Assembly: GCF_009730915.1 (NCBI RefSeq)
Contig: NC_052480.1
Location: 23,138,419-23,202,418, forward strand
Length of the DNA: 64,000 nt
Origin: Dioscorea cayenensis subsp. rotundata
Taxonomy: Eukaryota > Streptophyta > Magnoliopsida > Dioscoreales > Dioscoreaceae
Direction: 5' to 3'
Shown: piece after piece, positions 1 through 64,000 of the stretch
How positions within the stretch are numbered: the first letter of the stretch is position 1
How the letters are laid out: the number at the start of each line of letters is the position of its first letter
Made by a program: the position numbers and the translations under genes
The notes under the pieces: model-generated
Seen by the model: the letters and a program-made list of their open reading frames with translations, nothing else
Told to the model about the DNA's origin: nothing
Databases searched by the model: none

Positions 1-101
1 AGATAACGACAAGGCTTAGTCTTAATTGTGCCCGTTTAATCCTTAATTAAGTCCTTAATACGCGGATTAGATCGGGGATTAATCGAGGCATCTCTTGGAG
101 C

Positions 102-108
102 TATAAAA
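102..108 (+). promoter_or_regulatory. TATA box of the first gene
   Basis: TATAAAA lies in a GC-richer stretch just upstream of a purine-rich leader (about 130-426). Its spacing suits a transcription start near 130-140. That start is inferred, not seen. Confidence 0.6.
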
Positions 109-129
109 GCTCCATCCATGGTGGCTGAG

Positions 130-2651
130 GAGAGCGAGCGAGCGAGCGGGGGGGAACGAGAGAAAAGAGTAAAGGAGCTCCTCTCTCGCCCTCGCCTTAG
201 GTCTCGCTTCCCTTTTTGTTGTAGATCTTTGATTCTTATAGGTTTGTGGTTTAGGTTTTTTTCTTTTTTTCTTTTTTTTTTTAGCTTTTGGTTGTTGGTC
301 TTTGTTATTTGGTGTTGGATTTTGGTGGATTTGTGAGAGGATTAGGGTTTGTGGTTGTGGTTTCGGGCGGAATTGAAGGCGGCTGGAGTTTTGGAGACGG
401 ATCTGGCGGTTTAAGCTTCGGTTCAGGTAAAAATGAGAATTTTTTTCTTTTGTTTTATGGATGTGAATGTGAATGTATGGATTGTTTTGTGGTTTGCTTG
501 ATTTTGGTTATTATTGGCTTTGATCTGTTCCTTTTGTGAGCAAAGCTGGGGTTTTTGTGTTTGTGGCTTCGAGATCTGAGAGATGGGGCTTTGTTTTGTA
601 TGTTTGGATTATTGCGTTTCTGTGTGTGTGGCTGAACTTAAAGATCTTGTGAAAAAACGTTGCTCTGTTTGTTTCTCTTCAAATAAGTTTTTTTTTTCCT
701 ATTATGCACTGTTTCTATATAAAAAAAAAAGTATGATCTTTTGTAGTAGCTAAAAGAGGTTAGATTGTCTTTTGATCTGTTGACTTGTTTATGGAGTTGA
801 TCACTTATTATAGAGATTTTATCTAGGTGTAGTGTCACTGAAATGCTACATTATTTTAGAATTTTAATATAATGTTGCTAAAATTGCTTTCTTTAGAGGA
901 GGGTGAAGAAAAGGTGCGTCTTTAGCTGATAAGTAGTGTTTGTGGCGTTGGTGTTTAATATGCTAATGTTAATACCTTTTCTAAGGAAGCTTTGGTAGTT
1001 GTTTGTTTAAAAATCATTCTCTTTCATCAAAAGAATTGTTTGATTGGTCAGAGGTGATAAACTGCAATGCAATGCCTTTTCTTTTATGTGGTTCAGTACT
1101 GGTCTTTTCTTTTCTTTTCTTCTTTTTAAACCTGCTTCTATCATATGTTGTTACCTAAAGTTTTTAATTAATTTAGCTTGATCTTCAATTTTGTTTACTA
1201 TCCTTGTTTTCTTTAGTGTTGTATTTATATACTCATGAGTGAAGATCTGTACTATCTATATATTTGCCACTTATAGTAAGTTGATTATATTAAAGATTAT
1301 AATTTCTATTAACCTTCATTTTGTTGAGTGGATCTTTGTTGCAGATGTTTCATTTTAGTTCTGTATGATAATGTTCTATGTTTTGATTTTCTCAGATGCA
1401 AGTTATGGTATAGATCTGTAACATGGAACCATTCACCAGATTGATCTGTTGAATTTTTTATGTCTCAGAGACTGTCAAGATGGAGGGTTGCCCAGCTAGA
1501 TTTGGTGCCATTAGCCAACTATTTCCAGAACAAGCATCTGAGATCAAATCAAGATTTTGGCAGAATGGTTATCAGGCACACACGAGAACAGAACTCATCT
1601 GCCCTGAACCTCGTCGGGCGACTCGGGCTCCCTATGTCTTGGATGGTCTCAACAGATCCTGCTCCCGGCCAAAGGGGTAAGATGTTATTAACTTTTGAAA
1701 AATAGATGGCTAGTGTCCATTGTGTTGCCCGATCAACTTCATTGTGAAGAATTCTAACTCTCCGAGTCTGATTACATTGCAGTATGATGCAAATGCATCG
1801 AGGGGAATTTGAGATCTTGGACATAATCTTGAACAAGGTACCTGTTGGTATTCTTTCCTCAAACCTCGAGTGAGTTTGACTGTTAAGAGTTGTTATTCTT
1901 GTGTACTGGTGACACTTACAAGTTCACTTCCAGCAGGATGATGGAGATCTAGATACAGGCAACCAAATGAGCTTCTTCTGCGGCTCACCTCCTGTTCGCA
2001 CAAGCAATCCCATTGTCCATGATGCAGTCTTCATCAAACAATCCCTTTGTCAAGTCTCTCCTCTGGGGCCGATCTCCCCAGGGTCAAAGCTCTCATTAGC
2101 AAGAACGGAAAGGGTGGAACGAGGATCCCCGTCCTGTGGTTCTTCACTCGGGACGAAGCCCAAGGTGCGAATTGAAGGATTCACTTGCGGAAACTCAGAG
2201 CCGCACTGCGTGGTTCCTGCCTTTGCTTGACCTTTAGAATGTGACCTTTTTAACAATCTGTGTGCTTATGCCGGAAAAGTTAGTCCGGTGAGCCTTCTGT
2301 GTCTTGTAAATAGGTTTGAAGTTGTCCTCACCTTTCGAGTGTTGTCGTCTTGTAAATAGTCCAGAGATCGGTGTTTTTTGTGGTTCTCGCTTGCTCATCT
2401 GTGTCGATGAAAGCCTGCAGCTGAAGTTTGTCAGTTGGAGTTAAACAAACTCCCAACTCTACCATGCAACTCTTTGTACATATACTTCCTTTTGTATTGC
2501 ATTCGAAGTTGGAATGTTTTTCGTATTTTTTTTTCATATTCCAGAAGAGAAACGTTCTTGAGTCATTTCATTTGTGAATCTTTTTGTGAAATTGTGAACT
2601 TGCAGTGTGTTTTGTTCACTTGGCTTGTAAATGTAATTATGAATGAATAAA
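130..2651 (+). CDS. Unknown small plant protein, three coding exons plus leader intron
   Basis: I do not recognise the product. Coding exons are 1480-1676, 1783-1837 and 1934-2230 (or 1937-2230, because the acceptor is a tandem CAGCAG), giving about 182 aa. All phases close, and splice sites are GTAAG/GCAG, GTACC/CAG. The start at 1480 has A at -3 and G at +4. Exon 1 encodes a polar N-terminus with a short arginine/proline-rich stretch (PEPRRATRAPYVLDGLNR). Exon 2 carries an acidic hydrophobic helix (EFEILDIILNK). The last exon is rich in Ser, Gly and Cys with no membrane segment or catalytic motif I can name. A leader intron fits at 427-1395 (CAG/GTAAAA to CTCAG), and AATAAA lies at 2646-2651. 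The leader after the intron contains several upstream ATGs (1396, 1406, 1423, 1460). A soluble regulatory or adaptor protein is possible but unproven. Confidence 0.65.
427..1395 (+). other. 5' leader intron of the first gene
   Basis: A 969-bp T-rich stretch is bounded by TTCAG/GTAAAA and TTTTCTCAG. It holds no credible open frame. A long T-rich first intron directly after a purine-rich leader is a common plant arrangement and may enhance expression, but that role is inference. Confidence 0.6.
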
Positions 2652-3924
2652 TATATTTTGTTTTTCTTGCATTATTTAGAATGTTGTTTGTTTGGAAAAA
2701 GTTAAAAAAGTATTTCTTACTTTAAAATGAAATGATAATTTAACTCTCTCCAACGTGAGTCGTACTTTGGTTAACGAGGTTTTATTGGTCATCCATTGGC
2801 CCGGGAAAAGTGGTCTGTTAACATGCGTTTGAGCCTTTGACCGTTAATTGATTAACTACTTGGCCCACTCTAACTAACATGTGCATGTCACGTGGTGTCT
2901 TCGTTGTTTTGTTCTCTATTTTATTGGGGCTCATTTTTTGAGGATTTTCTTTTTCTATTGCTCTCTCTCCCCTATATATTGATTAACACAAAATTCTTTT
3001 TGGTTTTTTTAATGGTTTTAATGCAAATCACATGACAAACAATTTTTTTTTTCTTTGGTAAACTAAAGATATTCTTAAGACTTTTAGATAACATTTACTA
3101 TATCAGCAAATTGAATAATTTACTAGTTATCTAAGGCCAGTAAACCATGTGTTGCTAATATTAGAATTACTTGGGTCCAAATTATTTTTTAAAATAAAAT
3201 AAATAAATCATGATTCATGACAACTAGGAGTTACTAAGCTTTCTTGCTTGCATTTGTGTTTTTCCCAAAGATTGAATTAATATTTGCAAACCAAACTAGG
3301 AGACACTTAAGTAAAGGACAAAGACTACTAACTATGAGAAGCCAAGCTAAGCAAAGTTCATCATCTTTAATGAAAACGCCCAACTTGTTTTATCCCATGG
3401 ATCTCTTCTTTGGCACCCTCTTCTTGTCTCAAAGACTTTGTTTGTGACCACCTTTGTTCTCTCATTACCATTATTTCATCTTAATCCTCTTTGTTTAAGT
3501 CCTTAAACCACCATCAAAAACTATTTTGCTGATTAAAAGCGACCTTCATAGACTAAGTATAATGATGCCTTGACTATGTATTTATGTGCCTAATGTTAAA
3601 CACCAATTAAACTCTTAATGTTTATATAAACCTCTTAAAGTGTTAATGCAATGCTCAAGTGCCTCCTCTTGTGCTCAAAGATTGCAAAAGGACAAATAGT
3701 AAAGATCAAATGGCACCATAAATTTTAAAATGCATGCATGGACTGCAGGCTTTGAAATAGTTTTTTGATAAGAAGAACTTTTTCTTGGTGTCATGTTCTC
3801 AAGTCCTCAATTTGCATTGTTATATATGTCAATCAGTAAATATTTTCCATTCCTTGCATTGTTTTGAAATCTTTTAATTCATTGGTTTTCCAACTCTTTC
3901 ACTGCTCTGAAAAAGCTCTCAAGC
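2652..3924. other. Intergenic spacer and IDD promoter
   Basis: AT-rich spacer between two plus-strand genes. I see no repeat, RNA gene or credible open frame. The last few hundred bases must include the promoter and leader of the downstream zinc-finger gene. Confidence 0.5.
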
Positions 3925-5259
3925 ATGTCAACAAACACATCAGATGATGAATCTCAATCTCAGAGTGCACATAATCTGCAGCCATTAATTGTTGCATCCT
4001 CTGCAAAGAAAAGAAGAAATCTCCCCGGAAATCCAGGCAAGAACATTTATATTATAGTGTCATTGAGATCAGTGAATAAGGTAATTGTTTTTTTGCAGAC
4101 CCAGATGCTGAAGTGGTAGCACTATCACCAAGAACATTGTTAGCTACAAATAGATATATATGTGAGGTATGTCACAAAGGATTTCAGAGAGATCAGAACC
4201 TGCAACTGCACAGGAGAGGACACAACTTGCCATGGAAACTGAAACAGAGGACAAACACGGAAGCCAAGAAGAAGGTCTATGTATGTCCTGAGCCCAGTTG
4301 TGTTCACCATGATCCAAGCAGAGCATTGGGAGATCTTACTGGTATTAAAGAAAATCTTAAGAGTATGCAAAGTGGTTAAAAAATAAGTATATTTGCTAAT
4401 ATAGATTTGGTTTGCATATGACAAACAGGGATTAAGAAACACTACTCGAGAAAGCACGGAGAGAAGAAATGGAAGTGTGACAAGTGTTCGAAGAAGTACG
4501 CTGTTCAATCTGATTGGAAAGCTCATGCGAAGATCTGCGGCACTAAGGAGTATCGCTGTGATTGTGGCACCATTTTCTCGAGGTACACATTTTAATAATC
4601 AATAGTACATGCATGAAAATCCATTGTAACATTTGAATTTTGTTCGGCATTGTGATGCAGGAAAGATAGCTTTGTGACGCATAGAGCATTCTGCGATGCA
4701 CTGGCGGAGGAGAACTGCAGAACAAACCATGGGATTGCATCAATGGTGGGAAGTATACAAAGCCAAACACAAGATATGTTCTCACACTCCATGGCTGGAT
4801 TGCACTCATCATCAAGTTCAGAGCAGAGCACACTGTCTCTGAACCCTCTGATGTCCTCAGGACTTCTTCAGTTGGGAGGAATGAATTTGGGGAACTCATC
4901 TGCTTACATGTCTGCAACTGCTTTGCTGCAAAAGGCTGCAGAAATGGGAGCTAGAGTTAGTGATGATTCCATCTCTCCAATACTTCTAAGAGGATTCACT
5001 GGTTATAATAATATTATTAATAATAACAATATAAACTCTAACTCTGCTTACTCTGAATTGACACAATTTGTCGAAAATCATGGGAGTTGTATGGTTGGTT
5101 TGCAAGGGCAGGTTAAGAGGAATAATGGTGAGTTGACAGGGGAGACAAGGGATGGAAGGATGACTCAGGATTTCTTAGGAATTGGAACTAGAACTACTGC
5201 TGGTTCTGTTTCTCATGGCTATGTTCAGGACACTGCTGGATTGAGGTACTCTGATGAGC

Positions 5260-5290
<31 letters not shown>

Positions 5291-5372
5291 TGATGAAGTG
5301 GAGATGTATTCTTATCATCATCAGATGGCACAGAGGACAAATACAATGGAGAAACCAATGTGGGATTTCTGA
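3925..5372 (+). CDS. INDETERMINATE-DOMAIN (IDD) C2H2 zinc-finger transcription factor
   Basis: Exons 3925-4036, 4099-4341, 4429-4582 and 4661-5372 join to a 406-aa protein. The plant IDD module is complete. A basic nuclear signal with the NLPG(N)PDPDAEV motif sits near residues 29-43. Four fingers follow: C2H2 at about 59-79, C2H2 at 100-128, then two C2HC-type fingers at 135-155 and 162-181. The C-terminus has both IDD signatures, MSATALLQKAAEMGA and the TRDFLG-like MTQDFLGIG. It also has Asn-rich and Gln-rich runs. Known IDD proteins bind DNA in the nucleus and partner with GRAS regulators (SCR, SHR, DELLA) in patterning, gibberellin and sugar control; which member this is I cannot say. Intron 1 is short (62 bp) and uses a GC-AG donor (CCAG/GCAAGA), which is required to restore the conserved PDPDAE sequence. 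Confidence 0.93.
4037..4098 (+). other. GC-AG intron in the IDD gene
   Basis: The donor is G/GCAAGA rather than GT and the acceptor is TTGCAG. Splicing here restores the family's NPDPDAEV sequence in frame. Reading through gives an early stop instead. GC donors are a minor but known U2-type class. Confidence 0.8.
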
Positions 5373-6139
5373 AATGATGTCTTAGTTCACTGTTTTTTCT
5401 TTTTAATAATATTCTCAATTCTATTTTTACATTCCAATGGCTCATGATGGATTGGATTTGCAAGTTGATTTGTTTTCTGCTCATCTGGAAAAGAAGGCAT
5501 TGTTATGTTTCTTGTTGCCATAGTCTATGCTGATGTTTAATGAAAAGAGAGAGCACTTTGCTGATAAATATTGCATGTGATAAGTTAGTTGAAGAACTTA
5601 TCTGATGCATATGCATTCACAATCAATTGTTTCCTACAATAAATGACATTATATACTGTGAATCAAGCTACAAGTATTGAAATTTAATGTTTTGCTAAAT
5701 ATTTAGAACAATATCACATTGCCATGAATTCAAATGCACTGCAATTTGAGGTATAGTTACATGAATGAAGGGTGATGCAGGAAACTTGAAAAAAGAAAGC
5801 ATCTTCTGTTCTTTTCCCTCAATAAAAGCTCGACATTAAAGTAATTAATGCATCATCAATAATGTCATCTTCTTCACCCATTTATGAAAAATCTGCTAAT
5901 CATAGATAAAAATTATCCAATGACGTCACATACTGCAGAAGGCACGAGCAAGGCCTTAACAAGTAGTTTTTGGCTCTGGCATGAGTAATTAAAAAAATCT
6001 TCTAAGAAGCTCTTGATTTTGACCTCAGAATAAATGACCAACAGTTTACTCTTTGGTGCTTCAGAATTTCTTGGACAATCTGAAAATAATAAGTACTTGC
6101 ACTGCTTGAAAAATGGTAGGCATCTCAAGAGTAAACATA
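5373..6139. other. Convergent 3' flanks of IDD and SNM1
   Basis: AT-rich stretch between the stop of the plus-strand IDD gene and the stop of the minus-strand SNM1 gene. It should hold both 3' untranslated regions. I see no further gene. Confidence 0.5.
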
Positions 6140-9100
6140 TTATGTTTTCAGCCATTCTTGAAAGTAAGATTGCATCTTATCCCGGTTTGCGGCATTGCCC
6201 ACATTAACTGTGGGAATAATCCTCTCTGGTCTCAGGAACTAATGACATCAAGAAGAAAGTAATGTCAAAATAAATCAACACATGAAAATAATACTATGGG
6301 TATGGATCATACCTTCACAAATTCTCTGAGCTCTTCATAATTTGAGTGCTCACTGTAGGGAACACCTGTAAAATACTCGAGCAAATCAAGTTAATAAACA
6401 TCCAAATCACATAATAGTCAATGCACCAAAAAACCAACATGAAGTGTTGAGCAAAAAGTTAATTTCATGATCTGGATCATGAAAAAGCACAACTTGCAAG
6501 GCTAAGGTGCAATATCAAACAAAACAAATGGTTAACTTCAAAAGTTGCAGGACAGAATATTCAAGGCCATAATTGCAGTGATCCTTACATCTGTTGCTAA
6601 GCAAAGTTCATTAAGTGTTAATATGCTTTAGTAGTTCATGCTTTCTAGGCATTGTAGATGAACTCTTACAGAATGATTACTGAGAAATCTTGTTTTGAAG
6701 GGTTTTCTCTCAAAGAGGGAAATATATGTTCCTGAAACTAGTCTATTCAAGAGTTTGATGTTCCTAAGTTTGTGTCTTTCTTTGGCGGTAATCTCATATC
6801 GGCCGTTTGGAGTTGTATGTTGGATTGCCTTGAGCTTCTTTGATGCTGGACTTTAAATGCAATGGCATGTTTGGAGTGATGATCCATCTCCTGTAAGCAC
6901 TTATTCTTCAGTTTTGTCTCCTTGGTTAGGTTATTTACATTTGGGAGCATCAGTAGCCTTTGGTTGTTACTAGTTGAAGGATGGTTGGCAAGATATTTTG
7001 GTCAATTTTGTTATTATTTTTTCACTTCTACTATAGGCTACAGAGTTTTCCTTGATGTGTGGTTAACAAAGATTATGAAAGGTTTGCACAAGAAACCTAA
7101 CTATTGCTGAATGCTACCTTCAATATAAGTCAAAAGCAATAGTTGATTGAGATTTGTCAGCAAATTGACAAGCAACAGTCCAAGATTAATAACAATGTGT
7201 TAAGTATCAAATTGTTCCGGCATCAATCAAATACATCTTTAAAAAAATGAACCATATGATTTTCATAAGTATCTCCAGAGTGTTTCGTGACCTTTATGTG
7301 TTACTTGGACATATCGAAACATGGGAAAAAAACTTGATTCGAACATATCCAGAAAATCTAGCTGACAAAATCAACTCTCAGCAATTGGAAAAGTTGGAGC
7401 ATACCGTATATAGTGATGTTGCCTTTGGAGGTGGGTTTAATTAGATCCAAATGGTTTCCAGTGGCCTCCGAATATGTCCACCCTAAATATTAGAAGAGAG
7501 AATATTACCCTGTGAACAAGATATTGAAAAATAATAAAATAGATGAAAAAAACCTGTTGGACGAAATGCTAGAACTGCTGTGAATTGTGGAGAATATTTC
7601 TTCAAGTACTCCTTCAAGCTCTAAGATGTGCAAACTAAAAATTGTTAACCATCAAAATCACATGAAAAAGAATAGTAAAAATAGAATAATGAGGGAAAGG
7701 TCTAAACCTCAGGTCGTAACACTGAAAGAGGAAGAACATGGAGCGGAGATGTCTGACCAGATGAGCAAAGCTGCCCACAAAGTTGAGGCCAACCAAATGA
7801 TTGCAGAATCCGTCTCCTTGAAGGATCTGTGTATATCTGGACCTACAAAACAATCAATAATATAAAGCGAGACCCATAATAAAGAGTAATGCAGCAATTG
7901 ACGAATAAAAGAATATCAATTTCCTCCAAGACTTGTCACTATTTTACGCTAGATCAAGTCTAGATTGTATGTGGCGAATTAATTCCAAATAAAAAGCATT
8001 CCACCAAAAAATTTACAGAAAAAAAATTAAAATAACCCCACTTAATTTTTTTATAAAAATAAAAAATTATAAAATAAAATTCTAATTAAGCAAATGACTC
8101 AAGTAAATAAACTCTAACTATTACAATCCAATTAAAAATTCTTTCTACCCTAAAACTTTCAAGTGTTTAGAATATTCCAAATTTTTCTTAAATTAAACTG
8201 CTTTTTTTAAAAAAAAAAAAATGTCAACATATGTTATGTCATCCCATGACAAAACCGTCAACAAGAAGAGTAATTATAACATTTATGCATGGCTTTCCTT
8301 TATAATACCTTGCAAAGACAACCCACTGTTGTAAGACTGACTTAAACACAAGCTTGAAAGGCACATGAGTAACAAACATTCCTTGAAAGAATGTCAGTAT
8401 TAAATGATGTCGTTAATAAAATAAGTTAAGAACATTTTTAAGTCATACCCCTAAAGCTTGTGAAATTGTGACATAGACATGCTCCTTCCCTATACTGTAA
8501 GATCCAACAACAACAAGGGTTTTTGGCTGCTTCTCTAAATATTTACGCGTTGTCCGCACAACAAAATTGACAACATCTTCTTTGGGGGGAAATCTGAAAT
8601 AAGCAAATAACGGGTAGTGGTACTGATGAATAAAAACACAGGATCACACCTTCGATGGTCAAATTCTTACCTATACTTGGGATTGCAATAAGTTGTATCC
8701 AGGTAAAGCACATTAATCCGCTGAGAGGTAAGAAGAGCATATGACTGCATCATTTTACAAGCCCGGAAATCACCGGTGTGCAGATAACATCGTCCATCCT
8801 TTAGGCGAAAATGAACCAGAGCTGCACCAGGGCAATGATTCGCCTCCAACATTGTTACTTTCACCCCATCAATTAAGTGCTCAGTGTCAAGTTCCAAAGG
8901 ACAGATGAAACTGGTGATGAATTCATATCAACAATTCTTGTATTAAACATATTATGTCTTGAAAGGTACATAGACTATGAGCAAGAAGAAATTTATGCAG
9001 AACAAGTGCAACTACAGGATTGGCTTACAGTGGATTTACCGAGAGACACATTTTCACCAAGCGAGCTGTGAGTGGACTGCAATAGATAGGACCATGCGAC

Positions 9101-10696
9101 CATCTTTTGCTCAACCCGCCATAGTGGTCATAGTGAAAGTGCGTAAGAAAATATCCTGAGCATCCTTGAATCAGTCCATACCGGAAAGCATCTACCGCAA
9201 AGGATGTACCTGCATGCTCAGGGATTAAAAAAAACAAAAGGCATAATTTTGAAATGCAATGCATACAGCAAAGTTGGAAGGATTAAATGCATATATAAAC
9301 CTCCAAGACAGTTGCATACTCATGTGAATATTGCAATCACAAGCATCCCTCACAAGACACAAAACAAGAATTGGGGCACATCACATAAGTCCCTATTGTG
9401 AGAATTAATTACCCTTTCCCATTTATTTAAAGCAATTATATTTAAACACTAAAACTACAACAATAATATATATATATGCAACATTTCCTCATGACCGAAT
9501 CCGGATGACTAGTGTGGATCATTGAGAAAAAGTCACGAACCTATAGTGAGCTTGTACAACATAGACATCTATACACTTATCAGAGCATGAATTAGTTGGC
9601 AACAACATTAATTTCATTTCATCATAAACAAAATAGGATTAGCAATTGAACAAGGTATTCAACTTGCTATTATTTAGTGGAATTCACACATCAAGATGGT
9701 TATTTTAAATTTTTCCCTTTGATTCTCAAACGGCTGTGGATATGACAATAAATCTAATGGCAGGAGGCATGAGTAAATTGCAATTACGCAGCAAGCATAG
9801 AGGTGGCACATTCACAAATTTAATAACCCTCCTGAGGACGATATGCAATCAAGGACAAAACACAATAATTCATCTAATAAGATATGTTCCCAAATTCATC
9901 ATAACTTGACCATTCATGATATCACGGATGGGAAAATATTTAGACTGGTCTTTGCATCACCAAATTGGATAAGTATTCATATCATAAAGATAGAAGTTTT
10001 AACCTAATTATAAATCCGTGAATCTTCCCTCAAATGTATCAAAGAGTAAATTGAAGGAACTACAATTTCTACTTCATGATAAAAGAGTGGCCATAAGAGC
10101 TGAAAATTTGATTTGCAGTATATAAGCAACAAGTAGCTACTCCGTGATTCAGCTACCATTCTTCATGAAAATCTACCCAAAAAATAAACGTAAAAGTAAA
10201 CAAGAAACGATCCAAACAGAGTCATGAGGGCACGAGAGAAGCTCACACCTGGGATTTTCTTATAAAATGGGCAAATTCGGGGCCGCTCGGTTCCACTCCG
10301 ATCCTCAGCGATCCTTTTCGAGCAATGCCTCTTCCTAGGCGGAGAAAATGAAATGCTCGACCTTGAAGGAATCAATGATGGCTTTTCGATCCCCCACGCC
10401 TGGAAGAGGTTCTTCTGCACGAGGCCCTTGTTTCCACTGCATTTTTCCTTCGAAATCAAGCACGACCAATCCGTGCCACCTGCGTAGAAATCCAAAGCGA
10501 AGCTGCCCGTGTTCTGCACCGCACTGGGAATCACCAGGCCTCGTTCTTCCACCTTTTCTGAATCGCGATCGACGGGTTCCTCTTCCGAAGAGAGGGAGTC
10601 GATGGGGAAGCCATTGTCGTCTAGATCGAGAGCTAGGGTTTCGGATTCCATTGGCGGAAGAGGGAACGAGCGCGAAGAGATTTCTAAGAATGCCAT
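6140..10696 (-). CDS. SNM1: SNM1-type DNA cross-link repair 5' exonuclease (metallo-beta-lactamase/beta-CASP)
   Basis: Nine minus-strand exons: 10249-10696, 9029-9209, 8671-8910, 8449-8593, 7708-7842, 7554-7620, 7405-7482, 6313-6365 and 6140-6238. They total 481 aa, very near the usual length of plant SNM1, and every phase closes. Exon 1 is a low-conservation acidic N-terminus ending in the family's CPFYKKIPG. The metal-binding HFHYDH motif lies near residues 173-178, and HCPGA, LHTGDFR and LYLDTTY follow. The beta-CASP part ([48 protein letters not shown]) continues to the C-terminal IIPTVN. The family trims 5' ends of DNA in the nucleus during interstrand cross-link and oxidative damage repair. 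A second in-frame ATG at 10651 (MESETL) is an alternative start with equal context. Introns reach about 1.2 kb. Confidence 0.93.
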
Positions 10697-11554
10697 TGGC
10701 TGCCAGGTCTATTTGAAATCGAAAAGTCCCGCCTGGACTTTGAGATTCAATTAAATCTAATTTATTTTGTTTCTATAAAATTTTCAATTAATTAATAATG
10801 GATTTCTTATTAAAAAAAACCCTTATATTATATTTTTTCATTAAAAAAAAGACCAAAAATAATCTTATTATTTAAGGATTTTTTTTAATCATTTTCTATT
10901 TTTAAAATATTTTTAATTTATAATTATTAATAAATATAAAGATGATATTTTGATGTTTACTATAACTACAATTATAATTTATAAATCAATAAAAAAAATA
11001 GATAATAATTTAAAAATATTATCTTAATAGTAAGAGAAGACTGACAAGAGGGTTATTTTATTTATAAAGAGTTTTTATTAAATATTGAATAGAGGAATGA
11101 GGATACAAGGGGAAAAAAACCATCAATATTTCATTTGATTTAATGTTTTATTTTAACATAAAAAAGTGGAGTTGGAGCATCTCAAAATATTTCAAATATT
11201 AAGAAAAGAAAAGCCAATTACATAAATATCATTATAAGACTGGTAAATTGCGGGCATACCTCCCTGAAATTGATAATACACAACTAGAAAATTAAACATG
11301 ATAAGAAAATTAAAAATAATAACAAACAACTCTGAAAACATACACCATAGCTCAAATTGTAACCAATTGTTGCACAACCAGCCAGAATTAGTACTAAATT
11401 ATGTTTCAAAAGTCATAATTCTAATTGACAAAGTAAAAACAAAAAGACATGCTCATCTTGGTTTGTACAAAAGCCATTGATAAATGTTCAGAAAAACAGA
11501 CTCTTATTGTGATAATTTAGGCTTGTACAACCTTTCCGGCGAGTGAATGCGGCC
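10697..11554. other. AT-rich spacer between SNM1 and HYD1
   Basis: Very AT-rich spacer containing the SNM1 promoter and the HYD1 3' flank. No open frame or repeat unit stands out. Confidence 0.45.
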
Positions 11555-13459
11555 TCACCGAGTCTTGGTTTTTCTCTCAGATTGAAACGCTGCATTTATC
11601 TTCTTCCAGCTCCTGATTGCAATGAGAGATGGTATAAGAACCCACCAGCAGTTAGCGCCGATGTAATAGACCCAGTAATAGAAGGGGCTTGTGGAGAAAT
11701 TGTCGCCCTCTAGGAATGCAGTAATGAAATAAACCAAGCATCCGTAGAGCTGGCCGAGACAAATTGCAAGCTGAAGGGTGTAGCTGTAAGCCTTTTTCCT
11801 CGCAATGGCATATCTGACATTCATTGGTTACAAACTTACAATAACTAATAAGAACAAAGATGAAATTCTTGTATAGGTAGATAAAATGTGCTGGTGAAGC
11901 AGATGAATAAGCATGACTCTGTTAATATTTGGTTAAAACTCTTTAAAACTATTTTTAGTTTTGAAAAAGTAGAAGGACACCAAATAAGATTCACCAGAAA
12001 GATGTAAATAAATCCATAAAAGTTCAGTACAACCTTAGAGGGGAATCCCCATAGTTAAGTACATAGACAAGCTGCACATGCATAAGGACATAAGCTCGGA
12101 GTTATAAACACAGTATAGTGTGTTGCTACTGAAACTTCAAAGAAGGAAGATGACCATATACAAACAGGTTGAACATGCATGCAGACATACATAAATACAC
12201 GAGTACAGACTTAAAAACACAGTAGACCATGCTGCCACTGAAACTTGAGAGAAAGGAAGACAATCATACAAGTTGAGCATGCCCACAACACGGACACACA
12301 CAAACTTCAAAGGAAGATGAATATACAACAAGTTAGGCATGCCCACACACACACATGAGCTCGGACTTAAAATCAGAATAGAGTATGTTGCTACTGAAAC
12401 TACAAAGGAAAATGTCTGCGTGGCAAATACTCCGCAATGCTAATTGCTTAGGTAAGTAGTTCTAAAGAAGAATTATACTGCCCCAAATCCATATGCTATT
12501 CAATTGCATGTTATTAACATACAAACATAGAGAAAAAAATTTAGACACATACTAGCTTCAGGCTTATAAACACAATAGAGTGTGTTACTACTGATCCTCC
12601 AAAGAAACAAAGATGATGGTTATTGGCATGCTACTCGTAAATGGTGAATTAAGTATGGCTAACAGAATTTGCATTACATATCCAAATCATAATTACACAT
12701 TTCTTTTTTGACATAAAAAGAGTAGAACATAAACAACAAGCCATTGATTTCAGAAGCAGCAGAGACCCAGAAAGCAAAATAAAACAGTTTACTGTAAAAA
12801 ACTTACATGACGAGAAGACAAGCAGGGCCTTCTATTACAGCAGTAACAGCCTCAACAGTGACCACTGCTGAGTCTCTCCCAGCATATCTAGAGTCACCTT
12901 TACTGTATTCTTTCCCTACAAGAACACACATTTATAATGTTATCAACAATGATCACAACCTGTACAAAAGAAAAACTAGAGAAAGGAAAAGAAAAGACAT
13001 ACAGACTTCAGCCAAGAAAAAAGAGGTTTTTTCCTTGTAAAACTCGGGAGAGAAAGCAAAATAGCCTTCAAGAATCATGTGAGTGAGGCCAGTGAAGGCC
13101 CACCAGCACATCAGCAATCGATCAAGCTTCGATATCTTGTGAAATCTCCCTGAGAACCAACACAAGAGGCAAAAAGTTGTCAACTTTGAGAGCGAATCAC
13201 ACAGGAACAAACACAAATGAACTTTCTCTTTCGTTGCGGAATTTCAACAAACACTTGGAGTGCATATAGAATTTTCCAAAGAATTAATTAAAAAAAAAAA
13301 GGAGGAGAAAAGACCTGAGATGAACCAGATGAGGACAACGAGAAGGAGGGAAGAGCCGAGGAAGGGCGTGACGATCTCCGACTGGGAGAGGAAGCAAGGA
13401 ACATAGCCGGGAAGATGAAGGTCTCTTGGGACGTAAGGGTGCTGCACCTGGTTCGCCAT
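11555..13459 (-). CDS. HYD1: 3-beta-hydroxysteroid delta8-delta7 isomerase (EBP family)
   Basis: Four minus-strand exons, 13315-13459, 13003-13149, 12807-12915 and 11555-11813, make a 219-aa protein, matching plant HYDRA1 in length. The start [20 protein letters not shown] is typical of the family. Four membrane segments can be read: [16 protein letters not shown], the [16 protein letters not shown] region, a helix through [19 protein letters not shown], and [19 protein letters not shown]. The conserved acidic and His residues of EBP enzymes are present (HMILEGYF, and [10 protein letters not shown]). The enzyme moves the ring-B double bond from C8 to C7 in sterol synthesis at the endoplasmic reticulum, and plant mutants have embryo and cell-wall defects. 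The lysine- and arginine-rich tail suits ER retention. It is transcribed in the same direction as SNM1 downstream, but no functional link is known. Confidence 0.95.
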
Positions 13460-13859
13460 TGCTCTGAGCTGCGACTGGCCTCTCCCACTCCAGTCTCCAA
13501 TGACTCCACTGCACACACAGTGCCTGCCCCTCGTTATTTATTATTATTATTATTATATTACCAAAACCAGACAAGGCATCACGTGCTGCTTCTTGGAATT
13601 AGATCTCTGCAGAGATTTGATTTGGTTTTTTTCTTGCTTCACAGCAGACAATCCTTTCCGCACCATGTGGGGAAGCAGGAAGTGGGAAAATTGCAATGCT
13701 TCCGGATGCACTTACTTACTTGGGATAAAAATCATTGATTACATATTCTTTTTCCTTTGTTTAGATGTTATTTTATATATATAATCAGTGAAAGTAGGGG
13801 AAATTTATTATTTTTATAAAAAAATATGTCGTTCTTTTCACATTCGGGGAAATACCCAT

Positions 13860-14345
13860 TACTAATCGTTAAATTTACATTTTTACCCAAATTAATTAAA
13901 TTAAATTAATTAATTAAATTAATTAAGTAATTAATTGTATTAACTTAATTAATAAAATAATTAATTAACTTAATTAGCTCAATTAATTAAGTTAATAAAA
14001 TAATTAATTGTGTTAATTTAACTAATTAAATAATTAATTAACTTAATTAATTCAGTTAATAAAATAATTGATTAAATTAATTAATAAAATAAGTAATTAT
14101 GTTAACTTAATTAATTCAGTTAATAAAATAATTAATTAACTTAATTAATTAATTAAGTTAATAAAACAATTAATTGTTAACTTGATTAATTAAATAATCA
14201 ATTAAGTTAATTAATTTAATAAAATAATTGATTAATTGAATTAATAAAATAATTAATTAACTTAATTATTTAATTAACTTAATCAATTAAGTTAACAAAA
14301 TAATTATTTGTATTAATAAAATAATTAATTAATTTAATTAATTCT
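13860..14345. repeat. Low-complexity TTAATTAA tandem tract
   Basis: About 480 bp composed almost wholly of degenerate permutations of aattaattaagttaataaaat. Units are irregular, so it reads as a decayed AT minisatellite, not a clean microsatellite. Many TTAATTAA palindromes allow hairpins. Confidence 0.8.
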
Positions 14346-14397
14346 TAATTGTTATTTTCATTCCTATCTCCTTCCCATTACCCCCATTCTTATCATC

Positions 14398-14449
14398 ATT
14401 CCTATTCTGTCATCCAAACACACACACGTTTGAATGACAGAATGGGAAT
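14398..14449. repeat. Inverted repeat with CA loop, possible abutting MITE ends
   Basis: Arms 14398-14419 and 14428-14449 pair over about 22 bases with roughly two mismatches around an ACACACAC loop. Outward, both sides continue as CCATTACCCCC-like and GGGAATGGGGATGGGAATGG-like sequence. A similar CCATTACCC...CCAAAC end occurs near 15078-15103. This suggests one or two small TIR elements meeting head to tail, the right one perhaps 14428-15103. Family not assigned. Confidence 0.45.
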
Positions 14450-15103
14450 GGGGATGGGAATGGGGATGAAAACTTTATAAAAAAAATAGGAATGAAAACT
14501 TAAGAGAGGGGATGGCAATAAAAACTTTGTTTGGTTGGAGGGGAATGTAAAAATTTAGAAAAAAAAATATATGAGAAGATTACCATTATATCCTTAGTCT
14601 AAAAATAATATTTATATATGATATATGGGTTTATTTTTAATATTTAAATTAGCTATAGACATTATAATTATGTATTAAATTATGTAATTATCATTCAATT
14701 TAATTATTATAATTAAATATTTAAAATATTATTTAATTAAAATTAATTATTTAAGTTAATAAGATTTTTCTATACATAATATCATGAAATATTATTAATA
14801 AAACTATTTATTTTAATTATTTAAATATCATTATTTATGTTAATTCGATCTAATTATTATAATTAAATATTTAAAATATTATTTAATTAAAATTATTTAT
14901 TTTAATTATTTAAATATCATTGTTTATTCTATTTTAATTAATTATATAATTTTGTGTCTTGTATTTGAAATAAATATATATTTAATATCAGTATTATCTA
15001 TTTATTACATATTAATTACTTTAATATTAATATTATATATGTATAGGGAAGGGTAAAATGGGTATTTCATATCCATTACCCTCTCTCTCTCTCTCCCAAA
15101 CAT

Positions 15104-16749
15104 GGGTGGATGTGCATTGGAATAAACAATGGTTCCACGTAATGCCATCCAAATGGATTATAAGATTTCTGATATTTATTAGTAAAAAACATGAGAATGA
15201 AATAAAATGATTTATGTGTTTAATGAAGTTTTATTAGTTAAAAAAATTTTAGAAGTGAAAAAAAAATAAGTTTTTTAAAATTTGCTAATTTTCCTCATTT
15301 TAGTAAAAAGAATATAGGAGTGAGCGTACTTCAAAATCCATTTCATTGAGAAATAAAAAAGTATCACTTCTTTTTTCCCACTTCAATACAAATAAATACT
15401 AAAAATTGGGAAAAATCAAACTAACTTCTTACATTTTCTCTGAAATGAACACCCCTATATGCTAAGTGTATCTAATAGTTTAGTCATTCAGTTGTTTGAT
15501 GTTCATATCACCTTATTAATTTTTTTAAAACTATTTTTCATCATACTATACTCCATAATGATTATAGCATGATATGGATTCTCATTAACTCTTTAAACTC
15601 TTATTCAGTAAATTAATATCCACAATAATTAATATAGATCCACAGTTGGTTTGTGTAATTGAAATAATAATAATATATTAATTTCTAAATACTTAAAAAT
15701 TTTACTTCGCCGAAATTTTTTTTAATATTAAAACAATAAAATTATTAATACGTATATATATTTAATAATTAAATTTTATTAAATTGTTGTGTAGTGCTAA
15801 TCCCCCTGTTCATCACAGTCCTTGTCTTTAAAATAGTTCGTTTTCAACATGTGAAAACAGAAAAATCATCCACTATTATTAAAAATAAAATATAACTAAA
15901 TTAGTTAATTATTTGATAGAGAAATTCCACAATTCATTGGATCTGTTACAATTTCTGAATTTTTTGAAAAATAATAAATAACAAATACTCAGAATATTAC
16001 ATTTTCTTTGTATTTCTGCAGAGAATCTTGACATTTGAGTTCACATAACCACTCAAATCTTGTTCTGATAAATCATGACTATGCGTTTGTTTATTCGATA
16101 ACTTGAATATATAAAACTCTGAAATTATAAAATGCTTTTATATTACTCATTTTGTTGTTTTTTTTATGATTAACTCTGCAACTGCATGATGAGGCTTTTT
16201 TTAGAATATTATATATAATTATTTAAATAGATAAATTTTAAAAAAATTACACAATTAAGCAAAACGGTAACATGTTTATGTTTTTTCATGTTTCGCACAT
16301 AAACGGTAAAAACATTTTAACTTTTTTTTTTTTTAAATGCGCATGATGTGCTTAAATGCACATGGTGCTCATTAAGTGGGGGACCAGCCTCTGTTAACTT
16401 TCAATAAAGAGACTGCAACAAGTTGACTATTTGACCAATAATTTTGATTTTTCTAATAAATTAATCATCTGACATATATTAAATATGGCGAGAAAATAGA
16501 TCATAATAACTGAAAAAAAAAAAAAACAGATATCAGACCAATAATTTATTTATATTTATTGTTACATTTTATCACTTACATTTTGTTAAAATAATTAAAA
16601 ACTGTTACAATATATTTGTATAGTTCCTCCTGCATTTAAGAACAAGAACTTCTCAAATCAATCCGAATTTATTGATAGATAGAGCATAAAAAGACATCTT
16701 CCCAAAATTTAATTTAAAAAAAAAAAAATCATATATATGAATCACCAAA
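15104..16749. other. AT-rich spacer
   Basis: AT-rich sequence downstream of the repeat field, reaching the 3' flank of the first DUF761 gene. I see no gene, RNA or clear repeat boundary. Confidence 0.4.
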
Positions 16750-17250
16750 TCATGTTAGAATAATGTCCTGATCAGACTCCAACTCTTGATACTCTAACAA
16801 TTGAACACTGCATTGAGCTCTCAATTGTTCATAAAACTTGTTAATGAACTTCTCTGCGGCAGCATCCACATCTTCTAATGAATCATTCATGCACTCTAAT
16901 TTTGATGGTGTCTCTGGTTCTTCTTGGAGACTACTTGAAGTTGCAATGTTGCATGGCAAATAATTATGACTGTGACTGTGTTTCCTATTTGTTTTGGGGA
17001 AGAAGATAGGAATGGCAGGGCTGTTGCTGCATGAGAACTCATATTCATGCAGACAGAAGCCGGCTGTGACCTTGTCGCAGCTCCGGCGGTGGTTGTGGTG
17101 GTGAAACATTGGTCTCCATTTCTTCACCATGAGGCTTATGTCCAAAATAAGCCTTCTCTTAGATATAAGCCTTTTCCTCATGATGTTCATGCTTATCTGA
17201 AGATGACTCCATAATTTTCTAGCATAATTAGGTGATGATTGGAGGTCCAT
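16750..17250 (-). CDS. DUF761 (cotton-fibre-expressed-like) protein
   Basis: Single-exon 166-aa frame. The first true ATG on this strand is at 17250 (MDLQSSPNYARKLW). The N-terminal third is basic and hydrophobic (KLWSHLQISMNIMRKRLISKRR...ILDISLMVKKW), followed by a His-rich stretch (HHHNHRRS). The C-terminus carries the DUF761 signature DVDAAAEKFINKFYEQLRAQ near residues 127-146. The family is plant-specific, small and of unsettled biochemical role; some members are stress- or fibre-induced. A TA repeat sits about 55-75 bp upstream of the start and may act as the TATA region. It faces a second DUF761 gene 1.5 kb away, which suggests an old duplication or shared regulation. Confidence 0.8.
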   Translation of the reverse strand: MDLQSSPNYARKLWSHLQISMNIMRKRLISKRRLILDISLMVKKWRPMFHHHNHRRSCDKVTAGFCLHEYEFSCSNSPAIPIFFPKTNRKHSHSHNYLPCNIATSSSLQEEPETPSKLECMNDSLEDVDAAAEKFINKFYEQLRAQCSVQLLEYQELESDQDIILT

Positions 17251-18755
17251 TGCATGCAAGGGTTGTTTCAGATTTGATAATGAGTATTGCCATTGCCTTG
17301 TCGATGTATATATATATATATATATGTAAAGGTTTATGAGATTGAGAATGAGTGTTGGTGTGACAAAAGAATATGGAAATTAAGAGTTGCAAGTTTGAAC
17401 ACATGGAAATTCAGTAAAGTTAAATCACTAAATCTTTGTTTTGATTTTATCTTCATATGCTGCTTTTGGTTTTGTTCTTGTATTGTTCACGTGAACATTG
17501 ATTTCAAGATGCCAATTTCTTTAGATTTTTAGGCAAGTTGGGTGGCAAGACAAGCATCTTCAGAAAAGTTTTTTAAAGTTTCAGAAATTGATACTTTAAT
17601 GATCACTAAGGTTTAAAAAGAATTTGACTCTATATATAAATATATATATATATATCTCCTTTTTTGCTTTGGTTAATCCAAAGGCTTGTTTTGAATACTT
17701 AATGAGGTTGATTTCCCCCACAATAAGAGCTTCCGTGATAAATAAAAATGGTTTAAAATGCAAAACTTAAATATAACAAAAAGACTAGCTAATATTAGAT
17801 TTTGAAGGCTAAATGGCTTAGTCTGAAGAGCAATATCCTTTCATAATGCAAACCATATGATAATTGTAATCTTTATAAGTGATGTCCCACAAAATTAAAC
17901 TGAAAAGAAAAAGGATTGGAAGACAAAACTAAATCTCTGGTGTACCATCAATGCTGCATGATCAAATGGTTTTTAGTTTGTTCTAAGATATTTTTAGACA
18001 AAAAGCACTCATCAGTACATCTGATAGATCATTACACATCTTCTGTTTTTTTTTCCTTAAACTGTAGTTAGTCGCAGCAATCAACCATGGTTGAGTTAAA
18101 GCAAGCTAAACTTCATTCATATATAAATTATCAGAGGCTAAATATTAAATAATTGGACTTGAAAATTTCTAAAGATCTCCTCAAAGACTTAATGGGAAAG
18201 AAATGCAGGAAAGAGCATCTAAACTTTACAGCCCATGAACATTAAACAATGTACAGTGACATGCATAAAGATTATTGAAACTCTTGCTTTACCAGGATAA
18301 CTGGTTTCTCTGAACCATCTAAACCCATAGTTATATATTTTCAATTAAACTTTTACATTACATACCAACCAATGCTAAAATAATAATCATAATGCAAAAG
18401 AAGGTCTGGTACACCCTTGTGCTATAAGAAATCAAAGAAAACAAAGCGTGTCAGCCACTGTTAAGTAGACAAGTGTAATCCTCCAAATGCTTTATTGCTT
18501 TAGTTTCTTTTTCTATAGCTTTGTGCTTTTGCTTTTGTTGCATTTTCCTTAGTGCCCACTCTTCCTTCACCACTCTTTGATTAAGTTCATATGGCTATAA
18601 ATACTCATCAAGCACAACTGGAAGCTCTCCATGTCAAAACAACCACTTCTCTGCTTCTTATTGCAAGCTGATTACTTTCATGCAAATACATCATCTCAAC
18701 TCCCTCATAAACCTTCTTGAGCTTAATTAGTAGTGGCAATACTAGAGTTTCAAAG
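17251..18755. other. Divergent promoter region of the DUF761 pair
   Basis: 1.5 kb between two head-to-head DUF761 starts. It holds TA repeats at about 17306-17325 and 17640-17655. A TATAAATA box at 18596-18603 is well placed for the plus-strand gene. Its lower-complexity centre has no open frame I trust. Confidence 0.5.
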
Positions 18756-19364
18756 ATGAAGAACAAGGCTTCTACTTTTCTGAAAGAAATGTTCTCAGCC
18801 ATTGTAGCTGTTGTTAAAGCTAAGTCTATGGCAGTGAAGAGCAAAACTAGTGCTATGAAGAACAGGCTCATCATCTTTGGCCTTCTTCGCAACAAGAGGG
18901 TCCTCATGAGTGCAATCTCTCGCAAGATACACGCGTTAATTGCTCAGGAGAAGGATGGAGAAAATGGCACTGGCTCTGCTGAAGAGTACAACAAGGCACT
19001 AGTGTTGTACAATACTGCAAAGAATGAAGCTCCACCAAACAACACCAGGACTGAGGCCCTGGAGTTAATGGGAGATGAAGACGAAGAAGAAGATGGTGAT
19101 GGCGATGGTGATGATTCGTATCCTGACTTGAGACACTCCCTCTTTGACTTGGAGGATGAAGAAGATGATGATGGGCTTGACAATGGAACAGGATCAGTGA
19201 TCGATATTGTTCGTAACTCCAAAGAAGATGCTTCAAACTTCAGGCTGGAGGATGAGATTGACAATGTTGCTGACTTGTTTATAAAGAGGTTTCACAAGCA
19301 GATGAAGATGCAGAAATTGGAGTCCTTCAAGAGGTACAGAGAGATGCTTGAAAGGGGTCTGTAA
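18756..19364 (+). CDS. DUF761 domain protein with acidic middle
   Basis: Single-exon 202-aa frame starting at ATG 18756 (MKNKASTFLKEMFSAIV) with A at -3. Upstream in-frame codons lack an ATG. The N-terminus is a basic amphipathic/hydrophobic stretch (STFLKEMFSAIVAVVKAK, then NRLIIFGLLRNKRVLMSAIS). The centre has two strongly acidic runs (GDEDEEEDGDGDGDD and LEDEEDDDG). The C-terminal DUF761 motif reads DEIDNVADLFIKRFHKQMKM followed by QKLESFKRYREML. Function is unknown. Membrane or vesicle association of the N-terminus is only inferred from hydrophobicity. A TATAAATA box lies about 155 bp upstream. The gene is divergent from the smaller paralogue at 16750-17250. Confidence 0.85.
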   Translation: MKNKASTFLKEMFSAIVAVVKAKSMAVKSKTSAMKNRLIIFGLLRNKRVLMSAISRKIHALIAQEKDGENGTGSAEEYNKALVLYNTAKNEAPPNNTRTEALELMGDEDEEEDGDGDGDDSYPDLRHSLFDLEDEEDDDGLDNGTGSVIDIVRNSKEDASNFRLEDEIDNVADLFIKRFHKQMKMQKLESFKRYREMLERGL

Positions 19365-20576
19365 AAGATGATGCTATTAGAATGGTCCATCTGGTCCTGC
19401 TTTTGGTTTGGCTTTTTAAGCAAGACCTCAACTTTTAAAGAGGAAGCAAAGATGAAGATCCTGATGGATGCTTGGCTGAAGCTTACTTTGAAACTAATGC
19501 AAAAATCTAAATCATAGGTTTACACTGTTTAATAGAGAGAGAAGTAAAACTTGTTTAACATAAGCAGCACATCACAAAGTTTCAGAGGAATGTGTATTTG
19601 CTGAATAATTCAACTAAATGTATGATCTTTCAATAAAAATATATTGTGGAGTTGTGTTTAATATGTTCAGACAGCACTAAGACGTATCGGCAAATCATCA
19701 AGCAAATAATTCAGCAAATTATTTTCTAGTATGATCACAATGGCCAAATAATCTTAGCAGAATAACAAAACTCTGATCCTAAGGGGGTAAAACAACCAAT
19801 TTTAATTTATGTTTGCAAGGAGAATAACAGTGTGGATCAATTCCTGATACCAAAGGCTAGTTCTTTTTAAAAAGTGAACTTTACTCTAATCAGTCAACTA
19901 AATAATTGGAGTCACATTTCGTGTGGCACTAAAAAGCCAGTGATCTTCTTTTCACTTTGCAAACAAAAGGAGGACTCATATTCTAACTTTCCGCCTTAAA
20001 GGTGGATTTGCAATCACCACGTTCGGTTGTTCACAATCAAGTCACCATTTTCACAAATAAATTGCATGGGAAAATGATGGCATCTCAAGCTTTCAATCAA
20101 GGGACACATTCTTTTCTACATGAAGTCACTATGGTCCATGAGCTGATTGTTAGGGTGTTTTTCTGTCACTATAAATGCCATAAAATAAAATCAGATATTC
20201 TCTAAAGAGATAAAAATCATAATTAGAAAGGATAATCCAACTGTTAGAACCAAAAGATGTGATTATATATATTTCTGTAGTAGAGTGAATTGCAGTACAA
20301 ATCCATATTCAACTAGATGTATGTATTCATTACGTCCACAGAGAAATACAGATTTGGAAAATTTTGATGAAGAAAACTTACATAGTGCAATGCAGAAGTT
20401 GTTTCTTCCGTCTTTAAATCTTTACATGGAAGCCAACATACCACGCTCACTATTTCAGGAGAAGTTGAAATCAGCAGAGTAGATTTATATTATTACTCTC
20501 ATAGAAGGAGAATGAAATATGAATTACTATAGATCCACCAGGCTTCACAAGGAAAGGGAATTCTAGGAAATAGGAT
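19365..20576. other. Convergent 3' flanks
   Basis: AT-rich spacer between the stop of the DUF761 gene and the stop of the minus-strand coiled-coil gene. It should hold both 3' untranslated regions. Short frames are present but none is convincing. Confidence 0.4.
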
Positions 20577-23451
20577 TCACTGGACAGGAGCCATTGGCAA
20601 GTGAGGATGACTGTTCTCCTGGTTGCTTCCTCCCAAACTGACCTTCGATTCACCTTCTCTTATTGCTCTCACCATCTCAGAAATCTTTGTGCCTCCATCA
20701 CCAATTTCATCATCCATTTCTTGCACACGTTGTGTCCTATGCCACTGTCGGGTTGGACTTGGTAAACCGAGCACCATGGAATTTCTAGAACCAGCTAACA
20801 TACGGTCTCGGAGATTCTTCACTGAGATGTACCTTTCTGCATCTTCATCAAGTTTCTCATCCCGATAGTTCAGGAAATCACTGCTATAAAGTTGTCTATC
20901 TTCTTCCAATTCATCATCCAAATATTGTGTGCTTTTGTCAAGGTTCATGTCCTTATTTACAGAAAATCTCCTCCTTGATCCTTTCTCATAGTTTATGCTA
21001 ATTACCTCATCCTGTCTTTCAACCGAACCTGACTTCATCCCATCAGTAACACCGTCAGTAGCGTAGCTCCAACTATAGGTTTTATTATTGTTGTCCATAT
21101 TCAGTTCTATTGAATGCAAATCACTGTCTGTTGAGTCCATCTCATCATCTTCATTTACATGCTCTCCTCGATTGTGCACCTCTCGCCCATCCTTCTGTTC
21201 ATAGATATTTAGATCAGCAGTCTTTCGAATTTTGCTTGGATGAATTGGTTTCTTTTGAGCGTCAGTGTCCAATATACCTTCAATACCAGCATTTCTATCT
21301 TTAGGCTCTTCAGTTCTTTTAGCACTCAAAAAAGCTTCAAGCTCATTCCTCAGTTGATCAACAGCTGCATTTTTCTCCTCAAATTGGAACTTGGCTTCTG
21401 AGAGCTTCATTTGAACTCTTTCCTCACGCCACATATCAGCAAGCTGAAGCATGTCCCTCTCCCTTTCCAGTTCTTCTCGGACCTTTTCAGACTGCAGCTT
21501 CATCTCTTCAACCTCAGCCTTGTCCTCTCCAATGCCCCTAACTAAGTCAGTGCAGAATTGTTCAATCATCTCTCTCGTTCTTCTCTCATTGTCAAGTTCT
21601 CTGAGTATTTTTGACAAGAAGGTCTTTGTCTTTGCTACTTCCAAACCTAACTTTTGGTTAAGCCTGCCTCCTCTTCTCCTCATCTTCTTTTCTGACTCGA
21701 GCTCTCCCACTATTGAGTTTAGAGCAGCCCTGATCCTCTCTTGCTCTTTGCTCTTCCATGATAACTTCTCTTCCAGGAGCTGCTTCTTGATATATTTGAT
21801 TTCATCCCACTCAGATCTCTGTTCTCGTAGAAGTTGGTCAACCTGAAGGAGGGCCCGATCAAGCTCACAACGAAGGGCCGAAACTAGAGGAATGCTCGAC
21901 GAATGCTGCCCCTCGAGCCCCCACAGATGGTTCAGTGATTTCAAGAGCTCCTTGGCTGTTGCCAGACCACTACCGAGATCCTTTAAGCAGTTCTTCGTTC
22001 TTTTAATTGAACTTGTTGGAGTGAAGTCCTGAGAGTGTGCTTCAATCTTCAAAGTCAATAAACCAAATGGATCAGAAAAATATACAGAATGAATTGCTGT
22101 TGCTACTTAAGTACAATAAGTGTATGGAAAACTGATAACAATAAAAACAATGAATAACCAAATTTCTTCAATTCAGGACTAAAACACAAAATGGAATCTT
22201 GGCAAAACGTCATTTACAATCAGCATGTTCCAACTTATCAACTCAATATTTAGTGAATAACAGGGCTAATTCATCTGAGTTGTTCCAAAGAATAAAACAG
22301 TAATCATTAATTGTTACAAACTACCAAATTAGGTCACCCTTTCATATCATTCTACAATGAAAAAAAAATGGTCAACATGGACAGACAAGATTACTGGCTA
22401 CATATTGTTGAAGAATAAAATCGAATCAGATGATCTATCCAGATCAAACACTAAACATTTGAAACTTCCATTTTGATACAGATGCTTCAAGAACAGCAAA
22501 AAAATGACCACTGCAGTCACTGCCTGCCAAAAAACTGCCAATTTAGAAAGATATGAGATGATAACCTGCATGCGGAGTACACCAGGTAGACAACATTTTT
22601 ATTTTTATTTATTTATTTATTATTATTTTTTAATTTTGCAGAATCAAAAGTTCAGGCAAATTTGATGGCAAAATCATCAATAGTAGATATCAGGAAGACT
22701 GACAACACTATATAGAAAACAGCAGGGATAGAACTCACAATCTAAATATGAATAGGTGAGCAGGAAACCGAATGGAGCTTGCTTACCTCCATTAGACTAG
22801 CATCATTGAGAAATTCTAAAGCCCTTGTGTTGTGATTATTACGCCGAGACCTCCGAGTATCCACCAAAATCCTGTTACTACTTGATTTCTCCGACAGCTA
22901 CAATATCATCAACCAAATAAAATCACTGTATAAGTGATAAATAGAAACCACTGGAAACAAAATACTCATTTCACTTGAAATCAGATACTCACCCCCGAGA
23001 CAGGGCTATGGGATGGATCAGACAGATGTGGAGGGAGAGATTCAGGCAGGACAGACTTTACCATCCTGCCTTTCCCTCTAATCTCCTTCCTAGATCTTTT
23101 CTCTTGAATACCTACAACCATATGGGGTGAAGGGATCTTGTTCATCTCCCAGAGAGCATTGGCAAGCTTTCGAGCAGTTACCGAGTCTTGGCCAGCTCTA
23201 ACACCAATTTTCAATGGCTGGCATCGAGATGATTCAGAGAAGCTCATCCTTGAAGATGGTGATGCAGCATTCATCTTCCAAGTTGGTACAGGGGTTGTCG
23301 AACCACCCCTTTTATGAACCAATATTGCCTTCTTGAATCTATAATTTGGTAAGACTGATGACGATGAAGATGTTGAGGAGCATCCACGCTTTCGGATCTT
23401 GCAAGCTTTGCCACTGATGAATCCATCAGCACTTGGGCTGTGCCTTGGCAT
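20577..23451 (-). CDS. Coiled-coil protein of the At5g41620 / BRANCHLESS TRICHOME-like family
   Basis: Three minus-strand exons, 22993-23451, 22787-22897 and 20577-22046, make 679 aa with closed phases. The N-terminus is basic and Ser-rich with the family signature SVTARKLANALWEMNKIPSP near residues 106-125. The middle, about residues 240-430, is a long charged coiled coil rich in Glu, Lys and Arg (KAEVEEMKLQSEKVREELER and flanks). The C-terminal half is acidic and polar and looks disordered, with a conserved-looking end (DGGTKISEMVRAIREGESKV). Relatives are annotated as USO1-like or intracellular-transport-like. BRANCHLESS TRICHOME relatives affect trichome branching and cell shape. The exact role here is unknown. 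Exon 3 uses a weak acceptor (TTTGAAG). A long upstream leader probably includes a (GA)n run near 24430-24457 and an intron. Confidence 0.85.
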
Positions 23452-24426
23452 TCTGAGCTGGGTTTATAGAACAAACTGGCAATAAGAAAGGCTGTGTCTT
23501 TGGCAAATGGATGATCTCTAACAACCAAAATTATATAGTTAGGCACCAAACTATTCGGTGAAAGAAAAGACTGAATTTGGAACATAGAATATCTAAGAAC
23601 TGATCTTCCAAAAAGAAGAATGTCATGGCTGATTGGATGTGAAACTGATCCTTAGCATTTGAAATATCTCACATAAATTAGTATATCTCTCTGGTTTCCA
23701 AAGGATATCTATCCAGTTTGAGAAGAAGAAAAAACACAAGGAAAATATAGTTCATCAAAGAATATAGTTTCTAAACAATCTTCTAGATTGAGAAAAAAAA
23801 AAAGACATAAAAATATAGTTTTTTTTTCATATAGAACGAACAAAAAGAGAAGAATGGCCCCGGCGAGCTCCAAAACAATCCGAATTAAATAAAATCTCAG
23901 AAAAGAAACTAAAACTGGCAGACTGAAGCACAGTAGAAGAATCAAAGATAAAAAAGCATACCTATTGATGAGATTGCTCCCCTGAAAGATACCAAAGATG
24001 AGAACTTTTTCACAAAATCTTCTCCCAAACCCTCAAATGGCTACCATCAAAACACTACAGAGCCGCCTATTCCTTCTTATCAGATTCACAGAAGCAAACC
24101 CAAACTCAAATTTTCACATTCACATAGGAATTTCTCCAGAAACATCACCGCAAAACCCATCCAAAAAACAAAATCGAAACTTTTCACCCCCACTCAAAGA
24201 CAAAACCAAATCGAAACTCAATCCCAATCTGAAAATATAGAATGCTTCGATTCCGAACTTTTATATATGTATCCAATTTATCATTGAACCAATAAGAGAT
24301 ACGCTAGAAAAATCCAAACTTTTGCAAAAGTAGAACCTCGTCTTCTTCAAAAGAGCTCAAAAAGCTCAAAGACGATGAAAGAAGGATTGAATACCAACAT
24401 TCCAAGATCTCCATATGCTCTCCTTT

Positions 24427-24463
<37 letters not shown>

Positions 24464-24500
24464 GCGCTGATACTGATGACGTGATAGAGAGAAGGCTTTC
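23452..24500 (-). promoter_or_regulatory. 5' leader and promoter of the coiled-coil gene, with (GA)n tract
   Basis: Upstream of the start codon on the minus strand. A clean CT run with a short CA tail on the plus strand at about 24430-24462 is a GA tract in transcript sense, typical of plant core promoters and leaders. Exact transcript start and leader splicing are not resolved. Confidence 0.45.
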
Positions 24501-24727
24501 CACTCTGAAATTGATTTTAGTTATATAAATTAATGCTGAAATTTTCTAATTTATTTTTTTTAAAAAAAACAGATTATTATAATTTTTATAGTAATATATT
24601 TTTGCTTAATTATTATTCTTAATAAATCTCTGAATTAGGCTATATTTATTTATATATCATAGTGCAAAAATGTAATAATTTATTCATGAGCTAAGCTGTC
24701 TTAAATAATTGGGAACATGACATGCAT

Positions 24728-24776
24728 GAACTTGGAATTTTTCAATTAAAATTTTTTTTTTTAGAATTCCAAGTTC
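24728..24776. repeat. Short perfect inverted repeat
   Basis: GAACTTGGAATT at 24728-24739 pairs perfectly with AATTCCAAGTTC at 24765-24776 across a 25-base AT loop. It could be a hairpin or a tiny transposon footprint. No target duplication was confirmed. Confidence 0.5.
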
Positions 24777-26540
24777 TTGAACATCTTATGAATATATATG
24801 ACTCTCTTGATGTTTTCACTGATGCCAATAATAATGCAATGCTTGTATTAAAAAATAAATAATTAATGGAATAAAAGTTTAGTGTGGGGACTCACCATGT
24901 GTGAAGCACTAAATGCACAAGGTCTGATCTGTTTGTTTCTTCTTCTCCAGGTTTAAATTATTGGACCCAAATTGATCACCAATTCACCAACTATTTCTGT
25001 TTCTATTGGCAACATATAAGTCTAATTGGTTATTTATTAAGCTAATGATTTCTTCATGATAAGAATGGAAGAAAGTTTAGGATCAAATGAAGTTTTTGAT
25101 TTGTTTAATTAAAGGTTTTTGAAATAATATATAAAAAAAAAAAATTAAAGAATGGGGATTTTAGATGTGAGATGTGACACTAGTGGCAGCCAAGGCCAGG
25201 CTGACACTCCCCTGCATGAAACAAAGCACACAGAGACGTGACAACAAAAACAAGTAGAATGGATGATAATAAAGTTATAAACATATGGTGGTGGGAGGTA
25301 TAAGTTTGTATAATTGGAGGGGCAGCTACTTGTTTTCCCCCACTCACTCACCTTCTAGGCTTCTATGGTTTCTGTTCTTTTAGCTTATCACACCAACCAT
25401 TTGTAGTTGTAGGCCATGTCTATATATATATTTACTACATTGGTTTGATGAAGACTTAAGGAAAAGTTAGAGTTGATAATTGATATTGAAAAAAAATATA
25501 AAAATTGATATTTGGGTATTAAGTTAGTTTTGTGTTTTAATGGCTGGGATATTCTTAGACTTCAATTAAGAGGACCACATATAGCACAAATTGGAAAGAA
25601 TTTGGGAAAAGGGACACTAGAGATGGGTCAGGAGGGATGAAAAAATGAACACACCAGACTTGACCAATTTAGGTAGATAAAGTTTTAAAACATCTTGAGG
25701 GGACCATTATCAGGTTATAACAGTAGCTCAAAATGTATCAATTTTTTTGGTTAAAAGTTCTCAATATATTACCTAGAGACTTTCAATTGTGGTCCATTTA
25801 AACAGCTTTCCTGAAGAAGAAGAAGAAGAAAGAGTGTGTGCTTAATATTGATCACTAATGTAATAAACAGAGAACAACAGCTTGGAATGTCTGGAAGAAG
25901 ACAAAGATTTGTTTGTCTGGTTGTTCATTAAGTTGTGCCCAGTTAGAGACAAAAATGTGAGACAGAAACAAGGCCATCACTTTCATCTTCAAAGGGCTTT
26001 ATCATCTTATGAGAGAGTGACACAAGCTCAGAACCCACACGGTCATGTTTACCAAACCACTAACATCAATTTAACATATATTAAACGTATGACAACAATA
26101 TTAAGGCTAAGATTCATTGTAACCAAATCCTTGAGTCTGATGGGTTGCTTCCATGTGTCCATTAAACACAGGTAGAGAATGACCTGGAAAATGATGAAGA
26201 ACAACATTCCAAGTAGCACTAATCTGGATAAGTAATATTTATTGTGGACGAGAAACAAGCAAACAGATGTTCCATATCCAAAACAACACCATTTCTACTC
26301 ACATTTTCATCAATATTTTAAAAATTATTAATAATATTACTATATTGGTATACTTCACATTCTAGGATTAGATTCCAATGAAATATGAAATTACAAACAA
26401 TTTTTTTTTTTTTCTGTTCAGGAGAATGTTTCTGCAGATGGGTAAAACAAAGCTAAATGTAATTTTTACACACAAAATCCTAGAGATTAATAGTTGACTG
26501 TAACCTGATGGCAGACTCAAAATTCCATATTGTATTTTAC
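24777..26540. other. Intergenic spacer upstream of coiled-coil gene and downstream of calnexin
   Basis: Mostly AT-rich. It contains a relatively GC-rich island at about 25150-25350 with a minus-strand frame of unclear meaning and a GAA run near 25815-25832. No gene could be supported. Confidence 0.4.
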
Positions 26541-29500
26541 CTATGTCTCCCTCCTGGACCTCCTCGGACGGGAAACAGGAGCATCCTCTTTCTCATTTTC
26601 TTCTTGTGCTGAACTGCTTTCTGGAAGATCAGTTTCTGCAGCTTCAGAAGTCTTGCTTTCAGGGACGGGGTTTGTTGGCACCTGCAGGTATAAAGAATAT
26701 TTGAAAATTTTAACATAACAGTTCCCATACAGCGTCTCAGGGCAAATAGACTTTGAACAAGCAAATAACTTACCACCGGTTTCTTTCCCCCAAAGAGGAT
26801 TTTGAAGATGATAGTTAAGAATACAATCACTATGGACACCAGAACTCCAATTGTCAGGTTTGGTTGTTTTTCTCCTTTCTCTATGGCATCCTGTAAAAGA
26901 AACAAATAGGAATTGGATAACGAACAAAAATGAAGAAAATTACATTCAGGGAAATGTGAGAATGAAGCGAAAGGCCAATTTGGTTTCAAACCAATTGTTA
27001 CATGTTTTGATCAACAAAGATTAATAATTTTTTGGGCTTTATGGTTTTCCAGTTAAAGAATAGCTAAAGAAAATTTTTAGTATCATTAGAAACAGAAGCA
27101 AGGTCTCCTGCAGTAACAAGACTGCAAGCATGTAAAGCCAGAGAAAAGTTCATCCTACTTACCATGATCTTCATCTTGTATGCTGCCAGGAAAGGAATGT
27201 CAGCAACTTTGTAAAGAACACCAAACACACTCTTCTGCAATCAATAAAAAAATAGTGTGGGGAACTAGGTTTCTGATTTGCTGATTCAACCATTTCCAAA
27301 TAAAGAAAAATGATTTCTTAATGATTAATTGTATAGCAATTCAATAGGAAAAGGGAAGAAACATCACCTGGAAGCTTGATAGTCCATCACCCAGACCAGC
27401 AGCTGCATCTTCAGCTTTCTGCTTTTCTTTCTCCGAGTTGTATTTCAGTTTCCATGTTTTATCCCTATACGACTCAGCAACCTTCTCATCACTAGCTACC
27501 AAAATGTTGTCAAACAAAATGCCATCCTGCATCGTCCAAATCTCAATGCCAATAGCAGCAACAGGCTCAAACTCAGGTTTGTCAAGTTCAAAATAGTCAG
27601 GGTTAGAAATCTGCTGGGGTTTCCAGATACCCTTATAGTTGGGGTTGTCAATCATGGGGGCATGCCATTTCCCCTTGTATGCTGGATTTCTCTTGGTTGG
27701 CCTCTTCCACTCACCACAACCAGGTGCAGCATCACACTTTGGGTTATCAATCTTTGGTGCCTCCCATTCTCCATCTTCTTCATCATCCCAATCTTCTGGC
27801 TTGGCGGCATCAGGATCATCAATTTCCTCAGGTTCATCATCCAACCATCCCTCAGGTTTAACAGCATCTTCATCTTCAATTTCCATAGGGGCATCCTCAT
27901 CCCAGTCATCAGGCTTTACGGCATCATGGTCTGGAATCTTGGCTCTCTCATCCCAATCCTCAGGTTTCTTATCATCTGGATCAGGAATTATCTTAGGTGG
28001 TATAAGTGCAGGTTCAAAATCATCAGCAGATAAGAAGTTTGCTTTCTTCTTTTGCTCCCCATCAATCAAAATTAGCAATTCATTATCAGGTTTTAGAATG
28101 GCTGTGTAGACATGAGAAAGTTTGTCAGACGGGACAGACGGGGGATACTTGAGATGATGCTCAACAAACTCTCCAGTCTTTGGATTCTTGTGTTTCAGGA
28201 TAAAATGCACCTTGTTTGTGGACCCACACTTATCGGGACCAAACATGATTGAGTATGGTGACTCATTGCTGAACTCCTTAGGAGCCCATCCAGCCCCTTG
28301 AGGGCGGAGATATTTTAGATATGCCCCTCCACATTCAAGGCCATTCTGATGCCGTGTTTCAAACTGAAGAATAATAGTTCCATCCTTAAGATTAATGTGT
28401 TCATCAAGTTCTTTAACTATCGCATATTTCCGAGCTTTCTCACTCACAAGAAGCCCATAATCCTCATGCCCCTCACTCTTTGAGTGCTTCCAAATACCTA
28501 AAACCACAGTAAATCAGGCACCCTCGCAAATACACTAGATAATAAAGACAGATTTATAAAGTAGAAGATGGCAAAATACCAAAAAGGGAAAGAAAAAAAG
28601 GGTATGATAGATAATAATTATTAATAATTAGCCATAGGCAAAATAGAATGCCAATAAACATAATGGTGGTATGATAATTGTGCTCAAGCATCTATAAGAA
28701 AATTGCGAAATGGTTCATTGAGATATGTATAACAAAAACCAATGCCAACAATGCAATTCCCAACAGAAAGGGTGAGAGCAAGTGATCAAATGAATTAGTG
28801 AACCTCACATCAGAACAAGTACATTCTCAATGGAAAAGTTCAATTTCAGATAGCATTTTTCACTATAATCTGAAGTAAAACAGCTTGTGCCAGAGCAGCC
28901 AGATAACAAATTAGGAAGGTAGAAACAGAAAATATGCGCAATGGCAGGAGGTGACAGAATTACTCAGTATATATATCAGCACCAGACAACAAAGTACTGA
29001 CTCAATATAACTCTACATGGTTCATCATTCCACTATCACAAGGTTGTTAGACCCAGTTAAAACAGTCAATTTTCTGATATTACAATGCAAGAAAAGAAAG
29101 AACATTAACATAAACTTTCAGATAACATTCATGATGAAAGAATAATTAGGCAAGTAGCGCTATCTCCATCTCCTAGATTTTGCCAAAAATACTACATAGT
29201 ACCCTTTACGTGTGAACATATCTATCTGACAAGGCAAGCAGAGCACCTTACTTTCCAAAGTCATCCAAACCCCTAAGTGTAATATATAAGTTTGGGAATA
29301 CTACCCTACCACCCTTTCAAATTTGGTAGTCCTGCAACATTTCAAGTCAAAGATCATGCAATTATCTAAATTAAGTCCTTTCAATTGAATTGTTACATAT
29401 AGCTACTAGCTTATATATGTTATCTTTTGGGGAAAATCCACAGCCATAAAGGATTCAAGTGTGCAGTTTTTGAGGCTTAGCTTCACGGCCTCCCCAGGAA

Positions 29501-30447
29501 AAATCGAAAGCATTGGAGACAGAGCACAAGGATAAATAAAGGGTAAAGTTTGATGGTCTCAAAACTTGATTAGTTGAACCAAATTGGGTTTGATTTTTTG
29601 TTTACTTTCTGTTCCACTTCATACTATCTTCCTGTCCATATTAACGCCTAGCACACAGGTAAGTAGAGGTCTTAAAATGAGGTCTCATTTTAAGTCACAC
29701 AACACATCTAACAATATAGCAACATGCACAGATGATTTTATAGCTAAGAGGCACAGTCACCACCACAGTATTAGCATAACTTTACCATTTAGCAGTGCAA
29801 AATCAAGATATATCTTCATGTAATAACTACTACCCCTCATTCAAGTTTCCAAATTTATTCATATTCTCATCATTAATGACGACACTCTGCAAATATTCCA
29901 TAAATTCAACTATATACAAAAAATTAATCAACTTGAGCCACACGAAGCATGAAAAATAAAATCTCTTCTCTACCGTCTTCTCCTGCCTAAAAAAAATGTT
30001 AATCCAGACTTTTCTCTAATCTCATTTCCACCTATGATTAGTTTCTAAAAAATGCTAAACAGATCTGGTAATCTACCGTAGCCAACCAAATAATAAGTAA
30101 AATGACAAACAGAAGTTAAATTACTAGGACAAAATCCACAATTTTCAGTATTCATTGAATCAGAAGACAAATGATTCGCAAGATATCATCTAAAACACTG
30201 GGTTTTGGAAGCAAAACCATTGTAATCGCTCCTGTCAGACACGATCCACCGCCCCTCGAACGTTTCATCGAAAGATTCGTAGAACAACTACAAAACATCC
30301 ATAAAACTCAAAAATCAGTAAAATCAAAGAGAAAACCCAGCAAAACTTGATATCAAAGCTCCTTACCGGATCCGAAGCCCCGATTTGAAGCGAGAGGAAA
30401 GCGATCAGAGCAAGCACGAGCAGCGGAGAGATCCTCCATCCACCCAT
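26541..30447 (-). CDS. CNX1: Calnexin, ER membrane lectin chaperone
   Basis: Six minus-strand exons, 30367-30447, 30218-30287, 27368-28497, 27163-27234, 26774-26890 and 26541-26681, give 536 aa, close to plant calnexin length. A signal peptide (residues 1-25, LLVLALIAFLSLQIG) precedes the lectin domain (FYESFDETFEGRWIVSDRSD; LKDGTIILQFETRHQNGLEC; KCGSTNKVHFILKHKNP). The proline-rich arm has four acidic KPxxWD repeats, then GxW(K/H)xPxIxNPxY repeats (GEWKRPTKRNPAYKG; GKWHAPMIDNPNYKG; GIWKPQQISNPDYFE). One membrane helix lies at about 463-485 (IGVLVSIVIVFLTIIFKILF). A short acidic cytosolic tail ends in RPRRSRRET. The family binds monoglucosylated N-glycoproteins in the ER with calcium and assists folding. 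Intron 2 (28498-30217) is 1.7 kb and AT-rich, with no gene seen inside. Confidence 0.96.
28498..30217 (-). other. Large intron 2 of calnexin
   Basis: 1.7 kb between the exon ending TACAATG/GTTTTG and the exon starting after GGTTTTAG. AT-rich, with no coding frame or transposon end recognised. Confidence 0.6.
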
Positions 30448-30905
30448 CTTCGCTGCTCGAAAACCCTAGTTCAAGCTCGAGATAGATCAGAGAAGAACTC
30501 GCGGGAGAAGAGGGCAAGTAGAAGAGAACCGGAAAACGACAAAAGAAGCTCACTGGAAATTTACGGCTGAGATCTCCGAATGACGAGATCGATCTTTTCC
30601 TCGAACGGCTTAGATTTCAGTGGCGTCGTCGAACTCAATAATATCAACGATTGAATTTTTGACCAATGGATTTCCGCCACGTCTATTTCTTTAGAACTTG
30701 CTAATCCGAGCGATTTTAAAATATATATATATATAATAAAATAATTTATTTATTATTTTCGAATTTTCATTTTAAATAGTTTATAAATATAATTATCTAC
30801 ACTTTTACAACAGAAAAAAAAATATATAATTATCCTCTAATATAAATAACAAATAAAGTGTTGAAAAACAAGCAAACAAACAAATGAAAGGCAAATTTCG
30901 ATTGA
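30448..30905. other. Calnexin promoter and WAT1-related 3' flank
   Basis: Short spacer. The calnexin leader is GC-richer, up to about 30620. The rest is AT-rich with a TA run near 30722-30735. Confidence 0.5.
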
Positions 30906-31074
30906 TCAATGTCCCATGTTATCACCCATTTCTTGAGCTTGTTTAGGAGAGCTTGATGATGACTCCTTGTGTTTTCCCCACAGTACACAATAGAGCCCAA
31001 GTACCAGCATCACAGCTCCACCAACACTGTCAAACGATATTTAAAACTAATTAATAATGAGATTATTATGATTA

Positions 31075-31105
<31 letters not shown>

Positions 31106-32484
31106 CAAACTTGTATTTACCTTCCCCAATGAAGGATTTCATTCCAAAAAACAATGGAATAAACAACAGTAGCCAAGAATGTCAATGGAGAGAACACTGC
31201 AGTAAAGACAGCACCCTTACAATCCACACACCAAGTCATCAACCAAGAACAAACAGCAGTAGCAGCACCCTGTTTAACAAAAAGAAAATAAATAAAGACT
31301 AATAATAATAATAATAATAATAATAACTAACCATCAAATATTGATGCTCATTAACATAGACAAACAAGTTCATTACATACAGAGTAGACAGAAGCAAGCA
31401 ATCCAATGTTCCATCCCAACTTCCATGCTGATGGTTTCCTCTCAAATATCACAGTTATCAGTCCAGTCTGAATTATGCTACAAATACACTGTAAAAAGGT
31501 AAGCCGAAGCTCTGCAGGGTATCTGCGAACCAAAGGGCCCTGTTCGACATGCTCGATTATTAACTTATACATATTTCTTTCATATTATTAACTATAAGTC
31601 TATAATTATATTCTATATATAAGAAATGAAGGACCTGTAAAATGAGCCAAATGGACCAACAAGTATGAGCTAGAAGCATTAGTAGGCTGCCTTTCACCCA
31701 GTCTGCTCTTGAAATCACCTTCTCTGCATGAGATGTGGCTGTTTTTTGTATTTCATGGTGATTTATGAACTGCACTGCAGGACCTTTGTAGATTGCAAAT
31801 AAGAATGCTCCTACTAGACATAACAGAGTTCCCAGTAGCTTTGTTGCAGAAGAGAACTTGTGCTTCTTTTTTAGCTTCTCAATTCTGAAATTAACAGAAT
31901 CAATGAATTCATGGGTAATTATAGTTTTTGGTTTTTCTTAATTTCAAGTTGAAATATTTTCACCTTAGAATTAGAGCAAGCAGAAGAGTGATGGCAGGAA
32001 CTGCATTTGCTGAGGCTGCTGCAAATGTAGCTGAGGTGTATCTCAGTGAGAAGGTGTACAGAAAGGAGCACAATGTAATCCTAAGAAACAGCAGAAAAAA
32101 AACACAATAATAAGACTAGTTTTTTATTTGAAAAGAAATGAATTAATGTTGTTGGTGTTGTTAACATACCCACATAAAGAGATGATGAAGATCCTGAACA
32201 GAGGCAATGGAGGCAAACTCTTGTTCCTGGACATTAACAATAAGAAACTTAGTTATGATATATGGTTGTGAACTTGTAGATTATAGATATGAAGTTGATT
32301 ACCTTTCAAAGAAGAAGATGACTGGAATTAGAACAAGCGAAGCAAAAATTTGTCGGTAAAAGACGAATACAAAAGGGTTCATGCCTCCAGCAACAGCAGT
32401 CTTGGTGAACAATGTAGTGCCTGCGAACAGAATTCTAGCAAGTATCATTGCAAGGTATGGAATACATGGTTTATGAACATCCAT
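30906..32484 (-). CDS. WAT1-related (nodulin MtN21/EamA, UMAMIT-type) transporter
   Basis: Seven minus-strand exons, 32303-32484, 32170-32226, 31964-32080, 31635-31884, 31381-31539, 31121-31269 and 30906-31026, encode 344 aa with closed phases. Two EamA halves and about ten membrane helices can be followed. These include AMILARILFAGTTLFTKTAV with the NPFVFVFYRQIFASLVLIP segment, TSATFAAASANAVPAITLLL, KLLGTLLCLVGAFLFAIYKG, GSLLMLLAHTCWSIWLILQ, AVFTAVFSPLTFLATVVYSI and GGAVMLVLGLYCVLWGK. The tail is short and hydrophilic. Family members move amino acids, auxin or metabolites across the plasma membrane or tonoplast; the substrate here is unknown. A TA run lies in the intron near 31079-31104. A broken second copy lies just upstream of the start (33022-33337 and 53455-53549), so this locus was tandemly duplicated. 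Confidence 0.93.
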
Positions 32485-33021
32485 TATGAATTAGGTGTAC
32501 AGAGAGAGAGACAGAGATCTAGAGAGAAGTGTACAAACAACATTGATTGTAGCTTACAAAAGCTACATAAAGATGCCAGTGCTTGATGTTCTTTTCATGG
32601 ATATATTTTTCATTGATTTATTCATCTGATGATAAGCTTGTAAGGCTGAGTCAGAGACCAGTATATGCATAGATGACACTACTATGAGATGCAGGCATTG
32701 GCAGGTGAAAAATAAGAAAGGACAGGGAGGTTTCATCTTCTTTAATAAAGTAAATTAAACAATCAAACGGTGGTAGGCTAATGGCGATAGCTTTACTCCA
32801 GTAAAAAACCAATTTAATAGAAGCCTGCCTACTGTTCACTATTGAAAAATATATATTAAAATATCTCATTTAATTAAAAGAAAAGTTTATCTGTTTCTAC
32901 AAACTTGAGTTCTTTCTCAAATAAATAATTTCCATCTTTTTTCAGATGAGAATGAATAAAATTAGATTAATTAAAATAAAATATATCATCTGATTAACAG
33001 GTTACTTAGTGGACAAGCTCA
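32485..33021. other. Promoter side of the WAT1-related gene
   Basis: AT-rich upstream region holding the promoter and leader (GA run at about 32500-32520 on the plus strand). Beyond about 32900 it grades into the duplicated copy. No other gene seen. Confidence 0.45.
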
Positions 33022-33337
33022 CACACAGAGTACAAAGAAACAAACAGTCCAATGTTCCATCCCAGTTTTTATGAGGATGTCTTCCTCTCAGACAACACAA
33101 TGCAAGACTGTGAGTCTAAGTTCAGAAGGGTAACCTTGGAGCAGAGGACTATGTTATTATTATATATATACATATGTTTGTTTATTTGTTTGCTTGCTTG
33201 CATATATTGCATATCTTTGTTGGTTTTCTGTTGTGTCTAATGCCCCCGTTAGGCACAAACAACTTTGCTTCTCCATAAAGACTCTGTTTCCTTGGCAGCG
33301 TTGTAGTCCTGAAATATGTGCACATAAATGTGTATAT
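33022..33337 (-). pseudogene. Broken second copy of the WAT1-related gene, 3' part
   Basis: 33022-33150 aligns by eye with exon 5 of the intact neighbour and its donor side (shared AATGTTCCATCCCA and the following TTCCTCTCA), on the same strand, with many substitutions. 33240-33312 may be a further decayed piece. The copy stops at the Copia target site (TATAT, 33333-33337) and resumes beyond 53388. It cannot code. This is a tandem duplicate fossil of a host gene. Confidence 0.75.
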
Positions 33338-33539
33338 TGTTGAGAATATCAAAATAGCAACACCCAATGAAAGAAGTCAAAAGATAAGATCCGTAATCCA
33401 TGGATCTATGTTTTTTCTTGGAAATTGTAACTTGGAAATTATAACATTTGTCACTCTTTAAATATGATCAAGGTGTAATGTTTGATGTAGTGTAGAAATA
33501 AAAAACTTCTTCTTCCTTCATAAAACATCTCTTTCTTCA
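33338..33539 (+). repeat. 5' LTR of the first Copia
   Basis: Starts TGTTGAGAATATC and ends CA directly before the primer-binding site. It matches the 3' LTR almost base for base, apart from small length differences. Confidence 0.92.
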
Positions 33540-33552
33540 TGGTATCCGAGCC
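33540..33552 (+). other. Primer-binding site
   Basis: TGGTATCCGAGCC resembles the complement of the initiator methionine tRNA 3' end used by most plant Copia elements. Confidence 0.8.
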
Positions 33553-34644
33553 AAAGAAATAATGGAGAAAAATCCTGAATCTACATCTATTGTTATTCAA
33601 TCTGCTCAGCTTGATGGGGTGTTCAATGCTGGCATCATCCTTACTGAGACTAACTATGATGTTTGGTCTCAGATAATGAAAATGTACCTTACAGAAAGAG
33701 AAAAACTCTCATATGTTCGTAGCTGTAAAAAGCCATCTGATGAGTCTTCTAAAGAATACGAGAAGTGGTATGGTGAGAACCAAAAAGTGAAAAGATGGTT
33801 GCTCATATCTATGTCTCCTGAGATCATGAAGCGATATTTACGAATTCCTACTGCTTTTGAAATCTGGAATGCATTGTCAAAGGCCTTCAGTGATGGAAGT
33901 GATGAATTACAAGTTTTCACTCTAAACCAGAAGGCTTTCTCTACCAAGCAAGATGGAAGAACACTCTGTAGATTCTATGGAGAGTTAATCGAAATATTTC
34001 GAGAACTTGATCATAGAGATAAAGTGGTCATGAAGGATCCAGAAGATGTTGTAGTGTACAACAAATCTATTGAAAGATTAAGAGTACATATCTTTCTTGC
34101 TGGGCTAGATGAGACATTTGACCAAGTTCGTGGAGAAATTCTACGAAGAGATACAATCCCAGATTTGGAAGAATGTTACTCTCAAATTCGAAGAGAGGAG
34201 GCGCGGCAGAATGCTCTTTGCAAGAAGGTAAATTATTCTGAAACATCAGCTATGATAGCACGAAGGCAACCCAACCAAAAGCAGCAGCCTTATAGAAAGC
34301 CTATCGACAAATCATTACTCCAATGCACTCATTGTCGGAAAAAAGGGCATATGAAAGAACAATGCTTTGAGATTGTTGGATATCCTGACTGGTGGGAAAA
34401 ATAGAAAGGAAAACACTAAGCAAGGGTCAAAACACTACAAGAAAATTACTGTTTAAAAACAATATTTTCCGTTTCTAATCCGTTGCTAATTCAGTTTAAA
34501 AACGGATTAGAAACAGAATTTATCTGTTTCGAATACCTTTGTTTCTAATTTAAATAGAAACGGAACATTTTTCCCTTTTTAAATTTAGAAATAGATTAGA
34601 ATCGGAAAGCAATATGTTTCTAATTTTTGAAAAATTAAAACAGA

Positions 34645-34830
34645 GCCAACGACCATTTGGTCTATTGGCATAGAGTCTCTGCAGTAGGGGTGTTCGCTCA
34701 ACTGTCGAGCGTGACTCCCGAGTTCGATCCCCATCTCGCATGAGGTGAGGCAGCGGTTCGGGTGGTGAGCGTTGCTCCCACGTGCTCGTCGCCGGGTTCG
34801 TGACATTGTCGCCTTTCTCAAAAATTAAAA
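34645..34830 (+). mobile_element. SINE inserted in the CACTA element
   Basis: About 186 bp with a tRNA-related head (TGGTCTATTGGCA as a degenerate A box; GTTCGATCCC as B box) and an A-rich tail. Perfect 13-bp duplications AAATTAAAACAGA flank it at 34632-34644 and 34831-34843. GC content is far above the surroundings. Target-primed insertion explains all the features. Confidence 0.88.
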
Positions 34831-35134
34831 AAATTAAAACAGAATAGTGTGTTGCTAATTTGTTTCTAAATTATGTTGCAATTCCATTTCTGAATTTAAA
34901 AAGAGTTATAAAAATTAGAAACGGATTCCAAACAGAATATTTTTTGTTTTATTTTTGTTCTCCCATTAGAAACAATAGCTTTTTTGTTCCTAATCCATTT
35001 CTAAATTTATTTTAAATTAAAAAACAATATTCAAACAAATAAATCCGTTTCTAATCTGAATCTAACATTAAGTCAATAAAATAAAATAAAATAAAAATTA
35101 TATATATACATATGTATATATCTGCTAATCTAAA

Positions 35135-35420
35135 TCAATCCAATGAAAAAACAAATGAGTCATGAAACTTGCCTTCTGTTATTAGATAAAACAATTGCCT
35201 CTAAATTCTATATTTTTTTATGACGCCAGAAATAATAATTGCATGTATGAACTCAGTAAGATCACACACACACACACACGTATAAATGTTGACATGAATC
35301 AATCCAATGAAAAAACAAATGAGTCATGAAACTTGCCTTATGCTAGCAAGTAAAACAATTGCCTCTTAATTCTGCATTTTCAATAACACCAGACAAATAT
35401 TGACCACATGAATGAACTCT
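35135..35420. repeat. Direct duplication of about 125 bp
   Basis: Two copies begin with AATCAATCCAATGAAAAAAC (about 35135 and 35290) and continue similarly for more than 100 bases before diverging, inside the CACTA element. Likely a local duplication after capture. Confidence 0.7.
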
Positions 35421-36883
35421 TGGGATATTATTCCTTGATATTAAACTTGCCCATGACCAAGCCTTGAATTTTGGGCAAAAAATGAAATTGACACAGAATG
35501 GGCTCTTGTAGTTGGGTCACATGATCATCTGCACAAAAACAAGCTTTTTCGTATTATACGAATAAAAAATACAATGTGCACCAAACAAGGAAAATAAGAA
35601 AATGGCTCTATCCTCAACTCCTTGATGCTTTGCTATGCTGGATATAATGAACAGGATGATATAGTAGGTTATATCACCGACAACCTCATTGATATGTAAT
35701 GACAGGATAATAACTCAAATTGGTAAGTTGAGATATCCAATAAGTTCAAGAAACAAGAGTCACAGAAGCACAGATTGTATATAAAAAGATCAAATATGTT
35801 CTGCAGAACAGTAAAATTAAATGGATAACATGCCATATTAAAAGGTAGTGGTTCCTTACTTCATTTGGCATCTGCTGCACAATTGGTTCTGATATGTTGT
35901 TCATATAGAGGATGATATTTAGGTGGGACGAAGTCTTTGAACCTGCTCACAGCCACTATGATGTTAACATATTTAATAGTGTCCTAAACCAATCTTGAAA
36001 CTATAATTATAAGAAATGAAGATTTGAGAATCAAGTTTTTATAATTGAACGAGTAAATGATTGCCTAAGACCTCAGTGCACAAAAACCAGAAGTCTTGCA
36101 AGATACCAAAGTTTAAGATCAGATGGAAAAGCCAATGATCAGATATGAAAAAGAAAGGAACAGAATTAAAAAATGAAAAATGATGGAGAGAAAAACAATA
36201 AAATAAAATAAAAAGAAGAAGACCCTGTTGCACATTTCCCATATGGTTGTACATTTTATAATCTTGATTAGAGTATGAATGCCTCCCATAGTAATCATCT
36301 AAGCTTATATTTAAAATCAATAGCCGCAATTCTAGCATTCAGCATAACAAAAAACTTAATAATTAACTCAGGTTAAAATATCACCTGGATTAGGAAAGCA
36401 GCACCTCTGGAGTCCTCGTGGCCATGAGGTGCTGAAGTACAGGACTCATTATTAGTTATTGCTCTTGTCTGAAGAATGCTTCCAAACTATTTCAACATTG
36501 GATATCCCTGAAGAACCAGCTTGAGCATGTAGTGGTTTTCTTTCCTTGTCATAAGTTCTGACTTCTGCAGGTAAACAACAGCAATAGCAAGTTGGATGCT
36601 TTTTGTTCCATACATAGTGATTTTTCTTATTATTATTAAAAAAAAGGTGACAAACCACATGCTTTAATAGTTCAAGAATTTCTACTGACTCAATTTTCCT
36701 AGAATCAATTTTACTGTCATTATAATAAAAAAAATGCATCCGATGTTAAGAAAACAAAATCATGTGACTTTCTCAAGCATCCGATGCTTTTTGTTTATAT
36801 GTAACAAGAGGTTTGTATTTAGCATATTGCTTAAGATATCATCAATGGTCTCATGAATCAAATATACCTAAATTCGGTATGTA

Positions 36884-36994
36884 AACAAAAATATTTGCAC
36901 CATAATCATGACGGTGTCTAATAACCCGCCCAACAGCCTGATTCATAACCCTTGTAGCTTGCTGGACATACCACTCCTCCTCACCAGTCAGCAC
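36884..36994 (-). pseudogene. Captured exon of an RTEL1-type DNA helicase
   Basis: On the minus strand, after a TTTCACCAG acceptor, the frame reads [18 protein letters not shown] and then [19 protein letters not shown]. This is helicase motif VI of the XPD/RTEL1 superfamily 2 iron-sulfur helicases (plant RTEL1 has ...[16 protein letters not shown]...). Only this one exon is recognisable. The flanks do not continue the helicase. It sits in a non-autonomous CACTA, so it is best explained as transduplication from a host RTEL1 gene elsewhere. Confidence 0.85.
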
Positions 36995-38439
36995 CTGGTG
37001 AAACCATTAAAATTACTTAGTACAATAAACATCTCATCTTCAACAAAATAAATACTCTCAATTTCACGGTTTTCTATGAGTTAAAAGTAACATCAAAACT
37101 AATTTTGATCTTTTATGCTTCTCTTGGGAGATTCAGTAAAATTACAACGTTCTAGAATTTTGTCATTCCTCTCACAGTGACTCAAATTTGCATCTTATAT
37201 AATTACCTTAGAATGTCCTTTCTGGGATAGGGCATGCTGGTCCAAAGTAATCACATTTGAGACGAATTTGAAAGATAACAAGCACATTTAAAGGTTAAAA
37301 GTATGTGCCAAAGAAATATATCTAGCACTGTGAATTATATCCAGAAATCAAAAAGCACAAAAGAATATCTTATGAGCAGTGGCGAACAAGCAACATAAAT
37401 AGGATGCTTAGTGATTGTATTCTTGACTAAACGGTTTTTGTGAAAGAAATGACAATGTTTATGCCTTTTATTCTATCTTCCAGCATGATATTCTTCTGAT
37501 GAAGAAAGGATGATGTCACCTAAATTTGGGTTTGATGAAAAAAACATGGTAATGTTAGGATTTTCGACATAATTATACCATATATTTTTATAGCAGAAAC
37601 TTAATAAACATAAGCAAGACTACTGGTGAGCTAACATCATATTCACCATGTACTTACCATCTACAAGAAAGTAAACTTGCAAGTTATTATTATACAAGAC
37701 TGAATGAGAAGGGGTGAAGAATCTGGCAGAGATAGTTATTCTTATTCCAATAAAACAATTTGTCAATACTGAACTGTACCACAGAAGGCAGTATAGAAGA
37801 CATTACGCACCAGATCAGGCAAAGACCTTGAAAGCATGAGAAAAGAGGATGACTCGTTTAGGAAAAATAGTCTTTCTAAAGTTGTATTAAAATAAAATCT
37901 ACAACTCAATTCCTTATCAAAAACAATGTTTGAAATCAGACAATGATACAAATCCACACAACATATATATCACTGATCATTTTAACATCAGCTTCACTAA
38001 TTCTTTACATCTGTATCAATTATCCATCTTTGGATATAGTAAATCATAGCAGACAAACCACAAAAAAAAAAGACCTTGCAATAATAAAATTCAATCAAAA
38101 CAAAGTTGATCCATAAAGGCATGGTTGTCGACAAAGTTACTACCCTGCATCAGCAAGTTGTGTGAGACACAATTACAATCAACTGGGATGTACATGTATA
38201 TACTGCATCCGTTAAAAGAAATTAACAAGTGAGTCAACTAGTAAGCAAAAAGATTGGCAAGTCTTGAGAATCATGTTGGCGAGTTTTCAGTTACTAAACA
38301 TGTTAATAGCCAAGCGAAAGCAAGCTAATCTTGTATTCCTTCGTGAGAAAATAAAAATACAGTACATTAGCAACAAACATAGAATTAATCAAGGAGCTCT
38401 TTACATTCAATAGACAAAGAATAAGATGCAAGATAAGGG

Positions 38440-38794
38440 CAAAGTTGAAATCGGAGGCATGAATCGAGGTGTACCTCTAGTGATGGGGATTTTGGAGAAG
38501 AGTTTGGCAAAGTCGTTCTTAGCGATGCGGAGCTCGGCGTTCTCTTTGCGAAGGGCTTCAAGCTTGTCGGTGATGGGAAGCTCAAGGGATCAGCAATGGA
38601 AAGCCTCGATCGAGAAGAATCCTGCAAGGGATGTCATCGTCAGCGCAGGCCGTGGCGTCGTCGGAGCCGGCCGTGGCTTCGCCGGCAACGGTGACGCCAA
38701 GGAGGCGCTGAGGGAGAGGATCGCTGGGGTTGGAGCACGAGGTGGCCGGGTTTGATCTTAGGGTTGGGGATGAGGAAGAGGATCGTTTACTCAT
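38440..38794 (-). pseudogene. Captured GC-rich first-exon-like fragment, source unknown
   Basis: A GC-rich island inside the AT-rich CACTA. On the minus strand an ATG at 38794 opens MSKRSSSSSPTLRSNPATSC, then a Ser/Ala/Asp-rich stretch. In another frame a heptad-like segment (DKLEALRKENAELRIAKNDF) leads to a plausible donor (AG/GTACACC). The frame change between the two parts shows it is broken. It resembles the start of a host coiled-coil gene. I do not recognise which. Confidence 0.6.
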
Positions 38795-39339
38795 TTGCTC
38801 ATTTGTCTGCTTTAGTTATCATGCGAGTTTGATCTTTGGGTTGGGTTTGATCTTAAGTATTTTAATTATTTTTATTATTATAATATAATTAACTTTTAGT
38901 CCCTCTTCTTCTAAAAAACTTATCAGAACTACAACTATTTTTTCCCCTAATTTGAATTCTTTCTAAATGTTTTAATAAAATGTTAAGATTGTTAAAAACG
39001 GTTTGAATTCGATTTTAGCTGTACGTAACAAATTAGTTCATAAATTAATCAAAATAAATTGATTGATTTAGTTAAATTGATTAATTTTTATATTTTTACA
39101 AAAATATGTTCTGATTTATTAGTTCAATAAATAAAATATTAATTTAAGTAATATTTAATAAATTTAATTAAAATATTAATTCAATAAAAAAAATATTAAT
39201 TTAAGTAATATTTAATAAATTTGATTAAAATATTAATTCAATAAATAAAATATTAATTTAAATAATATTTAATAAATTTAAATACAATATTAATTCAAAA
39301 AATAAAATATTTATTTAAAAAATAATATTTATTAATTCT

Positions 39340-40085
39340 ATTAGAAACATATTAGAAACGGATATTTTTTTAATATTTAATAAATTTAAATATAATATTA
39401 ATTTTAAATCCGTTTTTAGTCCCTTTCTATTAGAAACAGATCAGAAACGGATATTTTCTAATATTTTCTAATATTTAGATAAAATATTAATATTTAGATC
39501 CGTTTCTAGTCCCTTTCTATTAAAAATGGATTAAAAACGGATATTTTCTAATATTTAATAATATTTAAATAAAATATTAATTTAGAATCTGTTTCTAGTC
39601 CCTTTTTATTAGAAACGGATTAGAAACGGATATTTTCTAATATTTTCTAATATTTAAATAAACTATTAATTTTTAGATCCATTTCTAGTCCTCTTCTATT
39701 AGAAACGGATTAGGAACGGATATTTTCTAATATTAATAATATTTAAATAAAATATTATTTTTTAAGATCCGTTTCTAGTCCCTTTCTATTAGAAACGGAT
39801 TAGAAACGGATATTTTTCTGATATTTAATAATATTTAAATAAAATATTAATTTTTAGATCCGTTTCTAATCCCTTTCTATTAGAAACGGATTAGAAACGG
39901 ATATTTTCTAATATTTAAATGAAATATTAATTTTTAGATCCGTTTCTAGTCCCTTTCGATTAGAAACGGATTAAAAAAAGATATTTTCAAATATTTAATA
40001 ATATTTAAATAAAATATTAATATTTAGATCCGTTTCTAGTCCTTTTCTATTAGAAACGGATTAGGAACGGATATTTTCAAATATT
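39340..40085. repeat. Subterminal tandem repeats of the CACTA element
   Basis: About eight units, period roughly 84-96 bp. Each contains a GATCCGTTTCTAGTCCCTTTC-like half closely followed by its partial inverse TTAGAAACGGATTAGAAACGG and an AT-rich spacer. CACTA elements carry such subterminal motifs as transposase binding sites. Confidence 0.85.
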
Positions 40086-40725
40086 TAAATAAATAATATT
40101 CTAGATTGCCCGTTTGTAAGCCGTTGTTATTTAGATTATATTTAAAACGATTGTTTGTCCGTTGCTAATCGGTTGCAGGTAGAAACGAAATAAATTTCGT
40201 TTGTAATATTCCATTTTTAAATAGTAACTTTCTTGTAGTGAAAGCTGCTATGGTTGAATCCACATCCATCACTGACTCTTCATCAAAAGTTGTAGACACT
40301 GCCAATTTAGGTAAAGCTCTTAAAAATCTTGCACTTATTAGTAATAGTACAAGGATAATTGATTCCGGGGCAACTAATCATATGACTTTTGATTCTCGAC
40401 AAGTTTCACAATTAAAACCATGTTCACAAAAACATGTTTCCACTACAAATGGAACCTCAACCTTAGTTATTGGGAAAGGATCTTCACTGCTCATAGATAA
40501 ATTAAATTTAGACTATGTTTTAGTTGTTCCATCTTTAAATTATAATCTTCTATCTGTGTCTCAAATAACCACTTCCTTATCATGTGTTGTAATTTTTTGG
40601 CCTGATCATTGTGTGTTTAAGGACATCCAAACAAAGCAAACGATTGGTTATGGTATTAGAAGAGGGAACTTGTATTATGTGGAAATGACGCCAACAAACA
40701 CTGAGAAGCCAAATCCAGCTTTACT

Positions 40726-43319
40726 TGTAATGTCCAGGGTTGACACTTTGATCGTGTGGACTTGGACTGCTGATTTTTTTTGTTTAGGAGGTGGAGCCCA
40801 CCACTGGCATTTTCTTTTCCCCATGCCTCTGCCTCAGCTTTCCCGTGACCCTGTTTGGTTTCCCGTGAGTGGCGAGTCTTGTCAAGCAGCGTTGGTGGAG
40901 CTCTTAAAGGGAGAGCAGCCTCTTCTCCTTGCTCTTCTCCTTGCTCTTCTCCTTTTCCTTTGGAGCTTGCTTCTCTTTGGCTGAAGGCAAGAGCTTGGGC
41001 TTGGAGGAGATTCCTTTCACTGGCTAGATTAAAGGTAGGAAGCTGGTTTTGTGTTTTAGTTGGATCTGGTAAGGCTTAATGCCTTGACCTTGGTTGCTTG
41101 TTCATTCTCCTTGGTTTGAGAACTTTGATCTCTGTGTGATGTAGCATGCTACCTTTCTCATGCTTTGATTATGATGATCTTGAACCTATGTTTGTATATG
41201 TATTCAGTTGGATAACATTAGCCTCATGTGTTTGTTTTCTGAAGATTCATATATTTGCATATTCATATATATATACCCAAAGGCCAAAGCATGCATGCAT
41301 GATTTAAATTGAGTAGATTTTTATATATGTTCATGCATATTCATATGGCTTTAATTTGAGATACAAGCTGTCATTAGAGCTTAAACCTTTTCTTTAATAT
41401 TTGGTTTAATCATTATGTTAATACCTTGCCCCTATGTGTTTATATTAATGCTTGTAGAATTAAACCTGTAAGTTGCCTCTCAACCTTAATGGTTAGATAT
41501 ATATGTATATATATATATATATGGGTATTTATTTTTAAATACATATATTCATATGTTGCAAGCATGCATGGCAACCTGTAAACATGTTTATTTATTTATT
41601 TATTTTGTTAGTTTAGTTCACTTGTATTCATTTGTATATAAGTTCCATTATGCATATGAATATCCATATACATGTATGTAGTCATGCAAAGCATGCTAAA
41701 TGGTTGGTTATAATCATATCCTTAGTTAATCTCTAACTATATTTATTGCTAGTAAGCATGAGATCTGGATTTATATCGCATACATCCTTGTAGACTTGGG
41801 ATCTTGCAAGCATACTTTCATGAGCTAATTTATTTAGATTTTATAGATGTATTTATGCAACATGCACTTGATGATATCATTAATTAGACTTGAAGCTTGG
41901 TTTAGTCTTCAGTTATTGAATTCTATTAATCATTTGATGCTTAGTGGAAGGTTGGCTGAGACTTCATTAATTAGAGTTGACTTTTTAAATGCTTGTGTTA
42001 TTTAAGGATATAGTTCTGTTTATGCCTATTCTATTGGTAGCAATTAAATGTTAAAAACATGGCATTCTCTTATCCTGCATGATAGTTATTTATATAAGTG
42101 TTGTGTTAAATTGTGATTGAAATGTCCAGATGATTATTTGGCCTAGATGCTCTGAGTTTTATTATCATGTTGTATTTGTTTAGTGAATCCTCATTGTTTA
42201 AACTGGGTGTCTAGATGCTTAATCTTTTATTTTAGTTGGTGATTTCAACTCAAGGTTGGGGTTTGATTTATTGTTAGTTTTTCCTCTGGGGCTTAGCTGT
42301 AGATTGGGCCCTGCCCAAGAATTTATTTCTGAGTGTAGTTTATTTTTTTTTGGGTTAGATTACTGTAGCGAGCTTTAGTTCGCAAGACTTGGTGAACCCG
42401 ACTCTGTTGCTTGGAGCCAGGTAGGCTCTCGCACCCGAATTTTTTTCATATTTCTGATAATTATTATGTATTTAAGTTATTTCATTATTTTTTTTGGTAA
42501 TTTTAGTAATTATTTATTTACTTACTTGTCATTTATTTATTTATTTATTTAAATCCAGTATTTCCTCTGTCTGTAATTCGTATTTCCGCGTTTTTGGTAC
42601 ATCTCCATTTCCTGGCTCGCCCAGCTAGGAGGAGTAAGTCCTAGCCATGTGCACATGTTTCTGTAGTAGCGCTACCTCTCGACTGCGGTCGAAGATCCGG
42701 CTTCGGTTGTTGATATTCTGTTCTGTTCTGTTCTGTTCCGACTTCACAGTCGATGATCCAGCCTCACGTTGTTGATTTCTGTTATTAGCCAGGGTGATGT
42801 ACATGACTGAATCTGCGTGTTTTCCATATTTTTGGATTATTTCTGTATTCTGTGTGTTTTTTGTATTCTGTATGAAGTATGATATAGTATTCTGCAATAT
42901 CTGCTTTATCTGTTGTTTCTGCGACCCTACTGGGCCCTTGTGGCTCATACACTCTGTGAACTCTGTTCTCGCAGGAGAAGATCAAGTCTAGGATCGGGGG
43001 GTGTCTGGGAGTGTATTTTCCGCTGTTATCAGTATCTCTGTAGTACACTTTTCTGTGAGTGTAAGGCTTGTATTCTGACCGTATTTATGTTTTGTAAACT
43101 GTTGGGTTCGTCTTTGTGTTCTGTAGGGCTGCTAAAGCCCGTACTTGTAATATTTCAGTTTCTAGTATCCTATTTGTGCTTCTGTATTACTGTTTATATT
43201 CTGCTTGTTAGGGTTGACTCTAACCAAGTCAAATCTGAGGCCTGGCACCCAGTGGGACCCAGTCCCAGTGGATGCGGCCGATCTGTCTGCAGGACCGGCT
43301 GTGGGGCTAGGGCGTGACA
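40726..43319 (+). mobile_element. Solo long LTR (Gypsy-type likely) inside the Copia
   Basis: A 2,594-bp insertion begins TGTAATGTCC, ends GGGCGTGACA and is flanked by TTACT (40721-40725 and 43320-43324). It splits the Copia between protease and integrase. No coding domain is present, so it reads as a solo LTR left by recombination. Its 3' part matches, in reverse, the element at 48094-51057 (shared TAGGACTTACTCCTCC region and LTR end). Confidence 0.82.
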
Positions 43320-46300
43320 TTACTTGCAAACAGTTCCATGGAAAAAAAGAAATTTGAAATTTGGTTATGGTATAGACGCCTGGGACATGTTTCATTTGGT
43401 TACTTAAAAAGGTTGTTTCCTAGTTTGTTTCTGGAAATTGATATTTGGAACTTTAAGTGTGATGTTTGTGAACTTTCAAAAAGTCATCGGACTACTTTCC
43501 CACTGTCCTTGAATAAAAATCTAGTTCCTTTCATGATAGTACATTATGATGTTTGGGGACCATCTATAGTTCCCACTATTAGAGGAGCACACTGGTTTGT
43601 TACATTTATTGATAATTGTAGTAGAATGACATGGATTTGTTTAATGAAGTCAAAAGATGAAGTAAACCCTTTATTTCAAAAATTTCACAAGATGGTGATG
43701 TGACAATTTCACACACAAATTCAAGTTCTACACACCCGATAATGGAGGTGAGTACATGAGCACAAAAATTCAACATTTTCTAGAATCACAAGGAATTGTC
43801 CATCAAACCACATGTGTTGGCACACCCCAACAAAATGTAGTTGTTGAGCGGAAAAATAGACATTTGCTTATTGGGGAGAAGCGCTTACATCCGCAGCATA
43901 TGTAATTAATCGAACACCTTCTAGCTCTCTTGAATTCAAAAACCCTTTCCAGGTTTTAAATAAAACAATCAAGTCACCGAATGTGCCCAATTTACCCCCA
44001 CATGTATTTGGTTGTGTAGCCTTTGTCCATCTGCAATGACAAGACAAATTATCTCCTCAGGCATTACGTTGTGTATTTGTAGGGTATGCCTTAAATAAAA
44101 AGGGTACCGATGTTATCATCCTCCAAGCAAGAAGTTATACATCACCATGGATGTTGTCTTCCATGAAGACATCATGTATTATCCATCAAAGTCTGAATTT
44201 CAGGGGGAGTACAATGAAGAGGAAATTCACACTCTTACATATTCTCCACTCCAAGGAGATCAATTCTCTATTGAGGTCACCAACCTTCAAGATACTGAAA
44301 CATGTGAAGATGCCTCTGAGAAACAAAACATTCAAGAAATTGACACAAATACATCAACAATAGAGCATGAGACTCTTGAAGAAACACATGAAGAAATACC
44401 TAATCAATCGTTTGCAGAGGATGTGCCTATCATAAATCCAAGTCCAATTAAAAGAATACTTCCCCAACGACAAACTAGAGGTATCCCTAAACCGACATAT
44501 GAACCTAGCCTCTCTAGTAGAGTTAGATATCCTATGAGTCATTTTGTTTCTAACCATCGCTTGTCAGAATCAAATCAGTCATTTGTAAATCAATTATCTA
44601 TTGTATCTATTCCTAACAATGTACAGAAAGCTCTAAATAATTCAAAGTGGAAGGCTGCTATGAATGAAGAAATGAGATCTAGTCAAAAAAAAATCAAACA
44701 TGGGAAATAGTTGATCTTCCATCAGGAAAGAAGCCAGTGGGTTGTCGGTGGATCAATACTGTAAAGTACAAGGTAGATGGCTCCATTGAAAGATACAAAG
44801 CAAGACTCGTAGCTAAAGGTTTCACCTAAACCTCTGGGATAGATTATACAGATACATTCGCACCGGTATCAAAAATCAATATTGTTCGTATTTTGCTATC
44901 TTTAGCAGCAAACTTGGATTGGCCAGTGCAACAGTTTGATGTAAAAAATGCATTTCTCCATGGAGACCTAATTGAAGAAATTTACATGGATCTACCTCCA
45001 GGATGTAGTGGACCAGAACGACTCAATCAAAAGGTATGCAAATTGAAAAAAATCATTGTATGGGTTGAAACAATCTCCAAGAGCATGGTTTGGAAGATTT
45101 ACTATGGCTATGAAGTTTTTTGGCTACAACCAAAGCAATTCAGATAATACCTTATTCATTAATAGAAGACAAGATAAAGTTACTGCTCTTATTATGTATG
45201 TGGATGACATGATAGTTACAGGCAATGATGAGGGAGAAAGGGAAGTCCTTCAGAAGTATTTGTCAACAGAGTTTGAGATGAAGGATTTGGGGCCTTTAAA
45301 ATATTTTCTTGGACTTGAGGTTTCTCGGTCCAAAGAAGGTATCTTCTTATCCCAAAGGAAATATACCTTAGATTTATTGCAAGAAACTGGAATGGTAACT
45401 TGCCACTAGAAGAAGGATGGAACCGTTGTATTAGCACAAGCCAAGTTTCAGTAGATAAAGGAAAATATCAAAGGCTCATTGGAAGATTGATGTACCTATC
45501 TCACACTAGACAAGATCTTGTTTATGCATTGAGTCTTGTAAGTCAATTCATGCATAATCCTGGAGAACAACATATGAAAGTTGTTATGCGAATCTTAAGA
45601 TATCTGAAGTCGAGCCCTGGCAAAGGAATTTTATTCTCAAAAAATAAAAATGCAATAATATAGCAGTTTATACTGATGCTGATTGGGCTGGATCAATTAA
45701 TGATAGATGCTCTACTTCAGGCTATTTTACCTTTGTGGGAGAAAATCTTATCACATGGACAAGCAAGAAGCAACATGTTGTCGTCCGTTCAAGTGTTGAA
45801 GCAGAATATCGAGGCATGGCTCTTGGATGTGAAGGATTATGGGCAAGCTTTATATTAAGAGATTTGGGCTATCCACCACAACAACCAATAAAATTGTATT
45901 GTGATAACAAAGCTGCACGAGATTGTGGGATCGAAAATACGCGTCTGGCATCATGAAGAAGACACCAGATGATACATCGAAGCACAAATATCATATTTGT
46001 TTTGTGTGGGTTCTTTCATTCCTAATAGGGGCAAGCCTCTATTATTAATTACCCCAGATAGTATCTTGGGAACCTCCGATTAAGGGCAAAAATACAAGTA
46101 AAAGCGAAAAGATTTGCGAATTTATTATATAAACCTATTTATTACATCACTTATATATATATATATATATATTTATTTATATTTTTTATCACTGCCGCCG
46201 CCTGTGCCTTATCACTGCATTGCCTGCCTGATAGCCATCTTAAAATAAATATATCACATAACAATTTTTGTTGCCGTCTTGACATGAATAAGTCACCATT

Positions 46301-48093
46301 GCATGTGTCTTATCATCGCGTTGCAATATATATCTCATTGCTGCCTTGATATATATATATATATATATATATCATTTTTATCTTCCATATATTTTCTAAA
46401 ATATTTGCCATTCCCTTGAATTGAACTTTCTTGTTATTTCTTCGGATCGAGTAATTTTGTCGTCGCTCTAAAATGAATGTCAGATGTTGGTATGAGGCAA
46501 CGCCCTAATACCAAAAAGGATAACAGCATGTCATCGATATTTGATATATGTCCAAAGCCTCTTTTTTTTATATTGTTGCACATCCCATAATCTTCTTCGT
46601 AGTTCGTATCATTGTAGTCACCATCTTTTTCTTGTTTTATCAGCATCACCACCACTCTTTTCATTAAGCATTTCGAACTAATCATTGGAATCCTTACTCA
46701 GGTTTAGAAACATTTCATATATATGTATATATTAAATATTGCCTCAAGGACAATGAAGCCAAACTCACCACCGTTGTTAACCATTCAATTAAGCCTCTTG
46801 CTTGAACTCATGAGATGTTCTGATCATGTACGGTTTTTTTTTTATACAAAACAACCATGCATGCTATTGCATATTACCCATTCTTTTGAATTTTTTTTTA
46901 TTGTTAATGCATATATGCTTCTCATTTCCTTTTCTTTTTTTCTTTTTTTTTAAATGATGGTTCTATGCATATTTCTCATTTTTTTTATATTTTTTTTTTG
47001 TTTTTATTATTTTTATGTATGTTATTCGTTCCAGGTGCATTTTTCATTATTTTTTTACTTTATATATATATATATATATATTTTGCAAGTGTCTCTCTCA
47101 TGGTGGGCCATTCACCATTGAATTTATGACAAACAAATTAATGATCCCCCACTTATTGAGTTTTGCAGGTTCTACTTAAAAAGAGTAGCCATTACGTACT
47201 TCCCATGCAATATTTATATTTTATTTATTATACTTTTTTTTTTTCATCGTGAATTTGCATTCATGCCCTTTTTTAGAACCATCACCAACTTCTTTATCAA
47301 GCAAGAAAACTCACCAAAAAAAAAAACATCATATCACACTCCTGACAATATTCGCAACAATAGATGAGGGGGAAATTATAGTATTCTGTAGAGTATGAAA
47401 GTTGCAAACTTAGGATCCCGCATGTATGGTATCATGCAAGATAGAGAAAAAGGTGAAGTTCTTTTGGAGACGAAGCACGCATCAGAGAACGCCTATGCAT
47501 ATGTCTAATCGAACTCCGATTAAAACTTCTTGTAGAAATTTACTTTGTTACCTCCATTGCTTCCTCTCGAGCATTCTATTGATGACAACGTAAGCAGCGC
47601 CATTTCCGAGGATTGGATCCTCACATGAATCTTCAGAGAATTTGCAAGTGATGATACGACCTCTGCGGCCACTAATCCCGGATGATATCCGACCCTGTAT
47701 GTCTCCTCCAAACAGGGAGTTCGAACATCTCTTACATGCATCACATGGGGTAACGAAGGCATACTTCTCCGCTCATTTCTTTTGCAGTCTAGCCTTCAAG
47801 TATTGGGCATCCATCGCCAGGAAACACTTTGGTAATCATCGTTCTAGACCTACACCCATTCGAGCTCGAGAGAATATCTCATTTTACTGAACGATGCAGT
47901 CCCGCATGTAAACAACGAGAGAGAAGGAGAGAATAACGATAAGCTTTGATCGACGATCCGACATGGTTTTCTTCTCAAAGTTCTCATGCCCGAGTCGCCC
48001 ATATTAATATAACACAGTGCATCAAGAATATGGTGGCAAATGCCCGTAGTTCCAATCAAACAGCTCATGTGGTCTACTTATCGACTATACTAT

Positions 48094-51057
48094 TATCACG
48101 CCCACCCTCAAAGCCGGGCTCCTCGACAGATCGGTCACGATCCAATCTGGGCCGGGCCCTCACGGGTGCAAGGCCTCAGATTTGACCTGGTCAGAGTCAA
48201 CCCTAACAAGAAGAACAGGAAATAATATAAAATGGTACAGAAATACAACACAGACTAACAGATATGAGAATCCAAGGTATAAATACAGGTTATAAAAAAA
48301 TTTACAAGAAAACGATAACCCTAATGGATCCATCCTAGCACTGGCTGATCAACAAGGTCTTAAGCACAACCTAAGAGTCGAGGCACCGAAAAGATAGAAG
48401 AAGAGAGGTCGAGTAACCTCGGTTACTCGATGAGTGGGAGCAAAAACATGAGAAAACTCAAAATACCAAAGTAGATACTGAAATTGGTTATCGAAAACAA
48501 TCCCAAACATAATACTTTCCATACGTAATGGCAAATTAGCGTAATAATAGCTGAACGGAAATACGGAGAATGCTCGTAATCACGTAGATACTCGTAAATG
48601 CCGAAAAATACGCAAAATGTATATGTACATCTCCCCGACTAATAACGAAATCAACAACACGAGGTCGGATCTTCGATCGTGAAGCTCGAATGAGCGTAAT
48701 GCAGTAATATCAACACCGTAGTCGGGATCTTCGATCAGCAATGGGGTAGCGCTACTACAAAAAACATGTGCACATGGCTAGGACTTACTCCTCCTAGTTG
48801 GGCGAGCCAGAAATGGAGATGTACTAAAACCGCAGAGATACAAAACACAGACAAAGGAAATACCGAATAATTAATGCAAAAACAAAATAAACAAATAAAT
48901 AATTATACACCAAAAACACAGAGTTCGAGTTCAGAAATTGCAAATTCAGAAGTTCAAATAAACGCAGAAATACTAATAAATTCCAAGTTTTCAATCCGGG
49001 GCAAATAACTAAATAAAGAGAGTAGGTTATATAAAAGTAAGCAAAATGATATAATAAATCAGCCACACAAAAACATCATAGTCAAAAATACGTAGTATTC
49101 ATGAATTTCCCGTGACACTCACACGTAATGTAAAATACGTAACTTCGTAATCCCACATTAGGGAAAAATAACTCAAGAAACAAAAAAATTATGCACAAAA
49201 ATTTACCAAATGAATAAATCATCAAATAAAAACCAATCACCCCTGGAATTACACTCTTAAGGTCTCGCCATAATATCACTTCTAACCTGCTCCATTTCAC
49301 AACACATAACTCCAAGATCATACTAACAATTGCAAAGATATTTTGCCGAATGAAACTCGGGACCATACTGAACATTTTCCTTGTCAAATGCTTCCCAAAG
49401 TTTTGTCCCCAGAAGTGAGAAAAAATCAAGCTAAACCTTAAGATTCCCTCGTAGTACATCATCTTGCACAAGTCTTTAATAAATCAAAACTTCTAATCTA
49501 TAAATCCAATCCGCACCCTTTGGTTTTCCCCATCATTTCGATTTTTATCAATAATGTATCTTATCATAATTGTTCATCTAAAGCAAGTTATCATTTCAAA
49601 GGCATAAACCTAGTTTTCCCTTCCAATATTAAAACAACCCTTGAACATCAACCAACATAAGCTATATAAAAGCAATTACCCCAATTTTGAATTAACATTA
49701 GGTCAAGGTCACCTCTAATATCCAAGATGCAATAACACCCAAGCAACTCACCAACTTTTTCAATTCTTTACCGCCATAATTGTCATGTCATCTCACCCTA
49801 AAAATGTCATCAATCCTAGCTTCATACCACCCCATTCCTCTAGATTAAAAAGCAACTCACATTATTATTTTCATTCTTGAACATTCATGCTTTTAGTTCT
49901 CATCACATAAGTTTTTTTATCAAAATCTTACATTCTATTATGAGCATACATCTCCCCCTTTCTCTAACTCCTTCAGTATCATCCCGACATATCATCAAAG
50001 CATTTCCAATCTCTTCCATTCCCAAGCAAAATAATTACATAAACATAACTCCCTCACATAAACAAATTTCCCTTGCCAACATACATATACTTATAATCTA
50101 TAATGTAAAAATGTCCATCTTCTCATAATTCTTACATTCTAGTATTTTTAACACAAACCATGATATGTATAAAAAAACACATTCCTTACCTCTTGATTCC
50201 TAACCAAATTCCACAAGATATACATATTATCACCCACACATGAGATCAATCAAATGCATTTAAGAATTTCAACTCATCTTTAGTAACAAACAAGGGATCC
50301 ACATTTATTATTCCTTCATATGAAGGAGTGCTCATACAAACTAACAACTAAGTCCATCAATACCATTGAAGCCATTACAAAATTAAATCACACAATTCTC
50401 ACAATTATGTCCCCAAATATTTGTATTCAACACTAGGAGGCAATTAGTCAAACACCTTATGTGCATCACCCAAATTCCATTCCATGGACTCTAGCATAAC
50501 TCAAAATATGATTTCTTTACACACTAATCTACACTTGCGTAATTCACCATAAATATAACTCCCAAGGCCTTACATTGTCATGGACCCAATTAACAACAAG
50601 TATGATATTGTAGCAAACAAATGCCAAGTTTCCAATCAACATCATGCCAAAACAACACCCAAACATGTAAATAATTTACAAGAACCAAAATAAATCAAGA
50701 ATGATTCGGTTAGCCCACTCACCTTGCCATCTTCTCTTCTCATCCTCTCTACTTCCATTAATCTAGGGAAAATAAGAGAGAAAACAAAAAGAACACAAAC
50801 CCTAAGTTTATACTAAGGTTATCAACAAGAACACAAAATGAAACTTAATGGAAACAAGAATTACTTACCTATCTTTAACCATTAAAAGCAAGAAGAGGAG
50901 AAGGACATGGCTAGGGTTTCCAACAAGCATGAATGGGAAATGGAAGAGAGGGGCTGAAATTTTTAGAAGGGAAGAAAAGTATTTTCGGGCTGCTACAGTA
51001 ACCGTGCTACAGTGTTGGCTTTATAAAGTTGCTACAGTAACCGGCTGGGTTATAACA
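48094..51057 (-). mobile_element. Solo long LTR, reverse orientation, nested
   Basis: On the minus strand it begins TGTTATAACCCAGCCGG and ends GGGTGGGCGTGATA, with ACTAT on both sides (48089-48093 and 51058-51062). It shares the GGTTGACTCT...GTCAAATCTGAGGCC end and the ACATGTGCACATGG region with the LTR at 40726-43319, but it is clearly diverged from it. No coding region seen. The right boundary is chosen by the duplication and is less secure than the left. Confidence 0.65.
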
Positions 51058-51485
51058 ACTATAGCACGAGTAATCCGATCCAGACTGGTTCCGGCCTCAT
51101 CGAGCAGACGCCATGGCGAATTCAAGCTTTGAATTCGAGGGCTTTTTGATAGCGAAAAGTAGAGAGAGAGAGTGAGAGAAAGAGAGAGGAGTGAGAATAC
51201 ATGCATCTACATGCATGCATGTTTTTATATTCTTCTTATCATCATTTTTTTTATTCTTTTTCAAATCTTCTCTACTTTGTTTTTTGGCCGCCACCCCCCT
51301 TGTCCATCGTCTTCTTCTCTGAGGCTTTTAGTTTTTTTTCCTCTATGTCCTCTCCTTCTTTTTTCAGTTGGTGGAGATTATGGTGACGGCGATAATGGCC
51401 GGCAGTGATGGCAACAGCAGCGATGAGCAACACCGATGAGCAGCAGCAATAGTGATGAACGGCAACAGCGGGCAATAGTAACATG

Positions 51486-51683
51486 AAGCTTTAGTCATGG
51501 TTGGCGGCATTATTTCAGCCCCTCAACCACAACGGCAACCTCCTAGACAGGCTGTGACGGCGAGCAGCGGCGAACAAGTAATGGCGATGAGCGGCGACAG
51601 CAGCAATGATAACGGGAAGCTTCAGTCATGGTTGGCGGCATTATTTCAGCCATTCAACCATGACGGCGACTCCTTTGGCAGGC
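51486..51683. repeat. Direct repeat of about 66 bp
   Basis: Two copies share TCATGGTTGGCGGCATTATT and the following TTCAGCC...CAACCA (about 51486-51553 and 51618-51683), inside a GC-richer CGGCAACAGC-type stretch of the LTR-type insertion. Confidence 0.7.
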
Positions 51684-53196
51684 AACAGCGGCAACAGACC
51701 GGCGGGCGATCTCCTTTTATATATATATATATTATACGAATAAGCAAGAAAGAGAAGAGAACCTTTTTTTAATCCTTCTCCCTCTATAATTTTTTTCTCG
51801 CTAAATTTTTTTTTAAAACTCTCCCCTCCTTCTTCTTCCTTTTAAAACCCTCTCATCCTTATCATAATCTCTTAAATCTCCACGCAAGATCACAACGAGC
51901 AGATCAGATTTAAATTTAAATTTAAATTTAATAATATTTTTTATATTTTATATTTTTTAATTAATTTTTTTAATTTAATTTATTTTAATTAATTAATTAA
52001 TTATTATTATTTATTTTATTTTATTTTATTTTTTATTTTATTTTATTATTTTTTTATTTATTTTTATTTATTATTTATTTATATTTTTTATTATTATTAT
52101 CTTTTTTTCCTTTTTTTATTTTTATAGTATTATCTCTTTTTTTTATATTTACATTTTTTTTTATTTCAAAATTCAATTTTTTTTTTTATTCATTTTTTTT
52201 TAGTTGGTCCTTTTTTTCGCCAATAACTGAATAGATAGGATTTAATTTATCATTATTATTATATTTTTTTCGTCATATGTTTATTTATATATATAATTTT
52301 TTTATATGTTTATAGATATATATATTCTTAATTTCAAATTTCAAATTTTTCTTTTTTTAATTCGCGCCATCCTACCCCGTATCATAACCTCCTAACTAAA
52401 TTAGACGAAAATGATAAGATTCAATTAAATTTTAATTAATTTTAATATATTTTTTTAAAAAATTATTTTTTTTTAATATATATTTTTTTATTAACTTAAT
52501 TTATTTATTATTAATTTATTTATTTTATTTTATTAAATAAAAATCTAATCTGCCTCGAGATATGTGTTTGGGCGCTTAGGAATTTGCATTTTCTCAAATC
52601 ACCTCGAGATCCGTTCTCATGCCTCATAAAATTTAGGATTGCCTCGAGATGTGTGTTTTGGCTATCCTAAGATTTGAGATTGCCTCGAGATATGTTCTCA
52701 AGGGTAATTTTGTAATTTTTTCATTTTTGCCTCGAGATATGTTCTCAAGGGCAATTTTGTAATTTTTTTCATTTTGTATTTATGCCTCGGAATTTGCATC
52801 CTAGTCCAAGACAATCAAATAATCAATTAAGATTAAGATTAGGACATTTAAATTTTAATTTTAAATATATCTACGATTAGGATATATTAGAATTTAAATT
52901 GGAATTTGGTTTCCATTAGGACATCGAATTTTATTAGGACATGCGTTATATTATTTATATATAAACAGAGATATTGCTCATAACCCTGTTCAACATGATC
53001 GAACAAAACATGTTGAGGTAGGTAGGTTCTTCATGCATCAAGCAGAAGCTTCACGACAAAAATGTTGAAATGCCTAACATTCGGTCAGACGATCAACTGG
53101 CAGATATCTTAACAAAAGCTGTCTCTAGTCGTGTATTTACAAAATTCTTAGACAAGCTGGGCATGCAGGATATCTATGCACCAACTTGAGGGGGAG

Positions 53197-53383
53197 TGTT
53201 GAGAATATCAAAATAGCAACACCCAATGAAAGAAGTCAAAGATAAGATCCGTAATCCATGGATCTATGTTTTTTCTTGGAAATTGTAACATTTGTCACTC
53301 TTTAAATATGATCAAGGTGTAATGTTTGATGTAGTGTAGAAATAAAAAACTTCTTCTTCCTTCATAAAACATCTCTTTCTGCA
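53197..53383 (+). repeat. 3' LTR of the first Copia
   Basis: Follows the purine tract TTGAGGGGGAG, starts TGTTGAGAATATC and ends TTTCTGCA, then the TATAT duplication. It is nearly identical to the 5' LTR. Confidence 0.92.
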
Positions 53384-53388
53384 TATAT

Positions 53389-53549
53389 ATATATATATAT
53401 ATAGATTGAACGAATGATATAAATAAAAGGAATTATAGTGTCAAGTTGCAGTATGCTAACATAAGTAGCAGAGCAAGTACAACAGTGATGACAAGAAGCT
53501 GCATTTGTGGTGGCTAATGCAAATGTAAAGCAGATGTGTATGTCAGTGA
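53389..53549 (-). pseudogene. Broken second copy of the WAT1-related gene, continued
   Basis: 53455-53549 aligns by eye with exon 3 of the intact gene (shared AGAGCAAG, GTGATG, CTGCATTTG, GCAAATGTA, GTGTAT, TCAGTGA in order), same strand. It lies beyond the Copia, in the order expected if the Copia landed within the duplicate. It is cut at 53549 by the next transposon end. Non-functional. Confidence 0.75.
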
Positions 53550-54018
53550 CACTACACAAAAAAAGTGTTTTTGAGGCGGTTTTAAAGCCCTATAGAGGCG
53601 GTTATACCCGCCTCTATAGATATAGTGTTGGTTTTTACCCGCCTCTAAACCGCTTCAGATCGCTCTACTCTACATTTTAGAGCTGGTTTGTATCAACCGT
53701 TGGGATAAGTTTCATCTACTGAAGCGGTTTTTAATAACAAGAGTAGAGGCGGTTATAACCGCCTCTATAGCTACTAAGTTTCATTATCTTTTAATAGTTT
53801 TAGAGGTGGTTATAACCGCCTCTATAGCTACTAAGTTTTGATTGCCTTCTAATAGTTTTACAGGTGGTTATAATCTATACAAATTATAAGTGGTAGAGGT
53901 GGTTATAACCGCCTCCATAGCTATTAAGCCTCAATAGTTTTAGAGGCGGTTATAACCGCCTCTATAGCTAATAATTTCTTACATGTTCATATTTTTAGAG
54001 GTGGTTATAACCACCTCT
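53550..54018. mobile_element. CACTA-type terminus with palindromic subterminal repeats
   Basis: CACTACACAAAAAAAGTG at 53550 interrupts the duplicated WAT1-related copy. It is followed by at least five palindromes of the GAGGCGGTTATAACCGCCTC type (about 53590, 53747-53766, 53804-53823, 53897-53916, 53943-53962, 53998-54017). The matching other end (TTTGTGTAGTG) is not found in the window, so the element is truncated or extends past 64000. Such motifs are typical CACTA subterminal sites. Confidence 0.7.
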
Positions 54019-54530
54019 AAATTTATTTATTAATTGAATTTAATTAAATTTTAATTTATTTTCCTACTAATAATAAATAAATTTGTTTAACCTGTAAATC
54101 AAAAACATAAATCTTTCAATACATTCAAACATATCCTAAATTCAATTTCATCAACTTTTATTGACAAGTTATGAGCTAAAGTGCAATATATTTTGATTAA
54201 TAACAAAACGTAAAGAGTTTACACTATTCATGTACTTTCATTACAAAATATATTTTGGGTTAATTACACAAAGTAAAAAACTTCATATCCTCTTCATCTT
54301 CAACCCACTTGATCTTAACTATGAATTCTCTAAAATCTGCAAAAACATATAAATGAAGCAAGTTAGAGACCATGAATGCGTGATTAACTAGGAGTATTCA
54401 TGCAAGAGAGATAAGTAACATGGAGTTGCAATATATAAGAACAAAACAGGACACCAGCCTTGCCATTATAAAAACAGAAATAAAAAACAGAGACTACATT
54501 TCAGCTGAAGCCTAAGCCAACATCAACAGA
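54019..54530. other. AT-rich sequence inside the presumed second CACTA
   Basis: No gene or RNA seen. It joins the palindromic repeats to the SINA-like pseudogene. Confidence 0.4.
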
Positions 54531-55168
54531 TCATAGCCTCCTATTCTTTTTCTTTATGGTCGCACATACTTGTAACTTGTGATAAGGAAATGCATCATCA
54601 GGAACAAAGAGAAAAGTTTTGGGATAAACACCCTTCCATTCACAAGTCATTGATCCAGATGATGTCAACTCAATATAACTTGGATGGTTGTAAACTGAAA
54701 GTTTATATGTAAACTCATAATCTTCAGCTGCAGGACAAATGCCAATAACTGGGAGTGCAATCCCTTCAGCTAAATATCTATTAATTAGGAGGAACAGATG
54801 ATTATCAGGAGAGATAAGAATGTCAAATTCTTGATCAGTAACACGTACATCAAAGCAGGATTCATAGCTGAATAATTGAACTGCAGTTTTTTATGGTTGT
54901 TTGCAACATGCTGATAAAGACTTGTCATGCAACCTTTAAATGAACAAAGAGGGCAAAAGCATTGTGCATAAATGCATGACTTCTGGTGGGATGCTCTGTC
55001 TAAGTAGGTCACAGTTGCATCACATCCAGCATTTAAGCAACTTATTTCCATTGATTCAATAATTCTTTCTAATGTCAAACAGCAAATAAGACCATTGATT
55101 TGAGAACATGATGGACATTTGCCATAAAGATTGACACATCATTTAGAGCATATCACATGACCATGACA
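54531..55168 (-). pseudogene. SINA-like E3 ubiquitin ligase, broken fragment
   Basis: The minus strand reads, after a CACCCAG acceptor at 55168, the end of a RING (CHGHVICSK...YGKCPSC). The SIAH zinc-finger region follows (CLNAGCDATVTYLDRASHQK, CIYAQCFCPLCSFKG, LYQHVANNH), then the C-terminal SINA/TRAF-like part (FLLINRYLAEGIALPVIGIC, CEWKGVYPKTFLFVPDDAF), ending at a stop at 54531. The RING has one in-frame stop near 55146, and a frameshift lies between the zinc finger and the C-terminal domain near 54855. No first exon with the RING start was found. SINA proteins bind E2 enzymes and targets for ubiquitination; this copy should not. Its place next to CACTA repeats suggests capture. Confidence 0.82.
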
Positions 55169-57493
55169 CTGGGTGAAAAAAAAATGTGAAAAAAATAATC
55201 CGTTAGGTGACAAGAAATATATGGTGCAAAAAGTAGAAATAATTATAAAACCTTTAACATCATAGTATAGTTAACATGCATTTTGATGTTGAACTTTAAA
55301 AGTGTTTTCCTTTATTGATTAGGAAATGCTCATCATCACAAATACTCAAAAATAAATTTCCTAAGAATGGTGAGATGATTCCAGAATGGGCAAATGATTA
55401 GGTCTAATTCGGAAGTTTCACGAGTTTGAAACACACAAACAGCTACCTAATACTGTTAAATTAATCAACTTCAGTGTAACTTCTAGTTTGAAAATTGATC
55501 CAATATGAAATGTGATGTTAATAAAATATCACAGAATGGCTAAACTACTATTACTGTCAACATCTGATTGGAAAAAAAAATGCAAACTTATGATGAAAGC
55601 AAAGATAATTTATTGATTACTCCAAATACCATAATGCACCAAGATTACCACAAAGGCTCAAAGTTCAACACACACACCACCCACAAAAAAGGAAAAGAAA
55701 ATCAGATTTAATCACATAAGATATGATATAATAAGAAAAAAATGAGACAAAACAGGTTTTAGCTGTTCAAATAAACAGGACAAGGAACCTGTTGTCTCCT
55801 TTCATCATATACAATTAGTGATCTTGCTCATGTTTATAACAACATTGAGTCAATCCATCAATATAAAAGGATAGATATCTTAAGTGGCTGGCTTAGTGCT
55901 GCGTACAGCATTCATCGTTGTAGTGATTTACAGAAAACATAACAATAGAAAACTTAATACAACTAATGAAACAACATGTCTATTTACTATTATTATTATT
56001 AACCAATTCCTAAGAAAGAGACAAGTGTAGCATGTTGAAGTGAAATGCTAAAGGCCATAAATTCAATGACTTTATTCAATGACTTCAAAGGGAAAACCTA
56101 ACAAATAAAATTTGCTTTTCATTTATTTTAATTCAACACAAGCATGTGAGAGCAAGTTTATACGGGTTCGACATAACCTGATTCAAAATAGCATAGCAAG
56201 TCCACATGAGCACACAGATTGAGCATTACTGTTCAGCAGCAAAACATAAAATGCAAGAAGAAAATGCCTCCAAGGTTAAGAGTATTTATCCCAATAGCAA
56301 CATTTGCACCTGCACAGGTCACTGTATAGTTTAGTAAATCATTTTCCAATTGAAAACAAAATTAGGCATATACATAAATAGTCGAGCCTTTTTCTACCAA
56401 TGTCTATTGGGTGAAGGCACAATAAACAGGTCGAAGATTAATATGACAAATAATTTTGTATGTTAGCCATATATTTAATTAATGACATGACTTAATAATT
56501 TTAGAGTTCCGCTATTCTTGGGTTTCTTGTTTTCTCTCTTGTTTATGGACATTCCAACAGAAAACTGTTCTGTGATTATCCTCTTCCTCTAAGTATGTCT
56601 TGGTTGTATTCTTCAATCTTGAGTAACTGATTCTTATGATGATTGGGGTATTCACCTTGAATATATTTCATCCTTTTTGGTTCAATTTAATAGTTTTCTG
56701 ATTTTAGGTTTTGTTCAACTATGTGTCTCATGTTCATGCTTTACCTGATGAAATGAGAAAGAGACTCATGTGTTACACTATGATTACAAGCTTACACCAT
56801 CCTATAAGAAACTAGGTCATGGGCAATTGGGCATCTTCTCAGCATACTTCTTTCACTAGCATTTACATAATTCTTGTTTAATTAGTTTTCATATTAAGAA
56901 CCAAGAAACATTCTGGATATGCTGATCATAAGATAATGATCTTGAATCCTCAACCTCAAAGATGTTATAATGGCCAATTAGATTTGCTGATGGAGTCTCC
57001 GGGGTTTTCAATGAATTGCCCTGATCATTGTTGTTCATTCAAAGTTAGATTATTCAGGTTCTTCTTACCATAAGTCACCTTCATTTTATTCTTATACATG
57101 TCCAAAACTTGCGTGTCAATGTTCAAAAGATTTTATCAAATTATTATATTATGAACATTAAAATTTTTATAAGCTAATAAGGTATTAATGTACTTTTGGA
57201 ACAACGGAAAAGGATCCTCCTATTATCTGAAACAACACCAAATGCTTAACAATAGTAAAGCAAATTGGGAGAGGACACTTGAGTTGTTTCTTAGGGATCA
57301 CACCTAACAGTAGGAAAGGCACAGTACTTTCAACAAAATCTCTTGCAGGTCTGATTTTTTTTAATGACCTCAAAAATTCCCAGACGAGGCTTTCTAAGAC
57401 TCTTTCGCTAACCTTAGTATTAATTCATTTACATGCAATAGGACGATTTACATACCTAACCAAATAAAATATAAATTGTGTGGCCAGTGATAC
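55169..57493. other. AT-rich stretch, probable intron or captured non-coding DNA
   Basis: No gene recognised. Possible introns of the SINA-like and membrane-protein fragments on the minus strand. Confidence 0.35.
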
Positions 57494-57726
57494 CTGATTG
57501 GATTACTTAACTTCTCCTTCACTGCAAGCAATATTGAGACCTCAGATAATTGCCAGAAAACAGTTGCTATGATCAACACTGAAAGAAGACAATGAGTGAT
57601 CATGTTCTGCCTCTTCACCTCCTTAATTTTCTTCACAACCTCATCAATCCTCAAATCATTCTCTACAGAATTTCTACTAGTTTCCTCTTTGTTACCATTC
57701 TTATGATCTTTCTCTAATAATTTCAA
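57494..57726 (-). pseudogene. Exon of a plant coiled-coil/single-TM protein, isolated
   Basis: Bounded by a TGACAG acceptor and an AG/GTATCA donor on the minus strand. It encodes a charged helix (DLRIDEVVKKIKEVKRQNMI) followed by a membrane helix (THCLLSVLIIATVFWQ) and LSEVSILLAVKEKLSNPIR. I associate this layout with small plant coiled-coil proteins with a C-terminal membrane anchor, function unknown. Neighbouring exons were not found, so it is either an isolated captured exon or part of a decayed gene. Confidence 0.55.
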
Positions 57727-59649
57727 CTGTCATACATTTATAACGTGAAGTTATAGGATTTACCCAATTCATAGAGCAAAGATGTAACAGTCCTATTAGC
57801 AGCAACCTTATGCTTTTCCAACCATCACATTACAATATCACCTATACTAGTAAATTTACTGTAACAGTGAATTATCTTTTAGTTATTCAGTTATAAAACT
57901 TTCCCAGTGGAACTAGGTTGACAAAAAAATTAATTTTCAGAAAACACAGTAAACAGAAAAACGTTGTCCTAAAATGGTTTTCAAACAAAAAAAATTAGAC
58001 AACAATAGAACAATTGTGCAGCCACATACTACATTATAGCTAACATGCAGTGAATAGCCAAAAGATGATGGTGCTTTTCCAATGTAATTTCATTAAATCA
58101 AATCTTCAAAATACATATCAAGACAGACATATTGAAGAGTTTAAAATAAGCCATTCATGAATCAGATTCATGAATATAAATAATATAAACAACATTGGTA
58201 TTATTAATTATTATTATTATCATTACCACGATGACTATCACCATTTTGAAGAAAAAAACTAACTTTTGAAATATTATCTTTATTAGCAAGAGAATAAAAA
58301 TATAGACTTTTTCATCTCTCAATAATAATAGTAATAAATAAAAAAACAAAGCTGCCCTCCCAAACATTGAGTTTATCTTATAAACTAACTTGAAATGGCT
58401 AAATTCCACAGTTCAAAATTCCACCAGACACAAACCAAATGTCAGGTTTACAATTATAATTATAAGCTCTTTTAAAGTATTATTACACAAGTGCTTTAGT
58501 GCTTTAACTAGAACTTTTGGATGGTTCAATGCTGTGTTAATTTAGTTATTAAACCAGATTTTCAAAAAAATAAGAAAATAATCTTTCTTATAAATAGATC
58601 ACTCACTTACCAATTTCTTTCTAAATTCTTCATTAAAAAATACAAACTCAATTAAAATAAAGTTCATAATATCAAACTCAAATAATTATCTCCTATAAAT
58701 AAAAAATACGGAATCCTGGAGAATCCTTATAGCTGCTAGTCTGAAGTATGAGTTTCACAATCATGTGAAAGCCTAGAAAAAAGGCTCCCTAACAATCAAC
58801 ATCCTATAAATAAAGAAGAGAAGAACATTGGGCAATAGGAAAAATATGTTGGTTGAGAGGCTGAAAACCACTCAAGAATAAAATTACTAGCAAAAGAAAA
58901 AAAAAAATCACTGAACAAAAAATTTGTATAGAAAAATATATGAACAAAATCCAAAACAAGGACAAGGTTCATAGCCTTCCATCAGATGCATCAAGGCACA
59001 TCAACCAGTTAAGTAAGACACTTATAACTCAAACTTTCTCAGTAAAAATAAAAGAAAAATAAAAAATCTAATCTGCCTAAGTTCTCTCAAAAGCAACTAT
59101 AATTAATTGCTTCCAAGTACAACCACTCATTTGAAAATGGCTTGTGCAAACTCACACAAAATTTTCAAATAAGAAAAGAAGGCCTTTGTTCCCAGGACCC
59201 ATTAGGAAAATATATACACCATATAATCACAGAATATAAATGACAGGTTCTGACAGGAATATTGCTGATCCAAGTTTCATATTTGGGCTATATAGCAGAT
59301 TGTCTGAAATAGAGGAAGGAACTAACCTGGAGGTGAATGTTAGCTAATGTCAGTGATGAAACAGGAATTAAGCTTCAAGTTGATCTCTTCCGGTCTGTGT
59401 TGTCTATGTGAGAGACCTGCAAATTTGGAGATCTTATAAGAACTTTTGAAGATAATTGACCACTTCAAAATGTTAACATAAATCAGAAATCAAACTTGCC
59501 TCACTATTTCTCATAAATCAGAAACACCTATGTCAGGCTAATCTCAACCAACAAATCGAACATCCTCGTCTTCACCTCCTGCACCAAATCAAATCACAAT
59601 TACCACCATTTTCCATACAAAAAGAACAAAATCGAAGCAAAAACCCACC
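57727..59649. other. AT-rich stretch without recognisable gene
   Basis: Short frames only. Nothing with family resemblance, and no transposon ends recognised. Confidence 0.35.
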
Positions 59650-59817
59650 TGAGCCAGCATAAATGCATCATCAATGATAAAGTATGAAGCTTCTAGAAGA
59701 AGCTTGAGACCTCCATCACCGACTTCAGCCTTTCTTGAAGCTTCTCACACCAACTCAATCAGTTGCACCGCCATATTAGAAGCATCATGAAACTTTCCTT
59801 TAACCGACTTAACACCC
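59650..59817 (-). pseudogene. Unknown exon-like fragment interrupted by the second Copia
   Basis: The minus strand reads GVKSVKGKFHDASNMAVQL, a stop shortly after, then GGLKLLLEASYFIIDDAFML, ending at a plausible donor (CTCAG/GTGGGT). A further piece, EVKTRMFDLLVEISLT, lies at about 59530-59580. It looks like a helical host protein I cannot name. The stop marks it as broken. It abuts the LTR of the second Copia. Confidence 0.45.
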
Positions 59818-59827
59818 TATAAATACA

Positions 59828-62800
59828 TGTTCTCCATTGCTAATGATACAATGAAGAAGCAAGAAAGCTAATTGAGCTAAAGCAAGAGTGAGAGTGAGTG
59901 CTAAGAGTGAGAGTGAGTATAGTGTGAGAAAAATTAGAGTGAGAGAAAGAGAGTGTCTTATAAAATATTTTGAATAATTAATAAAATTAAGTTCCATATA
60001 TTCTCTCTCCACTCAACAATTCTGGTATCAGAGCCAGGTTACAAGGAAGATTCTGCCAGATCATCGACGAGTGCCCGAGCATAAGGAGTTCACCAGTGTT
60101 GCAAGAAGTTCGCCAGTCGAGTAAGTGAGGTACCCCGTATTCTACTGAGGAGGCTTCTTTCGGAAGTCGGAGTGACCCGACATAGCAATGGAGTTCACAG
60201 TACGATCGGTGGTTTAAAGAAATTAAACAATAATAATTATATAAATTGGAAGGCCTGCATAGAGTCCTATCTACAAGGACAGGACCTATGGGAGGTCGTA
60301 GGTGGGTCGGAAAAGCGACTCCACCCGGATGTCACTTTTGAAGAAGTGGCGGATGTCTGCAGTGATTCTAAATCAAAGGAGAAGAGGCTCAGGCGCGAGA
60401 GAAGTCAAAAGATGAAGCTCCGAAAGTGGCGCATCAAGGCAGGTAAGGCGATGTTTGTTTTGAGAACAGCTGTGGAAGATGAGTTGTTGGAGTATATCAG
60501 AGATGTTGCTACACCAAAAGTTGCATGGGACACTCTCGCCACACTATTCTCCAAGAAGAATGATGCTCGTCTCCAACTACTTGAAAGTGAGCTGATGACA
60601 ATCTCGCAAGGAAGTATGACAATCGATCAAGATCTTCACCAAGGTAAAATCATTATGCAGTGAGATTGCACGGTCGCCTCAAGAGAAGATCGACTGAGCA
60701 GCGAATGAGGAGGATAATTATCAATGGCCTTAAACCTGAATACAGTGGGTTTATGACTGCTATTCGAGGCTGGCCAACACAACCAACATTGTTGGAGCTG
60801 GAGAATATGCTCGCTAATCAAGAAGCATTAGCTAAGCAGATGGCTGGTGTTTCCTTGAAGCAAGAGGAGGAGGCACTCTTCAGTGGTAGGAGGAAAGGTC
60901 GATTCAACCCAAAGCAGAGACCTACAACTGAAGACAAAACAAGCCAGCAAAGGAGGCCAAAGGAAAAGACTGACTTTTCAGGGGGAGCTCGCAGTCAAAG
61001 GAGTACCAGCAGCCGTCCGTCCAAAGGAGGTGACAGTCGAGATGACCGTTGCTACAACTGTGGAAAGAAGGGGCACTATGCACGAGACTGTTGGCATAAG
61101 AAGAAAGGCCAAGGAAATGCAGCAACATCAAGAAGCTTCCAAGATACCAAACATCAAGTACGGTATGATAGTGAAGAAGAGTGGGATGTTGAAGCGACGA
61201 TTTTGCTATTGTCACCACCAAAGTGGAGGAGCAAGAAGAGAAAGAGGTGGTAGCTTTGGCAATGATAACAAAAGCAGAAGAAGATCAATTATGAGAATGA
61301 CTGGATCATTGACTCTGGCTGCTCCAACCACATGACAGGTGACATCAAGAAATTAGAGGGCCTGGAAAAGTACAAGGGAAGCGGTGATTGTGGCGACTAA
61401 TAACTCCAAGCTGCCCATCACCCACATTGGTAAGACACTTATCTCCCCGCTTCAATTCAAATCAAATTAAAGCTGCGAGGACGTCTATCATGTTCCCGGG
61501 ATGAAGAAGAACATCCTGTCGATCCTGGCCACAACGACGAGACAAGGAAACTATGTGGTATTTGGGCCACAGAAGTCAAGGTATACCGTAATCTCAGGCA
61601 TCGGGCACTCCGATGAATGGAAGGCGCAAGCGGAGTCTATCTATGTGATGTCTGCAGTCGACCTATGTAGACAAGACCCGGGAAGAGCGAGGGCGTCCCG
61701 ACCTGCAGCGCATAGAGGCGGGGCATGTGAGCTATCACAAGCTAAAGTTGATGGTGGAGAAGTCAATGGTCAAAGGCACGTCCGACATAGAAGTACTGAC
61801 TCGACACAATTTCTTGTCTGGGTGTCAATTCGGTGAAGGCTCATCAACTTCCCTTCCAACAATCTAAATTCAGAGCTAAGGAGCCTTTGGAGTTGGTGCA
61901 CTCTGACGTATTTGGACCAGTTAAGCAAGCATCTATCAGTGGTGCCAAATACATGGTGACCTTTATCGATGACTTCACAAGGTATGTATGGGTTTTCTTC
62001 ATGAAAGAAAAATCTGAAGCATTCTCCAAGTTCAAGGAGTTTAAGGAGAAGATGGAGAATGAGCTCAACAAAAAAAGGTACGGTGTCTTCAGTCTCGACA
62101 ATGGAAGAGAGTATCTCTCTCAAGAGTTTCATGTCTATCTGAAGGAGCATAGGATTCGAAGACAATTGACCTGCCCCAACACTCCACAGACAAAAATGGT
62201 GTTCTTTGAAAGGAAGAATCGGCATATAGCAGGAGATATGCAGTATGCTACATGCCAAGAATGTGCGAGGGAGATTTTTGACTGAATGCATGAGAGCAAT
62301 GAGCTCATATCATCAACCGGCTTCCACAAGAGAAGATGGGCTTTCTCTCTCCATTCCAAAGACTGTGGAATATCAAACCCTACGATGAAAGTCACTTTTA
62401 AAGTCTTTGGATGTGTGTGTTATGTTTTTGTACTCGGATCATCTTCGTACCAAGTTCGACAAGAAGGCGGTACGATGCATCTTTGTTGGCTATGATGATG
62501 AGAGAAAAGGATGGAGATGCTGTGATCCGGCGTCTGGACGCATCTACACATCCAGGAATGTGGTCTTTGATGAAGCTTCAGCTTGGTGGCCTTCAACAAA
62601 TTCAGTTCAACCAAATATGAAGGAGACTGAGCCAATAGTCGAAGAACAGTTACAAGACCAAGTTCAAGCTCAAGAGATACCAACAACAACTGAAGAAGAC
62701 ATAAGTCCAAGATCATCAAAGACCAAGAGTCCATGGAAGACAGGAGTTCATGGAGAAGTCGAAGAAGACTCTCAGGAAGAAATGCCTCCACCTTTAAGAA

Positions 62801-64000
62801 GATCATCCAGGGGTAAGACATCCCAATCCTAAGTATGCAAATCTTTGCACTAATCATGGAAGTTGAAGAACCAACATCCTATCAAGAAGCGATTAAAAGT
62901 GATAAAATGGAAGAAAGCAATGGAGGAAGAGATAGCGACTCTCAAGCAAAAATCGAGACGTGGGAGTTGGTGCCAAGGCCGGGAAGAAGTAAAACCAATC
63001 TCGGGTGCAAGTGGGTGTATAAGGTGAAAACTTCGAGCGAGATGGAACAATCGAAGGTACAAAGCTCGACTTGTGGCACGAGGATTCTGCATAGCAGTAT
63101 GGAATAGACTACGATGAGACATTCAGTCCAGTAGCAAAGATAACAACGAGTGCAGTACTATTGGCATTAAAGTGCAAGCAAAGGATGGAAGCTTTGGCGG
63201 ATGGATGTGAAGAATGCCTTCCTACATGGAGAGCTTGATAGAGACATCTACATGGATCAACCACAAGGATTTGAGAGCAAGGCTCATCCGGAGTATGTAT
63301 GCAAGCTCAAGAAAGCATTATATGGCTTAAAAGCGGGGCTCCAAGAGCATGGTATGGGAAAAATTGCAGAATTTCTTGTACAAAGTGGCTCTGAGGTTAA
63401 CAACATCAGATTCGAGCCTATTCAGTCGAGCACACGAGGAGGCAAGATGGCTATAATCTCTGGTGTATGTTGACGACCTCATCTTAACAGGAGATCTCAG
63501 CTGAAGAAATCCGATTGCACAAAGGAAAAATCTTTCAATCCGGTTCCGGATGAAGGAGCTTGGAGAATTAAAAGCATTTTACGGGGCTCGAAGTTGAGAA
63601 GACAAAGGAAGGTATGTTCCTATGTCAACAAAAAGTATGCAAAGGATCTACTAGAAACATATGGGATGTTGGAGTGCAAGCCACTATCTACACCAATGGA
63701 GCCCAACATCAAGCTTACGTGCGAGGAGAAGGGAAAGACTTGGAAAAATCCAAGGATGTATCGACAAGCGGTAGGTAGTCTTATCTATCTAACCCTTACT
63801 CAGTCGACTTGGCATATGCGATTGGAGAAGCAAGCCGTTACATGCAAAAATCCAAAGAAGCCACATTTGGAAAGCGAGTTCGGCGGATACTTGATATTTA
63901 AAAGGAACTACAGATTACGGTATTACGTATCGTAAAGGTGAAAGATGCCAAAATAGCCGGGTATTGCGTGCCGATTATCTTTGGGAGATTGTGACACGAG
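59828..64000 (+). mobile_element. Second Ty1/Copia retrotransposon, decayed, runs past window end
   Basis: A short LTR at roughly 59828-60018 precedes TGGTATCAGAGCC (60023-60035), the initiator-methionine tRNA complement. Gag (from about 60170) has the usual NYINWKACIESYL start and a CYNCGKKGHYARDC knuckle. Integrase (about 61860-62280, [16 protein letters not shown]) and reverse transcriptase (about 63000-63600, [18 protein letters not shown]) follow in Copia order. The coding part is broken many times. The 3' end and 3' LTR lie outside. It is a different family branch from the element at 33338 and looks older by its decay. Confidence 0.9.
60023..60035 (+). other. Primer-binding site of the second Copia
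   Basis: TGGTATCAGAGCC exactly fits the common plant Copia primer site complementary to initiator methionine tRNA, just after the inferred LTR end. Confidence 0.88.

Follow-up and report, generated by a model that had tools for sequence, protein, structure and literature searches.

Plant LTR retrotransposons are commonly found as elements within elements, with solo LTRs common among them, and a nested element may appear older than the element hosting it, for which gene conversion has been proposed (PMC7251063). Gene-carrying CACTA transposons are also already in print as Pack-CACTA or Pack-TYPE elements (PMC8903248), and the LARD family Mtr77 of Medicago has an LTR of 2,191 bp and an element length of 4,668 bp, with the interior given as ∼200 bp (PMC2533021); these descriptions come from parts of the three papers. 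A literature search returned no paper on three or more of the topics nested transposable elements, insertion order, CACTA, and solo LTR. The locus described here lies in a 64-kb window (the whole stretch of DNA analyzed) on contig C10, and the genome searched comprises 584.2 Mb in 2,249 contigs. Elements in elements and solo LTRs make it similar to the reported plant nests. In contrast to those described in the consulted part of PMC7251063, its guests are mixed, consisting of a CACTA, a SINE-like element, and three single LTRs.

All six boundaries and duplications proposed in an initial annotation were recomputed from the sequence and hold as stated, which bears out a nest defined by duplications of TATAT (Copia), AAA (CACTA), TTACT, GAGAT, and ACTAT (LTR insertions) and by the 13-bp duplication of the SINE-like element, AAATTAAAACAGA, with copies at 34632 and 34831 (Table 1). 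The four levels originally assigned to this nest are one too many: the deepest chains hold three elements, namely the Copia, a 4.1-kb solo LTR, and a 2.96-kb solo LTR, or the Copia, the CACTA, and the SINE-like element. At this base composition, the chance of a match at one fixed boundary is ∼0.0015 for 5 bp and 0.02 for 3 bp. The weak points among the duplications are the right TATAT, which falls within a (TA)n run, and AAA, which is just 3 bp long. For the three LTR insertions, the ends are further pinned down by genomic copies starting or stopping at the same bases.

Table 1 Features of the nest and of the adjacent WAT1-related sequences (window positions)
Feature	Position	Strand	Evidence
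WAT1-related (EamA) transporter gene, apparently intact	30909..32484	-	345-aa spliced reading, exons by eye; Pfam EamA E 3e-28
WAT1 relic exon left of Copia	33021..33099	-	78% over 79 bp to exon 31375-31453, E 2e-14; tblastn 33098-33027, E 2e-4
Copia retrotransposon including all insertions	33338..53383	+	Ends and TSD TATAT; Pfam domains in pieces
Copia 5' LTR	33338..33539	+	186/187 aligned bases equal to 3' LTR; 14-bp and 1-bp gaps
Copia gag piece	33540..34432	+	Retrotran_gag_2 E 5e-13
CACTA element with RTEL1-like gene piece	34433..40240	+	TSD AAA; terminal inverted repeat 25/27; related element on C19
SINE-like element within CACTA	34645..34830	+	186 bp; A-box-like and B-box-like motifs, A-rich end, 13-bp TSD; empty site in C19 CACTA
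RTEL1-like helicase gene segment in CACTA, exon and intron	35098..37891	-	91-96% to pieces of C26:772087-778226; shorter than donor stretch
Copia pol piece after CACTA	40241..40725	+	Pol_BBD E 2e-14
2,594-bp insertion, probably solo LTR	40726..43319	+	TSD TTACT; ends common to other genomic copies; without own terminal repeats
Copia pol piece, from gag-pre-integrase past reverse transcriptase	43320..45923	+	gag_pre-integrs, SH3_retrovirus, RVT_2; stops and frame changes, frames read by eye
7,044-bp insertion, 4,075-bp solo LTR interrupted by inner LTR	45924..52967	+	TSD GAGAT; end-sharing copies, four copy pairs 13-17 kb apart
Inner solo LTR, 2,964 bp	48094..51057	-	TSD ACTAT; 8 other copies base 1 to 2961-2962; empty site C2:4727225/4727226
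Copia coding region 3' end	52968..53196	+	Alignment to C20 relative; sequence
Copia 3' LTR	53197..53383	+	LTR comparison
WAT1 relic exon right of Copia	53441..53549	-	76% over 109 bp to 31944-32049 (earlier exon), E 9e-16

As first annotated, an apparently intact WAT1 (EamA) gene stands next to the nest. Exon relics of a second copy are present on both sides of the Copia, with E values that refer to a small search space, and no further, earlier exons of the relic were found within the 64-kb window. The two relics derive from different exons, so the Copia splits a tandem duplicate of this gene that has decayed, confirming the claim that the WAT1-related gene was duplicated before the Copia arrived. 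From 53550, directly abutting the right relic (which ends at 53549), lies another left end of CACTA type, CACTACACAAAAAAAGTG, with subterminal repeats; an exact-pattern search of the window revealed no right end, and SINA-type zinc-finger gene fragments (54788-55138; Pfam Sina_ZnF E 1e-8) lie beyond it. Near the WAT1 gene, the window also contains a calreticulin-family gene piece on the minus strand (27341-28513; Pfam E 3e-141). Elsewhere in the window are a dense block of self-similar repeats in both orientations (13889-14357) and another Copia-type element (60085-62285), with gag (60085-60663) and integrase core (61800-62285) in separate open pieces.

The 7-kb insertion had been read as an LTR-type element holding another LTR, and its nesting and ends stand, with the correction that host and guest are both solo LTRs. 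As a complete element the 7-kb insertion was ruled out, as it has no terminal direct repeats and copy pairs elsewhere are 13–17 kb apart. In each of the LTR-insertion searches (2.6-kb, 4.1-kb arms, and inner) the best 40 candidates were scored, such that the counts that follow are lower bounds. Among the other matches listed, 30 of 74 start at the first base of the 4.1-kb left arm (one of the 74 being the window reversed) and 21 of 99 stop at the last base of the right arm. Four pairs of left ends lie on the same strand 13–17 kb apart, one member starting at base 3; since this spacing is like that of LTR pairs of large elements, the 4.1-kb insertion is taken as one LTR, the solo LTR of a large LTR retrotransposon. 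The 2.6-kb insertion is probably a solo LTR as well. Its last base is shared as a stop by 36 of the 52 other matches listed and its first base as a start by six, its nearest kin among the matches listed is 89% identical, and self-comparison revealed no terminal repeats of its own. Three matches of 82–85% on C5 lie in one orientation ∼7.4 kb apart, a spacing like that of LTRs, and the insertion is partly alike to the 2.96-kb LTR.

For the 4.1-kb and 2.96-kb insertions alike, one LTR with its TSD and no interior is present in the nest, and two copies flanking an interior are found elsewhere. Eight of the 73 other matches listed for the inner LTR span base 1 to 2961–2962, at 91–95% identity. Copies of this family lie 227–228 bp apart on C19 (C19:22067140-22067500) and C20 (C20:22806170-22806520), the latter contig carrying three ∼2.9-kb LTRs in tandem with two ∼228-bp interiors. 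In the two of three fetched intervals that were read, the interior opens with GATTAAAGTGGTATCAGAGC, which presumably holds a methionine-tRNA-type primer site as judged by its motif, and closes with a purine tract ahead of the following LTR. A search with this interior returned at least 40 matches: the query itself, 13 covering more than 100 bases, and 26 covering only the last ∼42. By its sequence organization, the family appears to be a non-autonomous element, its LTRs being long and its interior minimal. This arrangement is reminiscent of Mtr77 as described in part of PMC2533021, from which it differs in its LTRs of ∼2.9 kb and interior of ∼228 bp.

The CACTA guest has CACTA termini, inverted repeats matching at 25 of 27 terminal bases, and a 3-bp TSD. 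Approximately 2.8 kb of its sequence resembles pieces of a gene on C26 at 91–96%, and this gene, the source of the captured piece, contains an open exon that belongs to a helicase of the RTEL1/FANCJ kind. The reading of window positions 36854-37006 matched Helicase_C_2 (E 5e-10) and a solved FANCJ chain (E 3.5e-6). RTEL1 is the name we presume for the captured piece, while the searches themselves support the helicase family. No CACTA ends were present at C26 among the 122 matches listed (best 40 of 1,176 candidates), and the nearest kin of the CACTA listed from these same 40 candidates are 82–91% identical over parts. The same helicase piece is found in a related CACTA on C19. Like the Pack-CACTA elements in the part of PMC8903248 drawn on here, the guest thus carries a host gene piece between CACTA ends with a donor-like gene elsewhere; in contrast to them, the RTEL1-like piece is common to at least two members, those on C10 and C19.

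The element within the CACTA has features of a tRNA-derived SINE, with Pol III A and B boxes, an A-rich end, and a long (13-bp) TSD; the A-box-like and B-box-like motifs were judged against what we take to be the consensus. Rfam gave no match to the SINE region, ARAGORN detected no tRNA gene in the window, and in 204,868 bases of fetched loci the window's own copy was the sole match to the element.

Two empty sites were observed directly. The C19 CACTA, without the SINE-like element, reads through its site with the duplicated motif present once and differing at one base, and at C2:4727226/4727225 the arms of a 4.1-kb LTR adjoin exactly at a single ACTAT, the empty site of the inner LTR. Relatives of the Copia on C20 and C12 were compared at the remaining sites. 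The C20 relative aligns over the 4.1-kb LTR site with no gap at the junction, the C12 relative giving a spurious match only, and both cross the 2.6-kb LTR site with 2–3-bp gaps nearby; a convincing empty site for the CACTA was present in neither. By nesting, the WAT1 relic precedes the Copia, the Copia precedes the CACTA, the 2.6-kb LTR, and the 4.1-kb LTR, the CACTA precedes the SINE-like element, and the 4.1-kb LTR precedes the inner LTR. The order of events initially said to be completely readable from the duplications is thus a partial order, as the relative order of the CACTA, the 2.6-kb LTR, and the 4.1-kb LTR is not readable from them. It is extremely unlikely that any part of the nest arose from repeats being joined in assembly: the guests are repeats, and some breaks in the Copia coding sequence are short indels in single-base runs, but matching duplications bound every guest, which a false join would not make, and the two sites are read straight through in copies without the guest.

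The host Copia has direct repeats of the form TG...CA and a 5-bp TSD, the right copy of which lies in the TA run. Retrotran_gag_2, Pol_BBD, gag_pre-integrs, SH3_retrovirus, and RVT_2 were detected by Pfam in the expected order in separate pieces, with the integrase core falling within a broken stretch; two later open pieces were scanned as well, and the one covering the RNase H stretch was without a Pfam match. An open frame is retained in the first pol piece and in gag up to near its end. Approximately nine frame changes and three in-frame stops were counted over the 4,148 bases of coding sequence, an approximate figure obtained by eye from three-frame translations piece by piece.

Two substitution rates per site and year, 6.5e-9 and 1.3e-8, were used for the LTR clock. 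One difference in 187 sites gives point ages of 0.4 and 0.2 My, respectively, with one-sided 95% upper limits of 2.0 and 1.0 My. At the point age, three in-frame stops would be unusual (P 0.014). The near-identical LTRs seemed at first to clash sharply with the ruined coding region; this conflict mostly dissolves, as a single age of ∼1.1 or 0.55 My (interval 0.3–2.6 or 0.2–1.3 My) is compatible with the LTR difference as well as with the stops (P 0.25 and 0.15), on the presumption of a frame intact at insertion and zero sequencing errors. The Copia may be older than its LTRs suggest if gene conversion between them reset the clock, in which case the lesions and the distant kin of the guests would be the truer guides. 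The number of frame changes and the improbability of three stops at the point age favor this possibility, as does a report that about a quarter of nested elements in 15 plant genomes have LTRs more diverged than those of the host (given in the part of PMC7251063 used here). We consider it unlikely nonetheless, given that a single age accommodates both counts and that the LTRs retain 14-bp and 1-bp gap differences and thus are not fully homogenized.

Searches for relatives bear on the same question. The LTR and gag query returned eight matches in the genome, two of them its own and the rest at 67–82% (seven of seven candidates scored), gag matches elsewhere reaching at most 70% and LTR-only matches 71–82%. 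With pol, at least 43 matches were obtained, one its own and the rest at 65–75%, and no kin above 75% identity was present among the matches listed (best 40 of 349 candidates). Among the matches listed there are thus no gag kin above 70% and no pol kin above 75%, which is odd for a recent insertion, and for the guests, too, the nearest kin among the matches listed are rather remote (89%, 95%, and 86–91% for the guest LTRs). Direct repeats that are 92.9% alike form both ends of the matching stretch in the C20 relative and are probably its LTRs. A contig collection of bacteria and archaea only yielded no relative of the gag protein. One alternative is that a Copia already carrying defects inserted recently, from a parent now lost, unassembled, or residing in another species; near-identical LTRs, ∼12 lesions, and no close copy among the assembly matches listed are consistent with this, but decay after insertion within the upper age limit also explains the lesions, and gag and the first pol piece are open, making such an arrival rather improbable. 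Because the LTRs are almost identical yet the nearest listed kin are at ∼70–75% in gag and pol, we also considered a recent arrival whose parent is missing from this genome, for example by horizontal transfer or introgression, which is very unlikely. The description of the Copia as young therefore stands as regards LTR divergence (one in 187) but is loosely supported in view of ∼12 lesions and of gag and pol kin that do not exceed 75% among the matches listed.

The observations at this locus very probably reflect the following history. A WAT1-related transporter gene would have been duplicated in tandem, with subsequent decay of one copy, and the Copia would have inserted into the relic within the last 1–2 million years, as judged by its LTRs. 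A CACTA carrying an RTEL1-like helicase piece and two long-LTR retrotransposons would later have entered the Copia; the CACTA in turn would have received the SINE-like element, and one of the guests a further LTR retrotransposon; beyond what nesting fixes, this time order is the presumed one. We infer that the guest LTR retrotransposons were then cut down to solo LTRs via recombination between their own two LTRs. As the guest LTR insertions are single LTRs, none has an LTR clock of its own, and the usefulness for dating activity originally seen in the nest is limited, its only clock being one 187-bp LTR pair with a single substitution and a wide interval. The case shows the weakness of such a short LTR clock for dating. 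The locus is a well-preserved, ordinary instance of plant transposon nesting and a clean example of a well-known pattern. It provides a worked example rather than a new mechanism, in which a nesting order, two empty sites from the same genome, a gene relic, and a helicase-carrying transposon are found together.
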